Positions 1 through 64,000 of a DNA stretch of 64,000 nt are shown piece after piece. The notes under the pieces are model-generated. The model was not told the origin of the DNA. It saw only the letters and a program-made list of their open reading frames with translations, and ran no database searches. The position numbers and the translations under genes are program-made. The first letter of the stretch is position 1. Each line of letters starts with the position of its first letter. The stretch comes from Propionibacteriaceae bacterium AM104-82. Its GTDB lineage: Bacteria; Actinomycetota; Actinomycetes; Propionibacteriales; Propionibacteriaceae. The stretch is from assembly GCA_027658995.1 (NCBI GenBank), contig JAQDQK010000003.1, forward strand, positions 1-64,000, written 5' to 3'.

Positions 1-41
1 GATGCCTACTCGACGCGGGCGGGTTCAGACCCCGAATCCAC

Positions 42-953
42 TCACTTCTGTGAAGAGCCGATGAACGTGCCGCGGTCCTTGCCCTGCAGCGAGGTGACCC
101 AACCCAGGTCGACGCCCGCGGCCTCGTAGATCGTGGCCTCCTGCTCGGTGGTGATGGTGAAGGCGACCTCGCCCGACTCGAACGCCTTGCGCGCGGTGTC
201 GACGGTGATGCCGGTGGTGGCGTCGGGGAGGATGCCGTCGGTCTTGAGGCTGAGCAGGTACTTGGCGGCCTCGATCACCTCGGGGGTGTTGAACTGCGTC
301 TTGGTGCCGTCCTCGGTGAACAGGTCACCGCCGGCCTGCCACACGAAGGGGAAGAACTGGCCGTTCATGATGCCGCGGCTCGGGTCGCCCCAGGGCGCGG
401 TCATCGGCTGGATGCCCTTGGCCTTGACGGCCTTGGCGGCCGTCGCGAACTCGTCCCACGTCGTGGGCGGCTCGACGCCTGCCTCGGCGAGCAGCGTCTT
501 GTTGTACATCAGCACGCGAGCGCCGCCCACCACGAAGGGGAGCGTGTACTGCTTGCCGTTGATGACGCCCTTGTCGAGGAAGTACAGGTTGTCCTTCTGC
601 TCGTCGGTGACCTTTCCGTCGAGCGAGATCAGCTGGTCCTTCTTGATGTAGTCGCCGATCATCTCGGAGTACATGTAGCCGACATCGGGACCGGCGCCCG
701 ACGAGATGCCGGTCAGGTACTTGGTCTCGTAGGAGTCCCAGGGCACGACGGTCACGTTGACGTCGACGCCCTTCTCCTTCTCGAACGGGGCGACGATGGC
801 GTCCCAGAGTTCCTTGTCCAGGTTGTCGGCGGCCAGCGGCGGCATCCAGAGGTCGATCGACTTGGGGGTCGACGCCGAGGTGCCCCCGCCGCATGCCGTG
901 AGAAGCGCGCTGGAGAGGATCAGGCCAGCGAACACACCCAGGGATTTCTTCAT
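42..953 (-). CDS. Sugar ABC transporter substrate-binding lipoprotein, C-terminus missing
   Basis: Extracytoplasmic solute-binding protein of the carbohydrate (CUT1, family 1) importers. The N-terminus is a lipoprotein signal peptide with lipobox LLTAC at about residues 17-21, followed by a Gly/Ser/Thr linker and the binding-protein fold (WDSYETKYLTGISSGAGPDVGYM, then the PFVVGGARVLMYNKTLL hinge region). It is 303 residues; family members are usually 400-440, so roughly the last 100 residues of the C-terminal lobe are absent. The stop is a TGA at 42-44, and neither other frame of the remaining 41 bases continues the family. AAGGAAG lies 6 nt before the ATG. It is divergent from a ROK regulator, and permeases would be expected further left. 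Family call is firm; the substrate is unknown. Confidence 0.85.
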   Translation of the reverse strand: MKKSLGVFAGLILSSALLTACGGGTSASTPKSIDLWMPPLAADNLDKELWDAIVAPFEKEKGVDVNVTVVPWDSYETKYLTGISSGAGPDVGYMYSEMIGDYIKKDQLISLDGKVTDEQKDNLYFLDKGVINGKQYTLPFVVGGARVLMYNKTLLAEAGVEPPTTWDEFATAAKAVKAKGIQPMTAPWGDPSRGIMNGQFFPFVWQAGGDLFTEDGTKTQFNTPEVIEAAKYLLSLKTDGILPDATTGITVDTARKAFESGEVAFTITTEQEATIYEAAGVDLGWVTSLQGKDRGTFIGSSQK

Positions 954-980
954 GTTGCCACTTCCTTGTTGGCGGTCGGG

Positions 981-1000
981 GCCGCGGATTCTCCCGCGGC
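981..1000 (-). other. Hairpin in the 5' leader of the binding-protein gene
   Basis: A perfect 7-bp inverted repeat (GCCGCGG / CCGCGGC, 6-nt loop) lies between the predicted promoter and the ribosome binding site of the leftward binding-protein gene. It could be a leader hairpin or a messenger stabiliser. Structure is seen; role is not known. Confidence 0.35.
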
Positions 1001-1008
1001 TGCCCCAC

Positions 1009-1038
1009 AGTATGCAGATTCGTAATGGGGTTGCGCAA
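1009..1038 (-). promoter_or_regulatory. Predicted promoter of the binding-protein gene
   Basis: Reading leftward, TTGCGC (1038-1033) and CATACT (1014-1009) are separated by 18 bp and lie about 55 bp before the start codon. The palindromes at 1041-1071 abut the -35 box, consistent with control by the divergent ROK protein. Confidence 0.45.
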
Positions 1039-1040
1039 GT

Positions 1041-1071
1041 CCCTTATTAAAAAGGGTTACAGTGTTGTAAC
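1041..1071. promoter_or_regulatory. Two abutting palindromes, probable ROK operators
   Basis: CCCTT-N6-AAGGG (1041-1056) is followed by GTTACA-GTGT-TGTAAC (1056-1071), sharing one base. Both are perfect inverted repeats in an AT-rich patch between divergent transporter and ROK genes. The second overlaps the predicted -10 of the ROK gene and the first touches the -35 of the transporter gene, so one protein could control both. Binding by this ROK protein is inferred. Confidence 0.55.
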
Positions 1072-1073
1072 AT
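1068..1073 (+). promoter_or_regulatory. Leaderless -10 box of the ROK gene
   Basis: TAACAT lies 7 nt before the GTG start at 1081, and no Shine-Dalgarno is present. It overlaps the palindrome at 1056-1071, so autorepression is plausible. Confidence 0.5.
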
Positions 1074-1080
1074 TTGCGTC

Positions 1081-2199
1081 GTGAGCACGCATTCGTCCTT
1101 GGCCGAGATCAGGTATGTGAACCAGCGCGCGGCGCTGGACGCCTGCTACGCGCTGGGCGACACGTTCACGCTGAAAGACCTTGTCGAGGCGACAGGGCTG
1201 TCCCGCCCGACGCTGACGCAGTCGCTGCGCGCCATGGAACAGGCGGGCCTCGTCCGCTCCGAGACCACCAGGCCTGCGTCGGGGCTGGGCCGCCCGATGG
1301 CCGTGTTCCACCCGGTTGCCGAGCAGCACCGGCTGCTGGTGGTGATCATCGGCTACGAGTCGTGCGACATCACGATGGTCGACGCGACGGGCGCCGTGAT
1401 CGCCACCGACCACGCGCTGATGTCCCCGTCTCCGGTCGACGACATCGTCGCGGCGGTCGACCGGGTCGTCGAGGAGGGGGACTCGCCGGTGCTCGGCGGC
1501 GTGATCGCTGTGATGGGCATCGTCCAGGGCGAGAACAGCGTCCGCTCGAACAGGTACCCGTGGCTGGGGGAGCCCGAGTCTCTCGCGGCGATCAAGGCCC
1601 CGGTGCTCGACCGCTGGCCCGACGCGGACATCGTGGTCCGCAACGACGCGAAGCTCGCCGCTGGCTTCCTGATGTCGGCGCTCGCCGAGTCGGGGCACCC
1701 GGCCCGCTCGGCCGTCGCGCTGCACATGACGGAGGCGGTCGGCTGCGGCCTCGTCATCGCCGGCGAGGTGCTGGAGGGCGCGCACGGCGCGGCGGGCGAG
1801 ATCGGCCTTGACCCGAACGGCGCGTTCGGCTCGGCGGAGATCGCGCTGCGCGAGGGCGCGCAGAAGCTCGGCATCACGCGACTCGAGGTGTTCAGGGAGG
1901 CGGCCCGCGACAACCCCCGGGCGCTCAAGATCGCCCGCGAGATCGGGCGCTGGCTCGCGCTGGGCGTCCGCTCCACCACGCTTGCCCTCGACCCGGAGGT
2001 CGTCGTGCTCGGCGGTCCGGTCAGCGCGTGCGGCGAGGCGTTGCGCAGCGTCTTCGTCGAGGCGCTGGGTGACGTGTCGCTCACGCCGCCGGAGGTCGTC
2101 CTGGTGGCGTCCTCGGGCGATGCGGTGCACCGCGGGGCGCTGTTGGTGGCAAGCGACAGGGCCCGCACGAGGCTCGTCGAGGCGCTCCCGCAGGCCTGA
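1081..2199 (+). CDS. ROK-family transcriptional repressor
   Basis: 372-residue ROK (repressor, ORF, kinase) protein. Residues about 8-75 form a winged helix (FTLKDLVEATGLSRPTLTQSLRAMEQAGLV). The rest is the sugar-kinase-like fold, with LHMTEAVGCGLVIAGEVLEGAHGAAGEIG and the C-terminal PEVVVLGGPVSACGEAL segment. The cysteine cluster that normally binds zinc in ROK repressors (a CxCG..GC motif just after the GEIG helix) is missing; the text there reads LDPNGAFGSAE. The GTG start follows TAACAT by 7 nt, indicating a leaderless message. It is divergent from the truncated sugar-binding protein, which it probably regulates. The effector sugar cannot be deduced. Confidence 0.88.
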   Translation: MSTHSSLAEIRYVNQRAALDACYALGDTFTLKDLVEATGLSRPTLTQSLRAMEQAGLVRSETTRPASGLGRPMAVFHPVAEQHRLLVVIIGYESCDITMVDATGAVIATDHALMSPSPVDDIVAAVDRVVEEGDSPVLGGVIAVMGIVQGENSVRSNRYPWLGEPESLAAIKAPVLDRWPDADIVVRNDAKLAAGFLMSALAESGHPARSAVALHMTEAVGCGLVIAGEVLEGAHGAAGEIGLDPNGAFGSAEIALREGAQKLGITRLEVFREAARDNPRALKIAREIGRWLALGVRSTTLALDPEVVVLGGPVSACGEALRSVFVEALGDVSLTPPEVVLVASSGDAVHRGALLVASDRARTRLVEALPQA

Positions 2200-2210
2200 G
2201 CCCCGAGGCC

Positions 2211-2588
2211 TCAGTAGGTCCCGTCGAGGTAGTACCAGCGGTCCTCGAAGAGGAAGCGGCTGACCTCGCGCAGTTGCCCCGGCCCCTCGGGTGAGCGGAA
2301 GTCGGCGGTGAAGGTGACCGTCCCCTCGGTGTCCCACGCCTTGCCTCCCGAGGTCGCGTCGACGCGCAGCCCCGTCCAAGTCGTGTCCGCGTCCAGGTCG
2401 AGGCGCTCGGGGCGGGTGTCGGGATGCCACGTCTCCAGCAGGTAGTCGGCGTCGCGCAGCGCGAAGGCGCTGTAGCGCGACCGCATCAGGGCGACCGCGG
2501 TGGGAGCGGGTCGCCCGGCGTGGAACCGTCCGCAGCACGCGGCGTACGGCTTGCCCGTGTCGCAGGGGCAGGGCAGGGCGTCGGTCAT
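2211..2588 (-). CDS. YchJ family protein (SEC-C zinc motif plus NTF2-like domain)
   Basis: 125-residue UPF0225/YchJ protein. The N-terminal SEC-C motif reads CPCDTGKPYAACCGRFHAG (about residues 7-25), with Cys and His ligands for one zinc. It is followed by LMRSRYSAFALRDADYLLETWHP, typical of the YchJ NTF2-like domain. Molecular function is not established. The start codon follows TAGACT by 6 nt, and that hexamer overlaps the stop codon of the upstream gene, so it may have its own promoter although the genes are only 9 bp apart. Confidence 0.88.
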   Translation of the reverse strand: MTDALPCPCDTGKPYAACCGRFHAGRPAPTAVALMRSRYSAFALRDADYLLETWHPDTRPERLDLDADTTWTGLRVDATSGGKAWDTEGTVTFTADFRSPEGPGQLREVSRFLFEDRWYYLDGTY

Positions 2589-2594
2589 GCGAGG

Positions 2595-2600
2595 AGTCTA
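2595..2600 (-). promoter_or_regulatory. Leaderless -10 box of the YchJ gene
   Basis: TAGACT (reverse strand) lies 6 nt before the ATG at 2588. The hexamer contains the TAG stop codon of the preceding gene. Confidence 0.4.
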
Positions 2601-3152
2601 GGTCGTCGGCCAGGTGAGCGTCAGGGTCGCGTCGCGCTCCGCGGCGTACTCCCCGCCGAGTTGCATGCACTCGCTTGACACGTCGACGGCGGCCTCGCCC
2701 GCGTGCAGCACGAGTCGCTGCGCGCCCCGCTCGCAGCGACCGTTGGTCCGCCAGTCGAGCGTCAAGCCGGTCCACTCACCGGGTGCGAGCACCGGAGCGT
2801 CGCCCAGCACCTCAAGGCTCAGTTCGCCGCCCGAGCCGTCGGCATCGAGGCCCGTGAAGTGGACCTCATCGAGGGGGAGCGGTTCGGCGCCGCAGTTGCC
2901 GATCTCGAGGAACAGGTGTCGCGCCCCGAGCGCCGCGTCGATGGGCGAGAGCCGCCGTGCGAGGCCGCCCGCCTCGGCGTCGGCGTCGGAGCACTGTGTG
3001 GGGCCGCCGATCGGCTCGACCGGGTCGTCGAGGCTCGGCTCGGGCTCCTCGACGGTCGTCACGACAGGCGACGGCTCGACGGGCGTGAAGGGGACGCTCG
3101 GGAAGCCGAACAGGAGCACGAACAGGGCCAGGGCCGCGGCGATCAACCACAT
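2598..3152 (-). CDS. Small membrane-anchored protein of unknown function
   Basis: 184 residues. It starts directly with a hydrophobic segment (about residues 1-20, MWLIAAALALFVLLFGFPSV), then a Pro/Glu/Val linker and an extracytoplasmic domain with three cysteines (TQCSDADAE, GNCGAEPLPL, SECMQLGG) and a beta-rich pattern. I do not recognise a family. I chose the ATG at 3152 because TAGGTT lies 7 nt before it; an in-frame TTG four codons upstream would add little. It is followed closely by the YchJ gene and is divergent from metG. Confidence 0.6.
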   Translation of the reverse strand: MWLIAAALALFVLLFGFPSVPFTPVEPSPVVTTVEEPEPSLDDPVEPIGGPTQCSDADAEAGGLARRLSPIDAALGARHLFLEIGNCGAEPLPLDEVHFTGLDADGSGGELSLEVLGDAPVLAPGEWTGLTLDWRTNGRCERGAQRLVLHAGEAAVDVSSECMQLGGEYAAERDATLTLTWPTT

Positions 3153-3159
3153 GGCGGCC

Positions 3160-3165
3160 AACCTA
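3160..3165 (-). promoter_or_regulatory. Leaderless -10 box of the 184-residue protein gene
   Basis: TAGGTT on the reverse strand lies 7 nt before the ATG at 3152, with no Shine-Dalgarno. It supports this start. Confidence 0.4.
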
Positions 3166-3268
3166 CGGCGTCGTCGTCGGTGGCGCGTCCCGCCGCGGTC
3201 GCGACCCGGCTGCGACCCTGGTGTCGGGCTGGGCAGGTGCGACGGTGAGTCGCCCGTCGTCGCGGCGA

Positions 3269-3274
3269 TAGGAT
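3269..3274 (+). promoter_or_regulatory. Leaderless -10 box of metG
   Basis: TAGGAT lies 7 nt before the ATG at 3282. An alternative ATG at 3273 falls inside this hexamer, so 3282 is preferred. Confidence 0.45.
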
Positions 3275-3281
3275 GACGCCC

Positions 3282-5066
3282 ATGAGTCGTATTCTTGCCG
3301 CGGTCGCCTGGCCGTACGCCAACGGTCCCCGTCACATCGGGCACGTCTCCGGTTTCGGGGTGCCCTCCGACGTGTTCGCCCGGTACATGCGCATGGCAGG
3401 CCACGACGTGCTGATGGTCTCCGGCTCCGACGAGCACGGCACCGCGATCCAGGTGAAGGCGGACTCCGAGGGCCTGACCGCCCGGGAAACGGCAGACAAG
3501 TACCACTCGCGGATCGTCGCCGACCTGCAGGGTCTCGGGCTCAGCTACGACCTGTACACGCGCACCACCACCCCGAACCACTACCACGTGGTGCAGGAGA
3601 TGTTCACGGCGCTGTACGAGAACGGCTACGTGTTCGCCAAGACGCAGATGGGCGCCATCTCGCCGTCGACGGGCCGCACGCTTCCCGACCGCTTCATCGA
3701 GGGCACCTGCCCGATCTGCGGCTACGACAACGCGCGCGGCGACCAGTGCGACAACTGCGGCAACCAACTCGACCCCGCCGACCTGATCAACCCGAAGTCG
3801 AAGATCAACGGTGAGACCCCCGAGTTCGTCGAGACCGAGCACTTCTTCCTCGACCTCCCCAAGGTCGCACCGCAGCTCGGCGCCTGGCTCGACAGCCGCG
3901 AGGACTGGCGCCCCAACGTGCTGAAGTTCTCGCACAACCTGCTCAAGGAGATCCGCGAGCGCGCCATCACCCGCGACCTCGACTGGGGCGTGCCGATCCC
4001 GCTCGACGGGTGGCGCGACGCACCCATGAAGCGCATCTATGTCTGGTTCGACGCCGTGATCGGCTACCTGTCCGCCGCCGTGGAGTGGGCGAAGCGCTCC
4101 GGCGACCCCGAGGCGTGGCGCGCGTTCTGGAACGACCCGGAGGCCAGGTCGTACTACTTCATGGGCAAGGACAACATCGTCTTCCACTCCGTGATCTGGC
4201 CCGGCATCCTGCTCGGCGCCAACGGCCAGGGAGAGCTGGGCGGCACCGTCCGCCCCGAGCTCGGCGAGTTGCAGCTTCCGACCGAGGTCGTCAGCTCCGA
4301 GTTCATGACCATGAAGGGCTCGAAGGTGTCGTCCTCGCGCGGCGCCTCGATCTTCGTGGGCGACTTCCTCGCCGAGTTCGGCCCCGACGCGCTGCGCTAC
4401 TACATCGCGGTCGCAGGGCCTGAGAACCAGGACACCGACTTCACGTGGGACGAGTTCGTCCGGCGGACCAACTTCGAGTTGGCCAACGAGTGGGGCAACC
4501 TCGTCAACCGCTCGATCGCGATGGCGCACAAGAACAACGGCGGCATCCCCGCGGCCGGCGAGTTCACCGACGAGGACCGCGCGCTGCTCGACGCGTCGGC
4601 CGGCGCGTTCGACACCGTCGGCGAGCACATCGCGGCGCGGCGCTTCAAGGCGGGCATCACCGAGGCCATGCGGATCGTCGGGCTCGCGAACAAGTACCTC
4701 TCCGACATGGAGCCGTGGAAGCTGAAGGACGACCCGGCGCGCCGCGACACCGTGCTGCACGTCGCGCTGCAGGTCGTCTCCGACGCGAACACGCTGCTGA
4801 CGCCCTACCTGCCGCACTCGGCGCAGCGGGTCTTCGAGGCCCTCGGCGGCGAGGGAATCTGGGCGGCCCAGCCCGCGATCATCGAGGTCACCGACGGCGA
4901 CCTCAGCTACCCGACGCTGCAGGGCGACTACGCCGCTCAGCAGGCGACCTGGGCCTCGCGCCCGATCCAGCCGGGCACCCCGCTCGCGAAGCCCAGCCCG
5001 CTGTTCGCAAAGCTGGACGAGAAGCTCGGCGAGACCGGCCCCTCCTGGGCCCCGATCGCCGACTGA
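3282..5066 (+). CDS. metG: Methionine--tRNA ligase
   Basis: Charges tRNA-Met with methionine in the cytosol. The 594-residue class I synthetase has the HIGH motif at residues 18-21, a connective zinc knuckle with four cysteines ([18 protein letters not shown], about residues 145-162), and the second signature as KVSSS (348-352), the form seen in many actinomycete MetRS rather than KMSKS. The anticodon-binding helical domain follows ([19 protein letters not shown]). There is no C-terminal EMAP/tRNA-binding domain. It is divergent from the 184-residue membrane protein gene. Essential housekeeping gene; identification is firm. Confidence 0.97.
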
Positions 5067-5082
5067 CGGGCCCCAAGGAACT

Positions 5083-5112
5083 GGCCTCTGTCCGCGACGG
5101 GACAGCAAGGCC
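5083..5112 (+). terminator. Hairpin after metG, possible terminator
   Basis: GGCCT-CTGTCC pairs with GGACAG-CA-AGGCC (6-nt loop, 2-nt bulge), 16 nt after the metG stop. There is no U tract, so this is a weak terminator call; it lies just before the promoter of the next gene. Confidence 0.35.
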
Positions 5113-5122
5113 CCTTGTCGGG

Positions 5123-5128
5123 TAGCCT
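5123..5128 (+). promoter_or_regulatory. Leaderless -10 box for the gene at 5135
   Basis: TAGCCT lies 6 nt before the GTG at 5135, with no Shine-Dalgarno. Confidence 0.4.
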
Positions 5129-5134
5129 TCACCG

Positions 5135-5578
5135 GTGATTATCTGGCGTGGCTGGGGCATCCTGGCGGTTGGTTTCTTCCTGGCGGCGGGCATTCTCGGC
5201 ATCGCCATCCCGTTCAGCATCTGGGGCGAGGCCGCCAAGTGGGCGATGATCCCCGCCGCGATCGCCGCAGGCGCCGGCTGCTGGTTCACGGGCGTCCACC
5301 TCAACCAGACCAAGCCGCGCCGCTACCTCGAGGAGCAGTTGCCGCTGTTCCAGCAGCAGATCGCCGCCTCGGTCGCGGCCGGCACGTTCCGGCTGCCGAA
5401 CCAGCCGCCGCCCACCTCGCTCGAGGAGGCCCGCGGCCAGGCCGCCGGCTACCTGACCTTCCTGAGCCAGAGCGGCACCGCGCAGACCAACCGCAACACG
5501 CTCTTCTTCGTCCCGCTGCAGTACTGGGGCATCGTCATCGCGATCTGGGGGATCGTGATGCCGTTCCTGCTGAACTAG
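5135..5578 (+). CDS. Small membrane protein of unknown function
   Basis: 147 residues with GTG start. Two hydrophobic helices lie near the N-terminus (about residues 7-27 and 34-52), a soluble Gln/Pro-containing middle contains YLEEQLPLFQQQIAASVAAGTF, and a final helix runs to the C-terminus (LQYWGIVIAIWGIVMPFLLN). No known domain is recognised. It lies downstream of metG with its own leaderless promoter and is convergent with the next gene, whose stop is 4 bp away. Confidence 0.65.
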   Translation: MIIWRGWGILAVGFFLAAGILGIAIPFSIWGEAAKWAMIPAAIAAGAGCWFTGVHLNQTKPRRYLEEQLPLFQQQIAASVAAGTFRLPNQPPPTSLEEARGQAAGYLTFLSQSGTAQTNRNTLFFVPLQYWGIVIAIWGIVMPFLLN

Positions 5579-5581
5579 GCC

Positions 5582-6169
5582 TCAGCCCGACAGGCGGGCC
5601 AGCGCGGCGCGCATCGACGTGGGGGCGAAGCCCTGGCGCATCGCCTCGCGGCGCAGGCCGGGCTCCGCGCGGTACAGCGCGGCGCCGCGGCGCAGCAGCA
5701 CCGGGGGAGTCTTGCGCTTCTCACGCAGGTCGCGGGTCAACCGGCGGGTGAAGTTGGCCGCCCTGCGGCGGTCCAGCCACCAGCCCTCCGCATTGATCCC
5801 CGCCTCGCGGGCGGGATTGAGCGCGTCGATCGCGAAGATCCCCTCGGCGACCACCAGCGACGCGTCGCCCAGGTCGATCACCTTGGAGCCGACCCGACGC
5901 GACAGCGAAATGTCATACTCGGGCACCTCACACGATCCGGTGCTGAGCAGCGTCGAAATCGACGCCAGCGCCAGGTCGAGGTCCCACGTCTCCACCCGGT
6001 CCCAGTCGGGGATGCCCATCGGCGTCATCGGGAGGCCTGGGTGGTCGGCGTCGTGGTAGAAGTCGTCGAGGCTGAGTGGGAACGCTGTCGATGCCTCGGC
6101 CGCGAGCCGGGTGAGCCTGGATTTGCCGCTGCCCGAAGGCCCGGCGACGAGCAGCAGGGTCCGAGTCAT
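5582..6169 (-). CDS. Uridine-kinase-like P-loop ATPase
   Basis: 195 residues. The Walker A motif is GPSGSGKS (about residues 9-16). FPLSLDDFYHDADHPGLP (about 31-48) resembles the DDFY segment of uridine kinases and phosphoribulokinases, and VVAEGIFAID (about 106-115) is the following strand. An Arg-rich helix (RRAANFTRRLTRDLREKRK) resembles the lid region of these kinases. Likely substrate is a nucleoside or related small molecule; this is a family inference. The ATG follows TAGGCT by 7 nt. Confidence 0.75.
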   Translation of the reverse strand: MTRTLLLVAGPSGSGKSRLTRLAAEASTAFPLSLDDFYHDADHPGLPMTPMGIPDWDRVETWDLDLALASISTLLSTGSCEVPEYDISLSRRVGSKVIDLGDASLVVAEGIFAIDALNPAREAGINAEGWWLDRRRAANFTRRLTRDLREKRKTPPVLLRRGAALYRAEPGLRREAMRQGFAPTSMRAALARLSG

Positions 6170-6176
6170 GCGGGCT

Positions 6177-6182
6177 AGCCTA
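6177..6182 (-). promoter_or_regulatory. Leaderless -10 box of the uridine-kinase-like gene
   Basis: TAGGCT (reverse strand) lies 7 nt before the ATG at 6169. Confidence 0.4.
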
Positions 6183-6241
6183 GCGATTCCCGACGCGGTG
6201 CCGCGCGAGCCAGGCGCGCCGGGCCTCGTCAGGGGCGGGGC

Positions 6242-8047
6242 TCACCAGGAACTGCCGCCGCTTCCACCGAAGCCGCCGCCGCCACTCGAGCCGGAACCGC
6301 CGCTCGAGCCTCCGCTGGCGACACCGACGCCCGAGGCGACCGCCATCTGCGTGACCGTCGTCATGGCGGACGACACCGACCCGAGCGTCGAGGTCAGCCC
6401 AGCGGCCTGGCTCAACTGCACCCCGTGCAGCCAGGATGTGTCACCCATGTAGACGCCGTCGCGGGCCAGGTCGGCGAACAGCGACGACCAGTGCTCGGCG
6501 ACGCCGAAGACCATCGCGTATGGCAGGTACCTGGAGAAGATGTCGACGCCCTCCTCGAAGCGCAGCGTGTCGCGCTCCGCGGTCGAGAGGTACAGCTTGA
6601 AACCCTCCGCCTGCGCAAGCACCGCCGAACCCTTCGCGGTGCGTCGGAACGTCTTGAACGACACCACGAACAGGCCGATGCCGAAGAGTGCCACGGGGAT
6701 GCCGACCAGCCCGAATCCGAACAGCATGCCGAGCATGGCGCACATCGCCACGCCGATGAAGGTCAGGAAGAAGCCGACGATGCGCATGGCCTGTAGCCGT
6801 CCGTGCGAGTGCTTCTCGAGCCAGCCCCTGCCCTTGACGGCGCCGTCGAGGGCCTTGACGACCCGCCTGCCCAGCTTGCGGTTGGCGCGCAGGTCCTTGG
6901 CGGTGACCCGGGCCGACTGCTTGAACATCACCGCGAGCAGCGACTGCTCGTGGCCGAGCAGCCTGCCCGTCGGCGCCGGGTCGACCCGGGTGAGCACGAC
7001 CCCGCTCCCGGTGGACTCGATCGTCAGGTAGCCGCGGGCGGCGAGGTCGACGAGGGTCGCGGAGGCGGCGATCTTGTCGACGCTGCCCTTGAGCAGCACC
7101 CGCAGTTCGCCGGGGGAGCCGGGCGGCGGGTTGAACTGGACGGCGACCGGCGGCCGGCCCCGCCTGGACGCCCGTGCGACGGTGGCCTCGCCGCCCTTGG
7201 GGATCACGCCGGGCGGCACCCCCACGAAGACCTCGTCGCGGGAGGCGTTGCGCCACAGCGCCCACAGGATGCCAGCGGCCGCCACCAGCAGCCCGCCGGA
7301 GACGGCGCCGGTGGTCGCGTTGAGCGTGAAGGGCCGCTCGCTGGCGGGCTTTTCGACCAGTTCCTGTTCGGCGCCGACGAAGGTGCCCGCCGGGAAGCTG
7401 GCCGTGACCTGGAAGCGTTCGTGCGGGTCGAGGTGGTCGACGGAGAAGTCCGCGCCGGTCCCGTCGTGGGAGGCCTCGCAGGTCCGTTCGCCGCGCGCGC
7501 CGAAGTGGCAGTAGGAGGCCGCCACGTCCACGGGTCCGGTCACCGTCGCGGTGGCGTCGGAGAAGGGCAGGTCCCAGCCGGTGCCGATCGCGTCCCAGTT
7601 GAACTCGTCGAGGCCGCTCTCGGGGTGGTCGGGAGCGATCAGGCCGCGCACCGTGTAGGTGAGCCGGTACTGCTGCGGGCTGGTGTAGAACGTGTCGGCG
7701 TCGCCGACCTGCATCGTCATCGTCTTGGGCGAGGCGGTGCGCCGCACGTCGGTGTTGGCGCCGCTCGGCGAGGACCACTCGACAGGTCCGTAGGAGAACC
7801 GGTAGTCCTTGCCGTTGCCGGCGTCCTGCCTGGTCGGGAGCACATAGATCGGCCCGCGGCCGCGCTTGGCGGAGAAGTCCATCGTGAAGTCGATGGTGAC
7901 CTCTGCGAGGCCGTCCTCGGCAAGCCTGACCTCCGCGTGGAATCGCGTGATCGGAGCGCCGCCGTCGGCGTTGGCGCTGGGGGTCGCGAGCACCGAGAGG
8001 AGCAGCGCGATCGCCAGGGCGGTCGTCAATCGAAGGGCCTTGGTCAT
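6242..8047 (-). CDS. DUF2207 membrane protein, paralogue A
   Basis: 601 residues. A signal peptide (about 1-27, ending SANADGG) precedes an exported DUF2207 beta-sandwich with the family string SGLDEFNWDAIGTGWDLPFSDATATVTGP. A first transmembrane helix follows at about 245-262, then a cytoplasmic winged-helix-like segment (ASATLVDLAARGYLTIE). A pair of helices lies near 420-465, then the YLPYAMVFGVAEHWSSLF segment and a Gly/Ser-rich tail ending in SGGSSW. Function of DUF2207 proteins is unknown. It is the most downstream of three tandem paralogues, separated by 25 bp from copy B, and has its own -10-like hexamer (TAGCCT) 6 nt before the ATG. Confidence 0.85.
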   Translation of the reverse strand: MTKALRLTTALAIALLLSVLATPSANADGGAPITRFHAEVRLAEDGLAEVTIDFTMDFSAKRGRGPIYVLPTRQDAGNGKDYRFSYGPVEWSSPSGANTDVRRTASPKTMTMQVGDADTFYTSPQQYRLTYTVRGLIAPDHPESGLDEFNWDAIGTGWDLPFSDATATVTGPVDVAASYCHFGARGERTCEASHDGTGADFSVDHLDPHERFQVTASFPAGTFVGAEQELVEKPASERPFTLNATTGAVSGGLLVAAAGILWALWRNASRDEVFVGVPPGVIPKGGEATVARASRRGRPPVAVQFNPPPGSPGELRVLLKGSVDKIAASATLVDLAARGYLTIESTGSGVVLTRVDPAPTGRLLGHEQSLLAVMFKQSARVTAKDLRANRKLGRRVVKALDGAVKGRGWLEKHSHGRLQAMRIVGFFLTFIGVAMCAMLGMLFGFGLVGIPVALFGIGLFVVSFKTFRRTAKGSAVLAQAEGFKLYLSTAERDTLRFEEGVDIFSRYLPYAMVFGVAEHWSSLFADLARDGVYMGDTSWLHGVQLSQAAGLTSTLGSVSSAMTTVTQMAVASGVGVASGGSSGGSGSSGGGGFGGSGGSSW

Positions 8048-8053
8048 CCCACG

Positions 8054-8059
8054 AGGCTA
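8054..8059 (-). promoter_or_regulatory. Leaderless -10 box of DUF2207 copy A
   Basis: TAGCCT (reverse strand) lies 6 nt before the ATG at 8047, with no Shine-Dalgarno. Confidence 0.4.
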
Positions 8060-8072
8060 GGCGCCGCCCGGC

Positions 8073-9877
8073 TCACCAGGATCCGCCCCCGCCGCCACCG
8101 AAGCCCCCGCCACCGCTGAAGCCGGAGCTTCCAGAGCTACCGGAGGTGGATGACGAGTAACTCGACGACGAGGAACTGCTCTGCACGCCTCCCATGGAGC
8201 GGGAAACGGCAGCGAAGCTCGACGCGAAGGCCGCGGTGCTGAGGAGGTTGCCTCCCGAGACCCACGAGTCGTCGAAGCGGTAGCGGCCCTGCTCGCCAAG
8301 CGTCGTGAACAGCTTGGTCCAGCGGTCGTCGAGGTCGAACACCACCGCGTGGGGCAGGTACTTGGAGAAGACGTCCACGCCCTCCTCCAGGCGCAGCGTG
8401 TCTGCCTCTGCGGTGGCGAGGTAGAGCTTGAAGCCCTTCGCCTGCTCCAGGTAGGCCTTACCGACCCGGGAGAGCTTCTTCCTGCGGATCGACGAGGCGA
8501 ACAGGATGATGCCGAAGACCAGCACCGGCAGACCGACGAGCCCCCATCGCATCATGGCCCCGAGCAGGATGGTTCCGATGGCCCCGAACACGATGAGGTT
8601 GATGCCAAGGGTGAAGGCACCAACGCCACCCCAGCCGTCTTCGTGGAACCAGCCCCTGTCCTTGACGTTGTCCCTGAGCTTGGTCTCGAACCGCGAGGGG
8701 ATGTCGCCGTACGGGGGAGTGCGCAGTTCCTCGGAGGTCACCGCGTCGTCGCGGTGGAACAGCCTGCCGAGCAGGAAGTCCTCGAAGGGCTCGAGCGAGA
8801 TGGGGTCGGACCTGAGGCGCACCAGCGCGAACTCCTTGCCGACGCCCTGGTTGATCCGCAGGTAGCCGCGGACGGCGAGGTCGAGGACCGTTGCGGTCAG
8901 CGCGGTGCGCCCCGTCTTCCTGGTCAGCAGCAGCCCGAGTTCGGCGGGCGTGGTGTCGCGGGGCGGCGCGAAGGCGACGGTAGTCACCTTGGAGGCGGGC
9001 CGCTGCATCGCGGCGAGGGCCTCCGCGTTCGGCTTCCGCTTGGGAGGCTTCTCCTTCTTCCTGAGCCGGCGGAACTGTGCGACGCCGCCGAGGATCGCGG
9101 CCAGCATCCCGACCCCGAAGATGGTGCCCGTGACCGGGGTGAAGGTGAAGGCCGTGAGCAGGGTCAGCTTTGCCCGGTGGTGCTGTTGGACGCCGCCGAA
9201 GGTGCCTGCGGGGAAGCCGACGACGGTCTGGACGGGGTTGGACGGCGGAAGTTCCGAGAGGTAGAAGCTTGCGGAGGCGCCGTCGGTCCAGCCGTCGCAC
9301 GGACGCTGATTCTGGTAGTCCCCGACGAAGCACGCGACCTTTGTCACGTCGGTCGGCCCCGTGACGGTGATGTCGATGTCGCTGATCGTGGAGGTCCATC
9401 CGGTGCCGAGCGCGTTCCAGTTGAACTCGTCGAGTCCGCTGTCCTTCTGGTCGGAGACGATGAAGCCGGTCACGTCGTAGGTGATGGTGTAGTCCTGGGG
9501 CGTGGTGTAGACGGTGCCCTCGCGGCCGATCTTGAGGGTCTGCACGCCGCCGGAGTCGGTGCTGTCCGCGACGTCCGCCGCGGCCCGCTCGGGGAGCTGA
9601 CCTGCACGTCGGAGTACTCGAAGGTGTACTCCATCGACGGGTCCGCGCCGTCGTCCTGGGCGGTCGCGAGCGCGATGTAGGGGCCGTGGCCGGACCTGGC
9701 GCCGAAGTCGAGCGTGAGGTCGATCCTCACCTCGGCGACGCCCTCGGGTGTCAGGTTGACTGCGACGTCGTAGTTGGTGATCGGCACCCCGGCCTCAGCG
9801 CGGGCGGGCAGGGCGCCCGTGGCCGTCACGATCAGGCCGACGGCAACTGCCACGAGCATTCGCCAGAAGATCCGCAT
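8073..9877 (-). pseudogene. DUF2207 membrane protein, paralogue B, with a one-base frameshift
   Basis: The first part reads from the ATG at 9877 (signal peptide, AGVPITNYDVAVNLTPEGVAEVRIDLTLDFG). At the CCC run 9584-9586 (GGG in coding sense) the frame is lost. Adding one G makes the protein read SPSGAAADVADSTDSGGVQTL and continue in the frame that ends at 8073. The repaired gene is 1806 bp (601 residues), exactly the length of copy A. The downstream part has the DUF2207 string SGLDEFNWNALGTGW, TM segments, KYLPHAVVFDLDDRWTKLF and a C-terminal Gly-rich tail ending in GGGGGSW. As sequenced, only a fragment would be made. It may be a homopolymer sequencing error. TACGCT lies 7 nt before the ATG. 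Confidence 0.82.
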
Positions 9878-9884
9878 GGGCGCC

Positions 9885-9890
9885 AGCGTA
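9885..9890 (-). promoter_or_regulatory. Leaderless -10 box of DUF2207 copy B
   Basis: TACGCT (reverse strand) lies 7 nt before the ATG at 9877. Confidence 0.35.
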
Positions 9891-9903
9891 AGCCCGCACG
9901 GGT

Positions 9904-11721
9904 TTACCAGGAGCCGCCGCCACCGCCGCCGAAGCCGCCGCCGCCGCTGAACCCGGAGAATCCGGAGGAGCTGCCGGTGGAGGCCGTCATGCCCGCGGCG
10001 CGGGCCGCGTCGAAGGAGCTCGACATGGTCGAGGTGAGGTTGTTCATGGCGTTGGCGAACGCGAACCCGTGGTAGAGGTCGGCGCCGACGTACCAGGACG
10101 TGTCGGCGCGGTAGATGCCGTCGGCGCCCAGTTGGGCGAACAGCTTCGACCAGCGGTCGGCGACGCCGAAGACCATCGCGTAGGGCAGGTACTTGGAGAA
10201 GATGTCCTCGCCCTCCTCGAAGCGCAGCGTGTCCTTCTCCGCGGTCCGCAGGTACAGCTCGAAGCCCTTGGCCTGCGCGAGGTTGGCCGACCCGAGCGCG
10301 GTGCGCTTGCGGAACTTGCCCGACATCACGATCAGCCCGATGCCGAAGATCGCGAGCGGGATCGCGATCAGGCTCCACCCGGACATCGACAGCCCGATGG
10401 CAGCGACGCCCGCGATGATGATGCAGGCGCCGCCCAGCGTCATGGGGACCGCCTGCGCCGTGCTCGGGTTGGCCTTGAACCAGCCCTTGTTGACCACGGA
10501 GTTGTAGAGGCCGGTGCGGGCCGTCGACAGGTCGTGCTGGTGGTCGACGCCGCGCAGTTCGCCGGAGCTGACCGCGGGTTGGCCCTGGAACACGTCGGCG
10601 AGCAGCTTCGACTCGAAGGGCAGCAGTTCGTCGCGCTGGCGCGGGTTGGTGGCGTACAGGACGAACTGGTCGCCGCCGTTCGACTCGATCCGCAGGTAGC
10701 CGCGCACCGCGAGGTCGACGAGGGTCGCCGACACGTCGACGTTGTCGGCGGTGGTGTCGAAGAGGGTGCCGATCTCGCCGGGGGTGGAGCCCTTCGGCGG
10801 GTTGAACTGCACGGTGACCGGCGCCTTGCCGGAGGCCTGACCGATGTTGCCCGGTTCGCCCTTGCCCGGCGTCAGGCCGGGGGTGAGCCCGAGGTAGACG
10901 TCGTCGCGGGCGTGCCTGCGACGGATCGCTGCCAGGCCGCCCAGTGCCGCGACGAGGCCCGCGCCTGCGACACCGCCGGTGACGGGGGTCAGCGCGAACG
11001 CGTTGCCGAGCGAGGGCTTCTTACGCTTGTGCTGCTCGACGCCGCCGAACGTGCCTGCCGGGAAGCCCGCGACGATCTGCATGGGCTCCCGCGGCGAGAG
11101 GGCGCCGACCGAGAAGCTGGCCGAGGTGCCGGACTGCGACGCGTCGCACGGTGTGGTGTAGCCGCGCCCGTAGAAGCAGGCCGTCTTCTGCACGTCTGCC
11201 GGGCCGGTGACCTCGACGGTGACGTTGCTGATCCGCGACTCCCACGCCGGGCCGATCGCGTTCCAGCTGAACTCGTCGAGCCCGCTGTCCTTCTGGTCGG
11301 AGACGATGAAGCCGGTCACCTCGTAGGTGAGGGTGTAGTCCTCCGGACCGTTGTTGAAGATGTCCGCGTCGCCGATCCGCAGCGCGATGCCGTCGCTCTC
11401 CGACTCCTTCGACACCGTGGTGTTGGCGCCCGAAGACGAGGTCACGTTGAAGTTGGAGTACTTGAAGACGTACTGCTCCTCGGGGTTGGCGCCGTCGTCC
11501 TGCACGGTCGGCAGGACGACGATCGGCCCGCGGCCGCGCACCACGGAGAAGTCCATGGTGAAGTCCACCTTCATCTCCGCGACACCCTCTGGCGTGAGGT
11601 TGACGGCCACGTCGTAACGCGTGATGGGGGCGTCCGTGTCCGCCTTCGCAGGCATGGCCACGAACCAGACCGAGACGAGGGCGAGTAACAGTGCGGCGAG
11701 TCCAGCTCGAAGCTTCGTCAT
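9904..11721 (-). CDS. DUF2207 membrane protein, paralogue C
   Basis: 605 residues, intact. It has a signal peptide (about 1-27, ending AKAD) and a DUF2207 domain with TDAPITRYDVAVNLTPEGVAEMKVDFTMDFS and SGLDEFSWNAIGPAWESR. A TM helix at about 245-265 is followed by the cytoplasmic STLVDLAVRGYLRIE-like segment, two central helices, KYLPYAMVFGVADRWSKLF, and a tail ending GGGFGGGGGGSW. It is the first of the three tandem copies in reading direction. Copy C resembles copy B in the N-terminal domain (IVSDQKDSGLDEF is shared) and copy A in the central region, suggesting duplication with later divergence. Function unknown; a membrane or envelope role is inferred from topology only. Confidence 0.85.
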   Translation of the reverse strand: MTKLRAGLAALLLALVSVWFVAMPAKADTDAPITRYDVAVNLTPEGVAEMKVDFTMDFSVVRGRGPIVVLPTVQDDGANPEEQYVFKYSNFNVTSSSGANTTVSKESESDGIALRIGDADIFNNGPEDYTLTYEVTGFIVSDQKDSGLDEFSWNAIGPAWESRISNVTVEVTGPADVQKTACFYGRGYTTPCDASQSGTSASFSVGALSPREPMQIVAGFPAGTFGGVEQHKRKKPSLGNAFALTPVTGGVAGAGLVAALGGLAAIRRRHARDDVYLGLTPGLTPGKGEPGNIGQASGKAPVTVQFNPPKGSTPGEIGTLFDTTADNVDVSATLVDLAVRGYLRIESNGGDQFVLYATNPRQRDELLPFESKLLADVFQGQPAVSSGELRGVDHQHDLSTARTGLYNSVVNKGWFKANPSTAQAVPMTLGGACIIIAGVAAIGLSMSGWSLIAIPLAIFGIGLIVMSGKFRKRTALGSANLAQAKGFELYLRTAEKDTLRFEEGEDIFSKYLPYAMVFGVADRWSKLFAQLGADGIYRADTSWYVGADLYHGFAFANAMNNLTSTMSSSFDAARAAGMTASTGSSSGFSGFSGGGGFGGGGGGSW

Positions 11722-11728
11722 GGTTTCC

Positions 11729-11734
11729 AGGGTA
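11729..11734 (-). promoter_or_regulatory. Leaderless -10 box of DUF2207 copy C
   Basis: TACCCT (reverse strand) lies 7 nt before the ATG at 11721. Confidence 0.35.
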
Positions 11735-11810
11735 GCCCGCCAGCGGGCCTCGCCTCAGGCGTCGGGCAGAAGCTCCCGCACGGGCGCGGCGCGAGTTCGG
11801 GCCGGGACGG

Positions 11811-11846
11811 CGAAGACCCCTGAGGACGGATCCCCAGGGGTCTTCG
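11811..11846 (-). terminator. Terminator hairpin after the phosphosugar mutase gene
   Basis: A perfect 12-bp stem (CGAAGACCCCTG / CAGGGGTCTTCG) with a 12-nt loop begins 14 nt after the stop codon of the leftward mutase gene. No U run follows, as is common in high-GC actinomycetes. Confidence 0.55.
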
Positions 11847-11860
11847 AGCGGGTCGGGACG

Positions 11861-13525
11861 TCAGGCGTCGACTCCCAGGGCCGCCGCCATCTCGGAGCGC
11901 AGCCGCTCGAGGCTTGCCGCGTTCGTCTCACGCGCAGACGCAACGTCCTGGGACCGGTCGGCGGGGAGGCGCACCTCCAGGTAGCACTTGAGCTTCGGCT
12001 CGGTGCCGGACGGGCGGGCCACCACGTGCAGGCTCGGGCCGGTCAACTCGATGGCGTCGGTCGGCGGCAGCGCGTCGGAGCCCTCCGACAGGTCGGCCAC
12101 CGTGACGTCCTCGCCGAGCAGTTGCGCAGGTGGGTTGGCGCGGAGCCGGGCCATCGCGTCGGCGATCAGCGACAGGTCGGCCACTCGGACCGACAGTTGC
12201 GAGGTTGACGTCAGGCCGTGGGTGCGGGCGATCTCGTCGAGCCGGTCGGCGATCGTGAGGCCCTTCGCCTTCAATTCGGCGGTGATCCGCAGCACGTTGA
12301 CGGCCGCGGTGATGCCGTCCTTGTCGGGGACCGCGTGCGAGTCGCAGCAGTAGCCGATGGCCTCCTCGTAGCCGAAGGCGAGGTCGGGCACCCGGCCGAT
12401 CCACTTGAAGCCGGTCAGCGTCGTGGTGTGCGAGCGGCCCGCGGCCTCCGCCATCCTGGCGAGCAGCGTCGAGGACACCACCGAGTTCGCGAACGTGCCA
12501 GGCACCCCGCGCCGGATCGCGTCCTCACCGAGCAGCGAGCCCAACTCGTCGCCGGTCAGCATCCGCCACCGGCCGTCGACCACCGCGGCGACCGCGCACC
12601 GGTCGGCGTCCGGGTCGTTGGCGATCACCACGTCGGCGCCCTCCTCCTCGGCGAGCTTCAGGGCGAGGTCGATCGCGCCCTTCTCCTCCGGGTTGGGGAA
12701 CGAAACGGTGGGGAAGTCGGGGTTCGGCTCCGCCTGTTCGGCGACCTCGCGCCCGGCGGGCAGGCCGATGGCCTGGGCGACGTCACGCATCGTGGCGGCG
12801 CCGACGCCGTGCATGGCCGTGTGCACCCAGACGATCTCCTTGGGAGCGTCTGCGGGGTACAGGGAGGCGGCGCGCGCGACGTAGGCGCCGAGCAGGTCGG
12901 CCGTCACGTCGCTGCGGGCCTCACCGCGCGGCAGGTGCGCCCAGTCGCCCGCGGCGACCGTCGCGATCTCGGCGGCGATCTCCGCGTCGGTGGGCGGCAC
13001 GATCTGGGACCCGTCGCCAAGGTAGACCTTGTAGCCATTGTCCTGGGGCGGGTTGTGCGACGCCGTGACGACGATGCCGGCGACGCAGCCGAAGTGCTGG
13101 ATCCCGAACGCCACCACAGGGGTCGGGATCGGCTCGTTGGTCCACAGCACCTCGAAGCCCGCGCCCGCCATCACCTGGGCGGTGTCCTCGGCGAACGCCT
13201 CGGAGTTGTGCCTGGCGTCGTGGCCGACGATCACCTTGCCGCCAGCGTGGCCCTTGGCCTTCAGCCAGGCGGCGAAGCCCGCGGCGGCCTGCGTCACAAC
13301 GACCCGGTTCATCCGGGCGGGGCCGGGGCCGAGCGCGCCGCGCAGCCCAGCGGTGCCGAACTCGAGCGGCCCCGCGAAGGCGGAGGCGAGTTCCGCCTCG
13401 GCCGCGGCGCGTAGCGTCTCGTCGTTGGCCTGGGCCTGGACGATCAGGTGGTCCAGTTCGGTGCGGGTGTCGGGATCAGGGTCGGCGTCGCGCCACGCGG
13501 TCGCCGCGGAGATCAGGTCGCTCAT
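11861..13525 (-). CDS. Phosphomannomutase/phosphoglucomutase family protein
   Basis: 554-residue alpha-D-phosphohexomutase that interconverts hexose 1- and 6-phosphates. Visible family signatures: FGTAGLRGALGPG near residue 55, the active-site serine loop TASHNPPQDNGYKVY (about 145-159), the metal-binding loop NDPDADRCA (about 305-313), GFKWIGRVPDLAFGYEEAIGY for sugar binding, and the phosphate-binding RPSGTEPKLKCYLEV near the C-terminus. Length and motifs match the PgcA/YhxB type. Its ATG overlaps the stop of the purine nucleoside phosphorylase gene by one base (TGATG), so the two are translationally coupled. Coupling suggests routing of (deoxy)ribose 1-phosphate from nucleosides; some members act on pentose phosphates, but this is inference. 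Confidence 0.9.
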   Translation of the reverse strand: MSDLISAATAWRDADPDPDTRTELDHLIVQAQANDETLRAAAEAELASAFAGPLEFGTAGLRGALGPGPARMNRVVVTQAAAGFAAWLKAKGHAGGKVIVGHDARHNSEAFAEDTAQVMAGAGFEVLWTNEPIPTPVVAFGIQHFGCVAGIVVTASHNPPQDNGYKVYLGDGSQIVPPTDAEIAAEIATVAAGDWAHLPRGEARSDVTADLLGAYVARAASLYPADAPKEIVWVHTAMHGVGAATMRDVAQAIGLPAGREVAEQAEPNPDFPTVSFPNPEEKGAIDLALKLAEEEGADVVIANDPDADRCAVAAVVDGRWRMLTGDELGSLLGEDAIRRGVPGTFANSVVSSTLLARMAEAAGRSHTTTLTGFKWIGRVPDLAFGYEEAIGYCCDSHAVPDKDGITAAVNVLRITAELKAKGLTIADRLDEIARTHGLTSTSQLSVRVADLSLIADAMARLRANPPAQLLGEDVTVADLSEGSDALPPTDAIELTGPSLHVVARPSGTEPKLKCYLEVRLPADRSQDVASARETNAASLERLRSEMAAALGVDA

Positions 13526-14325
13526 CACAGCGCCCCCACGATCCCGGAGAGCAGCGAGGCGAGCCTCGGGCCCGCGTCCTTGCCCGCCTGCAGCACCTCG
13601 GCGTGGTCGAGGTTGGACTCGCTCAGGCCCGCAGCGGCGTTGGTGACGAGGGAGAGGCCGAGCACCTCCAGGCCCGCCTCGCGGGCCGCGATGGTCTCGA
13701 GCGTGGTCGACATGCCCACCAGGTCGCCGCCCAGGATGCCAGCCATCCGCACCTCGGCGGGGGTCTCGTACTGCGGGCCGCGGAACTGCACGTAGACGCC
13801 CTCGGGAAGCGAGGCGTCGACGGAGTGCGCCACGTCGCGCAGGCGCTTGGCGTAGGCCTCGGACAGGTCGACGAAGCTCGCGCCGAGCAGCGGGGTGTCG
13901 CCGGTCAGGTTGATGTGGTCGTTCAGGACGACGACGGTGCCCGGCGCCCAGTCGGGGTTCAGCCCGCCGCAGCCGTTGGTCAGCACGATCGTGTCGGCGC
14001 CCCACGCGGCGGCGGTGCGCACGCCGTGCACGACAGGGGCGACCCCGCGGCCCTCGTAGTAGTGGGTGCGACCGGTGAAGATGGCGGCCACCTTGCCGCC
14101 CGCCGTGCGCACCAACTTCAGTGCGCCTCCGTGGCCGCTGACCACCGGCTTGCTGAATCCGGGGGCATCACCCAGTTCGATCTCGCCGATCGGGTCGCCC
14201 AACTGGTCCGCGCCGGAGGCCCAGCCCGAACCGAGCACCAGCGCGACGTCGATGCGGTCAACGTCGAAGTGGGAGCGGAAGAAATCGGCCGCTTCGGCCG
14301 CCAACTGATAAGGGTCCTGGTTCAC
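13525..14325 (-). CDS. punA: Purine-nucleoside phosphorylase
   Basis: Phosphorolyses purine nucleosides to base and (deoxy)ribose 1-phosphate in salvage. It has the trimeric-PNP pattern: ALVLGSGW phosphate loop near the N-terminus, VVSGHGG, FTGRTHYYEG with its catalytic His/Tyr region, LTNGCGGLNPDWAPG, YVQFRGPQYETPAEVRM, and the base-binding LSLVTNAAAGL near the end. I prefer the GTG at 14325 (266 residues): TATGCT lies 7 nt upstream, and the protein then begins just before the conserved part. The ATG at 14337 is an alternative with GGTGG upstream. It is coupled to the mutase gene. Confidence 0.92.
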   Translation of the reverse strand: MNQDPYQLAAEAADFFRSHFDVDRIDVALVLGSGWASGADQLGDPIGEIELGDAPGFSKPVVSGHGGALKLVRTAGGKVAAIFTGRTHYYEGRGVAPVVHGVRTAAAWGADTIVLTNGCGGLNPDWAPGTVVVLNDHINLTGDTPLLGASFVDLSEAYAKRLRDVAHSVDASLPEGVYVQFRGPQYETPAEVRMAGILGGDLVGMSTTLETIAAREAGLEVLGLSLVTNAAAGLSESNLDHAEVLQAGKDAGPRLASLLSGIVGAL

Positions 14326-14332
14326 AGGCCTC

Positions 14333-14338
14333 AGCATA
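14333..14338 (-). promoter_or_regulatory. Leaderless -10 box of the purine nucleoside phosphorylase gene
   Basis: TATGCT on the reverse strand lies 7 nt before the GTG at 14325 and decides this start over the ATG at 14337, which sits inside the hexamer. Confidence 0.4.
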
Positions 14339-14383
14339 CTTGCGGCCACCCGGGCTGGTTGGGGGTGTGGAAGGATGGCACCC

Positions 14384-15787
14384 GTGACCAAGGTAGTGAT
14401 CATCGGTGGCGGGCCTGGCGGCTACGAGGCGGCGCTCGTCGCGACCCAACTGGGCGGCGACGTGACGCTCATCGAACGCGACGGCCTCGGCGGGGCGGCG
14501 GTGCTGACCGACTGCGTCCCGTCCAAGACCCTGATCGCCACCGCAGAGGTGATGGTGCGCATCGAGAACGCCCGCCAACTGGGCCTGCACCTGCCCGGTG
14601 ACGCCGTCACCGACGTGGTGCGCGTCGACCTCGCCGAGGTCAACCAGCGCGTCCTCGACCTCGCCCTGGCCCAGTCGGGCGACATCCGCCAGCGCCTGCT
14701 GCAGGAGGGCGTCGCGATCGTGATCGGACAGGCCCGCCTCGAGGGCGCCAACGCGGTCGTCGCCGACACCGAACACGGCCAGGAACGCTTCGAGGCCGAC
14801 ATCGTGCTTGTCGCCACCGGCACCACGCCCCGCGAACTGCCCGACGCCCCGTGCGATGGCGAGCGGATCCTCAACTGGAAGCAGGTCTACAACCTCACCG
14901 AACTGCCCGAGCGGCTCATCGTGGTCGGCTCCGGCGTCACCGGCGCCGAGTTCGCCTCCGCGTTCGACGGCCTCGGCTGCGACGTGGTGCTCGTCAGCTC
15001 CCGCAAGCAGGTGCTTCCTGGCGAGGACCAGGACGCGGCGGCTGTGCTGCAGAAGGCCTTCGAGCGGCGCGGCATGACGATCATGAGCGAGCGACGCGCC
15101 GTCGCGGCCCGACGCGAGGGCGACGGCGTCGTCGTGACGCTGGCCGACGGCGAGGAGATCACGGGGTCGCACTGCCTGATGGCCGTCGGCGCGATCCCCA
15201 ACTCTGCCGGCCTCGGCCTCGAGGAGGCGGGGGTCGAACTGACGCCGTCGGGCCACATCAAGGTCGACCGCGTCTCGCGCACCTCCAACCGGCACGTCTA
15301 CGCGGCAGGCGACGTCACGGGCGTGTTCGCGCTCGCCTCGGTCGCGGCCATGCAGGGTCGGGTCGCCATGTGGCACTCGCTCGGCGACGCCGTCACCCCA
15401 CTCGACCTGCGGCTCGTCTCGTCCAACGTGTTCACGACCCCCGAGGTGGCAACCGTCGGCATCACGCAGAAGGAGGTCGACGCGGGCCTGGTGCGCGTCT
15501 CGTCCGTGCTGCTTCCGCTGGGGCCCAACGCCCGCTCCAAGATGCAGGGCTTCACGGAGGGCTTCGTGAAGCTGTTCTGCCTGCCGACCACCGGCATCAT
15601 CGTCGGCGGCGTCGTGGTGGCGCCCCGCGCCTCTGAACTGATCCACGCGGTGTCGATCGCCGTGTCGCAGCAGGTCAACGTGGACGACTTCAGCCACGCG
15701 TTCACCGTCTACCCGTCGATGTCGGGCTCGCTCGCCGAGGCGGCGCGCAGGCTGCATAAGCGCGACGCCGCGGTCCTGACGAACTGA
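14384..15787 (+). CDS. lpdA: NAD(P)H-quinone dehydrogenase, LpdA-type flavoprotein
   Basis: 467-residue member of the pyridine nucleotide-disulfide oxidoreductase family. The FAD dinucleotide fold is at the N-terminus (VVIIGGGPGGYEAALVA), a second NAD(P)-binding fold at about 180-210 (LIVVGSGVTGAEFASAF), and the second FAD segment is HVYAAGDVTG. The redox disulfide of lipoamide dehydrogenases is missing: the site reads GGAAVLTDCVPSK, with a single cysteine. This is the arrangement of Mycobacterium tuberculosis LpdA (Rv3303c), which reduces quinones rather than lipoamide. The GTG at 14384 is chosen because GGAAGG ends 9 nt upstream; the ATG at 14375 directly abuts that site. Confidence 0.87.
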   Translation: MTKVVIIGGGPGGYEAALVATQLGGDVTLIERDGLGGAAVLTDCVPSKTLIATAEVMVRIENARQLGLHLPGDAVTDVVRVDLAEVNQRVLDLALAQSGDIRQRLLQEGVAIVIGQARLEGANAVVADTEHGQERFEADIVLVATGTTPRELPDAPCDGERILNWKQVYNLTELPERLIVVGSGVTGAEFASAFDGLGCDVVLVSSRKQVLPGEDQDAAAVLQKAFERRGMTIMSERRAVAARREGDGVVVTLADGEEITGSHCLMAVGAIPNSAGLGLEEAGVELTPSGHIKVDRVSRTSNRHVYAAGDVTGVFALASVAAMQGRVAMWHSLGDAVTPLDLRLVSSNVFTTPEVATVGITQKEVDAGLVRVSSVLLPLGPNARSKMQGFTEGFVKLFCLPTTGIIVGGVVVAPRASELIHAVSIAVSQQVNVDDFSHAFTVYPSMSGSLAEAARRLHKRDAAVLTN

Positions 15788-15799
15788 GCGAACGACCCG

Positions 15800-17479
<1,680 letters not shown>

Positions 17480-17490
17480 TCCTCAGGCGT

Positions 17491-17510
17491 AACCTACGCG
17501 ACCGTAGGTT
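17491..17510. promoter_or_regulatory. Palindromic operator AACCTACG-N4-CGTAGGTT
   Basis: A perfect 8-bp inverted repeat with a 4-bp spacer sits on the core promoter of the acyl-CoA synthetase gene. Size and symmetry suit a TetR-family dimer such as those controlling fatty-acid genes. The repressor gene is not in the immediate neighbourhood. Confidence 0.6.
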
Positions 17511-17518
17511 GTTTCCAA
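17491..17518 (-). promoter_or_regulatory. Promoter of the acyl-CoA synthetase gene
   Basis: Reading leftward, TTGGAA (17518-17513) and TAGGTT (17496-17491) are 16 bp apart. The palindrome at 17491-17510 covers the -10 box and most of the spacer. Confidence 0.5.
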
Positions 17519-17656
17519 CGCTACCTTCTGCGGCATCGATGCTTATCACGCGTCCATCCGAAGATCGCGGCCCTCGATTGTGGGATTCCCACAGCCCCGG
17601 TTCGGGAGCCCGCCCGGTGCTATCGTCCACGGGTTCCAGCATGGAGGGGAGCGAGC

Positions 17657-17902
17657 ATGGCGCCCAACGTTCCGCCGACCCGGGGCTATCCCGGGCCGAT
17701 GCCGCCACACGGCGCGCCTCCGCCACGGCCCGCTCGACGGGACGGCAGGACGCTCCCGCTTGTCCTGATCGCGGTGCTCGGCGCGCTGCTCATCTTCGCG
17801 GTCGTGACGAGGCTGCTGCCCTCAGCGGGCGGTAAGAGCGCCTCCGACGACTCCTCGCCGAGGTTGCCCGACGGGATCGTTTGCGCAGGACCTCGCAGAT
17901 GA
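17657..17902 (+). CDS. Short Pro-rich single-pass membrane protein, possibly truncated
   Basis: 81 residues: a Pro/Gly/Arg-rich cytosolic N-terminus (about 1-31), one transmembrane helix (about 33-55, LPLVLIAVLGALLIFAVVTRLL) and a short outside tail ending ...RLPDGIVCAGPRR. GGAGGGGAG lies 5 nt before the ATG. A proline-rich start plus one helix usually precedes a larger extracytoplasmic domain in actinomycetes. Here the reading frame ends just before a stretch with different base composition, so this may be the remnant of a longer gene. Unknown function. Confidence 0.5.
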   Translation: MAPNVPPTRGYPGPMPPHGAPPPRPARRDGRTLPLVLIAVLGALLIFAVVTRLLPSAGGKSASDDSSPRLPDGIVCAGPRR

Positions 17903-17993
17903 GTTTGGGCGTGCGCGTCTTGGCTCCAACAGTCGACATTGCTGCAAGCGGGAGAGGGAATACCTTGACGATCTTTGATGGAGGTGTATGGCG

Positions 17994-18395
17994 ATGGTTT
18001 ACCCCCGGAGGCTGATCCTGATCGGCTATTGGGATGGGCCGCAGAACGATAGCTCATGGCCGCGTCCGGAGGACTTTGTCGATAACAATTGGGACTCCGA
18101 GGAACGCGACCTGGTTGTCTCATACCTGAAAACTGGGCTCATCGCACGCGCGTATATGGGGTACTCGAGGTGTCGGGTATGCGGGAAAGAGAACGGCGAC
18201 TTGGAGCTGAGCGACGGGGTGTTCGTTTGGCCCGATGGCCTGGCGCACTATGTCGAGATGCATGACGTCAGGCCGCCGACACGATTTGTTCAACATGTCC
18301 TGGACATGATGGACGGTATCGAAGGCGCTGAACGCGACGAGCTATGGTGGCGGCAGTACTCCTCAGCTCCGCAAGAGCCAAGGTCCCCTTGGTGA
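17994..18395 (+). CDS. Hypothetical protein with CxxC, lower GC than neighbours
   Basis: 133 residues from the ATG at 17994, which has GGAGG 9 nt upstream; an ATG at 17988 is only 3 nt from it. Soluble, no signal peptide. Recognisable features are LILIGYWDGP near the start, a charged stretch SEERDLVVSYL, YSRCRVCGKENGDLELSDGVFVWPDGLAHYVEMHDVRPPTRFV in the middle and WWRQY near the end. The two cysteines (CRVC) and the WPDGLAHYV motif look like a widespread family of uncharacterised bacterial proteins, which I cannot name. The gene is visibly less GC-rich than the flanks, suggesting recent acquisition; an immunity-type role would be speculation. Confidence 0.65.
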   Translation: MVYPRRLILIGYWDGPQNDSSWPRPEDFVDNNWDSEERDLVVSYLKTGLIARAYMGYSRCRVCGKENGDLELSDGVFVWPDGLAHYVEMHDVRPPTRFVQHVLDMMDGIEGAERDELWWRQYSSAPQEPRSPW

Positions 18396-18448
18396 TCGCG
18401 CCCGAGCGACTCGCGGAGCTGACCCGGGAGCTCTACGCCGCCGTCTGA
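18392..18448 (+). other. Possible C-terminal gene remnant
   Basis: After the hypothetical gene, 19 codons read VIAPERLAELTRELYAAV then stop, with normal high GC and a helical character typical of the end of a larger protein. No start of its own is convincing. With the short protein at 17657 it may flank an insertion. Weak evidence. Confidence 0.2.
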
Positions 18449-19285
18449 TCAGTCGTCGAGCAGGCCCATCAGGAGCGAGAAGCCGCCGATCATCAGCGCG
18501 CCGTGCGTGATGGTGCGAAGCGCCGGGTCGCCGCCGTAGCGGCCGTAGTAGCCCTGCGCCCATGCCGCGTGCTGCTGGTCCTCCCAGTAGGGGACCTGGC
18601 GCTGCCCGGCGTAGACCATCCGGATCGACGGGTCGTTGCCGGTGCGGATCCGCTGCGCGTCTGCCGCGCAGGCGGGCACGTCGCGGGCAGCGCCGCCGGG
18701 CGGCGCCCAGGAGACGTTGGCGACGGAGACGCCGTGCGAGGGGTCGAAGAAGCATGGCGGCCGATGTTCGGGCACGGCCTCGCCCTTCACCCGGGCGCGG
18801 ACGCAGGCCACCGAGTAGCGGCCGCCCTCCATGATCTCGGCGATCCGCTTGACGTCGGCGTTGGACTGGGCCGTGGCCAACTGCTGCTTGGCGCCGTCGT
18901 AGGCGTCGAGGGCGGAGGTGTAGTCGGCCTGCGTCGCCTCATCGAGGGGCATCCCGACGACCTCGAGGTCGAGGTCGCGCAGTTCCTCGCCGAAGCTGGT
19001 GATGTCGCGGTCGATCGCCTCGCGGGAACCCTGAGACATCGGCTGCCTGGCCGCGGGGTCGCCGTAGGGCTGGCCCATCATCGGGAACGCCTGCTGCCCG
19101 TAGGGCTGCTGCGCGTAGGGGCCGCCGAGGCCGCCCCATTGGTTGATCTGCGGGCGAGGGCGGGGATCAAGCGGCTGGGGTGGGTAACCGCTGTCGCCGA
19201 GGCGCGGGCGATTGCCCCGCGTGACGCTCAGGATCACCGAGATCATCACGAAGATGAACATCATCGTGATCAATCCGCTGAACAT
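18449..19285 (-). CDS. Membrane-anchored protein of unknown function with Cys-containing C-terminal domain
   Basis: 278 residues. An N-terminal transmembrane helix (about 1-21) is followed by a Pro/Gln/Gly-rich linker (about 25-85) with YAQQPYGQQAF-type repeats. A helical segment comes next (about 88-150, REAIDRDITSFGEELRDLDLEVVG), then a compact domain with PPCFFDPSHGVSVANVSWAPPGGAARDVPACAADAQRI, a pattern recurring in actinomycete membrane proteins. A hydrophobic patch ends the protein (ITHGALMIGGFSLLMGLL). GAGGTGG lies upstream of the ATG. No enzymatic motif is recognised. Confidence 0.65.
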   Translation of the reverse strand: MFSGLITMMFIFVMISVILSVTRGNRPRLGDSGYPPQPLDPRPRPQINQWGGLGGPYAQQPYGQQAFPMMGQPYGDPAARQPMSQGSREAIDRDITSFGEELRDLDLEVVGMPLDEATQADYTSALDAYDGAKQQLATAQSNADVKRIAEIMEGGRYSVACVRARVKGEAVPEHRPPCFFDPSHGVSVANVSWAPPGGAARDVPACAADAQRIRTGNDPSIRMVYAGQRQVPYWEDQQHAAWAQGYYGRYGGDPALRTITHGALMIGGFSLLMGLLDD

Positions 19286-19565
19286 CTCAATCCACCTCTA
19301 CTTCCAGCAGCCCTGCTATCCAGGATATTCGGGCGCACAAGGACGGCCGCGGGCGGGGGTTGCGTCCTCTGAGAGCACCCGCTCGTCAGGCCGGGCGTTC
19401 GCATGCCTGGCTCAGGATGGAGGCGCAGCATGCCCCACAGCCGTCAGGTATACGGCAAGCACCGAACCTCTCATGAAGCGGCAGCCGGCAGCGAGGTCTG
19501 CGGAGAGCCAGACCTGTTCCGGCCGCCGTGCCAACCACCCGGGCGCACATTTTCGCCCTTTCTGG
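19286..19565. other. Intergenic stretch before the D-arabinan-type operon
   Basis: About 280 bp of mixed composition between divergent genes. I see no convincing reading frame, RNA gene or terminator here; the operon promoter and operator follow at 19566-19614. Confidence 0.4.
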
Positions 19566-19614
19566 TTGACGTCGGCCCATTGGCGGGCGTAGGTTCGGTG
19601 AAAACGATTACTCA
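19566..19614 (+). promoter_or_regulatory. Operon promoter with overlapping LacI-type operator
   Basis: TTGACG (19566-19571) and TAGGTT (19590-19595) are 18 bp apart. Immediately downstream, TGAAAACGATTACTCA (19599-19614) is an imperfect palindrome around a central CG, the usual form of LacI/CcpA-family operators. It would cover the transcription start, giving classic repression. The likely binder is the LacI protein encoded at the end of the same operon. Confidence 0.6.
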
Positions 19615-19666
19615 GGTTTTCCCTGGGTGTGACGGTCCAGAAACCCAACGAAGGGTAGACACATCG

Positions 19667-20746
19667 ATGACCAGTTACGGAAGCTACGGTTCCAGCTTGC
19701 GGGATCTTCCCCGGCTGCGTGCCACCAGGCGGCGGAGGGTGTCCTCGTACGACGCTTCGGGGGGCAATGAGGATCGCCTGACATTGCGCCCGGGGGAGAC
19801 CTTGCAACTCGCCGAGATAGCTGGCGCCGGCGATATCAACCACATCTGGATGACCGTCGCGCCTGCCGGTCCAACCGACCCCGAGACCCCGGACAACGAC
19901 TTCCTGCGCAAGCTCGTCCTGCGCGCCTACTGGGACGGTTCCGACAAGCCGAGCATCCTGGTGCCACTTGGCGACTTCTTCGGCGTGGGCCACGCGAAGA
20001 CCACCAACTTCGCCTCGCTCCCGCTGCAGATGAGCCCGCAGGACGGCAAGGCGTTCAACAGCTTCTTCCACATGCCCTTCGCGGACGGGGCCCGCTTCGA
20101 GATCACCAGCGAGTGCGAAGAACTGGTGCTCTGGTTCTACTACTACATCGACTACGAGGCCTTCGAAGAGCTCGAGGACGGCATCGGCCGGTTCCACGCC
20201 TCCTGGCACCGGGAGAACCCGACCGACGGCATCGAGCAGGGGGAGCTGACCAACGGCGAGTTCCTGTTCGGCGGCGACAACACCACGGGCGAGGGCAACT
20301 ACACCATCCTCGAGACCAAGGGTCGCGGACACTACGTCGGCTGCACCTTCAACGTCACCAACCTGCGCCACACGGAAGCCTGGAACTGGTACGGCGAGGG
20401 CGACGACATGATCTTCGTCGACGGCGAGTCCTGGCCCCCCAACATCCACGGCACCGGCACCGAGGACTACTTCAACACCGCCTGGTGCCCGTCCGAGCCC
20501 TTCAACGGTCCGTACCACGGCATCACGATGCCCGGTGGACCGAACTGGTCGGGTCAGATCTCGATGTACCGCTTCCACATCGAGGATCCGGTCACCTTCA
20601 GCGAGTCGGTCCGGGTCACGATCGAGCACGGCCACAACAACCAGCGGTGCGACGACATCTCGTCGGTCGCGTACTGGTATCTGGACCGCGTCGACGAGAC
20701 GCTGACCCTCCCGCCCGTCGAGCAGCGGATGCCGAGGCTCGGCTGA
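19667..20746 (+). CDS. DUF2961 glycoside hydrolase (GH172), candidate exo-D-arabinofuranosidase
   Basis: 359 residues without signal peptide, so cytosolic. DUF2961 enzymes form family GH172: known members are alpha-D-fructofuranosidases acting on difructose dianhydride I and exo-alpha-D-arabinofuranosidases acting on mycobacterial D-arabinan. Family features are SSYDASGGNEDRLTLRPGE near the start, NHIWMTV, LVPLGDFFG, WYGEGDDMIFVDGE with Glu at about 244, and GTGTEDYFNTAW with Glu at about 266; these two motifs contain the catalytic glutamates of the family as I recall it. AAGGG lies about 11 nt before the ATG. First gene of the operon; its stop overlaps the next start (TGATG). Partnership with GH183 and GH116 favours D-arabinan over fructan substrates. 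Confidence 0.85.
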   Translation: MTSYGSYGSSLRDLPRLRATRRRRVSSYDASGGNEDRLTLRPGETLQLAEIAGAGDINHIWMTVAPAGPTDPETPDNDFLRKLVLRAYWDGSDKPSILVPLGDFFGVGHAKTTNFASLPLQMSPQDGKAFNSFFHMPFADGARFEITSECEELVLWFYYYIDYEAFEELEDGIGRFHASWHRENPTDGIEQGELTNGEFLFGGDNTTGEGNYTILETKGRGHYVGCTFNVTNLRHTEAWNWYGEGDDMIFVDGESWPPNIHGTGTEDYFNTAWCPSEPFNGPYHGITMPGGPNWSGQISMYRFHIEDPVTFSESVRVTIEHGHNNQRCDDISSVAYWYLDRVDETLTLPPVEQRMPRLG

Positions 20747-21888
20747 TGGATCTGACGCGACGGGGGCTCTTGACGGCGGGGACTGTAGCGTCGCTCGCGA
20801 CGGCCTGTTCCGGCGGCCGCGGTGGCCCCGTCGCGTCACCGCTTCCAGGTGGGTTCGTGCTCGGTTCGGTCGAAGGCGTGACCCGCGTCGCGCAACTCAC
20901 CGGACATGGCGCGGTCAACGACACCGCAGGGGTGCTGCTCGCGGGAGCCGACCTGGGACACATGACGACCGTAGGCGAGCGCACCTGGTTCGTCTTCGGC
21001 GACAACTTCGGCATCCGTGACGCCGACGCGTTCGGCGGAACCGGCGAGGTCTGGAAGTCCAACTGCCTCGCCTGGACGACCGACGACGACCCCACCGACG
21101 GCATCACCTTCGACGGTTGGGTTCTCGACGACCTGGAACAGGTCAAGGAGGTGCTGCCGGGCGACCACAAGCCCAACGACCAGGTCGGCGAGGTGACCAA
21201 GATCCCGACCCAACTCTTCGCCGTCGACGAGACGATGTACCTCGCGTACATGTCGGTGTCGCACTGGGGCGAGCCGGGTGTCTGGGAGGCCGATCATGCC
21301 GGGCTCGCGAGGTCGAGCGACGACGGGCAGACGTGGGAGATCCTCGACAAGGTCACCTGGCCGGGGGAGTCAGGCTTCGTACAACTCGCGCAGGTGCCAC
21401 TCAGGGTGGACGACGTCGACTGGATCTACCTCTGGGGGATCCCGGCCGGGCGCTTCGGCGCGGTGTCCCTGATGCGCGTGCGCGCCGAGATCGCCTCCGT
21501 CGAGGAACTGGCCTCCTACGAGTACTTCGCAGGCGAGGTCGACGGCGGGGCGACCTGGAGCACGGAGCTGAGCGATGCCGTCGTGATCCTCGACCGCGGC
21601 ACGGCGGAACTCTCCGTGCTGTGGTCCAGCCACCTCAAGAGATGGCTGCTCAGCAGCATGCTCGACAACGGGTCGGCGGTCCTCTACGAGGGCCTCTCTC
21701 CATGGGGCCCGTGGAGCGAACCCCACGAGATCCTCACCCAAGCGGACACACCGGGACTCTACGCCCCGTACCTGTGCCCTCGTTACGTCGCCGACGACGG
21801 GCGGCGGCTCTACTTCACGCTCTCCATCTGGGGGCCCTACCAGGTCTATTGGTACTCAATGGACCTCCGTCGAACTGGCGCGGACTGA
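20746..21888 (+). CDS. DUF4185 lipoprotein (GH183), candidate endo-D-arabinanase
   Basis: 380 residues. The N-terminus carries a twin-arginine lipoprotein signal (LTRRGLLTAGTVASLATAC, Cys about 21), so the mature enzyme should be anchored outside the membrane. The remainder is a DUF4185 five-bladed propeller-like domain with the hallmark WFVFGDNFG (about 83-91) and repeated blade strings such as GLARSSDDGQTWEI and GPWSEPHEIL. DUF4185 proteins were shown to be endo-D-arabinanases (GH183) that cut the D-arabinan of mycobacterial arabinogalactan and lipoarabinomannan. As the only secreted hydrolase of the operon, it would release oligosaccharides for the adjacent importer. Family assignment is strong; substrate is inferred from family and neighbours. 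Confidence 0.85.
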   Translation: MDLTRRGLLTAGTVASLATACSGGRGGPVASPLPGGFVLGSVEGVTRVAQLTGHGAVNDTAGVLLAGADLGHMTTVGERTWFVFGDNFGIRDADAFGGTGEVWKSNCLAWTTDDDPTDGITFDGWVLDDLEQVKEVLPGDHKPNDQVGEVTKIPTQLFAVDETMYLAYMSVSHWGEPGVWEADHAGLARSSDDGQTWEILDKVTWPGESGFVQLAQVPLRVDDVDWIYLWGIPAGRFGAVSLMRVRAEIASVEELASYEYFAGEVDGGATWSTELSDAVVILDRGTAELSVLWSSHLKRWLLSSMLDNGSAVLYEGLSPWGPWSEPHEILTQADTPGLYAPYLCPRYVADDGRRLYFTLSIWGPYQVYWYSMDLRRTGAD

Positions 21889-21909
21889 GGTCCTGCCGAC
21901 AACACACCG

Positions 21910-21924
21910 CCTGCCGCAGGCAGG
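21910..21924 (+). other. Small intercistronic hairpin
   Basis: CCTGCC-GCA-GGCAGG is a perfect 6-bp inverted repeat between the GH183 and binding-protein genes. It lacks a U run. Such hairpins often set the higher messenger level of a binding-protein gene within a transporter operon. Confidence 0.4.
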
Positions 21925-21941
21925 ACGAGACAAAGGAGTCA

Positions 21942-23331
21942 ATGATGACGAACAACATTTCGAGGAGGAAGCTCCTCGGAGCGACCGGGGGCGTCGCAGC
22001 AGTCAGCCTGCTGGCGGCCTGCGGGTCCGGAACCCCTGGGGAGCCGGCGCCGACAGACGACGGAGGCGGCGGAACCGGAGGCAGCGCGGCCGCAGCAACC
22101 ACGATCCAGTTCTGGCACCGGACGTTCACCCCGGTCGAGAACAAGTGGTACGAGTCGATCATCGAACAGTTCAACAAGGCGCAGACCGCAGTGAAGGTGG
22201 TGGGCACCGAGGTGCCTGCGGATGCCTGGGACCAGAAGATGAAGTCGGCGCAGGCCGCGGGCAAGGCACCCGACGTCTACACCCACCCGGGCGCCATCCA
22301 GGACGCGGTCAACGCGGGCCAGCTCTTCAAGCTCAACGACGTGATGTCGGCCGAGGCGCTCGGCGAAATCATGGACTCGGCCAAACCGGTGTCCGCCGTG
22401 GGCGAGGACTACTACGCATACCCGCTGCTCCTCGAGCCGCAGGCGGTCCTCTTCTGGAACAAGGACATGCTCACCGCGGCCGGGCTCGACCCCGAGAAGG
22501 GACCCGAGACCTGGGACGACCTGTTCGGTATGTGCGAGAAGATCAAGCCCACCCTCAAGAAGGGCCAGTACTGCATCTCGCCCGCTGGTGACGCCCCCGA
22601 CGTTCGCCTGGTCGAGCGTGGGCCAGCAGTTCAACTTCAACAACCACCTGGCGCTGAACGACGACTGGACGGCTGCCGCGGTCCAGGAGCCCGGCTACAA
22701 GGCGCTGATCGAGGTCTACAAGACGCTCTGGGACAACGACTACATGCCCAAGCAGATCCTGGCCGCGTACGTCGAGGGAAAGGACTTCGGCGAGCAGAAG
22801 TGTGCGTTCAAGGTGTCCGGCTCCTGGATGATGTCCGAGATCGGCTCCGACTACCCGGATCTGCTCACCAAGACCGGCATCGGCAAGGTGCCCAGCTCGC
22901 CCGACGCGGGCGGCAGGACCGCGACCACGCTCGGCAACTTCAAGTGGGTCATCGACGCCAAGACCAAGAACTCCCAGGCCGCAGGCGACTTCCTTTCCTG
23001 GGCGATTGCAGGCGATCCCGCCAACCTGGTGCCGTTCTTCGTCGACACCCAGTTCACCAAGGTGCCCGTGCGCAAGTCGGTGCAGGAGGCCGTCGCAAAG
23101 GACGAGAAGGCCGCCGACGCTCCATGGTCCGAGATCGTCACCAACGAGATCGCACCGGACGCGATCCCTGAGCCGACCTACCCGTGGGACGTGTCTCTGG
23201 CCGTCGGCACGGCGATGGAGGCAGGCATGAAGGGCGCCTCGTCGATCGATGATGCGCTCGCCACCGCCACGGCCGCCATCAAGACGGTGATCGATCGCGA
23301 GAAGCTGCCGGAGAAGGCGCCCAAGCAGTAG
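21942..23331 (+). pseudogene. CUT1 sugar-binding lipoprotein with a one-base frameshift
   Basis: Solute receptor of the operon's ABC importer. The N-terminus is a Tat-type lipoprotein signal (SRRKLLGATGG...LLAACGSG), then a Gly-rich linker and the binding fold (IQFWHRTFTPVENKWYESIIEQF). The frame breaks at a run of five C (22594-22598). Removing one C makes the text read SPAGDAPTFAWSSVGQQF and continue in the frame ending at 23331, giving 462 residues, normal for the family. As written, the first frame ends out of register within the C-terminal lobe. AAGGAG precedes two tandem ATGs (21942, 21945); the second has the better 6-nt spacing. An oligosaccharide ligand, possibly D-arabinan fragments, is inferred from neighbours. 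Confidence 0.85.
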
Positions 23332-23398
23332 CCGTCACCGGGCCGGTTGGCGACGGCGGGTGCGCCCCGCCGACCGGCCTCGTCCAAGGGAGACACCA

Positions 23399-24325
23399 AT
23401 GACCACCGCCTCCGCGCGGCCAGAGCGTGACGCCAGAAGGCGCCAGGCCAGATACCAGTACCGCGACTCGAAGGTCGCCTACCTGCTGCTGTTGCCTGTC
23501 GTGATCCTGCTCGGCATCTTCGTGATCTGGCCGGCCGTCTACGCCGGCTACCTGTCGTTCCAGAACTGGAGCTTCTACAAGGCCCCTGAGTTCGTGGGCT
23601 TCGACAACTTCCTCGCGGTCCTGAAAGATCCGCTGTTCTGGGCCACGATCCGCCGCGGCTTCCTTTTCGTCCTGATGACCGTCCCCGTCATGCTGGTGCT
23701 CGCTTTCTTCTTCGCGAGCCTCGTGGTGGCAGTCTCGCGGCGGTTCGCGACGGTGCTGAAGGTCAGCATCTACATCCCGACCATCATCTCGACAGTGATC
23801 GCGTCGATCGTGTTCGTGCTGATCTACGACTACTCCGGCGGCCTGCTCAACTGGTTCCTGGGGTACTTCGGCATCGACCCCATCGCCTGGATCGGAGACC
23901 CGGCCTGGGCGCTGCTGGCGGTGGCGGTGCCCGCCATCTGGCTCGGCCTCGGCCTGACCTCCCTGATCATGGTTGCTGCGATGGTCGACATCCCCATCGA
24001 GTTCTACGAGGCGGCCGCGATGGAGGGGGCCGGGTGGTGGCAGAAGACGCTGTACATCACGATCCCCCAGATGAAGAACGTCCTGCTGTACCTGCTGATC
24101 ACGGGGTTCGTGGCAGCCATTCAGCAGTTTGAGCTTCCGCTGATCATGACCGGAGGCGGCCCGCTCGACTCGACGACACTGCCGAACCTCTTCATCTTCA
24201 ACCACTTCCGCAACGACATCAACGTCGGCTACTCGATCGCCGCGGCGCTGCTGCTGTTCGTGGTGCTCGGCACCGTCTCCGCGTTGGTGTTCAAGGTGCT
24301 CAACTCGGAAAAGTTGGTGGACTGA
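23399..24325 (+). CDS. Sugar ABC transporter permease (MalF-like)
   Basis: 308-residue inner-membrane permease of the CUT1 group with about six transmembrane helices. The EAA loop that contacts the ATPase is at about 210-235 (EAAAMEGAGWWQKTLYITIPQM). The ATG at 23399 has AAGGGAG 6 nt upstream; an in-frame ATG at 23360 lacks such a site. It pairs with the next permease, whose start is one base after this stop. No ATPase gene lies in the operon, so a shared MsiK-type ATPase elsewhere is expected. Confidence 0.93.
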   Translation: MTTASARPERDARRRQARYQYRDSKVAYLLLLPVVILLGIFVIWPAVYAGYLSFQNWSFYKAPEFVGFDNFLAVLKDPLFWATIRRGFLFVLMTVPVMLVLAFFFASLVVAVSRRFATVLKVSIYIPTIISTVIASIVFVLIYDYSGGLLNWFLGYFGIDPIAWIGDPAWALLAVAVPAIWLGLGLTSLIMVAAMVDIPIEFYEAAAMEGAGWWQKTLYITIPQMKNVLLYLLITGFVAAIQQFELPLIMTGGGPLDSTTLPNLFIFNHFRNDINVGYSIAAALLLFVVLGTVSALVFKVLNSEKLVD

Positions 24326-24326
24326 C

Positions 24327-25184
24327 ATGAATGAGATCGACGAGATCCGCCGGCCACACCGCACCGCCGGATGGTGGATCCGAGGCGTCCTGAAGGGCAT
24401 CGTCGGGGCCGTGTACATCGCGGCGGCGCTGTTCCCGCTCGCCTGGATGATCATCGCCGGGTTCAAGGCGAAGACCGAGGTCATCCAGACCCCCTTCCAG
24501 TTCTTCCCCGAGGTCTGGAAGTGGGAGAACTACGCCCAGATCCTGGCCGACCCGACGTTCACCCGCACCCTCCTGTGGACCCTGCTCGGCGCGCTGCTGT
24601 TCACGGTCCTGAGCCTGACCGTCAACTCCCTGGCCGCCTACGCCTTCGCGCGCCTCGAGTTCCGGTTCAAGAAGACGCTATGGGTGCTGGTGATCACCAC
24701 CATGTTCATCCCGGGCATGACCATCCTGCTGACCAGCTTCATCGTGGTCACGAAACTCCACATGCTCGACACCCTCGCAGTGCTCGTCGTACCCGGTGCC
24801 GCCAGCGCCGCGAGTGTCTTCTTCATCCGCCAGTTCTACCTCAACATCCCCTCCTCCCTCGAGGAGGCGGCGATGCTCGACGGCTGCGGCCGGATCCGCA
24901 TCTTCGTCAGCCTGTTCCTGCCCCTGTCGAAGCCCCCGTTCGTGGTGATGGGCATCACGGCCTTCCTGGCCTACTGGAACTCCTATGTCTGGCCCATCCT
25001 GACCATCACGTCCCCTGACAAGTACGTGCTGCAGCAGTACCTGGCGACCTTCCGGTCCGAGCGCAACACCGAACTGGGGCTCCTGATGGCAGGCTCGACG
25101 CTCGCGGCCCTCCCCGTCGTCGTCCTGTTCCTGATCTTCCAGCGCCAGATCATCGGCAACATCAAGATGGCGGGCCTGAAGTGA
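24327..25184 (+). CDS. Sugar ABC transporter permease (MalG-like)
   Basis: 285-residue partner permease with about six helices and the EAA loop EEAAMLDGCGRIRIFVSLFLPLSKP at about 190-214. It completes the membrane part of the importer. Its stop overlaps the GTG start of the GH116 gene by 4 bp (GTGA), so translation of transporter and intracellular hydrolase is coupled, which supports the hydrolase acting on the imported sugar. Confidence 0.93.
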   Translation: MNEIDEIRRPHRTAGWWIRGVLKGIVGAVYIAAALFPLAWMIIAGFKAKTEVIQTPFQFFPEVWKWENYAQILADPTFTRTLLWTLLGALLFTVLSLTVNSLAAYAFARLEFRFKKTLWVLVITTMFIPGMTILLTSFIVVTKLHMLDTLAVLVVPGAASAASVFFIRQFYLNIPSSLEEAAMLDGCGRIRIFVSLFLPLSKPPFVVMGITAFLAYWNSYVWPILTITSPDKYVLQQYLATFRSERNTELGLLMAGSTLAALPVVVLFLIFQRQIIGNIKMAGLK

Positions 25185-27728
25185 CGACGTGGAACCCGAA
25201 CGACCACCCGGCCGTCGCCATGCCGCTCGGCGGGGTCGGGACAGGCTCCATCGCGTTGGGCTCCGACGGCGGCTGGCGGCAGGCGCAGTTGATGAACGTC
25301 GGGACGCACCATGGTGACCTGCCCGGGACGTTCATGGCGCTCCGGGTCCAGCAGTTGGAGCCGATCCTGAACCAGACGATGGTGCTCCAGGCCGAGCGCC
25401 ACGACCCCGGCGCCCAGGGGCGCCCCGCGACCCCGATGGCCAACGACGACCTGGTCCCTGCCTGGCAGCGTGACCTGATCGCCGCCCATGGGGGAACCAG
25501 CACGTCGATGACCGGGACCTATCCGGTCGCGGAAGTCACCCACGACACCGGCGGCCCGATCGTGGTCAGGGTCAAGGTCGTCTCGCCGCTGGTCCCCGGC
25601 GATGCCGACGCCTCGGGGCTGCCAGCCGTCCTCGTCGACGTCGAACTCGTCAACACCTCGGAGGTGACGGCCTGGACGTGGCTCGCGTTCTCGGCGCACA
25701 ACGCGGTAGGACTCGACCCCCACCTGAACCCGCGCGGGGTCCGTGCCCCCGGGTACGGCGGGAACGTGAACCGCTTCCGCCGCTCCGGGACGAGAGCCGA
25801 CCTGGTGATGGACAACCCCAGCGTGGCGCCGTCATCACCGTGGTCCGGCCAGCAGGTCATCTCCTGCGAAGCGGACCGGGTGGTTTCTCTGCCCTGCTTC
25901 GAGGAGCCGGACGAGTTGTTCGACTTCCTCCGGCTGCTCGCCCCCTGGGGAGACCAGACGGTGCTCGGCGTCGCGCCGTGGGCGCAGGTCGGGCAGCAGA
26001 GTGGGCCCGAGCCACGGTTCGGGCCCAGCCCGCAGGGGTCGACCTGGCTTGGCGCGCTCGTCGCCCACAACGAGATCCCGGGGAACTCAAGCGTCACGGT
26101 GCGCTTCGTCCTCGCCTGGCACTTCCCCAACCGCTACGTCGACTTCGTCCAGTACGGTCCCGACCGACCAGAGGTCGGCCCCACGAGGTTCTGGATCGGC
26201 AACCACTACGCGACCCGGTTCCCCGATGCCCTGGCCGTCGCGGACGATGCGCTCGGCAACTGGGACGCCCACTGGGCGGACACCGGTCGTTGGGTCGACG
26301 CCGTGAACGCCGTCGACCTCCCTGAGCGGTGGCGCACCCACCTGGCGGCCCAGCCCATGCCGCTGCGCACGCCGACCACATTCAGGACCCACGACGAACT
26401 TCTACGGCCACGAGGGGCTGCTGGGGGAGTCGACGCTGATGTGGTCGGGTGACGTCGGGGGTGCCTGCCCGCTGAACTGCACACACGTGTGGAACTACGC
26501 CCAGGCCGGGGCCGCTCTCTTCCCTGCCCTCGAGAGGTCGATGCGCGAGACAGAGTTCGACCTGATGCAGGCGCATTCTGGGGCGCTGCCGCATCGGGTC
26601 CACCTACCCCGATACCTGAGGCAGCACGGCGATGGCCCAGTGGGCGCCCCCGACCAGCCGGCCCTCGACGGTATGTGCGGCGCGGTCCTCAAGACCTACC
26701 GAGAGCTTCGCCGCGGCGCTGTTGACCTTGACTGGGTCCGATCGCGCTGGGCGGGGATCGAAAGGTTGATGGGGCATATCGCCAGTACGTGGGATCCAGA
26801 CGGGACGGGCCTGCTGCACGGGATCCAGCCGAGCACCTACGACATCGGCTTGCACGGTGCCAACACGTACATGGGCACCTACTGGCTCGCGGCGCTCAGA
26901 GCTGCTGAGGAGTTGGCGCTCCTGATCGGACACGATGTCCTTGGCCAGCGTTGGCGGTCACGCTTCGAGCGCTCGTCGGTCGCCCTCGATGAGGCGTGCT
27001 TCGCGGGCGGCTACTACGTTCAGGTGCCGGATCCGGACCTGCCCGACACGCATCAGTGGGGTAATGGTTGCCTGGCCGACCAGCTGATCGGTCAGTGGTG
27101 GGCGCACGAACTGGAACTCGGGTACCTCTTGCCGGAGGACCACGTCCGCGAAGCCCTTGCAAGTGTGGTTCGCCACAACCTCCTCGATGACGCAGGGACC
27201 GGAACGCAGCGGCCCTATGCGATGCGGGGGGAGCGCGGATTGGTGCTGTGCACGTGGCCGGACGGAGGCCGCCCGGAGGTTCCGACGCTGTACTGTGACG
27301 AGGTGTGGACCGGGGTGGAATACCAGGTCGCGGCACACTGCGTGCGGGAGGGTCTTCTGGGTGAGGCCGAGGCCATCGCGGACGCGGTGTGGACTCGGCA
27401 CGACGGTCGGCGTCGGAATCCCTTCAACGAGATCGAATGCGGCGACCACTACGTCAGGGCCATGTCTGGCTGGAGCCTGTTCGAAGCATCCCTCGGACTC
27501 AGCTGGAATCAGATCGACGGGACGCTTCGGGTCGGGCGCGACGGTAGCTACCCGATCCTGACTGGAGAGGGATGGGGAACTGCAGTGGTTCGTCAGGATT
27601 CGGTTGAACTGCGCTGCCACCGGGGCCGGCTCAAGGTGCGTGCCGTTGTGCGTGGCGACGACGGCGCGCGCTTCCGGGTTTCCTCAGATCTCGGCGTCGA
27701 TGATGGCCCGCTCGTGGTGGAGCGTTGA
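25181..27728 (+). pseudogene. GH116 glycoside hydrolase with a frameshift, candidate exo-beta-D-arabinofuranosidase
   Basis: The first part (from GTG 25181) begins AVAMPLGGVGTGSIALGSDGGWRQAQLMN, the GH116 N-terminal beta-sandwich seen in GBA2-type glucosylceramidases. Near 26391-26397 the frame shifts. In the +1 frame the text resumes NFYGHEGLLGESTLMWSGDVGG, then CPLNCTHVWNYAQAGAALFP, the family's catalytic (alpha/alpha)6 barrel, and later STYDIGLHGANTYMGTYWLAALRAAEE. Restoring the frame gives about 848 residues, normal for GH116. No signal peptide: cytosolic. GH116 includes beta-glucosidases and, in Microbacterium arabinogalactanolyticum, an exo-beta-D-arabinofuranosidase; the GH172/GH183 neighbours favour the latter. 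As sequenced the enzyme is split just before its catalytic domain, and the second half has a possible internal ATG at 26439. Confidence 0.83.
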
Positions 27729-28741
27729 TGTCACACCAGCGCGAGAAGGATCCCACGATCACCGACGTCGCCCGTGCCTCAGGGGTGTCCACGGCGACCG
27801 TGTCCCGGGTGCTGAACGGCCATCCCCGCGTCGCACCTGCACTCGTTGAGCGCGTACTGGCGGCGACCAAGGAGATCAACTACCGGCCCAACGGCGCGGG
27901 CCGTGCGTTGCGCCGTCAACGCTCCGACCTGCTCGCCGCGATCGTGCCGGACGTGCGCAATCCATTCTTCGTCCGCCTCCTTGAAGCATTCGAGACGGTT
28001 GCCAACGCCGAGGGGTACTCGGTGGTGCTGTGCAACACACGTGAAGAGCCAGCCCGGGAGCGGGCCTCGATAGAGACGGTGATTGCGCATCGGGTCTCGG
28101 GCGTGCTGATCGCGGCCGCCTCACCGAAGCCGAGCCATCTGCGGCCGTTCGACCAGGCGGGCATCCCTGTGATCACCGTCGACCGTACCGTCGCAGGCTT
28201 CGGAGGCGACACCATCGTCGTCGACAACCGCATGATCGGTCGTCTCGCCGCAGAGCACCTGCTGGAACAGGGGCGGATGTCGCCGATGGTGCTGAACCAT
28301 ACGACGGACATCTCTCCGATGCGTGAGCGTGAGGAGGGCTTCCGTGCGGCGATGGCGGCCGCCGGACACCCCGTCCCGGATGCACGGGTCTTCTCACTCC
28401 CGTTCCACGAGGACCGGCCCGCTGAGGTCGCCCGGCTGATCGCCGCGACGGACGCCGACGCCATCTTCGCCGCGACCAACACCCTGACCGGTGAGGCCTT
28501 TTCCGCGCTGCGGAGCCAAGGGAAGGCGATCGGGCCTGAGGTCGGCCTGGTCGGCGTCGACGACGACCGCTGGAACCTGATGGTCGAACCACAGGTCACG
28601 GTGGTGGAGCAGCCGTCTGAGGAGTTGGGCCGCTGGGCGGGGCAGTTGTTGGCGACGAGGGCGCGCGGTGGCCAGATGACCAACGCGAGGATCATCCTCG
28701 ACCCGGTGCTGAGGCCGAGGGCCAGTTCGCTGCGGACCTGA
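27728..28741 (+). CDS. LacI-family transcriptional repressor
   Basis: 337 residues. The N-terminal helix-turn-helix and hinge (TITDVARASGVSTATVSRVLNG, then PNGAGRALRRQRSD) are textbook LacI. The periplasmic-binding-protein-like effector domain follows (LLAAIVPDVRNPFFVRLLEAFE, VITVDRTVAGFGGDTIVVDNRM, VGLVGVDDDRWNLMVEPQVTVVEQP). It starts at the ATG overlapping the GH116 stop (TGATG) and ends the operon, so it is probably autoregulated. It most likely binds the operator at 19599-19614 and releases it when a pentofuranoside or its product accumulates; the effector is inferred. Confidence 0.92.
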   Translation: MSHQREKDPTITDVARASGVSTATVSRVLNGHPRVAPALVERVLAATKEINYRPNGAGRALRRQRSDLLAAIVPDVRNPFFVRLLEAFETVANAEGYSVVLCNTREEPARERASIETVIAHRVSGVLIAAASPKPSHLRPFDQAGIPVITVDRTVAGFGGDTIVVDNRMIGRLAAEHLLEQGRMSPMVLNHTTDISPMREREEGFRAAMAAAGHPVPDARVFSLPFHEDRPAEVARLIAATDADAIFAATNTLTGEAFSALRSQGKAIGPEVGLVGVDDDRWNLMVEPQVTVVEQPSEELGRWAGQLLATRARGGQMTNARIILDPVLRPRASSLRT

Positions 28742-28807
28742 CGGAGAGGTCGTCGTCAGCGCTCCGCTCAGATGGCAGCTGCCTGCGCATCTCCGGCGCT
28801 TAACGAC

Positions 28808-28829
28808 GCGCCTCCCGGCAGGAGGTCGC
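28808..28829 (+). terminator. Possible terminator hairpin after the LacI gene
   Basis: GCG-CCTCC pairs with GGAGG-t-CGC around a 5-nt loop in the 148-bp gap between convergent genes. There is no U run; the rest of the gap shows nothing else. Confidence 0.3.
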
Positions 28830-28889
28830 CACGAACGGGCCCCGCCGCCGAACGACCACCGCAGGGTCGCGCTGAGCCTCAGGCGCAGC

Positions 28890-30665
28890 TCAGTCGGCGT
28901 CGACGATCTCGCAGAGCAGTTGACCCGCGGTGACGGCGTCGCCCGGGGCGACCGACAGCGACGCGATGACTCCGTCGCGGTGCGCGTTGAGCGGCTGCTC
29001 CATCTTCATGGCCTCGATCACGACGATCGCGTCGCCCTCGGAGACGCTCTGCCCCTCCTCGACGTTGACCTTGACGATGGTGCCCTGCATCGGCGTGGTG
29101 AGCGAGTTGCCGCTGGGCGCGGAGACCTTGCTCCCGCCGCGGTCGCGCCGGGTGGGGCGCTTGGCCTGCTTGGGCGACTTGGCCCGCGCGCCCAGCCCGC
29201 CGGGCAGCTTGACCTCGACCCGCTTGCCGTTGACCTCGACCGTGATGATCTCCGGCTCCAACCGGTCCTCGTCCTCGCCGAGTTCCCCGCTGTAGGGCGC
29301 CAGTTGGCCCGTGAAGTCCGTCTCGATCCAGCGCGTGTGCACGTCGAACGAGCCGCCCTCAGCCGTGTATGCGGGGTCGGTGAGGACCGCGACGTGGAAC
29401 GGGACAACCGTGGGCATCCCCTCGATCTTCAGCTCGGCCAGCGCCCGACGGGAGCGCTCGATGGCCTGCTCGCGGCTCGCGCCCGTCACGATCACCTTGG
29501 CGACCAGCGAGTCGAAAGCGCCGGGCACCGTCATGCCAGCGTGGTAGCCCTCGTCGACGCGGACGCCGGGGCCGCTCGGGGCGTGCCATTTGGTGAGCGT
29601 CCCGGGGGCTGGCATGAAGTTGCGGCCCGGGTCCTCCGCGTTGATGCGGAACTCGATGGAGTGGCCGCGGATCTCGGGGTCGTCGTAGCCGAGTTCCTCG
29701 CCGGCGGCGATCCGGAACATCTCGCGCACCAGGTCGAGCCCGGTGACCTCCTCGGAGACGGGGTGCTCGACCTGCAGGCGGGTGTTGACCTCGAGGAAGG
29801 AGATCGTGCCGTCGAGGCCGACGAGGAACTCGCAGGTGCCTGCGCCGACGTAGCCGGCCTCCTTGAGGATCGCCTTGCTCGACTCATACAGCCGGGACAT
29901 CTGGTCGTCGGTGAGGAACGGCGCCGGCGCCTCCTCGACCAGCTTCTGGTGGCGGCGCTGCAGGGAGCAGTCGCGCGTCGAGACGACCACCACGTTGCCG
30001 TGCGAGTCGGCGAGGCACTGCGTCTCGACGTGGCGCGGCTTGTCCAGGTAGCGCTCCACGAAGCACTCGCCCCTGCCGAACGCCGTGACGGCCTCGCGGG
30101 TGGCCGACTCGAACATGTCGGGCACCTCCTCGAGCGTGCGGGCCACCTTCAGGCCTCGCCCGCCGCCGCCGAAGGCCGCCTTGATGGCGATCGGCAGCCC
30201 GTGCTGCTCCGCGAAGGCGACGACCTCGTCCGCGTTGGCGACCGGGTCGGCAGTGCCTGGCACCAGCGGCGCGCCGACCTTCTGAGCGATGTGGCGCGCA
30301 CGGACCTTGTCGCCGAGCGCCTCGATGGCCTCGGGCGGCGGGCCGATCCAGGTCAGGCCCGCCCCGATCACGGCGCGCGCGAAGTCGGCGTTCTCAGCCA
30401 GGAAGCCGTAGCCGGGATGCACGGCGTCCGCGCCGGAGCGCTCCGCGACGCTGAGCAGCTTGTCGATGTTGAGGTAGGTGTCGGCCGGGGTGGCGCCGTT
30501 GAGCGCGAAGGCCTCGTCGGCCAGCGGCACGAACAGCGAGTCGGCGTCCGAGTCGGCGTAGACCGCCACCGACCCGATTCCCGCGTCCCGGGCTGCGCGG
30601 ATCACCCGCACGGCGATCTCTCCGCGGTTTGCGATCAGAACCTTCTGGATGGCCTCGTTGCCCAC
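28890..30665 (-). CDS. accA: Acyl-CoA carboxylase alpha subunit (biotin carboxylase plus biotin carrier)
   Basis: 591 residues. The biotin carboxylase half starts [19 protein letters not shown] and includes the ATP-grasp loop [11 protein letters not shown] (about 164-174) and [18 protein letters not shown] (about 294-311). A Lys/Arg-rich linker (about 495-515) leads to the biotinyl domain with [11 protein letters not shown], the Lys between the two Met being biotinylated. It carboxylates biotin with bicarbonate and ATP for acetyl- or propionyl-CoA carboxylation. Start is GTG with AGGAGGA 5 nt upstream. The carboxyltransferase, epsilon subunit and biotin ligase genes lie 5-9 kb away. Confidence 0.95.
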
Positions 30666-30758
30666 TGTGATCCTCCTGGCTTCGGACTAGGGGCGAGTCT
30701 AGTAGCCGCCCCGCCGTGTCGCGCGGCTTGGTCCAAAGGTTGTGCCAGTGTGGGGCGC

Positions 30759-31229
30759 ATGCCTACGCCGCCCTTCATCGTCGACCTCCGCGCCTCGATC
30801 GGCCACGCGCCGCTGTGGCTGATGGGAGCCAATGCGCTGGTGATCCGCGGCGCAGAGGTGCTGCTTGTGAGGCGCTCGGACACCGGGGAGTGGGCGCCGA
30901 TCAGCGGCATCGTCGACCCCGGCGAGCACCCTTCAGAGACGGCGGTGCGGGAGGCCCTTGAGGAGGCGGGCGTCGTCATCGAGGTCGAGCGGTTGCTGTG
31001 GACGGTCGTGATGGAGGAGATCACCTACGCCAACGGCGACCGCTGCCGCTTCCTCGACCACGGCTTCCGGGCCCGCTGGGTCTCCGGAGAGCCCTATGCC
31101 GCAGACGAGGAGTCGACCGAGGTGGCGTGGTTCCCGGTCGATGCGCTGCCCAGCCCGCGCCAGGAGCGCCTCGACGCGATGCTGCGGGTGGTCGCAGAGG
31201 ACCCGCGCGATGTGGTCTTCGCCCTCTGA
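30759..31229 (+). CDS. Nudix hydrolase
   Basis: 156 residues with a complete Nudix box at about 49-71: GIVDPGEHPSETAVREALEEAGV fits Gx5Ex7REUxEExGU, which binds the metal for cleavage of a nucleoside diphosphate linked to another moiety. A substrate cannot be assigned. CAGTGT lies 7 nt before the ATG, a weak leaderless -10. It is divergent from the carboxylase alpha gene and convergent with the mechanosensitive channel gene. Confidence 0.88.
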   Translation: MPTPPFIVDLRASIGHAPLWLMGANALVIRGAEVLLVRRSDTGEWAPISGIVDPGEHPSETAVREALEEAGVVIEVERLLWTVVMEEITYANGDRCRFLDHGFRARWVSGEPYAADEESTEVAWFPVDALPSPRQERLDAMLRVVAEDPRDVVFAL

Positions 31230-31254
31230 GTCCGCCCGAAGCGCCTACCGGCGG

Positions 31255-32856
31255 TTAGGGCGAGTCGTCGGGATTGTCGATCTTCGGCAGGATCCGGGTC
31301 TCGGTGAGGCGCTCGCGGGGGCGTTCGGGATGCTCGAGCGCCGACGCGCTGCCTGGGGCCGCGGCCTCCTCGGTGCCGCCCTCGGATCGGCCGGACGCGG
31401 TGCCCTCGTGGTCGACGGCGGGCTGTTCCCCGGTGCGTAGCTTCCGCTCGGCGGTCTTCTCCCGCTCCGCCATGTCTGCTGCGCTCGGCCCCGACATCTG
31501 CCGGTTGCGTTCCTCGGCCTCGGGGGAGCCGGAGTACAGCCGCGCCTCGGGGCTCTTCGACGACAGCGTGGTCTCGGCGGGGCTCTCCTGCTCTGGTCGC
31601 GTCTCCGGTTCGTCGCCCTTGCGGCGCTGCACCAGCCAGGAGGCGAGCCACTTCGGCAGCGCGCCGTCATCCTCGACGTCTGAGTCGTCCGGTTCGGCCG
31701 CGGGCATCAGTTGGGTCTGCTCGTCGGCCTGCTCCTTCTCCCACTCGTCGACGACCTTCTCGACGAAGTCCTCGCGCTCCTCGAACGTGGGTGCGGTGGT
31801 GGTCTCGGGTTCCAGCCTGGTGCGGGGCAGCGCGTACACGGCGTGCTGCTGCAGCCAGTTGATCATCTCCTCGCGCACGTAGCAGCGCAGGTCCCACAGG
31901 TCGCCCGAGGTGGCAGCGGAGACGACGGCGCGCACCTTGACGTAGCCGCCCGTCGAGTCGGTGACCTGCAGGTTGGCACTGCGGCCGTCCCAGAGGTCGC
32001 TGGCGCGCACCAACCGGATCAGTTCGACGCGCATCGCCTCGACGGGTGCGAGCCAGTCGAGGTCGAACTCGACGGTGCCGAGCAGGCGTGGCTCGCGACG
32101 GGTCCAGTTCTCGAACGCCTCGCTTGTGAAGTGTGAGCTCGGCACGATCCAGCGCCGGTCGTCCCAGGTGCGCACCACGACGTAGGTGAGCGTGATCTCC
32201 TCGACCGATCCCATCTGCTCGTTGAACACCACCAGGTCGCCGACGCGCAACGCGTCGGAGAAGGCGATCTGCATGCCGGCGAAGATGTTCGACAGCGACG
32301 ACTGCGCCGCGAGGCCGGCCACGATCGACAGCAGGCCGGCAGAGGCGATCAGCGACGTGCCGACGGCACGGAAGGCGGGGAAGGTCAGCAGCGCGCCCGC
32401 GAGCGCACACAGCCACACCAGCGCGATCAGCACCCGGTCGATGACCTGCATCTGGGTGCGGACGCGGCGGTAGTGCGGGGTCTCCTCTGCCGTCTCCTCG
32501 GAGTCGCGGTGCAGTATCGAGCCCTCGACGGCGCGGATCAGGCTGGTCAGCAGCAGCGCGCTCGCGAAGATCATCACGATGGTGAAGATCTGGACGAACA
32601 CCGGCCGCCACTCGGGCGACGGCGCGTAGGCCGACGGGGCGGTGGCGATCAGCGCCGCGACTCCGCCACCGAGCAGCATCATGAACACCCGCACGGCGAT
32701 CCGCATGTGCCGGATGACGAGTCGAAGCCGCTCGCGCCGCCGGATGATGAGGCGGGTCAGCAGCGAGATCACGATCGAGACGGCGCCGCCGATCACCACG
32801 CCGAGCGCGCCCCAGCCGATGACGGTCAGCGTGTCGAGCGCACTTTCCTCAGGCAT
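31255..32856 (-). CDS. MscS-family mechanosensitive channel with long charged tail
   Basis: 533 residues. Three to four transmembrane helices lie in the first 180 residues; the pore-lining helix and beta domain follow (GLAAQSSLSNIFAGMQIAFSDALRVGDLVVFNEQMGSVEEITLTYVVVRTWDDRRWIVPSSHF, about 183-245), the core MscS signature. After about residue 345 comes a C-terminal tail of some 190 residues rich in Glu, Asp, Ser and Arg, likely disordered and cytosolic. It releases solutes under osmotic down-shock. TAGGCT lies 7 nt before the ATG. Confidence 0.9.
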   Translation of the reverse strand: MPEESALDTLTVIGWGALGVVIGGAVSIVISLLTRLIIRRRERLRLVIRHMRIAVRVFMMLLGGGVAALIATAPSAYAPSPEWRPVFVQIFTIVMIFASALLLTSLIRAVEGSILHRDSEETAEETPHYRRVRTQMQVIDRVLIALVWLCALAGALLTFPAFRAVGTSLIASAGLLSIVAGLAAQSSLSNIFAGMQIAFSDALRVGDLVVFNEQMGSVEEITLTYVVVRTWDDRRWIVPSSHFTSEAFENWTRREPRLLGTVEFDLDWLAPVEAMRVELIRLVRASDLWDGRSANLQVTDSTGGYVKVRAVVSAATSGDLWDLRCYVREEMINWLQQHAVYALPRTRLEPETTTAPTFEEREDFVEKVVDEWEKEQADEQTQLMPAAEPDDSDVEDDGALPKWLASWLVQRRKGDEPETRPEQESPAETTLSSKSPEARLYSGSPEAEERNRQMSGPSAADMAEREKTAERKLRTGEQPAVDHEGTASGRSEGGTEEAAAPGSASALEHPERPRERLTETRILPKIDNPDDSP

Positions 32857-32863
32857 GCTGCCG

Positions 32864-32869
32864 AGCCTA
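32864..32869 (-). promoter_or_regulatory. Leaderless -10 box of the MscS gene
   Basis: TAGGCT (reverse strand) lies 7 nt before the ATG at 32856. Confidence 0.4.
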
Positions 32870-32880
32870 GTCCGATCGGA

Positions 32881-33288
32881 TCAGCGATCGGTGCGAAGCG
32901 TGAGGGCCGCGTACCCCTTCGATGCCGTGAAGGCGCCCTGCCAGCCGCCTCCCTCGAAGACCAGCGAGTTCTGCGCGTCGCCCGTGATGGTGAAGCCGAG
33001 CGTCGGGAGGGTGCGGCGTAGATAGTCGGCGACCTCAAGGGCGTCGGGGGCCGTCATCACGACGGTGACGTTGTTGGCGGAGTCGACGCGGTCAGAGATC
33101 TCCGCGCCGCGCGGGACCGACAGCCCCTCGGGGGCGTTGCCGAAGCCGAGGTCGCGCAGCGCCTGTCCGTCCTCGGGGACCGCCGCGGCGGTCAGGGTCG
33201 ACGGAGGGGGCGTGACCGGGTCGACGGCGGCGGCCGCGCAGCCAGTCAGGGCGAGGGCGGCGGTCAGGCCGATCAGGATCCGGTGCAC
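32881..33288 (-). CDS. Small lipoprotein of unknown function
   Basis: 135 residues with a signal peptide and lipobox LTGC (Cys about 17), then a Pro/Thr linker and a small domain (SDRVDSANNVTVVMTAPDALEVADYLRRTLPTLGFTITGD). The domain resembles the beta-alpha fold of small envelope lipoproteins, but I cannot name it. The GTG start follows TAGAGT by 6 nt. It is divergent from the ECF sigma factor gene. Confidence 0.7.
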   Translation of the reverse strand: MHRILIGLTAALALTGCAAAAVDPVTPPPSTLTAAAVPEDGQALRDLGFGNAPEGLSVPRGAEISDRVDSANNVTVVMTAPDALEVADYLRRTLPTLGFTITGDAQNSLVFEGGGWQGAFTASKGYAALTLRTDR

Positions 33289-33294
33289 GCCGCA

Positions 33295-33300
33295 ACTCTA
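33295..33300 (-). promoter_or_regulatory. Leaderless -10 box of the small lipoprotein gene
   Basis: TAGAGT (reverse strand) lies 6 nt before the GTG at 33288. Confidence 0.4.
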
Positions 33301-33399
33301 CAGATGGAACCCGAACGCGCGGTGCCGGACATTTCCGGGTATCAGCGACGAAAGGGATGAGGAATGCATGCACAGGCACGTCCGCCCCGAGGCGACGAC

Positions 33400-33978
33400 A
33401 TGATGGTCCTCATGGACGACGACACCCTCTGGGAGGATCTCCGCTCGGGAGACGAGGCCGCGTTCCGGCGGCTCTTCGAGCGGCACTCCCGCGCCGTCTA
33501 CAACGTCGCCTTCCGGCACGCCGCCTCCTGGGCGACGGCCGAGGAGGCCACCCAACTCTGCTTCGCGGGCGTCTGGCGCCGCGCCAGCGCAGGCACGCTG
33601 TCCCGAGTGCATCCGGGCGCCGTGCGGGCCTGGCTGTGCGCCGTCGGCCGCAACGAGGCCCGCAACCTCGTCCGCTCCGCGGGAAGGCGGCTCCGGCTCG
33701 TCGAGCGGATCGAGGCCCAGCCTGCGGCGACCGCCGCGGACAACGTCGGCCAATGGGTCGCGCACGAGGAGTCGATGCGCCGCATCAACCACGTGCTCGA
33801 CCGGCTGCCCGACGCGCAGCGCCAGGTCGTCGAACTGGTCGCCTGGAGCGGCTGCACGATGGCCGAGGTGGGCGAGGCCCTCGGGGTGCCTGTCGGCACC
33901 GTCAAGTCCAGGCTCGCCCGGGCACGCGCAACACTCGCGACCACCGAGGTCGCCCATCTGCTTGGTGAGGAGAACTGA
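33400..33978 (+). CDS. ECF-type RNA polymerase sigma factor
   Basis: 192 residues from the ATG at 33400, which has GAGG 8 nt upstream; an in-frame ATG at 33364 would add 12 residues. Region 2 is DDDTLWEDLRSGDEAAFRRLFERHSRAVYNVAFRHAASWATAEEATQLCFAGVWRR. Region 4 is LPDAQRQVVELVAWSGCTMAEVGEALGVPVGTVKSRLARARATL with a helix-turn-helix. No regions 1 or 3, so extracytoplasmic-function type. The next gene, 1 base away, encodes a membrane protein that may be its anti-sigma partner. Confidence 0.9.
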   Translation: MMVLMDDDTLWEDLRSGDEAAFRRLFERHSRAVYNVAFRHAASWATAEEATQLCFAGVWRRASAGTLSRVHPGAVRAWLCAVGRNEARNLVRSAGRRLRLVERIEAQPAATAADNVGQWVAHEESMRRINHVLDRLPDAQRQVVELVAWSGCTMAEVGEALGVPVGTVKSRLARARATLATTEVAHLLGEEN

Positions 33979-33979
33979 G

Positions 33980-34786
33980 ATGACCATGCTTCCCCCAGAA
34001 CGTGACCTGCCCGGCGCCGACCGGATGGTCGAGGAGATCATCGCAGGCGTCGAACCTGTGCACACCGAGGCCCCCAGCCGCCGCCCGTGGGTGATCCTGG
34101 GCGCCGCGGCCGCGGTCGCACTCGTCGTCGGAGGGGTGTTCGCGGTGCAGGGCCTGCGCGGCGGCACCTCACCGGCAGAGCCTGCGCCCCCGACCGTCAC
34201 CACGGCGCCGACCGGCGCGCCCAGCCCCGCGCCGTCGGCCGATCCGACCGGGACGGCCACGCCCCAGTCGAGCGGAACGGCAACGCCCCAGCCCAGCGAG
34301 ACGGCCAGCCCGGACCCGGAGCCGACGATGACCGCAACGCCCGTGGAGCCAACCGATCGGCCGAGCGGCCCCGTCACCCTGACGGCGAAGCTGGGGGAGA
34401 CCGTCAAGACGCGCTACTTCGACGTCACCGTCACGGAACTCACCTCCGACGGCGAGGGCATGGCATGGGCCGCCGACGTCACGGTCTGCTACGCCGCGCC
34501 GCACCCCGACGCGAACGCAGACGGGACGACCCGCACCAGCACCGATCCGTGGTTCTTCGAGGTCACCGACGGCGAGACGGGCAAGGCCCACGGGTTCCGC
34601 GGCGTCGGCGAGTTCCCGCCGTCGGAGCAGTGGTCGCCCAAGTATCAGGAGCGGCTGCTGAAGGTCGGCGAGTGCAACTCCGGATGGATCTCCGTCGCGC
34701 CGGGCAACCCGGACCTGCTGCTGCCGACGCTGCGCTACTCGCCCGCCGACTTCGGCGACGAGATCCTGTGGAAGTTCCCGGGCTGA
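33980..34786 (+). CDS. Single-pass membrane protein, possible anti-sigma partner
   Basis: 268 residues. A short cytosolic N-terminus (about 1-35, with LPGADRMVEEIIAGVEPV) precedes one transmembrane helix (about 38-58), a Pro/Thr/Ser-rich spacer with repeated TATPQ units (about 62-120), and an extracytoplasmic beta domain (VKTRYFDVTVTELTSDGEGMAWAADVTVCYA, two Cys). The domain resembles DUF4352-type immunoglobulin-like modules. The zinc anti-sigma motif (HxxxCxxC) is absent. The start has AGGAG 7 nt upstream. Partnership with the sigma factor is inferred from adjacency. Confidence 0.7.
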   Translation: MTMLPPERDLPGADRMVEEIIAGVEPVHTEAPSRRPWVILGAAAAVALVVGGVFAVQGLRGGTSPAEPAPPTVTTAPTGAPSPAPSADPTGTATPQSSGTATPQPSETASPDPEPTMTATPVEPTDRPSGPVTLTAKLGETVKTRYFDVTVTELTSDGEGMAWAADVTVCYAAPHPDANADGTTRTSTDPWFFEVTDGETGKAHGFRGVGEFPPSEQWSPKYQERLLKVGECNSGWISVAPGNPDLLLPTLRYSPADFGDEILWKFPG

Positions 34787-34802
34787 GCCGGGCACACCGG
34801 GG

Positions 34803-35408
34803 TCAGCCGAGCGTCGGGGCCCACAGCGACTGCCATGGCACGCCGAGGTCGATGACCATCTGGCGTGCCATCGGCAGCGAGAGGCCGATCACGTTGTACG
34901 GGTCGCCGACGATCGACGTCACGAAGGCGGCGCCCCTTCCGTCGATCGTGAAGCCGCCCGCGACGCGCTGCGGTTCCCCGGTCGCGGCGTAGGCGGCGAT
35001 CTCCTCGTCAGAGATGTCGGCGAAGCTCACCTTCGTCGAGCCGACGGCGCAGGCGGAGCGCAGGTCGTCGCCGGTGCGGACGGCGACGTAGTGGCCCGAG
35101 TGCAGCAGGCCCTCCCGGCCCCGCATGATCTGCCAGCGGGCGATGGCCGCCTCCAAGGTGCCCGGCTTGCCGTGCGCCTTGCCCTCGAACTCGAGCACCG
35201 AGTCGCAGGCGAACAGCACGAAGTCGCCCTCCAGTTGAGGCACGACCGTCTCGCCCTTCGCGGCGGCGAGTCGCTGCGCGAGGCTGGTGGGGATCGGGTC
35301 GCGGACCTGGTGCTCGTCGAATCCGGAGACGATGACCTCCGGGTCGAGCCCTGCGCGCTGCAGGACCGCGAGCCGGCCGGGCGACTTCGAGGCGAGGATC
35401 ACCCGCAT
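34803..35408 (-). CDS. maf: Maf-like nucleotide pyrophosphatase
   Basis: 201 residues. Maf/HAM1-fold protein that hydrolyses non-canonical or excess nucleoside triphosphates and is linked to septum control. Signatures are ILASKSPGRLAVLQRAGL at the start, ACDSVLEFEGKAHGKP (catalytic Asp region, about 72-87), and GGFTIDGRGAAFVTSIVGDPYNVIGLSLP (about 153-181). Start is the ATG one base after the stop of the epsilon subunit gene, so it is co-transcribed with accD-accE, an arrangement common in actinomycetes. Confidence 0.93.
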   Translation of the reverse strand: MRVILASKSPGRLAVLQRAGLDPEVIVSGFDEHQVRDPIPTSLAQRLAAAKGETVVPQLEGDFVLFACDSVLEFEGKAHGKPGTLEAAIARWQIMRGREGLLHSGHYVAVRTGDDLRSACAVGSTKVSFADISDEEIAAYAATGEPQRVAGGFTIDGRGAAFVTSIVGDPYNVIGLSLPMARQMVIDLGVPWQSLWAPTLG

Positions 35409-35409
35409 G

Positions 35410-35627
35410 TCAGAGGCGGTGGTAGGTGCGCCAGGCGTCGCGCCCGCCCACCAGCGGTCGGCGCAGCACGCGGTAGTAGGACTTCCAGCCGCCCGCGAGA
35501 GGGCGGTCGTCCGCGGAGCGCAGCCTTTCCTCACGGGTCGAGGCCATCAGCGCGGCCGCGACCGCGGCGATCTCCTCCTCGGTGAGGTTCGCCTTCGAGA
35601 AGCTGAGCGTCGGCTCGATCTCCTCCG

Positions 35628-35631
<4 letters not shown>
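35410..35631 (-). CDS. accE: Acyl-CoA carboxylase epsilon subunit
   Basis: 73 residues, within the range for these small actinomycete proteins that tighten the alpha-beta complex. [21 protein letters not shown] and the terminal [25 protein letters not shown] are characteristic. The ATG overlaps the accD stop by 4 bp (ATGA), so it is translationally coupled to its partner. Confidence 0.88.
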
Positions 35632-37202
<1,571 letters not shown>

Positions 37203-37209
37203 GCGTGTC

Positions 37210-37215
37210 ACCTTA
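37210..37215 (-). promoter_or_regulatory. Leaderless -10 box of accD
   Basis: TAAGGT (reverse strand) lies 7 nt before the ATG at 37202. Confidence 0.4.
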
Positions 37216-37261
37216 GCGCCGGGGAGCCTGACCACGACCGATGCTCCGCGAATTGGTTTCC

Positions 37262-37267
37262 TACTAT
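37262..37267 (+). promoter_or_regulatory. Leaderless -10 box of birA
   Basis: TACTAT lies 6 nt before the ATG at 37274 and decides that start over an upstream in-frame ATG at 37241. Confidence 0.45.
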
Positions 37268-37273
37268 GAACCC

Positions 37274-38077
37274 ATGAATGCGACCCTTCCGAGCGCCCGC
37301 GACATCCACCGGGCGGTGACCCGCGACGGCGCGCGCGACACGTTGTTCGACCGGATCGAGGTGACCGCCTCGACGGGGTCCACCAACGCGGACCTCGCGG
37401 CGCTGGCGCGCAACGGTGAGGATCGCACGATCGCGCTGGTCGCCATGGAGCAGACGGCGGGCCGGGGACGCCTCGACCGGCAGTGGGTCAGCCCGCCCGG
37501 CGCGTCGATCTCGCTGTCCCTGCTGCTCAGGCCGAGGCCCGAGTTCCCGCAGTGGGGCTGGCTGTCGATCCTCGCGGGGCTTGCGGTGTCGTCCGCGCTC
37601 GCCGACCTGGCCCCTGATCCCGCCTGCGTAACCCTGAAGTGGCCCAACGACGTGCTGATCGGCGGGGCGAAGGTGTGCGGCATCCTCTCGGAGCGCATCG
37701 AACGCCCCGACGGTGCCCGCGCGGTCGTCGGGATGGGCATCAACGTGTCCCTGACCCGCGAGCAACTTCCTGTCCCGAACGCGACCTCGCTCGCGCTGGA
37801 GGGCCTGCCCACCGATCCCGAGCCCATCATCGCGGGCGTGCTGCGCCACTTCGAGGACTACTACGCCACCTGGTCCCTCAGCGGCGACCTGCGCGATCTC
37901 TATGAGGCCCGCTGCGCCTCGATCGGCGCGCACTTGACGGTCGTCGTCGACGCCGCGACGAGCGTGGAGGGCGTCGGCCGGGGAGTGGACGCGTTCGGGC
38001 GGCTCCAAGTCGCCACCGATGCAGGCATGCAGACCTTCGCCGTCGGTGACGTGGTGCACGCCCGCCTCGGGCGTTAG
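37274..38077 (+). CDS. birA: Biotin--[acetyl-CoA-carboxylase] ligase
   Basis: 267 residues. It attaches biotin to the carboxylase alpha subunit through biotinyl-AMP. The core shows [11 protein letters not shown], the biotinyl-AMP loop [20 protein letters not shown] (about 57-76), [18 protein letters not shown] (about 123-140) and a C-terminal SH3-like domain ([16 protein letters not shown]). It lacks the N-terminal DNA-binding domain of E. coli BirA, so it is an enzyme only, as in most actinomycetes. Confidence 0.93.
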
Positions 38078-38083
38078 GCGTGC

Positions 38084-38089
38084 CAGACT
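38084..38089 (+). promoter_or_regulatory. Possible leaderless -10 box of the PH-domain gene
   Basis: CAGACT lies 6 nt before the ATG at 38096; the first base deviates from TANNNT. Confidence 0.3.
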
Positions 38090-38095
38090 GTCCCC

Positions 38096-38593
38096 ATGGC
38101 GATCAGCAAGGACCAACTCGGTCAGGACGAGAACATCGTGCTCAGCGTGCGAACCCACGGCAAGGCGCTCATCGTGCCCGCCATCATCCTCATCGTGCTT
38201 GGGGCGTTGCTCGGGCTGGCCATCGCGTTCTTCCCGGCAAGCATGCAGCCGTGGGCGACCTACGCGTCGATCGGCGTCGCGCTGATCCTGTTCGTGTGGC
38301 TGGTGCTGCTCCCGTTCCTGCGCTGGGTGACGTCGACCTACACCATCACCGACCGGCGCATCATCACGCGGCGCGGCATCATCAACAAGACGGGCCACGA
38401 CCTTCCGCTGCGCCGGATCAACAACGTCAACTACGAGCGCTCGCTGCTCGACCGGATGCTCGGCTGCGGCACGCTGGTGCTCGAGACGGCCGCCGGGCAG
38501 CCGCTGGTGCTGCCCGACGTGCCCGGCGTCGAGCGGGTACACGTGACCATCACGGAACTGCTGTTCGCCGTCCACGAGGACAGCGACGACTGA
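38096..38593 (+). CDS. Membrane protein with bacterial PH domain (bPH2/DUF304)
   Basis: 165 residues. Two transmembrane helices (about 24-44 and 53-75) are followed by a cytosolic PH-like domain with the family core TSTYTITDRRIITRRGIINKTGHDLPLRRINNVNYERSLLDRMLGCGTLVLET. Function of these YdbT-like proteins is poorly known; a membrane-associated scaffold is likely. It follows birA by 18 bp. Confidence 0.85.
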   Translation: MAISKDQLGQDENIVLSVRTHGKALIVPAIILIVLGALLGLAIAFFPASMQPWATYASIGVALILFVWLVLLPFLRWVTSTYTITDRRIITRRGIINKTGHDLPLRRINNVNYERSLLDRMLGCGTLVLETAAGQPLVLPDVPGVERVHVTITELLFAVHEDSDD

Positions 38594-38615
38594 GGCCCAC
38601 CTCCGGCGGCCCTGT

Positions 38616-38621
38616 TAGGCT
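38616..38621 (+). promoter_or_regulatory. Leaderless -10 box of purK
   Basis: TAGGCT lies 6 nt before the GTG at 38628, with no Shine-Dalgarno. Confidence 0.45.
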
Positions 38622-38627
38622 GCCCGG

Positions 38628-39788
38628 GTGACCCGCCGCTACACAGTCGCCATCGCAGGGGGCGGGCAACTCGCCCGCATGATGCAGCAGGCCGCCATCC
38701 CGCTCGGGATCGACGTGCGGCTGCTCGCCGAGGGGCCGGACGTGTCCGCTGCCCAGGTCGTCCCGCACACCACCGTCGGCGACTACCGCGACCTCGACAC
38801 GCTGCTCGCCTTCGTCGACGGCGCCGACGCGCTCACCTTCGACCACGAGCACGTGCCCACCGCCCACCTCGAACGGCTCGCTCAACTGTGCGCCGTCCGG
38901 CCGGGGGCCGAGGCGCTGGTCTTCGCGCAGGACAAGGCCCGGATGCGCGCCCGGATGACCGAGTTGGGCGTCGCGTGCCCCGGCTACGCCATCTGCGACA
39001 CCCCCGCCGACCTTGCGGCGTTCGGTGACGAGTTCGGCTGGCCCATCATCGCCAAGACCTCGCGCGGCGGCTACGACGGCAAGGGCGTCTGGAAGCTTGA
39101 CGACGCCACCCAGGCGGGCGAGCCGTTCGAGGGCCTCGCGGAGACCTCCGCGGGGGAGAAGGTGCTGATCGTCGCCGAGGAGTTCATCGACTTCAGCCGC
39201 GAGTTGAGCGCCATCGTGGTGCGCAGCCCCTCCGGGCAGGTCGTGGCCTACCCGATCAGCGAGACGCGCCAGGCCGACGGCATCTGCGTCGAGACCATCA
39301 CCCCGGCGCCCGGCCTCGACGACGACGAGGCGAGCAGGCTGCAGGAGATGGCGATCCGGATCGCGACCGAGTTGGGCGTGGTCGGCGTGCTCGCCGTCGA
39401 ACTGATGCAGTCCCGCGACGGCCGCATCGTCGTCAACGAACTGGCCATGCGACCCCACAACACCGGCCACTGGAGCATCGACGGCGCCCGCACCAGCCAG
39501 TTCGAGAACCACATCCGCGCCGTGCTCGACCTGCCGCTCGGTTCGCCCGAACTGCGCGACCCTGTCGTGGTGATGGCCAATGTGCTCGGCGGGGCCGAGG
39601 AGGACCTCACCGGCGCGCTGCAGCACGTCTTCGCCCGCGACCGCGCGGCCCGCGTCCACCTGTACGGCAAGGAGGTCAAGGCGGGCCGTAAGGTCGGCCA
39701 CGTGACCTGCTCCGGCACCGACCTCGACGACGTGCGTCGCCGCGCCTGGCACGCAGCCAACTATCTGATGGGAGACCCCAATGCCTGA
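38628..39788 (+). CDS. purK: N5-carboxyaminoimidazole ribonucleotide synthase
   Basis: 386-residue ATP-grasp enzyme of purine synthesis, converting AIR, bicarbonate and ATP to N5-CAIR. Motifs: [17 protein letters not shown] at the N-terminus, [15 protein letters not shown] (ATP-binding loop), [17 protein letters not shown], and [29 protein letters not shown] (about 270-300, substrate and metal site). GTG start. It overlaps purE by 8 bp, so the two steps are coupled. Confidence 0.96.
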
Positions 39789-40278
39789 TCCGCTCGTCTC
39801 GATCGTGATGGGGTCGGACTCCGACTGGCCGACCATGAGCGCCGCCGCGGACGCGCTGGCCGAGTTCGGCATCGAGTACGAGGCCGACGTGATCTCCGCG
39901 CACCGGATGCCCGAGGACATGGTGCGCTACGGCCGCGAGGCCCACGAGCGGGGCCTCAAGGTGATCATCGCCGGAGCCGGGGGAGCGGCCCACCTGCCGG
40001 GCATGCTCGCCGCCCTGACCCCGCTGCCCGTGATCGGCGTCCCGGTCGCGCTGAAGTACCTCGACGGCATGGACTCGCTGCTGTCGATCGTGCAGATGCC
40101 CGCGGGGGTCCCCGTCGCGACAGTCGCGATCGGCAACGCCCGCAACGCCGGGCTGCTTGCCGCCCGGATGCTCGCCACCTCGGACGAGGCGCTGCTTGAG
40201 CGGATGCTCGACTTCCAGGAGACGCTGCGCGACGCCGCCCACGCCAAGGGACGCATCGTGCGCGACTCGGTGAACTGA
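39781..40278 (+). CDS. purE: 5-(carboxyamino)imidazole ribonucleotide mutase
   Basis: 165-residue class I PurE that converts N5-CAIR to CAIR. The signature [21 protein letters not shown] is at the start, [14 protein letters not shown] (catalytic His) follows at about 39-52, then [28 protein letters not shown]. It follows purK with an 8-bp overlap and is closed by a strong terminator. Confidence 0.96.
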
Positions 40279-40288
40279 CCCCGGAACG

Positions 40289-40327
40289 AGACGGTGCCCG
40301 GTGGCTCACAGCCACCGGGCACCGTCT
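40289..40327. terminator. Strong bidirectional terminator
   Basis: A stem of about 18 bp (core ACGGTGCCCGGTGGCT / AGCCACCGGGCACCGT, loop CAC) followed on the plus strand by a T-rich stretch. It sits between the convergent purE and DUF3352 genes and can stop transcription from both sides. The strongest hairpin in the window. Confidence 0.9.
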
Positions 40328-40347
40328 TCGTTCTCAGCCGCGCCGCG

Positions 40348-42183
40348 TCACTTGAACGTGACCTGCAGCGCGCCCTCCTGGTAGTGGTCGGCGGACGGGT
40401 TGGCGACCATTCCGATCGCGGTGATCGGGTCGAGCACCTCGGAGAACTCGTCTCCCACCGAGCCGATCATGTCCTCGTAGAACGGCTGCGACTTCAGGCC
40501 CTCGATGTTGATGTAGAGCAGCCCCGCCGCCTTGCCGTCGACGACCTGCTTGAAGCCGTCGAGGTCGCCCAGCTTCGAGCCGGGGTTGGTGATCGCGTCG
40601 GTGTCCTGGCCGAACGCCACCAGGCCGTTGTCGCCGTCCTGGCCGACGGTCAGCGGGAACTCAGGGCTGCTGCCGACGGCCTCGGCGATCTTGTCGAGGA
40701 TCTGCTTCTGCTTGGCTGCGTCCTCGGTCTCGAGCTTCGCGCCGACCACGGGGCTCTCACCGTCGACGCCGACCGTCAGGCCGACCTTCTTGCCGATCAG
40801 GGCCTTGAGGTCCTGCGGGCCGGTGATGCCGAACTGGGCGAGCGACTCGGCGGCGTCCTGGGACTCGGCGAGCTTCCAGTACTGCTCGAACATGTCGTCG
40901 TTGGTGCCGAGCGCGGCCACCAGCAACGCGTCGCCCGACAGGTCCTTGGCGAAGGCCGCCACGTCGTCGGAGCTCGCCTCGGGGGCGTTGGGCGTCTGGA
41001 CGGCGTACTGCATCGACAGCTTGTTCTCGCTCACCTTGAGGCCCATCGCCCCGTGGGTGCCCTTCATCGTCTGGGTGTCGATGCCGCTGGCGTCGAAACC
41101 GCTGGTGTCCTCGGCCTGCTCGATCGCCGCGTCGATCATCGCCGGGCCGAACCACGCGCTCGCCAGGCTGCTGTCGCCGATCTTGGCCATGTCGGCCTTG
41201 TACTGATCGGAGTCGGCAAGGGACGCCTTCTTGATGTCGGCCACGTCGATGGTCGAGCTCGCCTCGGTGACGACCATCAGGTTGTCGATGAACTGGACCT
41301 TCATGTCCTCGGCCTCGGCCTTGATGAAGGCCTCCGCCTTGCCCTTGTCCGTGGTCTCGACGGCCATCACGTAGTTGTTCTCGTCGTTCATGTCCTCGGA
41401 GGTGGTGCCGACGATGCCCATTGCGAAGGAGTCGCCGAGCCACGGCTCGACCTCGGAGTAGTCCGGCATGTCCGGGGACTCCTTGGCGAGCACGTTCCAC
41501 AGCGCCTGCTTGTAGTCGCCGCCGAAGTCCTCATCGGTCTTCAGCGACGGGTACTTGTCGATGATGCCCTTGAGCGCCAGCTTGTCCGCATTGGCGGGGG
41601 CGAGGTTGACCTCGAAGGCAAACGCGACGTCGGCGGGAAGGCCCTTGGCAGCCGCGGGCGTCGAACCCTTGAAGAAGAACATGCCGACGCCGATGCCTGC
41701 CGCGATCAGCGCGAGCGCCACGACTCCGGCGATGATGTACTTCGCCTTCGACTTCTGCTGGGTCGGCGCGCCGCCCTGCTGGCCGAAGTCCTGCTGGCCG
41801 TAGCTCTGGGGGCCGTTCTGCTGGCCGAAGTTCTGCGGGCCCTGCTGCGGACCGTTCTGCTGGCCGAAGCCCTGCTGGGGCCCATTCTGGCCGAAGCCCT
41901 GCTGGGGCCCATTCTGGCCGAAGCCCTGCTGCGGGCCCTGCTGGCCGAAGCCCTGCTGGGGACCGGACTGCTGGCCGAAGCCCTGGCCCTGCGGGGGACG
42001 CTGGCCGAAGTTCTGCTGGGGGCCGTTCTGGCCGAAGTTCTGCTGGGGGCCGTTCTGGCCGAAGCCCTGCTGGGGCTGCCCGCCCTGGTACCCGGGCTGC
42101 TGGCCCTGCTGGGGGCCGTTCCACGGCTGGCCGGGGCCCTGGGGGCCGCCCTGCCATCCGGAATTCGGAGGGGTCTGGCTCAC
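40348..42183 (-). CDS. DUF3352 membrane protein with Gln/Gly/Pro repeat N-terminus
   Basis: 611 residues. The first about 140 residues are repeats of QQGFGQNGP-like units and are probably cytosolic and disordered. One transmembrane helix follows (about 145-168, YIIAGVVALALIAAGIGVGMFFF). The rest is an extracytoplasmic DUF3352 domain (LPADVAFAFEVNLAPANADKLALKGIIDKYPSL), whose function is unknown. Start is GTG with GAGGAG 7 nt upstream. It lies beside two LCP wall-polymer transferases, suggesting an envelope role. Confidence 0.83.
   Translation of the reverse strand: MSQTPPNSGWQGGPQGPGQPWNGPQQGQQPGYQGGQPQQGFGQNGPQQNFGQNGPQQNFGQRPPQGQGFGQQSGPQQGFGQQGPQQGFGQNGPQQGFGQNGPQQGFGQQNGPQQGPQNFGQQNGPQSYGQQDFGQQGGAPTQQKSKAKYIIAGVVALALIAAGIGVGMFFFKGSTPAAAKGLPADVAFAFEVNLAPANADKLALKGIIDKYPSLKTDEDFGGDYKQALWNVLAKESPDMPDYSEVEPWLGDSFAMGIVGTTSEDMNDENNYVMAVETTDKGKAEAFIKAEAEDMKVQFIDNLMVVTEASSTIDVADIKKASLADSDQYKADMAKIGDSSLASAWFGPAMIDAAIEQAEDTSGFDASGIDTQTMKGTHGAMGLKVSENKLSMQYAVQTPNAPEASSDDVAAFAKDLSGDALLVAALGTNDDMFEQYWKLAESQDAAESLAQFGITGPQDLKALIGKKVGLTVGVDGESPVVGAKLETEDAAKQKQILDKIAEAVGSSPEFPLTVGQDGDNGLVAFGQDTDAITNPGSKLGDLDGFKQVVDGKAAGLLYINIEGLKSQPFYEDMIGSVGDEFSEVLDPITAIGMVANPSADHYQEGALQVTFK
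41780..42110 (-). repeat. In-gene short tandem repeats encoding QGFGQNGPQ-like units
   Basis: Units of about 27-30 bp, reading on the plus strand CTGGGGCCCATTCTGGCCGA and variants, recur about nine to ten times; two copies around 41875-41930 are nearly identical. Copy number could vary by slippage. Confidence 0.7.
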
Positions 42184-42291
42184 GTTCGTCTCCTCTAAGA
42201 GGGCGGATTGATCTTGTCAATAGTAGGGACGACGTAGCTCAGGACCAGTGGCCGAAGGTGCGTTCCGAGTCACACCAGGGTCTATTTCTGG

Positions 42292-43500
42292 CTACCTGCG
42301 GTACTTCTCGAGCGAGGTGGTGTCACCGGAGGCGATCGCGGAGAAGACCTGCGAGCTCGCGTCCTTGTCCCAGCGCATCACGGAACCCAGCCCGCTCACC
42401 CTCGCATTGGGATCGGAGACCGGGACGGTCATCGAGATGCCCTTGCCCGTCATGATCGACAGGAAGCCGCTGCCCGCCGCGCCCATCGCGCCGAGGCCCG
42501 TGTCGTCACCGCGGGCGAGCGACTTTGAGGCCGCCATGTTCAGTTGCCAGTACCGCACCGGGTTCAGCACGCTCATCGGGCTCAGCACCTTCTTGCCGAT
42601 CGCGCCGATCACCTCGCGCTGCCGCTCCATGCGGCCCAGGTCGCCGCGGGGGTCGGCCTTGCGCATCCGGACGTAGCCGAGCGCGGTGACCCCGTCGACC
42701 GTCTGGCAGCCCTTGGACAGCTTCAGGTGGGAGTCCCTGTCGTCGATGTCGAACGTGGGGCAGACCTCGATGCCACCGACGGCGTCGACCATGTCGACGA
42801 CGCCGAGGAAACCGACCTCCAGGTAGCCGTCCACGCGGATGCCCGTGTTGTGTTCGACGGTCTCGACGAGCAGCGGGGCGCCGCCGAAGGCGTAGGCGGC
42901 GTTGAGCTTGTTCTGCTTGCGGCCGGGGATCTCGACGAGCGAGTCGCGTGGCAGCGACAGCAGCACCGGCTCACCCTTGGTCGGCACGTGCAGCAGCATC
43001 ATGGTGTCGGTGCGCCGACCCTCGGTGCTTCCGGTGCCCAGTTCCTTGCGTTCCTCGTCCGTGAGGTTCTCGCGGGCGTCCGAGCCGACAAGCAGCAGGG
43101 TGGTGCCTGGCTGCTCGGCGGGCCGCTGGCCCGCGGGGGCGCTCTCGACCTTCGTGCCGATGGTCCAGGCGTAGATGGGGGTGCCGATCAGGAACAGCAA
43201 CCAGGCGAGCACCAGGAAGCCGATGGTCTTGAGCACCGGGCGACGGCGGCGCCGACGCTTCCGCGGTGGGGGGCCGGCGGGGGCCGGCTGCGACGGCGGG
43301 GGACCGGTCGGCGGCTGCTGCGAGCCGCCGGTCGCGGTGGCCGGGGCGCCCGGGTAGCCGCCCTGCGCCTCCTGCTGTCCCTGCGCCCGGCGGGAGTCGG
43401 CTCGCCTGATCCCCTCGATCTCGTCGGGGCGCATGACGGCGGTGTGCTCCGGCTCCTCGCTGCGGTACAGCCAGTCCATGTCCTCTTCGCGTGGCGTCAT
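42292..43500 (-). CDS. LytR-CpsA-Psr (LCP) family wall-polymer transferase
   Basis: 402 residues. A cytosolic Pro-rich N-terminus (about 1-78) and one transmembrane helix (about 83-103) precede the LCP domain: TLLLVGSDARENLTDEERKE, RRTDTMMLLHVPTKGEPVLLSLPRDSLVEIPG with the conserved Asp and Arg residues, KLNAAYAFGG, and GVTALGYVRMRKADPRGDLGRMERQREVI. LCP enzymes attach undecaprenyl-linked glycopolymers to peptidoglycan. GGAGGGAGG lies upstream of the ATG. It is divergent from a second LCP gene. Confidence 0.92.
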   Translation of the reverse strand: MTPREEDMDWLYRSEEPEHTAVMRPDEIEGIRRADSRRAQGQQEAQGGYPGAPATATGGSQQPPTGPPPSQPAPAGPPPRKRRRRRRPVLKTIGFLVLAWLLFLIGTPIYAWTIGTKVESAPAGQRPAEQPGTTLLLVGSDARENLTDEERKELGTGSTEGRRTDTMMLLHVPTKGEPVLLSLPRDSLVEIPGRKQNKLNAAYAFGGAPLLVETVEHNTGIRVDGYLEVGFLGVVDMVDAVGGIEVCPTFDIDDRDSHLKLSKGCQTVDGVTALGYVRMRKADPRGDLGRMERQREVIGAIGKKVLSPMSVLNPVRYWQLNMAASKSLARGDDTGLGAMGAAGSGFLSIMTGKGISMTVPVSDPNARVSGLGSVMRWDKDASSQVFSAIASGDTTSLEKYRR

Positions 43501-43626
43501 CTCGCCTCCCTCCGATGGACAACCCTACTGAAGGGTTGAAACCGGGCCCGCCTCGGCGTGGCGGCCCCGCGCGCCGCGAGGGTTGGGGTGAGACTGGGTC
43601 AGCACCCTTCCCCGAGGAGCCGACAC

Positions 43627-45153
43627 GTGTCCACCACCATGCCGACCGAGGCCCAGCGCGTCCAAGCGCGCCGGGCGTTCGGTTTCGTCCTGATGTCTGC
43701 GGTCCTTCCCGGATCCGTGCAGAGTTTCGCAGGCAACCAGCGCATCGGACGGATCGCCACCCGCGTCTACGGGGCGGTGGCCATCGTTGTGGTGATCGCC
43801 GTGCTCGGGCTGCTGTTCGCCCGCGGGTTCACCGTCGGGCTTCTCCTCACGCCCGCCGTCGCGACCGTCGCGAAGGTCGCGCTGTGGGTGTTGTTCGCCG
43901 GCTGGGTGCTGCTGCTCCTCGACGCGTGGCGGCTGTCCAAGCCGCTTCGGCTCGCACAGCGCGGGCGCCTCGGCCTGACCATCACCGCCGTCGTCCTGAT
44001 CCTTGGCCTCGGCGGAGTAACCGGGCTGGCCGCAAGCGCCATGACGGGCGCAGCCAACGTCGGCGAGGTGTTCCAGGGCGGTGGCGAGACCGACGAGAAG
44101 GCCGGCCGCTACAACATCCTGCTGCTGGGCGCCGACGCGTCCGCCAAGCGTGAGGGCCTTCGCCCCGACTCCATCAACGTCGCCTCCATCGACGCCGCCA
44201 CCGGCAGGACGGTGCTGTTCGGGCTGCCCCGCAACATGCAGCGCGTGCCGTTCCCCGAGTCCTCACCGCTGCACGAGAAGTACCCGCAGGGCTTCGTCTG
44301 CGAGGACGGCGGCTGCATGCTCAACGGCGTCTGGACCCTCGGCGAGGACAACAAGGACCTGTACCCCGGCAAGAACGCGGGCCTGGAGGCCACCAAGGAG
44401 GCCGTCAGCGAGATCCTCGGCCTCGACCTGAACTACTACGCAATGGTCGACATGGGCGGCTTCAAGTCGCTGATCGACGCCATGGGCGGCATCCGGCTCG
44501 ACATCTCCAAGCCGATCCCCGTCGGCGGCGTCAGCACCAAGATCTCCCGCTACATCGAGCCGGGCAAGAACCGGCTTCTCAACGGCAACGACGCCCTCTG
44601 GTTCGCCCGCTCCCGCGCCGAGAGCAACGACTACGAGCGGATGGTGCGGCAGAAGTGCGTCATGACGGCCATGGTGCGCCAACTCGACCCAGGGACGGTC
44701 GCCACCAAGTTCGTCGACCTTTCGCAGGCGAGCAAGGACATCCTGAGCACCGACGTGCCCTCCGGTGAGGTCGTCAAGCTGGCGGAACTGGCGCTGAAGG
44801 TCAAGGACCAGAAGATCGCATCGGTGAACTTCACCCCGCCGATGATCGTCTCGGCCCACCCCGACTTCCCGCTGATCCGCAGCACCGTCAAGGAGAAGAT
44901 CGAGGCCTCCGAGAAGCTCGGCGACGACAAGGACGGTGGCAAGACCAGCGCCAAGCCCACGCCGACCGCGAAGCCGACCACCAGCGCCGATCCGGGCGAG
45001 AAGAAGAGCGAACAGCCCGCCGACAAGGCCAGCGCCAAGCCGACCAGGAAGGCCAGCGCCAAGCCCACCGCCGATCCGACCGCGTCGGCCACCGACGAGG
45101 CCCCCTACACCGAGACCTCTGACCTCGACGCCGTCTGCTCCGTCAGCGCCTGA
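43627..45153 (+). CDS. Divergent LCP family protein with KPT-rich tail
   Basis: 508 residues from the GTG at 43627 (GAGGAG 7 nt upstream). Several transmembrane helices lie in the first 140 residues, unlike the single helix of its neighbour. The LCP domain follows (YNILLLGADASAKREGLRPDSINVASIDAATGRTVLFGLPRNMQ). The usual PRD is PRN, and the first catalytic stretch is RPDS. ARSRAESNDYERMVRQKCV is the conserved Arg-rich helix. The C-terminal about 75 residues are Lys/Pro/Thr/Ala repeats (SAKPT), probably cell-wall-spanning. Probable wall glycopolymer ligase; exact polymer unknown. Confidence 0.88.
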   Translation: MSTTMPTEAQRVQARRAFGFVLMSAVLPGSVQSFAGNQRIGRIATRVYGAVAIVVVIAVLGLLFARGFTVGLLLTPAVATVAKVALWVLFAGWVLLLLDAWRLSKPLRLAQRGRLGLTITAVVLILGLGGVTGLAASAMTGAANVGEVFQGGGETDEKAGRYNILLLGADASAKREGLRPDSINVASIDAATGRTVLFGLPRNMQRVPFPESSPLHEKYPQGFVCEDGGCMLNGVWTLGEDNKDLYPGKNAGLEATKEAVSEILGLDLNYYAMVDMGGFKSLIDAMGGIRLDISKPIPVGGVSTKISRYIEPGKNRLLNGNDALWFARSRAESNDYERMVRQKCVMTAMVRQLDPGTVATKFVDLSQASKDILSTDVPSGEVVKLAELALKVKDQKIASVNFTPPMIVSAHPDFPLIRSTVKEKIEASEKLGDDKDGGKTSAKPTPTAKPTTSADPGEKKSEQPADKASAKPTRKASAKPTADPTASATDEAPYTETSDLDAVCSVSA

Positions 45154-45189
45154 CCAGATAGAGTTGCCGCGATCCGAGGGAGGTCCACC

Positions 45190-46197
45190 GTGCCGTCGAG
45201 CGTCAGCGTCGTCATGCCAGTGCGTGACGAGGAACGACACCTCCGCGCAGCCGTCCAGGGGGTGCTCGACCAGGGCTATCCCGGGGAACTCGAACTGATC
45301 CTCTCGGTCGGCCCGAGCAAGGACCGCACGCACGAGATCGCGGAGCAGATCGCCGCGGAGGACCCGCGCGTGGTCGTGCTCGACAACCCCACCGGCTACA
45401 CCCCGGCAGGCCTCAACGTCGCCCTCGCCGCCGCAAGCCACCCCATCGTGGTGCGCGTCGACGGCCACGGCGAACTCAGCGACGGCTACATCTCCACCGC
45501 CGTGCGGCTCCTCGAGGAGACAGGCGCCGCCAATGTCGGGGGCCTGATGGACGCCCGCGGCACCTCGCCGCTCTCCGAGGCCGTCGCGGCCGCCTACAAC
45601 TCCAAGTTCGGCCTGGGAGGCGGGGGATTCCACCTCGCCGACACCCCGGCCGGCCCCGCCGAGACTGTGTTCCTCGGGGTGTTCCGGCGCGACGTGCTGC
45701 GCGAGATCGGCGGCTTCGACGAGTCGCTGCACCGCGCCCAGGACTGGGAACTGAACTACCGGCTGCGGCAGGCGGGCCACACCGTCTACTTCTCGCCCGA
45801 TCTGCGCGTCGTCTACCGGCCGCGCGACAGCTTCGGTGCCCTGGCGCGGCAGTTCTACCGCACCGGCCAGTGGCGCAGGGAGGTCATCCGCCGCCACCCC
45901 GACACCCTCTCGCTGCGCTACCTGGCGCCGCCGCTGACCGTTGCGGGCGGTGCCGTCGGCCTGCTCGGCGGGCTGCTCGGCCTTGTCCTGCGCAGCAGGA
46001 TCCTCACCGCGATGCTGCTGGCCCCCGCGCTCTACCTGGCGTTCCTGACCGCGGCGACCACGTCGATGAAGGGGCTCCGTCCCGCCGCCCGGCTCCGGCT
46101 GCCTGCCGTGCTGGCGGTGATGCACGTCGCATGGGGAAGCGGCTTCCTCAAGGGGCTCGACCACACGCCGGTTCCGGGTGGCGGTACCGCCCGGTGA
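45190..46197 (+). CDS. Family 2 glycosyltransferase
   Basis: 335 residues. The GT-A domain shows VSVVMPVRDEERHLRAAVQGVLDQ at the start, VVRVDGHGELSDGY with the DxD-like metal motif (about 93-106), and LHRAQDWELNYRLRQAGH with the catalytic acidic region (about 178-195). Two to three hydrophobic helices lie at the C-terminus. Similar to ExoA-type transferases that build exopolysaccharides on the inner face of the membrane. GTG start with GAGGGAGG 6 nt upstream. Confidence 0.88.
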   Translation: MPSSVSVVMPVRDEERHLRAAVQGVLDQGYPGELELILSVGPSKDRTHEIAEQIAAEDPRVVVLDNPTGYTPAGLNVALAAASHPIVVRVDGHGELSDGYISTAVRLLEETGAANVGGLMDARGTSPLSEAVAAAYNSKFGLGGGGFHLADTPAGPAETVFLGVFRRDVLREIGGFDESLHRAQDWELNYRLRQAGHTVYFSPDLRVVYRPRDSFGALARQFYRTGQWRREVIRRHPDTLSLRYLAPPLTVAGGAVGLLGGLLGLVLRSRILTAMLLAPALYLAFLTAATTSMKGLRPAARLRLPAVLAVMHVAWGSGFLKGLDHTPVPGGGTAR

Positions 46198-46216
46198 GTC
46201 GGGTTGTGGTTCATGA

Positions 46217-46222
46217 CAAGAT
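46217..46222 (+). promoter_or_regulatory. Possible leaderless -10 box of the first coiled-coil gene
   Basis: CAAGAT lies 6 nt before the ATG at 46229. Confidence 0.3.
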
Positions 46223-46228
46223 GGGCGC

Positions 46229-47602
46229 ATGGAACCCCAGCAGTCGAGCGTGACACCCGTGCCGGGTGGCGCGTCCGCGGCGACCGAGGTGCTGTTCCAG
46301 GCCCAGAAGTTGGCCGACCGGCTGCGTGACGAGGCGCACGCGGACGCCGCCAGGATCCGCGACGACGCGACCGGGGCGATCAAGGAACGCGACGACGCCC
46401 TCGCGGAGCTCGATTTCGCAAAGCACCGGCTGGCCGAGGCCCGCGCCGACGTGCAGCGGATGCTGTCCGAGGCGGCCGAGCAGGCGGGCACCATCACCGC
46501 CTCCGCCGAGCGCACCGCCGACGAGCTGATCGCCGACGCGCGGATGGAGGCCGACGCCATCCGGCAGCGCGCCCACGCCGAGGGCCAGCGTCTCGTCACC
46601 GAGGCCGAGGGGCACGCGGCGAGGCTGCGCGCAGAGGTGGAGTCACAGACCTCCGCGCAGCAGGGTGAGCTGCAGTCCCGGCTGCTCGAGCACGAGGCGC
46701 GGGTCGCGGGCGAGGTCGACAAGCACCGGCAGCGCCTCGACGCCGAACGGGTCGCCGCGGAGACCGAGGCCGCCGAGCTGTGGCGGGCCGCCGCGGAGCA
46801 CGCCGCCCAGTCCGAGGAGGCCGTCCGGGCCGCCCGCGAGCAGGCAGAAGCCGAGGCCGCCGAACTGCACGAACGCACCCACGCGGACGCGGCCAGGGTC
46901 GAGGCCGAGTCGAAGGCCGAGGCCGAGGCCCGGCTCGCAGAGGCCGCGGAACAGTTGGAGTGGGCCCAGGCGACCGTCGTGCGACTGGTCGACGGCGCGA
47001 CCGCAGACGCCGCCCGCACCCGACGCACCGCACACCTGGGCGCCGCGCAGCGCGCCAGCCGGGTCCGCGAGAAGCTGGCGAACACCCTGACGGGGGCCGT
47101 CGACGTCGCTCGGCAACGGATCCGCTCGGCCGACATCAGCGCCGCCGACGTGCGCGCCCGGGCCGACGCCGAACTGGCCGCCGCCAACGAACACTCAGCC
47201 CGCACCCGCGAGGCGAGCGAGTCGAAGGCCGCCGACGTGCTGGCCAGGGCCGAGCGCGAGGCGCAGGCGATCACGGCTCGCGCCGAGGAGCGGATCGCCG
47301 ACGCCGAGGCCAACGCCACCGTGGTGCGCGAGAAGCTGGCTGCCGACCTGGAACGCTCGCAGCGCGCCTCCTTCGAGCGCACCCGCGCGACCCGCGAGGA
47401 GGCCATCGAACTGCTCGCCGAGGCGAGGGTCGAGGCCGACCTGCTCCGCACCCAGGCCCGTGAGGTGCTGGAGGAGGCGCGCGCGGAGGTCGCGGCCCTC
47501 GCGCAGCGCCGCGACAACATCACGAGCCAACTGAACTCTCTCTCCGGCGTGATCGAAGCTCTCGCCGTCCCCGGATCAACCACGTCGAATGAGGATCAAT
47601 GA
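46229..47602 (+). CDS. Long Ala/Glu-rich coiled-coil protein
   Basis: 457 residues, almost entirely heptad-patterned coiled coil of Ala, Glu, Arg and Asp (AQKLADRLRDEAHADAARIRDDA onward), with repeated AEAEA and AREQAEAEA units and no transmembrane segment. It resembles polarity and scaffold proteins of actinomycetes such as Scy or FilP. A cytoskeletal or wall-assembly scaffold is inferred, not shown. Its stop overlaps the next gene, which also encodes a coiled coil, by 4 bp (ATGA), so the two are coupled and may co-assemble. Confidence 0.75.
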   Translation: MEPQQSSVTPVPGGASAATEVLFQAQKLADRLRDEAHADAARIRDDATGAIKERDDALAELDFAKHRLAEARADVQRMLSEAAEQAGTITASAERTADELIADARMEADAIRQRAHAEGQRLVTEAEGHAARLRAEVESQTSAQQGELQSRLLEHEARVAGEVDKHRQRLDAERVAAETEAAELWRAAAEHAAQSEEAVRAAREQAEAEAAELHERTHADAARVEAESKAEAEARLAEAAEQLEWAQATVVRLVDGATADAARTRRTAHLGAAQRASRVREKLANTLTGAVDVARQRIRSADISAADVRARADAELAAANEHSARTREASESKAADVLARAEREAQAITARAEERIADAEANATVVREKLAADLERSQRASFERTRATREEAIELLAEARVEADLLRTQAREVLEEARAEVAALAQRRDNITSQLNSLSGVIEALAVPGSTTSNEDQ

Positions 47603-48669
47603 TGGCCCCTAACTTCCGCACCGTCCTGCGCGGCTACGAGCCCGCACAGGTTGACGCCGAGCTCAGCACGCTGCAGCAGGCGCTGGACGCCGCCCGCGCA
47701 GAGCTGGGCGAGCTGACGGTCCAGTTGAAGGAGTCGCGCCAGTCGCTGACCCAGTCCGAGGCCCGCCTCGGCGAGGCCAACGCCCGCGCTGAGGAGGCCG
47801 TCCGCGCCAAGACCATGGCGTCGCGTCCGACCTTCGAGGACCTGGGGGAGCGGATCGGCCAGATGCTCAGCCTCGCGGAGGAGGAGGCCGCCGACCTGAA
47901 GCGCTCGGCCCAGGATGAGGCCGCCCGGCTGCTCGACGACACCACCCGCAGGGCGGAGGCGGTGGTCACCGAGGCCGACAGGTACGCCATCGACACCCGC
48001 AGCTCCGCCGATGCCGACGCAGAGGCGAGGCTGGCAGGCGCGCAGCGCCGAGCCGACGAGCTGATCGACCACGCCGACCGCGAGGCCGCCGCCCGCCGCG
48101 AGGAGGCCGAGGCGGTCTACGAGTCGCAGCAGGCAAGGGCCGCGCAGGCCGCCGCCGACTTCGAGCGGACCCTCGCCGAGCGTCGCGACGCCGCGGCCGC
48201 CGACTTCGCCGTCGCGATGGGCCAGCGCGAGGACCAGTTGAAGGCAGCCGAGGAGAACCTGCGCGCCGCCGAGAACGAGGCGCAGCGCGTCATCTCCGAC
48301 GCGAGCAGCCAGGCCGAGGGACTCAAGTCGAAGGCGCAGCGCGAGGCAGACGAACTGGTCGGCGACGCCCGCACCAAGGCCGAGCGGGTGCGCCGCGACT
48401 CCGAGCGCGAACTCGCCGCCGTCTCGCAGCGCCGCGACTCGATCACGGCCCAGCTCTCCAACGTGCGCCAGATGCTCGCCACCCTCGGCGGCGGCGCCGC
48501 CCTTGTCGGGGCGGTCGACGCCGTGCCTGCCGCCGCGGACGAGCCGGTCGTCGCCGACGAGGACCTCGACACCCCCGACGACGTCGAGGCCGCCTCGGCC
48601 GAACTCGTCGAGGACGAGGACCTCGCCGTCGAGGACGTGGAGCCCGAGGGCACCGAGGAAGAGGCCTGA
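47599..48669 (+). CDS. DivIVA-like coiled-coil protein
   Basis: 356 residues. The N-terminal about 20 residues, FRTVLRGYEPAQVDAELSTLQQAL, match the DivIVA membrane-binding motif (F.xxxGYxxxQVDxxL). A long coiled coil follows with ADEL and RREEAEAVYE repeats, and an acidic tail ends the protein (EDEDLAVEDVEPEGTEEEA). DivIVA proteins mark curved membranes and recruit division or wall enzymes. The start overlaps the preceding coiled-coil gene (ATGATG gives two possible ATGs). Confidence 0.85.
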   Translation: MMAPNFRTVLRGYEPAQVDAELSTLQQALDAARAELGELTVQLKESRQSLTQSEARLGEANARAEEAVRAKTMASRPTFEDLGERIGQMLSLAEEEAADLKRSAQDEAARLLDDTTRRAEAVVTEADRYAIDTRSSADADAEARLAGAQRRADELIDHADREAAARREEAEAVYESQQARAAQAAADFERTLAERRDAAAADFAVAMGQREDQLKAAEENLRAAENEAQRVISDASSQAEGLKSKAQREADELVGDARTKAERVRRDSERELAAVSQRRDSITAQLSNVRQMLATLGGGAALVGAVDAVPAAADEPVVADEDLDTPDDVEAASAELVEDEDLAVEDVEPEGTEEEA

Positions 48670-48674
48670 GCGGC

Positions 48675-49331
48675 CTACTCCTCGAGCGTCGCGTGCTCGG
48701 CGGTCGCCACGGCGATCAGCGCCTCCTGCTCGTAGCCGACGGCGATCACGCTTGACCCGTCGCCCTCCACGGGGGCGACCAGCGCGTCGAGCAGCCAGTC
48801 GACGCCCACTTCCGGGGCGGTGAACAGAAGTCGCGTGTCGCGGGCGGCAACGGGCGGCAGCGGCTCGCCGTCGAGCACATCCTCCTGCGCCCACACCGAC
48901 GAGTCGTGCACGTCGGGTTGGGCGAACACCTCCACGTAGTCGACGGCGTCGACCGGCGCAACATCGAAGCCGCGGCCGAGCGGATGCAGCGAACAGGCGA
49001 CGCTCAGTGCGGCCCTCCGGTCGTCGCCGGGGCCGACCACGATCAGGTCGGCGCCGGTGTCGGTGGTGTTGACGGGGCAACCGCGCTGCCAGGCCGCCGC
49101 GATCCACACCAGCGACACCCAGTGACCCGGATGGGTCCCTGCCAGCGCCACGTCGATGGGCTCCCCGTCGTCGTGGCCGAGGTCGGCGATCAGGTTGGCG
49201 GTCTTGTCGACCCAGTTCGCAAACGTGGTGGCGCTCAACTCGGTGCGGGTGTCGGCCGCGCCGTCGTAGTGGGTGATCAGGGGGCGTGCGCCGGAGGCGG
49301 CGACGCGGCGTCGCAGGGCGGGGGTAAGCAT
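48675..49331 (-). CDS. TIGR03089 family protein
   Basis: 218 residues from the ATG at 49331, which follows TACGAT by 6 nt. It resembles the N-terminal part of adenylate-forming enzymes (TTFANWVDKTANLIADLG, DVALAGTHPGHWVSLVWIAAAWQRGC) but lacks the AMP-binding P-loop and the C-terminal catalytic domain. That is the definition of this actinomycete-specific family. Function unknown. It is divergent from manC, a neighbour it often has. Confidence 0.85.
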   Translation of the reverse strand: MLTPALRRRVAASGARPLITHYDGAADTRTELSATTFANWVDKTANLIADLGHDDGEPIDVALAGTHPGHWVSLVWIAAAWQRGCPVNTTDTGADLIVVGPGDDRRAALSVACSLHPLGRGFDVAPVDAVDYVEVFAQPDVHDSSVWAQEDVLDGEPLPPVAARDTRLLFTAPEVGVDWLLDALVAPVEGDGSSVIAVGYEQEALIAVATAEHATLEE

Positions 49332-49337
49332 CCATCG

Positions 49338-49343
49338 ATCGTA
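49338..49343 (-). promoter_or_regulatory. Leaderless -10 box of the TIGR03089 gene
   Basis: TACGAT (reverse strand) lies 6 nt before the ATG at 49331 and argues against longer upstream starts. Confidence 0.4.
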
Positions 49344-49349
49344 ACCGGG

Positions 49350-49355
49350 TAGCCT
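49350..49355 (+). promoter_or_regulatory. Leaderless -10 box of manC
   Basis: TAGCCT lies 6 nt before the ATG at 49362. Confidence 0.45.
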
Positions 49356-49361
49356 CGGCGC

Positions 49362-50441
49362 ATGCATTACGTCGTGATCATGGCGGGCGGTTCAGGCACC
49401 AGGCTGTGGCCGCTGTCCAGGCAGGGCAGGCCGAAGCAACTGCTGGAGATCTTCGAGGGCCGCTCGCTGCTGCGGATGGCCTACGAGCGGCTGATCGGCG
49501 TCGTGCCTGCCGAAAACATCCTGGTGTGCACCGGCCGCGCCTATGCCGACGACGTCGCGCGGCAGTTGCCGGAACTCGGCCACGACAACATCCTCGGCGA
49601 GCCGGAGGGCCGCGACTCCCTCAACGCCGTCGCCTGGTCCGCGGCCGAGATCGCCCGCCGCGACCCGGACGCCGTGGTGGCGATGGTGACAGCCGACCAG
49701 GTGATCACGCCCGTCGACGAGTTCCAGCGCGCGCTGCGGACGGCCTTCGAGGTCGCCGAGAGCGTGCCTGGCGCCCTTGTCACGCTCGGCGTGGTGCCGA
49801 CCTCCCCGCACGTCGGCTACGGCTATCTGCACCGCGCCGAGGAGATCGAAGGATTCCCCGGCGTGCACCGCGTCGCCGAGTTCAAGGAGAAGCCGACCCT
49901 CGAGGTCGCGGAGCAGTACCTGGCGAGCGGCCGCTACTGGTGGAACGCGGGCATGTTCGTGTGGCGGGCCGGGACGCTGCTGAACCAACTCGACCAACTG
50001 CTGCCCGAGACCGCGGCCACCGTCCGCGAGATCGCGGCGCACCCCGAGCGGCTCGACGAACTGTTCCCGACGCTGCGCAGGATCTCGGTGGACTACGCCG
50101 TGATGGAGCCGGCATCCGTCGGCGCGACCGACGCGCAGGTGATCAGCGTGCCGCTGGCGGTCGACTGGAAGGACGTCGGGGGATTCCTCTCACTCGCGGA
50201 ACTGTTCGGCACCGACGAGCACGGCAACGCCGTCGACGGTCGCCACGTCAGCATCGACTCCTCCGGATGCGTGATCGTCAACTCGATGGGGCCCGACCAC
50301 CTGGTCGCGACCATGGGGCTGAGCGACTGCCTCGTCGTGGCGACCCCGTCGGCGACCCTGGTGGCGCGACTCGCCGACGCGGAAAGGGTCAAGGAACTGG
50401 TGACGCTCGTGCGAACCCATGTTGGGGCAGAATTCGCATAA
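49362..50441 (+). CDS. manC: Mannose-1-phosphate guanylyltransferase
   Basis: 359 residues. It makes GDP-mannose from mannose 1-phosphate and GTP. The nucleotidyltransferase signature MAGGSGTRLWPLSRQGRPKQLL is at residues 5-26. The sugar-binding segments VHRVAEFKEKPTLEVAEQYL and YWWNAGMFVWRAGTLL, and SVDYAVMEPA, follow. It lacks the C-terminal isomerase domain of bifunctional enzymes, consistent with a separate PMI-like gene at 58.4 kb. With manB at 56.8 kb it forms the GDP-mannose pathway. Confidence 0.94.
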   Translation: MHYVVIMAGGSGTRLWPLSRQGRPKQLLEIFEGRSLLRMAYERLIGVVPAENILVCTGRAYADDVARQLPELGHDNILGEPEGRDSLNAVAWSAAEIARRDPDAVVAMVTADQVITPVDEFQRALRTAFEVAESVPGALVTLGVVPTSPHVGYGYLHRAEEIEGFPGVHRVAEFKEKPTLEVAEQYLASGRYWWNAGMFVWRAGTLLNQLDQLLPETAATVREIAAHPERLDELFPTLRRISVDYAVMEPASVGATDAQVISVPLAVDWKDVGGFLSLAELFGTDEHGNAVDGRHVSIDSSGCVIVNSMGPDHLVATMGLSDCLVVATPSATLVARLADAERVKELVTLVRTHVGAEFA

Positions 50442-50463
50442 ACCGGAACCCGAGAGGAATCAC

Positions 50464-51102
50464 ATGGGTGGCCTAACCGACCGCGCCAGGAGCACGGCGA
50501 GCGCCGTGCTTGTCGGCGTCCTGCTCGTTGCGGGCACCGTCGAGATCGTCGCCTCGGTGATCCACCTCGGGGACGCGGGCGCCGCGGCACTTGCCGCGCA
50601 TGGTGCGCCCTCCTCGCTGCTGCCGTTCACGCTGGCGGCGGTCGCGGCCGCCTTCTGCGGGCGGCGCGCCCGGATCCTGGCGTTCTTCGGCTCCGCGGCG
50701 GCCCTGATCGCGCGCGTCGTGATGATGTCGCTGCTCGTCGTGCCCGGCTGGAACCTCGGCCTCGGCGACGCGCTCGGCATGACCGCGGGCCTGCTGACCG
50801 GCATCGCGGCGCTCGGCTGGACCCTCTTCCTGGTGGTCGGTCACCGCGACCTCGCCGACTCCGACGAGGGCGCCGCACCTCCCGCGATCACGCAGCCGAG
50901 GTGGAGCGGCCCCGCGGTCGACCCCGTCACCCCGAACTCGGCAGCCGACCGGCCCGCCGAGTCGCCCTCGACCCCGGTCGCCCGGCCGCAGCACGCGCAG
51001 ACCGACTCCCGTGCAGGCAGTTGGGCCACCGCGTCGACGCCGTGGCCGCGTGCAGTCGAGGACGACCCGAATGGAACTTTGATCAGGCCCCCGCGTCGTT
51101 AG
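50464..51102 (+). CDS. Membrane protein of unknown function
   Basis: 212 residues with about four transmembrane helices in the first 135 (ASAVLVGVLLVAGTVEIVASVI is the first), then a hydrophilic Pro/Ser-rich tail. AGAGGAA lies just upstream of the ATG. No domain is recognised. It follows manC by 22 bp and precedes the WhiB gene. Confidence 0.65.
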   Translation: MGGLTDRARSTASAVLVGVLLVAGTVEIVASVIHLGDAGAAALAAHGAPSSLLPFTLAAVAAAFCGRRARILAFFGSAAALIARVVMMSLLVVPGWNLGLGDALGMTAGLLTGIAALGWTLFLVVGHRDLADSDEGAAPPAITQPRWSGPAVDPVTPNSAADRPAESPSTPVARPQHAQTDSRAGSWATASTPWPRAVEDDPNGTLIRPPRR

Positions 51103-51134
51103 CAGCAGAAAGCCCACGGGTTTCCCGTTTCCAC

Positions 51135-51163
51135 TTGACCGATCAAAATCACTCGTGTGTAAT
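51135..51163 (+). promoter_or_regulatory. Canonical promoter of the WhiB gene
   Basis: TTGACC (51135-51140) and TGTAAT (51158-51163) with a 17-bp spacer, followed by a short leader and AAGGAGG 4 nt before the ATG. Unlike most genes here it is not leaderless. Confidence 0.7.
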
Positions 51164-51184
51164 TCAGGCCAGGAAGGAGGGCCC

Positions 51185-51439
51185 ATGGACGACGAACTGT
51201 TTGCGTTGCTTGATGATTCGCAATACGCCTGGCAGGCGGATGCTCTGTGCGCCCAGACCGACCCCGAGGCCTTCTTCCCTGAGAAGGGCGGATCGACCCG
51301 CGACGCCAAGCGCGTCTGTCAGAGCTGCACCGTGCGCACCGAGTGCCTTGAGTACGCGCTTGCCCACGACGAGCGGTTCGGCATCTGGGGCGGCCTGTCC
51401 GAGCGCGAGCGACGCAAGCTGAAGCGCGCGGCAGGCTGA
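51185..51439 (+). CDS. whiB2: WhiB-family iron-sulfur transcriptional regulator
   Basis: 84 residues. Four cysteines in the WhiB pattern (ALCAQTDPEAFFPE ... VCQSCTVRTECLEYAL) bind a 4Fe-4S cluster; GIWGG and the basic SERERRKLKRAAG tail contact sigma factor and DNA. Its place beside the GT2/DUF5719/DUF3499/manB block is the usual context of the WhiB2 (WhmD) subgroup, which controls septation in actinomycetes. Subgroup is inferred from context and sequence. Confidence 0.92.
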   Translation: MDDELFALLDDSQYAWQADALCAQTDPEAFFPEKGGSTRDAKRVCQSCTVRTECLEYALAHDERFGIWGGLSERERRKLKRAAG

Positions 51440-51484
51440 GCCGCTGGTAGCCTCGGTGCTCATCCATCGGCAGCGGGAGGACTC

Positions 51485-54460
51485 GTGACGGACGAACCGC
51501 AGCGCGGTCAAGAGGTCGACGACCTCTGGGCCTGGATCGACCAGGACGACCCCGCGCCCGACGTGCCGGAGGTCGCACCCGACGCAGTCACGGCCGTGAT
51601 GGTCGTCCACGACGCCGCCGAATGGCTGCCACGCCAACTGCTCTCCCTCGCGCGGCTCGAGCCGCGCCCCGGCCTCATCATCGCCGTCGACACCGGCTCC
51701 GAGGACGGCTCCGGGGAACTCCTCGCAAGCGCCCGCGACGAGGGCGTCATCCACGAGGTCATCACGCTCGGTCGCGACGTCGGCTTCGCGGACGCGATAG
51801 CGGCCGCGCTCGAGGGCCGCGAGCCGGAATGGATCTGGCTGCTGCACGACGACTCGTCCCCGCACCGCGACGCGCTCGCAAGGCTGCTCGACGGCGCCCG
51901 GCACTGCGACGTGGTCGTCCCGAAACTGCTCGAGCCGAAGCGCCGCAACTATCCCGAGACCATCTCCGAGGTCGGTCAGGCCATCACCGCGGGCGGCCTG
52001 CGCGTGGACCTCGTCGAAGAGGGCGACATCGACCAGCACCAGAGCGAGTCGCGCGACGTGCTCGGCGCCTCGACGGCCGGCCTGCTGGTGCGCGGCGACA
52101 CCTGGCGCGAGATCGGCGGACTCGCCCCCGAGGTGGGGCGGCACCGCGACGGCGTCGACCTCGGCTGGCGCGCCAACGCCGTCGGCTACCGGGTGCTCAC
52201 CTGGCCCGAGGCGGCCCTGAACCACCTGCGCGCTGGTCGCACCGGGCAACGACCCGGCGACGAACACCCACACCTGGCGGACCGGCTCGCGGCGCTGCGC
52301 ATCGCGGGCTCGCGGGGAGCCTCCGGTATCGGCCTCGGGGCCGCGTCGCTGCTGCGCTCGCTCGGCTTCCTGCTGGCGAAGTCGCCCGGCCACGCGTCGG
52401 CCGAACTGGCCGCCTGGTCCCGCTACCGTCGCACCCCCGACCAGACGAAGGCCCTCGCGGCGCGGCTGCCCGAGGAAGACCTGACGCCCGAGGACCTGCT
52501 GCCCGACCGGTTCTGGCCGATCCGCCACGCCGTCGACCGCTTCGGCTCCGGCCTGAGCGACAGGTACCGCAGCCTCACTGACACCACGTCGGACACCTCG
52601 ATCGACGAACTGACAAGCGACGACTACGCAGGCCCCGCGCGCCGCCGTCGGCTGCTGTCCCCGGCGACGCTGCTGATCCTGGTGCTGCTCGTCGCGGCGG
52701 GCGCCGCGGCCCGCACGCTGCTGGGCGGCGGCCCCGTCTCCGGAGGCGGGCTGCTCGCGGCACCCGCGTCGCTCGGCGCCGCCTGGGAGGCCTACCTGAA
52801 CGGGCAGGCCCCGTGGCTCGGGCTCGCGGCGGTCTCCTCGCTCGCAGGGCTTGGCAGCCCCGGCTGGTTCGCCTTCCTCGCCATCGTTCTCACCCCGCTG
52901 CTCGCGGCCCTCTCCGCCCTCGCGCTGCTGCGCAGGCTCGGCGTCGAGGCCCCGCTCGCCTGCGCCGCGAGCGCCGCCTGGGCCGGCGGCACCGTGCTTC
53001 TCGGCCTCGTCACCGCAGGCGACGTCACGGGCATGGTGCTCGCCGTCACCGGACCGCTGCTGGCCCGCGCCATCCACGCCATGGTCGTCAACGAGGCGGC
53101 GGGAGCCGAGCGGCTCCGCGCTCCCGCGGGCGTCGCCTTCTGGCTGCTGGTGGTCGCAAGCGTGTGGCCCGCCGCGCTGCCCATCCTGACGATCGCGGGG
53201 GTGGTGTGGGCGGTGCGCAACCGCTCCCGGATCACCGAGACCGCCGTCGCGCTGCTGCCCGCCTGGATCTACTTCATCCCGTGGCTGCCCAGCCTGGTGC
53301 GCCACCCCGGGAGGCTGCTGACGGGTGTCGACCCGCTCGCCTGGCCCGACTATCCGCCCGCGTCCTACGCGATGGTGGTCGGCCGGATCCTGCCCTCCGG
53401 CCTCCCGCTGTGGACCAACCTCGCGTTCTTCGGCGTGCTGGCCCTCGTCGCCGTCGTCTCGATGGCGGGCCTTCGGCGCACCGCCTGGCTCTGGTCCGTT
53501 GTCGCGCTCGCCACCCCGCTGCTGATCGGAACGCTGCTGTCGCGGCTCACCGTCGGCGTCGAGGGCGGCGTCGCCCGGCCGCTGCTGTCGCCCTGGGCGC
53601 TGCTCGTCCTCGCAGCGCTGATCGCGCCCGCCGTGCTGGAGAAGGCCCAACCCGCCGCGCTGCTGCGCTCCCGGCTGGCCGCGCTCGCCGTCGCGGGCGC
53701 GCTGGCCATCGGGACGTGGGCCGTCGTCGCCTTCAACGGCCCCGTGCGCTCCATCAGCACCGTGCTGCCCGGCTACGTCCGCGACGTGATCTCCTCGGGG
53801 CGTGACTCCCGCGCCCTCGCGGTGCAGATGGACGCCGACGACCGCGTCACCTGGAACGTCATCGACGCCCGGCAACCGCAGTGGGGGGTCGGCGAGCGCA
53901 ACCCGGTCGGCTCATTCGACCGGCAGTTCAACTCGCTGGCCTACTCGATCGCCGCGGGCGACCCGCCGGTCGACCTCGCGGAGCGGTTCCGCCTGATGGG
54001 CGTCTCGCACCTCTACGTCGGCGGCGTCGAGGACCAGCAACGCGCGGCGCTCGACAACCTTGAGGGCATGATCAGCAACCCGGCCGACGACCGCTCCACC
54101 GTGTGGACCGTCGGGGGCCTCGTCTCGCGTGCCTCGATCGAGGGCGACGAACCGTTCATCGTCGACGGCCAGGTGAGCGCAGGCGCCGCGGACCGCACGC
54201 TGTTCCTCGCCGAGTCGGCAGGGGCCGACTGGCAGGCGAGCATCGACGGCGTCCGCCTCGACAAGGGCGCCACGGAGCGCCCGCTGATCGCCGACTCGGT
54301 GGTCTCCTTCTCGCCCGTGCCTGCAGAGGGCGGCACCCTGCACCTCGAACCGACCCGGCACTGGTGGCACTTCTGGCTGCAGGCGGCAGTGATGCTCGGC
54401 ATCGCGCTGCTCGCGGCCCCGACCCTCGGCGGCGCCGCCGTCGCCCGAAGGGGGCAGTGA
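51485..54460 (+). CDS. Large membrane glycosyltransferase, GT2 domain plus multi-helix C-terminus
   Basis: 991 residues. Residues about 30-290 form a GT-A domain: VTAVMVVHDAAEWLPRQLLSLARL, WIWLLHDDSSPHRDAL with the metal-binding DD, and LGASTAGLLVRGDTWREIGG. From about residue 385 there are ten or more transmembrane helices and an extracytoplasmic domain (ALAVQMDADDRVTWNVIDARQPQWGVGERNPVG). The architecture is that of actinomycete envelope transferases. GTG start with GGGAGG upstream. Its stop overlaps the next start. Acceptor and sugar unknown; adjacent manC/manB suggest mannose. Confidence 0.88.
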   Translation: MTDEPQRGQEVDDLWAWIDQDDPAPDVPEVAPDAVTAVMVVHDAAEWLPRQLLSLARLEPRPGLIIAVDTGSEDGSGELLASARDEGVIHEVITLGRDVGFADAIAAALEGREPEWIWLLHDDSSPHRDALARLLDGARHCDVVVPKLLEPKRRNYPETISEVGQAITAGGLRVDLVEEGDIDQHQSESRDVLGASTAGLLVRGDTWREIGGLAPEVGRHRDGVDLGWRANAVGYRVLTWPEAALNHLRAGRTGQRPGDEHPHLADRLAALRIAGSRGASGIGLGAASLLRSLGFLLAKSPGHASAELAAWSRYRRTPDQTKALAARLPEEDLTPEDLLPDRFWPIRHAVDRFGSGLSDRYRSLTDTTSDTSIDELTSDDYAGPARRRRLLSPATLLILVLLVAAGAAARTLLGGGPVSGGGLLAAPASLGAAWEAYLNGQAPWLGLAAVSSLAGLGSPGWFAFLAIVLTPLLAALSALALLRRLGVEAPLACAASAAWAGGTVLLGLVTAGDVTGMVLAVTGPLLARAIHAMVVNEAAGAERLRAPAGVAFWLLVVASVWPAALPILTIAGVVWAVRNRSRITETAVALLPAWIYFIPWLPSLVRHPGRLLTGVDPLAWPDYPPASYAMVVGRILPSGLPLWTNLAFFGVLALVAVVSMAGLRRTAWLWSVVALATPLLIGTLLSRLTVGVEGGVARPLLSPWALLVLAALIAPAVLEKAQPAALLRSRLAALAVAGALAIGTWAVVAFNGPVRSISTVLPGYVRDVISSGRDSRALAVQMDADDRVTWNVIDARQPQWGVGERNPVGSFDRQFNSLAYSIAAGDPPVDLAERFRLMGVSHLYVGGVEDQQRAALDNLEGMISNPADDRSTVWTVGGLVSRASIEGDEPFIVDGQVSAGAADRTLFLAESAGADWQASIDGVRLDKGATERPLIADSVVSFSPVPAEGGTLHLEPTRHWWHFWLQAAVMLGIALLAAPTLGGAAVARRGQ

Positions 54461-55695
54461 TGCTGCGCAAGATTGCCTTGTCATTCGCCGCGATCGTCGT
54501 GGCCGTCGGGCTCGCCGTCGGAGCCTCGCTGCTCACCCCGGCGCGCAAGCCCCCCGCCCAGACGGTCGACCTGGTGCGGGCCACCAAGCTGACCTGCGTC
54601 GGTGAGGGCCGCGCGCTCGTGCTCGGGGATGCCGACATCTCCGCCACCCCGCTAGGCGAACCGCTCGTCGCCGGGACCCGCGGGCCCCTCGACGCGACCA
54701 TCGACGCGCCAACCGTCGTGTCGGCCAACTCGCTGATCGTCGGCGGCGTGCTGACGGGCAGCCCCGTCGCCGGGTACACGCCGTGCACCGCGCCGATGCC
54801 CTCGGGCGTCTTCCAGGTCGCCGACCCGGCAAGCACCGAACTGGTGCTCGCCAACCCCGACGCCAACGAGGCCGCCGTCGACCTGACCCTGATGGGGCCG
54901 GACGGAGAGATCACCGCTGTCGGCTCGCGGGGCATCGCCATCGCCCCAGGCGTGACCCGAACCATCGCCTTGTCGGTGCTCGCGCCGCAGGGGCCGGTCG
55001 GCGTCGCCTACAGCACAAGCCAGGGCCGCGTGTCGGTGCTCGCCCGCTCCGTGCAGGGCCGCACCGTGCCGTCGATCTCCGCGCGCCCCGCCGCCGAGCA
55101 GAGCGTCATCTCGGGCATCCCGCCGGGCGCCCAGGGCATCCAGTTGCTGCTCAGTAACCCGTCCGAGGACCGGCTCGACGTGTCGGTGGTCGCGTTCGGG
55201 GCCACGTCGACGTACGAGCCCGCGCCAGCCGCCGACATCACGCTGCCGCCGCTGAGCGTCCTGACGGTCGACCTCGGCACGTCGCTGGCGGGTGAGGCGA
55301 GCGGGCTGCGGATCGACGCGAGCCAGCCCATCGGCGCGACGCTGCTCGTCGGCCAGGCGGGCGCGCAGAATGCGCTGTCGGCGGGTGAGCCCGAACGCTC
55401 GCTCGGCGTGCTGGTCGCAGACGCGTCGACGGTGCAGGTCACCAACCCTGGCGTCGCGCCGGTCACCGCGACCCTGACAGTCGGCGACGCCGAGCAGCAG
55501 GTCAGCGTGCCTGCTGGGACCACCGTCAGCGTGCCTGCGGCAGCCTCGGGGGTCGCGGCCATCACGGTCGCCGCGGACGGCCCGGTGCTCGCCGACGCGA
55601 TCTCGGCCGACGGCAAGGTGGTCTACCCGCTCGCGCCGACCGTCGAGGACGCGACCGTCGCGGGCGTGGTCGTTGCGGACCCGAGCCTTCGCTAG
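54460..55695 (+). CDS. DUF5719 secreted or membrane-anchored protein
   Basis: 411 residues. An N-terminal helix (about 6-24) anchors or exports the protein; the rest is beta-rich repeats with strings such as VLANPDANEAAVDLTLMGPDGEI and LLLSNPSEDRLDVSVVAFG, typical of DUF5719. The family follows the large GT2 gene in many actinomycetes and is thought to work with it outside the membrane; its role is unproven. The ATG overlaps the GT2 stop (TGATG). Confidence 0.83.
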   Translation: MLRKIALSFAAIVVAVGLAVGASLLTPARKPPAQTVDLVRATKLTCVGEGRALVLGDADISATPLGEPLVAGTRGPLDATIDAPTVVSANSLIVGGVLTGSPVAGYTPCTAPMPSGVFQVADPASTELVLANPDANEAAVDLTLMGPDGEITAVGSRGIAIAPGVTRTIALSVLAPQGPVGVAYSTSQGRVSVLARSVQGRTVPSISARPAAEQSVISGIPPGAQGIQLLLSNPSEDRLDVSVVAFGATSTYEPAPAADITLPPLSVLTVDLGTSLAGEASGLRIDASQPIGATLLVGQAGAQNALSAGEPERSLGVLVADASTVQVTNPGVAPVTATLTVGDAEQQVSVPAGTTVSVPAAASGVAAITVAADGPVLADAISADGKVVYPLAPTVEDATVAGVVVADPSLR

Positions 55696-56123
55696 TCGTC
55701 CCAGCCGGGCACGCCGCCCAGTTCCTCGATGCTGCGCCCCGTGAGAGCGCTGAGTTGCTCGACGATCGTCTGGTGCACCAGGTCGCGCAGTTGCGTCCTG
55801 GAGCCTGCCCGGTGCTCGAGGGGGCGCTCGAAGATCACGATCTGGGCCTTGCGTCCCCTACCCGGCTCGAGGGCGGCCGACAGCGGCACCCGGTCGCCCG
55901 ACCATGCGACGTTGAGGTGGGGGACCTCCTCGACGCCGACGATCACGTCGCGCAGCGCGTCGGGGGCGACGGCGGCGATGTCGGCCATCGCGGAGGTCAC
56001 GCAGTCGTTGAAGAATGCGGTCCTGGTGGGCCGCGCGAGGGGTACGGGTCGCTTCGTCAGCGCGTTCGGGGAGGCGAGTGGCCCCCGGATTCCGCGCCCA
56101 TGGCGATCTCGTCTGCGTGGCAT
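55692..56123 (-). CDS. Zincin-like metallopeptidase family protein lacking HExxH
   Basis: 143 residues. The start RRRDRHGRGIRGPLASPNAL and IVIFERPLEHRAGSRTQLRDLVHQTIVEQLSALTG match the actinomycete branch of the PF06262 zincin-like family near DUF3499. Where true members have HExxH this protein has HQTIVEQL, so zinc peptidase activity is doubtful. Its TAG stop overlaps that of the convergent DUF5719 gene in a shared CTAG. TAAAGT lies 6 nt before the ATG. Confidence 0.78.
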   Translation of the reverse strand: MPRRRDRHGRGIRGPLASPNALTKRPVPLARPTRTAFFNDCVTSAMADIAAVAPDALRDVIVGVEEVPHLNVAWSGDRVPLSAALEPGRGRKAQIVIFERPLEHRAGSRTQLRDLVHQTIVEQLSALTGRSIEELGGVPGWDD

Positions 56124-56129
56124 GCCGCC

Positions 56130-56135
56130 ACTTTA
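56130..56135 (-). promoter_or_regulatory. Leaderless -10 box of the zincin-like gene
   Basis: TAAAGT (reverse strand) lies 6 nt before the ATG at 56123. Confidence 0.4.
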
Positions 56136-56148
56136 GTGGCCCGTGAGT

Positions 56149-56154
56149 TAGGTT
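56149..56154 (+). promoter_or_regulatory. Leaderless -10 box of the DUF3499 gene
   Basis: TAGGTT lies 6 nt before the GTG at 56161; divergent from the zincin-like promoter 14 bp away. Confidence 0.45.
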
Positions 56155-56160
56155 GCTTCG

Positions 56161-56523
56161 GTGCGTACCTGTTCCCGTACCGCCTGCACCGCCCCGGCGG
56201 TCGCGACGATGACCTATGTGTACGCCGACTCCACTGCGGTGCTCGGCCCCCTGTCGCTCAGCGCGGAACCGGGCGCCTACGACCTGTGCATCCGCCACGT
56301 CGAGCGCACCAGCGCCCCGAAGGGCTGGGACGTGATCAGGCTGCCGCTCGACGGCGCCGCGCCCCAGCCGAGCGCCCCGTCCGACGACCTGATGGCCCTT
56401 GCCGACGCGGTGCGGGCCATCGGGATGCGCGACGACGACCCGGCGATGCGCCCCGCCCCGCAACTGCACGACCCCGAGCCGACCTCCAGGGGCGGCCACC
56501 TGCGCCTCGTCCCGGTGGACTGA
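56161..56523 (+). CDS. DUF3499 protein
   Basis: 120 residues, soluble. The start RTCSRTACTAPAVATMTYVYADSTAVLGPL and YDLCIRHVERTSAPKGWDVIRL show the Cys/Cys/Cys/His pattern that probably binds one zinc. Function unknown; actinomycete-specific and usually beside the zincin-like gene and manB, as here. Confidence 0.88.
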   Translation: MRTCSRTACTAPAVATMTYVYADSTAVLGPLSLSAEPGAYDLCIRHVERTSAPKGWDVIRLPLDGAAPQPSAPSDDLMALADAVRAIGMRDDDPAMRPAPQLHDPEPTSRGGHLRLVPVD

Positions 56524-56536
56524 GGCCAGCCACGCC

Positions 56537-56769
56537 GCGACGAGCGGCGTTGTGCTGGTTGAGCCATGAGGCGGCGCGGAGCGTCGTTTCACCGGTCGAA
56601 ACCTCTGGCGCCCGGTGCTGGGTCCGCCTCGCATCCTCCATGGCCACGCGACGAGCGGCGTTGTGCTGGTTGAGCCATGAAGCGGCGCGGAGCGTCGTTT
56701 CATCGGTCGAAACCCCTGGCGCCCGGTGCTGGGTCCGCCTCGCTTCCTCCATGTCCACGCGACGAGCGG
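56537..56769. repeat. Tandem 111-bp repeat with internal hairpin, two copies plus a partial third
   Basis: The unit begins GCGACGAGCGGCGTTG at 56537 and again at 56648; the first bases recur at 56759, so the period is exactly 111 bp. Copies differ at only a few positions. Each contains a block from GGTTGAGCCA to TCGAAACC (56557-56603, 56668-56714) enclosing a hairpin: in copy 2 TGAAGCGGCGC-GGA-GCGTCGTTTCA (56678-56702), 11 bp counting two G-U pairs. It looks like an actinomycete intergenic (REP-like) element. It fills the gap between DUF3499 and manB. Confidence 0.85.
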
Positions 56770-56776
56770 TGGGACC

Positions 56777-56782
56777 GATACT
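56777..56782 (+). promoter_or_regulatory. Possible -10 box of manB
   Basis: GATACT lies 8 nt before the GTG at 56791, between GGACC (56772-56776) and GGTCC (56786-56790), a small inverted repeat. It supports a leaderless manB start right after the repeat element. Confidence 0.35.
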
Positions 56783-56790
56783 GTTGGTCC

Positions 56791-58137
56791 GTGCTCGACC
56801 CCGTGATCTTCAAGGCCAACGACATCCGCGGCGTGGTCAGCGGCGACCGGCCCGAATGGGATCTTGACGGGGCCCGCGCCCTCGGTGCCGCCTACGTCTC
56901 CCTGCTCGACGTCGACGAGTTCGTGCTCGGCCGCGACATGCGCGGCCTCGGCCGCGAACTGTCGCTGGCCTTCGCGGACGGGGCCCGCAGGGCAGGTGCC
57001 TCCGTGATCGACATCGACCTCGCCTCGACCGACGAACTCTGGTTCGCCTCCGGCTGGCTCGGCCTGCCGGGCGTCCAGTTCACCGCAAGCCACAACCCGG
57101 CCGACTACAACGGCATCAAGTTCTGCCTCGCCGACGCGCGCCCCGTGCCGGGAGACTTCACCGCACGGCTCCGCGACCGCGCCGCCGACGTCGCCATCGG
57201 CGAGGAGGTCACCGGCGGCTACCGCACGCTCGACGCGCTCGGGCCCTACGCCGAGCGCCTCTCCGACCTCGTCCCGCAGCGCGGCGACCGCACCCTCAAG
57301 GTCGTCGTCGACGCGGGCAACGGCATGGCCGGCCACACGGCGGTCTCCGTGCTCGGCGGCAGGTCCCTTGACCTGGTCGGCCTGTTCCTCGACCTGGACG
57401 GCACCTTCCCGAACCATCCCGCCAACCCGCTGGAGCCCGAGAACCTCGTCGACGCCCAGCGGGCCGTCCGCGACAGCGGCGCCGACCTGGCGCTTGTCTT
57501 CGACGGCGACGCCGACCGCTGCTTCATCATCGACGAGCGCGGCGAGGTCGTCGACCCCTCCGTGGTGACGGCCATGATCGCCGTCGCTGAACTCGCGAAG
57601 CACCCGGGCGCCACCATCGTCACCAACACCATCACGTCGTGGTGCGTCGACGAGGCCGTCGAGGCCGCGGGCGGCACCGTCGTGGTGTCCAACGTCGGCC
57701 ACACCTACGTCAAGGCCATGATGGCCGAGACAGGGGCGGTGTTCGGGGGCGAGCACTCCGCGCACTACTACTTCCGCGACTTCTGGTCGGCGGACACCGG
57801 CATGCTCGCCGCGCTGCACATCCTCGAACTGGTCCGCGAGTCCGACCGGCCGCTTTCGGAGTTGGCGGCCGTCTACGACGGGTACGCCCGTTCCGGCGAG
57901 ATCAACTCCACCGTCGAGGACGCGGCGCACAGCATGGAGACGGTGGCCGCCGCCTTCGCGGGCCGCGGCGAGGTCATCGTCGGCGACGGGCTGACGGTGC
58001 GCAACGAGGCCGAGCGCTGGTGGGTGAACCTGCGACCGAGCAACACCGAACCGCTGCTGCGACTCAACGTCGAGGCGGCAGACGCCGAGACGATGCGGGC
58101 GCTCCGCGACGAGGTGCTCGCGCTGGTGCGAGCCTGA
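56791..58137 (+). CDS. manB: Phosphomannomutase
   Basis: 448 residues. It converts mannose 6-phosphate to mannose 1-phosphate for manC. Motifs: IFKANDIRGVVSG at the start, active-site serine loop FTASHNPADYNGIKF (about 97-111), FDGDADRCFIIDE (about 235-247), EHSAHYYFRDF (about 322-332) and the C-terminal phosphate loop LRPSNTEPLLRLNVEA. The GTG at 56791 is chosen because conserved sequence starts within a few residues and the upstream frame runs through the repeat. Confidence 0.93.
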   Translation: MLDPVIFKANDIRGVVSGDRPEWDLDGARALGAAYVSLLDVDEFVLGRDMRGLGRELSLAFADGARRAGASVIDIDLASTDELWFASGWLGLPGVQFTASHNPADYNGIKFCLADARPVPGDFTARLRDRAADVAIGEEVTGGYRTLDALGPYAERLSDLVPQRGDRTLKVVVDAGNGMAGHTAVSVLGGRSLDLVGLFLDLDGTFPNHPANPLEPENLVDAQRAVRDSGADLALVFDGDADRCFIIDERGEVVDPSVVTAMIAVAELAKHPGATIVTNTITSWCVDEAVEAAGGTVVVSNVGHTYVKAMMAETGAVFGGEHSAHYYFRDFWSADTGMLAALHILELVRESDRPLSELAAVYDGYARSGEINSTVEDAAHSMETVAAAFAGRGEVIVGDGLTVRNEAERWWVNLRPSNTEPLLRLNVEAADAETMRALRDEVLALVRA

Positions 58138-58193
58138 GGACCTCCTTGCGCACAAGCGATAGGCTCGGACACGTCCACACCACAGGAGGAAAC

Positions 58194-58385
58194 ATGGCAG
58201 AAGATCAGATGGCGCTCTCGCCCGAGTTTCTGGCCATCGCCGCTTGCCCGGCGTGCCACGCCAAGTTCGCGGTGGACTACGACGAGCACGAACTCGTCTG
58301 CACCAACCAGGCATGCGGCCTCGCGTACCCGGTGCGCGACCAGATCCCCGTGCTGCTGATCGACCAGGCGCGCAGCACATTGTGA
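58194..58385 (+). CDS. Trm112 family zinc-ribbon protein
   Basis: 63 residues. Two CxxC-like pairs (ACPACHAKF and VCTNQACGLAYPVRDQIPVLL) form the Trm112/YcaR fold. In bacteria these small proteins partner other enzymes; the partner is unknown. AGGAGG lies 4 nt before the ATG. The TGA overlaps the GTG of the next gene (GTGA), so it may be a partner of the SIS-domain protein. Confidence 0.85.
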   Translation: MAEDQMALSPEFLAIAACPACHAKFAVDYDEHELVCTNQACGLAYPVRDQIPVLLIDQARSTL

Positions 58386-59431
58386 GCACGCCACTGTTCG
58401 ACGACTCCAGGCTCGAGGCCGCCGAACTCGAGGCCCACGAGGGGCTCAGGTGGCTCGCGTTGGCAGGGGCACGGATCCGTCGGGCGGCGCTGACCCGGCC
58501 CCACGGCCACCTGCCAAGCGCAGAGCGGCCCCGCGGGATCCTGGTGCTCGGCTCCGAGGCGCGGCTCGTGCGCGCCGTGCTTGAACCCGCCTGCCCCGTC
58601 CCGTTCATGGCATGGCCAGGGCCGGGCCTTCCCGCGTGGGTCGGCCCGCTCGACCTCGCCGTCATCCTCGGCGGCTACGACTCTCCCGAGTGGGTGCTGC
58701 AGTGCGCCGCCGAGGCCGCCAGGCGCGGTGCCTCGCTGATCCTGGCCGCCCCCGAGGACTCGGAACTGGCCGCAGCAGGCTCGTCCGGCAACACCAGCCT
58801 GATCCCGACCTTCGAGGACGACCCGATGGCCGCGGCCGTCGCGGTGCTCGCCCAACTCGGCCAACTCGGCCTGGGGCCCTCTGTGCATCCCGAGCACGTC
58901 GCAGACGCGGCCGACCTCGTCGCGGAGGCCTGCGCGCCCCGCCGCGACCTGTCCGACAACCGCGGCAAGGAGTTGGCGCTGGAACTGGCAGACGGCCTGC
59001 CGCTGATCTGGGGCGGAACCGTGCTGGCGGGCCGCGCCTCCCGCAGGATCGCCGAGTCGCTGCGCCGCGCCTGCGGCCGCCCGGCGCTCGCCGCCGACGC
59101 CTCAGAGTTGGACACGCTGCTCTCCGCGGTGCCACGCCGCGACCCGTTCGCCGACCCCTTCGAGGGCGGGGGAGAGGTGCGCCCCGTCATCGTGCTGCTC
59201 GACGACGACAAGTTGCACGACCGGATGCGCGGCACCGCGATCTCGCTGCTTGCCCGCGCTGAGGCCGTCGGCATCAGGGTCGCCCGGATCTCCTCGGGAG
59301 ACGCGGAACTGCGCGCCACCGACGTCGAGCGCTACGTGACGCTGCTGCAGCAGGGCCGCTACGGCGCGACCTACCTGGAGATCGGCCTCGGTGGCGTCGG
59401 GGGCGTCGACCGCGTGGGGCTGGCAGACTGA
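58382..59431 (+). CDS. SIS-domain protein, phosphoglucose/phosphomannose isomerase-like
   Basis: 349 residues. It has the layout of archaeal-type bifunctional PGI/PMI: a first SIS half ([37 protein letters not shown]), then [35 protein letters not shown], and a C-terminal half ending GVDRVGLAD. Glycines of the sugar-phosphate loop are partly degenerate (GGYDS), so activity is uncertain. Between manB and manC in the pathway map it would supply mannose 6-phosphate. Start overlaps the Trm112 gene. Confidence 0.75.
59424..59429 (+). promoter_or_regulatory. Possible leaderless -10 box of aroQ
   Basis: CAGACT lies 6 nt before the ATG at 59436, within the end of the preceding gene; weak. Confidence 0.25.
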
Positions 59432-59435
59432 GCCC

Positions 59436-59867
59436 ATGACCACGGTCCTCGTCCTCAACGGCCCCAACCTCGGACGGCTCGGCTCGCGCCAGCCCGACGT
59501 GTACGGCGCCACGACCCACGCGCAACTCGCCGAGCATCTCGTCGAGACGGGCCGCGGCCTCGGCCTCGACGTCGAGGTGCGTCAGAGCGACTCCGAGGGC
59601 GAGTTCATCGGCTGGCTGCACGAGGCCGCCGACCTTGACGCCGACGTCGTCATCAACGCGGGCGCCTGGACGCACTACTCGCACGCGGTCGCCGACGCGG
59701 CGGCGCTGGTGCCCCGCTACGTCGAGGTGCACATCTCCAACGTGCACGCCCGCGAGGAGTTCCGCCACACCAGCGTGCTGTCGGCGAAGGCAGCGGGCAT
59801 CATCGTCGGATGCGGCGTCGGCGGCTACGACCTCGCCCTCGCACACCTGGCCGCGACCCCCCGCTGA
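59436..59867 (+). CDS. aroQ: Type II 3-dehydroquinate dehydratase
   Basis: 143 residues. Third step of the shikimate pathway. The N-terminal [25 protein letters not shown] includes the flexible lid with catalytic Arg and Tyr; [18 protein letters not shown] and [18 protein letters not shown] (catalytic His) follow. Length is normal for type II enzymes. Confidence 0.95.
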
Positions 59868-59873
59868 ACTCCC

Positions 59874-59889
59874 GGGCGCGAATGCGCCC
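59874..59889 (+). terminator. Small hairpin after aroQ
   Basis: GGGCGC-GAAT-GCGCCC begins 7 nt after the aroQ stop, before the ahcY promoter. No U run; a weak terminator candidate. Confidence 0.35.
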
Positions 59890-59906
59890 AAAGGGGCCGT
59901 CACCGG

Positions 59907-59912
59907 TAGCAT
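59907..59912 (+). promoter_or_regulatory. Leaderless -10 box of ahcY
   Basis: TAGCAT lies 6 nt before the GTG at 59919, and no Shine-Dalgarno is present, so no S-adenosylhomocysteine riboswitch leader is possible from this promoter. Confidence 0.45.
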
Positions 59913-59918
59913 GGCGGC

Positions 59919-61316
59919 GTGGATTTCCGTGTAGCTGACCCGACCCTTGCCGACTTCGGACGCAAGGAGATCACCCTTGCCGAGCACGAGATGCCCGGCC
60001 TCATGGCGATGCGGGAGCGCTTCGGCGACTCCAAGCCGCTGAAGGGCGCCCGGATCGCGGGCTCGCTGCACATGACGGTGCAGACCGCTGTGCTCATCGA
60101 GACCCTCGTCGCGCTCGGCGCGGAGGTCCGCTGGGCCTCTTGCAACATCTTCTCCACGCAGGACCACGCTGCTGCCGCCATCGCAGCGGCGGGGATCCCC
60201 GTGTTCGCGTGGAAGGGCGAGACGCTCGAGGAGTACTGGTGGTGCACCCGCCAGATCCTGCAGTGGCCCGACGGCGCGCAGCCCAACATGATCCTCGACG
60301 ACGGCGGCGACGCGACGCTGCTCGTCCACCAGGGCGTCGCGGCCCAGGAGGCGGGCGAGGTGCCCGCCGACGCCGACGACGACTCGCACGAGTTCCGCGT
60401 CGTGAAGGCGACGCTGCGTGACGCGCACGGCGTCGTCGACTGGAAGGCGCTCGCCGACAGCGTGCAGGGCGTCACCGAGGAGACCACCACCGGCGTGCAC
60501 CGCCTGTACGAGATGGCCCGCGACGGCTCGCTGCTTTTCCCCGCCATCAACGTCAACGACTCGGTCACCAAGTCCAAGTTCGACAACAAGTACGGCTGCC
60601 GCCACTCGCTCGTCGACGGCATCAACCGCGCCACCGACGTGCTGATCGGCGGAAAGGTGGCCGTGGTGTGCGGCTACGGCGACGTCGGGAAGGGCTGCGC
60701 CGAGTCGCTGCGCGGCCAGGGCGCCCGCGTCATCGTCACGGAGATCGACCCGATCTGCGCGCTGCAGGCCGCCATGGACGGCTACCAGGTCGCCGAACTC
60801 GACTCGGTCGTCGACACGGCCGACATCTTCGTCACCGCCACCGGGTGCTGCGATGTGATCAGCAACGAGCAGATGGCCCGCATGAAGCACCAGGCCATCG
60901 TCGGAAACATCGGCCACTTCGACAACGAGATCGACATGGCGGGCCTCGAGGCCCGCGGCGACGTCACGAAGGTCGAGATCAAGCCGCAGGTCCACGAGTG
61001 GCGCTTCGACGACGGCCACTCCATCCTCGTGCTTTCCGAGGGACGCCTGCTGAACCTCGGCAACGCCACCGGTCACCCGTCGTTCGTGATGAGCAACTCG
61101 TTCACCAATCAGGTGCTGGCGCAGATCGAACTGTTCACCAAGCCGGACGAGTACCCGGTCGGCGTCTACGTGCTGCCCAAGCACCTGGACGAGGAGGTCG
61201 CGCGGTTGCACCTCGCCTCGCTCGGGGTCGAGCTGTCCACGCTGTCGCAGAAGCAGGCCGACTACCTGGGAGTCGACCCGGCCGGCCCGTACAAGGCCGA
61301 CAGCTACCGCTACTGA
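59919..61316 (+). CDS. ahcY: Adenosylhomocysteinase
   Basis: 465 residues. It hydrolyses S-adenosylhomocysteine to adenosine and homocysteine, relieving inhibition of methyltransferases. Motifs: [74 protein letters not shown], the NAD-binding [20 protein letters not shown] (about 251-270), and C-terminal lysine/tyrosine residues [16 protein letters not shown] start. Residues about 152-190 carry the insertion typical of long bacterial enzymes. Confidence 0.97.
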
Positions 61317-61323
61317 CCGGGCG

Positions 61324-61566
61324 TCACTTGCCCGGGTTCAGGGACTCCCAGATGTCCTTGCACTCGGGGCAGACGGGGAACTTGTCCGGGTTCTTGGTCG
61401 GAACCCACACCTTCCCGCACAGGGCGACGACGGGGGTGCCGTTGACCATGGCGGCCATCAGCTTGTCCTTGGGCACGTAGTGGGAGAACCGGTCCTGGTC
61501 GCCGTCCTCGAAGAGCTCTGTTCGTTCGTCAACGACGGTCTGGGATCCGGGGGCCAATTCAGTCAT
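61324..61566 (-). CDS. DUF3039 protein
   Basis: 80 residues. ALCGKVWVPTKNPDKFPVCPECKDIWESL gives three cysteines of a small zinc-binding site; the start contains ERTELFEDGDQDRFSHYVPKD. Actinomycete-specific family of unknown function. TACAAT lies 6 nt before the ATG at 61566, deciding it over an upstream in-frame ATG. Confidence 0.88.
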   Translation of the reverse strand: MTELAPGSQTVVDERTELFEDGDQDRFSHYVPKDKLMAAMVNGTPVVALCGKVWVPTKNPDKFPVCPECKDIWESLNPGK

Positions 61567-61572
61567 GGGCCG

Positions 61573-61578
61573 ATTGTA
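61573..61578 (-). promoter_or_regulatory. Leaderless -10 box of the DUF3039 gene
   Basis: TACAAT (reverse strand) lies 6 nt before the ATG at 61566, one of the best matches in the window. Confidence 0.5.
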
Positions 61579-61612
61579 CGCGTGGACGGGGTGCGGGAGG
61601 ATGGGACGCTGA

Positions 61613-62980
61613 GTGGCTAGGAGGGACATGCAGGGCACCGGGAACCGCGTCGTGCTGATCGTCGGCATCATGTTGTCGGTCTTCACCGTCGCCTTCCAGT
61701 CGATCGGCCTGGCCACCGCGCTGCCGACGCTGATGTCGTCCTTCGATGCCTCGCACCTCTACCCGTGGGCGTTCACGACGATGATCTCGGGCATGCTGCT
61801 CGCGACCATCTTCGCGGGCAGGCTGGCCGACCAACGTGGGCCCGCGCTGCCGATGTACCTCGGCTTCGCGCTGTTCGGCGTCGGCCTGGTGCTCGGCTGG
61901 CTCGCCCCCAACGTGTGGGTGGTGCTCGCCGCGCGGCTCGTGCAGGGCCTCGGCGCCGGCGCGCTCAACCTGACCCTCTCCGTCGTCGTCGCGCACGGCT
62001 TCCCGCCCAAGGAGCGGCCGCGGGCGATGGCGCTTGTCTCCTTCTGCTGGCTGCTCCCCGCCTTCATCGGCCCGCCGTTCGCGGCGTGGCTGACGCACTA
62101 CTCGTGGCGACTCGTGTTCGCGACGATGATCCCGCTCGTCGTGGTGGCCTTCCTGATCACGCTGCCGGGACTCCGCCAGGTGCAGGCCGGCTTCACCCCG
62201 GGCGAGGACGAGGTCGGTCCGGTCGCTGTGCTTCCGACGGCGGCGGTCACCGTCGCGCCGTCCCTGATCCTGCTTGCGGGGCAGGGGCTCGGGGTGTGGA
62301 GCGTCGCCTCGGCCGTCGTCGGCGTCGGAGCCCTGGTGTGGGGGCTGCCGAAGATCCTGGCTCCGGCGGCGCGTGGTTTCCGGCCGGGCGTGCCGAGCGT
62401 CGTGCTCACCCGGGCGATCCAGGCTGGCTCGTTCTTCGCGGCCGAGACCATCCTGCTCGTCACGCTGCAGGACCTGCGCGGCTACACCCCGTTCCAGGTC
62501 GGCTGGGCGTTGACCGTCGGCTCGCTCGGCTGGACGCTCGGCTCCTGGCTGCAGGCGCAGTCCTGGGTGCGCCTCGACCGCAACACGTTCATCACGCTCG
62601 GCGCGGCGCTCTCCAGCGCTGGCATCGCGGGCCTGACGGCGTTCGCCTACCTTCCCGCCCTGCCGATCTACGCAGGCCTCGACGCCTGGATCGTGGCGGG
62701 CGTCGGCATGGGGTTGACGATGCCGTCCTCGGCCGTCGCGGTGATGAGCCTCTCCTCGTCGTTCGAGCAGGGTCGCAACCAGTCGTCGATGCAGGTGGCC
62801 GAGTCCGTCGGCAACTCGATCGTGACGGCGGTGGCGGGCGGCATCTACACCGCCCTGCTCGCCGCCCAGCCGCAGAAGCTGAGCTATGTTGCGGGCCTTG
62901 GGGCGGCGATGCTCGTCTCGGCGCTCGCGATCGTGGCGAGCAGGCGGATCGGACGGATCCGCAACGAGCTCAGTTCGTGA
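61613..62980 (+). CDS. MFS-type drug/metabolite exporter
   Basis: 455 residues with about 12-14 transmembrane helices. The motif-A-like loop GRLADQRGPALPMYLGF (about 69-85) and the motif-C-like LVSFCWLLPAFIGPPFAAWL suggest the DHA/EmrB group of exporters. Two starts are possible: GTG at 61613 or ATG at 61628, the latter with AGGAGG only 3 nt upstream; both leave the first helix intact. Its end overlaps the convergent kinase gene by 11 bp. Confidence 0.87.
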   Translation: MARRDMQGTGNRVVLIVGIMLSVFTVAFQSIGLATALPTLMSSFDASHLYPWAFTTMISGMLLATIFAGRLADQRGPALPMYLGFALFGVGLVLGWLAPNVWVVLAARLVQGLGAGALNLTLSVVVAHGFPPKERPRAMALVSFCWLLPAFIGPPFAAWLTHYSWRLVFATMIPLVVVAFLITLPGLRQVQAGFTPGEDEVGPVAVLPTAAVTVAPSLILLAGQGLGVWSVASAVVGVGALVWGLPKILAPAARGFRPGVPSVVLTRAIQAGSFFAAETILLVTLQDLRGYTPFQVGWALTVGSLGWTLGSWLQAQSWVRLDRNTFITLGAALSSAGIAGLTAFAYLPALPIYAGLDAWIVAGVGMGLTMPSSAVAVMSLSSSFEQGRNQSSMQVAESVGNSIVTAVAGGIYTALLAAQPQKLSYVAGLGAAMLVSALAIVASRRIGRIRNELSS

Positions 62981-64000
62981 GCACGTAGATCGTCAGGAAG
63001 ATCGTCAGGCACAGCAGCAGGATCGCCGAGGCGGTCACCCACGCGTAGAACCACGGTGAGTGCGACTCCTTCGACTTCTTCGGCTGGTAGCGGCCCTTTC
63101 CGATGTAGTTCTCCAACATCGACACTGGCGTCTCGCTGCGCGGGGTCAGGCTCGAACCCTGCCTGCCTCCGCTGATCAGCGCGCCGATCGGGTTTGGGGC
63201 CGACGGGAGGGAATGCAGCGACGTGGGAGTCGCCGACGAGGAGATGGGCCGCGGCTGGTAGGAGTCGCCGCCGGGCAGCGCGTCTGCGAGCCGGTCGAGC
63301 ACCTCCGCGAACTGGGCCGCGGTCTGGGGGCGCCGGTTCGGGTCGGGAGACAGCGCGGAGGCCATCACCTGGTCGAGCAGTTCCGGGGCACCGATCTGCG
63401 CCGCGATGGGTGCCGGGCCGATCGCGTGGTTGCGGCTGAGCAGTTCGGCGAGGGTCTTGACCGGGAACGGCGGGCGGCCCGTCAGCAGCGCGTAGGTGAC
63501 ACAGGCGAGCGAGTAGATGTCGGAGCGCTGGTCCAGTTGCGACGAGTTGGCCTGCTCAAGCGCCATGTAGGCGGGGGTGCCAGCGGTCATGGTGTCGCGG
63601 TACTCGTCGAGCAGCGACTTCGCGACGCCCAGGTCGGCGAGCATCACGCGGACGCCCTGCGGCGTGTTGGTGAGCAGGATGTTGCCTGGGGTCACGTCGC
63701 GGTGCACCAACTGGTTGCGGTGCAGCACCTCGAGCGCGCGGGCGGCCTCTGCGGCGAGGCGCAGCGCGAGCCCCGGGGCGACCATCCGCTTGCGCAACTG
63801 CTCAAGCGAGCCGCCGTTGGCGAGGTCCATCACGAAGTAGGGCTGCCCGCGGTCGGTGGTTCCGATGTCGTAGACCCGCACCACCCGCTCGTCGGAGAGG
63901 CGGCGCAGCAGCCTTGCCTCTGCGAGGAACCTGGCGCGCACGTCGTCGTTGGTCGCCCAGTTGTCTGCGAGCACCTTGACGGCCACCGGCACGTCGAGCG
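62970..64000 (-). CDS. Serine/threonine protein kinase, N-terminus beyond the window
   Basis: At least 343 residues are visible; the ATP-binding glycine loop lies past the window edge. The visible part begins with the invariant lysine (VAVKVLADNW), then the catalytic HRDVTPGNILL, ADLGVAK in place of DFG, GTPAYMALEQ activation segment, and YSLACVTYALLTGRPPF. A Ser/Pro-rich juxtamembrane stretch and one C-terminal transmembrane helix (about the last 25 residues) follow, with only a few residues outside, so no PASTA sensor. DLG for DFG still keeps the metal-binding Asp. Confidence 0.92.
   Translation of the reverse strand, partial: LDVPVAVKVLADNWATNDDVRARFLAEARLLRRLSDERVVRVYDIGTTDRGQPYFVMDLANGGSLEQLRKRMVAPGLALRLAAEAARALEVLHRNQLVHRDVTPGNILLTNTPQGVRVMLADLGVAKSLLDEYRDTMTAGTPAYMALEQANSSQLDQRSDIYSLACVTYALLTGRPPFPVKTLAELLSRNHAIGPAPIAAQIGAPELLDQVMASALSPDPNRRPQTAAQFAEVLDRLADALPGGDSYQPRPISSSATPTSLHSLPSAPNPIGALISGGRQGSSLTPRSETPVSMLENYIGKGRYQPKKSKESHSPWFYAWVTASAILLLCLTIFLTIYVLTN

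Follow-up and report, generated by a model that had tools for sequence, protein, structure and literature searches.

The closest described systems for D-arabinan use are those of Microbacterium arabinogalactanolyticum and Dysgonomonas gadei. The M. arabinogalactanolyticum locus comprises an ABC importer, a GH172, a GH116, and four GH183 genes, and is induced by D-arabinose and by mycobacterial wall extract; a scheme of D-arabinan cutting, import, and digestion was proposed for it, and similar clusters were reported in other Actinobacteria, with Cellulomonas sp. 73-145 named (PMC10509167). D. gadei PUL42 holds a GH183, a putative GH116, and the GH172 enzyme DgGH172c, an assayed D-arabinofuranosidase that acts on arabinogalactan and on pNP-alpha-D-Araf (PMC10115798).

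In the stretch of DNA analyzed here (64,000 nucleotides, hereafter the window), seven genes on the plus strand between 19667 and 28741 encode a GH172, a GH183 lipoprotein, a sugar-binding protein, two permeases, a GH116, and a LacI-family regulator, preceded by a putative control region:

19566..19612, plus strand: putative promoter (TTGACG, 18 nt, TAGGTT; by eye) with a LacI-family operator-like site, TGAAAACGATTACT, at 19599-19612
19667..20746, plus strand: GH172 (Pfam DUF2961, E 9.4e-87; PDB matches; tree), of the Cys type and grouped with DgGH172c and 4kq7
20746..21888, plus strand: GH183 (Pfam DUF4185, E 1.8e-73; EndoMA1 match, E 2.2e-40), with the DDWPRELY residues kept; twin-arginine-like lipoprotein by eye
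21942..23331, plus strand: sugar-binding protein of the ABC importer, predicted extracellular (Pfam SBP_bac_1, E 3.7e-20), in two frames
23399..24325, plus strand: permease A of the ABC importer (Pfam BPD_transp_1)
24327..25184, plus strand: permease B of the ABC importer (Pfam BPD_transp_1)
25181..27728, plus strand: GH116, ExoMA2-like, of the exo-beta-D-arabinofuranosidase kind (Pfam Glyco_hydr_116N, E 6.5e-37, and DUF608, E 2.2e-40)
27725..28741, plus strand: LacI-family regulator (Pfam LacI and Peripla_BP)

Every family that the original prediction had assigned to this region was recovered by Pfam on one strand at these positions; its starting coordinate, 19566, is the first base of the -35-like TTGACG, while GH172 itself starts at 19667. 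Where neighboring genes do not overlap, the gaps between them are 1-67 nt, making a single transcription unit plausible. The operon had also been called complete: all named parts are there, but as sequenced it is not complete, because in the window copy the reading frame shifts near 22.59 kb, within the binding-protein gene, and near 26.40 kb, within the GH116 gene. We read the locus as a probable LacI-controlled operon for the uptake and digestion of D-arabinan from the arabinogalactan and lipoarabinomannan of mycolata, with a probability of roughly 0.85.

The M. arabinogalactanolyticum locus (MIAR_33170-33320) shares with the window the order GH183, binding protein, permease A, permease B, and likewise holds GH172 and GH116; its endo-enzymes have signal sequences and its exo-enzymes lack them, a distribution that the window repeats by eye (PMC10509167). 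The two also differ: the M. arabinogalactanolyticum locus carries four GH183 genes and, on the strand opposite the GH183-importer row, a GH172 of the ExoMA1 type, and genes for an isomerase and a kinase lie within it. The window operon instead starts with a Cys-type GH172, includes a single GH183, and keeps every gene on one strand. By Pfam, no ABC ATPase, D-arabinose isomerase, or FGGY-kind sugar kinase was found among the operon genes and 45 other predicted window genes. No structured RNA or tRNA was found in the window; a weak match to the uridine kinase family lies at 5582-6169. PUL42 of D. gadei is a Bacteroidota type of locus, and the importer and regulator of the window (ABC importer, LacI) are of another kind. 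The suggestion that an import system and regulator built around all three families are little described is wrong, since PMC10509167 already describes such a locus with its importer; the window cluster is a new example of a published kind of cluster, not a new kind. A literature search returned no paper on both Tessaracoccus and arabinan.

The importer also ties the window to the described system. Its binding protein is 65% (N-terminal piece) and 73% (C-terminal piece) identical to the M. arabinogalactanolyticum protein encoded beside GH183 (L017:10001), and permeases A and B are 85% and 82% identical to their counterparts, and the two importers are orthologous. In M. arabinogalactanolyticum, D-arabinose and extract of mycobacterial walls induce the binding-protein gene itself (PMC10509167). 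Of 80 related loci, 28 combine GH183, GH172, GH116, the binding protein, and both permeases, 10 of them in the window's gene order, so that chance is not at issue; this combination of three enzyme families with an ABC importer is what marks Gram-positive D-arabinan loci. Over the operon, the window shares 92.8% DNA identity with Tessaracoccus aquimaris, to which its host is close; there the same order from GH172 to GH116 is found with, unlike in the window, whole binding-protein and GH116 genes. The gene order recurs in Tessaracoccus sp. OS52, T. rhinocerotis, an Arachnia MAG, Actinotalea, Occultella, Hamadaea, Nonomuraea, and Thermoactinospora; the Occultella loci have an extra, second GH172 of the Asn type, and Tessaracoccus sp. 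OS52 and T. rhinocerotis an extra, second, divergent GH183.

The GH183 (247.9 bits to Pfam DUF4185) is a predicted endo-D-arabinanase. All eight tested residues of EndoMA1 (D33, D51, W138, P141, R198, E243, L292, and Y293), whose roles are given in PMC10509167, are identical in the window protein, and Cys21 is invariant (15/15 rows). Its only solved relatives in a PDB search are the two EndoMA1 entries, 8hhv and 8ic1; the other two matches (E about 0.9) are to antibody chains. In a tree of 44 of 150 rows, picked by locus, neither EndoMA1 nor EndoMA2, both assayed enzymes, falls within the window protein's group. The protein is 53% identical to its M. arabinogalactanolyticum counterpart and is a probable orthologue of MIAR_33320, which we take to be the nearest relative in that organism and which was reportedly insoluble and never assayed (PMC10509167). 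This kind of GH183 adjoins the importer in fixed order in 63 of the 80 loci, spread over Actinomycetota, Bacillota, and one Chloroflexota MAG, and the exo-enzymes around this core vary, with two types of GH172 and at least two of GH116.

The GH172 (PF11175, 290.8 bits against a cut-off of 27) shows no leader by eye, and in the PDB-match alignment both catalytic Glu (WYGEGDD, GTGTED) align with E233 and E254 of DgGH172c, whose catalytic roles are described in PMC10115798. Its best PDB matches are 4kq7 and DgGH172c; plain identity (47.0% to 4kq7, 44.6% to DgGH172c, 44.5% to aFFase1, and 43.3% to ExoMA1) would leave its type undecided. The residue that makes ExoMA1 specific, Asn253 (PMC10509167), corresponds to Gly299 of aFFase1 and is Cys in the window protein, as it is in DgGH172c. 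In a tree of 43 of 80 rows, from which 37 Asn-type rows had been dropped and in which seven Paenibacillaceae rows were counted as Cys type, the window protein is split from ExoMA1, which sits in a separate group (100/100), and falls on the same side as aFFase1. An ExoMA1-type enzyme is ruled out by this separation together with Cys in place of Asn. Within its side of the split, the window protein groups with DgGH172c and 4kq7 apart from aFFase1 (97/88, with a long-branch warning), and Cys in place of Gly likewise departs from the aFFase1 type. Grouping with difructose enzymes had been named beforehand as a sign of another substrate, and the tree gives half of that pattern: the window protein lies on the aFFase1 side, but with DgGH172c and apart from aFFase1 itself.

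For GH116, the corresponding sign was to have been grouping with beta-glucosidases. The C-terminal piece scores 273 bits to ExoMA2 versus 76 or less to GH116 glucosidases, the C-terminal part is 42% identical to ExoMA2, and H446, R483, and D557 of ExoMA2 are kept; H446 and R483 stand where glucosidases have Asp and His, the difference between them and ExoMA2 that PMC10509167 names. A Glu matching E431 is encoded in the C-piece frame upstream of its first ATG and aligns likewise in T. aquimaris, giving the full residue set of GH116 subfamily 4 (ExoMA2). The residue alignment covered 30 locus rows, some of them truncated or misplaced where a locus ends; three of these truncated or misplaced rows read Tyr and Val in place of H446 and R483. 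Scores and residues, rather than a GH116 tree, rule out a beta-glucosidase.

Upstream of GH172, the site at 19599-19612 is the sole window match to TGNAANCGNTTNCA within one mismatch, where 0.33 are expected and 31 of 100 shuffles had one. An operator-like site with at most two mismatches precedes GH172 in all eight Tessaracoccus-group loci, the window included; shuffled versions of the same upstream stretches gave one in 31-60 of 500. The promoter was called by eye because a promoter scan found no consensus sigma-70 promoter.

The two frame changes raise the alternative, compatible with a D-arabinan operon and confined to the window copy, that both are real and that the window organism has lost the pathway. 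Two breaks fall within 4 kb, and both are absent from T. aquimaris and from related loci: the two pieces share one open frame in 66 of 67 loci holding both for the binding protein and in 26 of 26 for GH116 (G014, whose flanking genes also have many frame changes, was left out when gene integrity was judged). Every piece of both genes is nevertheless under purifying selection. Specifically, the dN/dS values of the binding-protein pieces (0.062 and 0.025) lie inside the range of flanking genes (0.025-0.084), and those of the GH116 pieces (0.119 and 0.088) are slightly above that range and below those of GH183 (0.153) and LacI (0.127). Furthermore, a few other predicted genes differ in length between the window and T. 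aquimaris by other than multiples of three, and permease B of T. aquimaris is itself in two frames, consistent with errors of sequencing or assembly in one record or the other, or with events that are very recent. We consider loss of the pathway unlikely.

The same families might instead serve the import of another furanoside, for example alpha-D-fructofuranosides (difructose anhydrides), or a pilin or exopolysaccharide that carries D-arabinofuranose. The GH172 is on the same side of its tree as aFFase1 and nearly as similar to it as to DgGH172c, and a published table marks two GH172 enzymes as "weak" on D-Araf pilin sugars. Three observations make this improbable: GH183 and GH116 keep the D-arabinan residues, the GH172 specificity position is Cys as in the assayed DgGH172c and not the Gly of aFFase1, and the importer is orthologous to a D-arabinose-induced system. 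To our knowledge, GH183 and GH116 have no part in difructose use.

That the host trims or recycles an arabinan wall of its own, a role put forward for the GH183 enzymes of mycobacteria, draws on the presence of GH183 and GH172 genes in arabinan-making Mycobacteriales and is very improbable here, as an importer with leaderless exo-enzymes fits feeding and the arabinosyltransferase family of arabinan polymerases, PF04602, is absent from all 39 Tessaracoccus-group genomes (Corynebacterium glutamicum control positive). PF04602 is likewise missing from every one of the 81 different genomes searched, including 45 that were reached via GH183 loci. The fucose/D-arabinose isomerase family PF02952 occurs in 33 of the 39 genomes, including all six with GH116, and is encoded elsewhere in the T. 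aquimaris genome; as it is also present in most operon-less genomes, it is uninformative as a marker of operon carriers and lends no specific support to D-arabinan use.

D-arabinan is the best-supported substrate, and the proposal of D-arabinan scavenging is well supported by the residue comparisons, importer orthology, operator conservation, and absence of PF04602. Following the scheme put forward in PMC10509167, a surface-tethered GH183 lipoprotein would cut D-arabinan into oligosaccharides, which the binding protein and two permeases would import with an ATPase encoded elsewhere. Inside the cell, GH116 would remove beta-D-arabinofuranosyl ends and GH172 alpha-D-arabinofuranosyl units, and D-arabinose would enter metabolism via an isomerase and kinase encoded elsewhere, with LacI keeping the promoter ahead of GH172 repressed until either an arabinoside or D-arabinose became available.

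Mycobacteria and related organisms are protected by their D-arabinan, and there is a demand for D-arabinan-removing enzymes as tools. An operon this compact, with a single endo-enzyme and a pair of exo-enzymes on one strand under a repressor of its own, would offer a simple setting for studying how D-arabinan fragments are taken up. What is possibly new is a GH183 group held in order beside its importer with exchangeable GH172 types around it. We give about even odds to the broader idea that the core of Gram-positive D-arabinan feeding is this third, MIAR_33320-type kind of GH183, not EndoMA1 or EndoMA2: a candidate surface-tethered lipoprotein endo-D-arabinanase that would supply its own importer with oligosaccharides, the exo-enzymes inside the cell being the interchangeable part. 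The GH183 kind that adjoins the importer in those 63 loci is the most useful lead.

The candidate D-arabinan operon is an ordinary but well-formed new example of a published kind of locus and lies at 19667-28741 of the window, with the following genes in and around it:

18449-19285, unknown-protein gene, upstream neighbour of the operon
19667-20746, plus strand, GH172 (operon gene 1)
20746-21888, plus strand, GH183 (operon gene 2)
21942-23331, plus strand, extracellular sugar-binding protein (operon gene 3)
23399-24325, plus strand, importer permease A (operon gene 4)
24327-25184, plus strand, importer permease B (operon gene 5)
25181-27728, plus strand, GH116 (operon gene 6)
27725-28741, plus strand, LacI-type regulator (operon gene 7)
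28890-30665, biotin carboxylase gene, downstream neighbour of the operon

The GH172 and GH183 genes share one base, and the permease B/GH116 and GH116/LacI pairs share four bases each. By eye, GH183 and the binding protein have leaders with an RR and a terminal lipobox (MDLTRRGLL...LATAC and SRRKLLG...LLAAC), the GH183 lipobox Cys being invariant in 15/15 aligned proteins; none was seen by eye on GH172 or GH116. ABC ATPase, isomerase and FGGY kinase families were absent from the operon and the 45 other predicted genes of the window; a shared ATPase is usual with importers of this type. Elsewhere in the window (6242-11721, minus strand) lie three consecutive DUF2207 membrane-protein genes.

In a PDB search, the only solved relatives of the window GH183 were two entries of EndoMA1 from Microbacterium arabinogalactanolyticum (E 2.2e-40 and 8e-40). 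All eight EndoMA1 residues described for catalysis or sugar holding (D33, D51, W138, P141, R198, E243, L292 and Y293; PMC10509167) are identical in the window protein, and 87 of 146 locus rows contain the full set. In a tree of 44 of the 150 rows, the window groups with L017:10001 of the M. arabinogalactanolyticum locus in a set of 13 rows (support 99), and EndoMA1 (checked as L017:18133-19668) and EndoMA2 form a separate 16-row set (support 100). Because L017:10001 adjoins the binding-protein gene, we take it to be MIAR_33320, whose protein was insoluble and whose gene was induced more than tenfold (PMC10509167).

DUF4185 (GH183) proteins also occur in two Hermodarchaeota MAG contigs (L072:9887-11080 and L071:698-1891) and retain D33, D51, R198 and E243; in L072 the genes that follow belong to CO dehydrogenase/acetyl-CoA synthase families. 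Hermodarchaeota are Asgard archaea, and an archaeal endo-D-arabinanase would be unexpected, if these proteins act so. A further group, comprising L017:19722-20822 (taken as MIAR_33220) and similar DUF4185 proteins (19/146 locus rows), carries Trp in place of R198 and Gln in place of E243. Since the E243Q mutant of EndoMA1 is near-inactive (PMC10509167), this group may not be endo-D-arabinanases.

The window GH172 gave four PDB matches, 4kq7 (310 bits), Dysgonomonas gadei DgGH172c (275), the difructose enzyme aFFase1 (252) and M. arabinogalactanolyticum ExoMA1 (130), with little spread in plain local identity (47.0%, 44.6%, 44.5% and 43.3%, respectively). The arabinose-versus-fructose position is Asn253 in ExoMA1 and Gly299 in aFFase1 (PMC10509167), and the window protein has Cys there; over 80 rows (the window, four references and 75 from loci) the position is Asn in 53, Cys in 26 and Gly in one. 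In a tree of 43 of these 80 rows, the 26 Cys rows, including DgGH172c and 4kq7, group together at 97/88 versus aFFase1, where a long-branch warning applies, and the Asn group with ExoMA1 is set apart at 100/100. An ExoMA1-type enzyme is ruled out by the Cys and by this split. The original prediction would have pointed to a different substrate had GH172 grouped with difructose enzymes and none of the enzymes acted on D-arabinan; the Cys rows do lie on the aFFase1 side of the ExoMA1 split, but apart from aFFase1 itself. In Cys type and tree group the window protein is like DgGH172c, which is active on arabinogalactan and pNP-alpha-D-Araf (PMC10115798).

Kinship of GH116 with beta-glucosidases is rejected on scores and residues: the C piece of the frame-broken gene matches ExoMA2 at 273 bits, whereas no glucosidase exceeds 76, and it retains ExoMA2 residues H446, R483 and D557, which are present in 26, 27 and 28 of 30 locus rows, respectively. 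ExoMA2 is also the sole PDB match of the N piece at E up to 0.001 (1.5e-13). Compared with ExoMA2, window-type GH116 has an extra short stretch (GESTLMWSG) past the region of the catalytic Glu and shares 42% identity over the C part, and so it appears to form a sister subgroup.

The operon had been called complete, and every named gene is present on one strand, but the binding-protein and GH116 genes each contain one frame change (near 22.59 and 26.40 kb). Both frames are whole in the genome taken as T. aquimaris (G011), and the two pieces share a single open frame in 66/67 related loci holding both for the binding protein (exception, L034) and in 26/26 for GH116. dN/dS values versus G011 are 0.062 and 0.025 for the binding-protein pieces, 0.119 and 0.088 for the GH116 pieces, 0.033-0.153 for the remaining operon genes and 0.025-0.084 for five flanking genes. 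From these observations we conclude that the breaks reflect either sequencing error or a very recent event. Within predicted genes, the 44-kb alignment with G011 shows ten length differences not divisible by three, and either record could be the correct one; in addition to the two breaks, these affect a ROK-family gene (1081-2199), the start of a gene near 23.40 kb, permease B (which itself appears split over two frames in G011), the LacI end and genes 40348-42183 and 43558-45153. Separately, operon and flanking housekeeping genes alike carry frame changes in G014 (L103 and L124), which suggests a low-accuracy genome sequence.

The window is co-linear with G011 over 0.2-44.2 kb in eight aligned blocks, at 92.7-93.6% identity in seven and 85.3% in one of 0.5 kb; the GH183 proteins are 93% identical. 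In G014 and Tessaracoccus sp. OS52, the two flanking genes are adjacent, with about 60-100 nt between them, forming an empty site, and the operon is present at another genomic place. We infer that the operon reached its present position as one block, by insertion or relocation, in the T. aquimaris/window lineage. Another Tessaracoccus-group genome, G010, has a rearranged set (L105, 3130-12965) with GH116 inverted and upstream, GH172-importer-LacI without an intervening GH183, and a divergent GH183 at the far end.

A putative LacI operator, TGAAAACGATTACT (19599-19612), is the window's sole site within one mismatch of TGNAANCGNTTNCA, which we take to be the general LacI operator pattern; 0.33 such sites are expected by chance, and 31/100 shuffles contained at least one. 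Allowing two mismatches, 281-nt stretches around the GH172 start contain an operator-like site in 8/8 loci (the window and seven related ones, which are kin and hence non-independent), compared with 31-60/500 shuffles of the same stretches. The site lies 61-71 nt upstream of GH172 in six loci, 46 in G045 and 111 in G014, where the GH172 start and likewise the distance are uncertain. TTGAC occurs in 7/8 stretches, by eye directly upstream of the site. Because none of ten loci outside the genus has a site within one mismatch before GH172 (two have one elsewhere), this predicted element is a Tessaracoccus-group feature.

Among the best 80 of 144 loci from a genome scan, with GH183 in all 80 by construction and counts that are lower bounds where loci end at 10-kb flanks or contig ends, GH172 is present in at least 68, GH116 in at least 36, the binding protein with both permeases in at least 65 and all six genes in at least 28. 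Ordered GH183-binding protein-permeases recur in at least 63, and the window's order in at least 10. Of 39 Tessaracoccus-group genomes, 13 have PF13810 (above cut-off in 12), 11 have PF11175 and six have PF12215, and the six with PF12215 all carry the other two as well. The arabinan polymerase family PF04602 was found in 0/9, 0/39 and 0/41 genomes (81 different genomes in total) and was detected in the C. glutamicum positive control.

The text of PMC10509167 already sets out a scheme with endo-cleavage outside the cell, then import, then exo-cleavage within it, and it mentions clusters from other Actinobacteria, so the original prediction that an import system built around all three families is little described does not stand. 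A literature search of paper texts returned no paper on Tessaracoccus together with arabinan; a Tessaracoccus cluster may already be shown in Fig. 9 of PMC10509167. Judged from sequence, what is new may instead be that a predicted GH183 of the MIAR_33320 type keeps a fixed pairing with the importer, and that GH172 and GH116 types may have been exchanged around this GH183-importer core.
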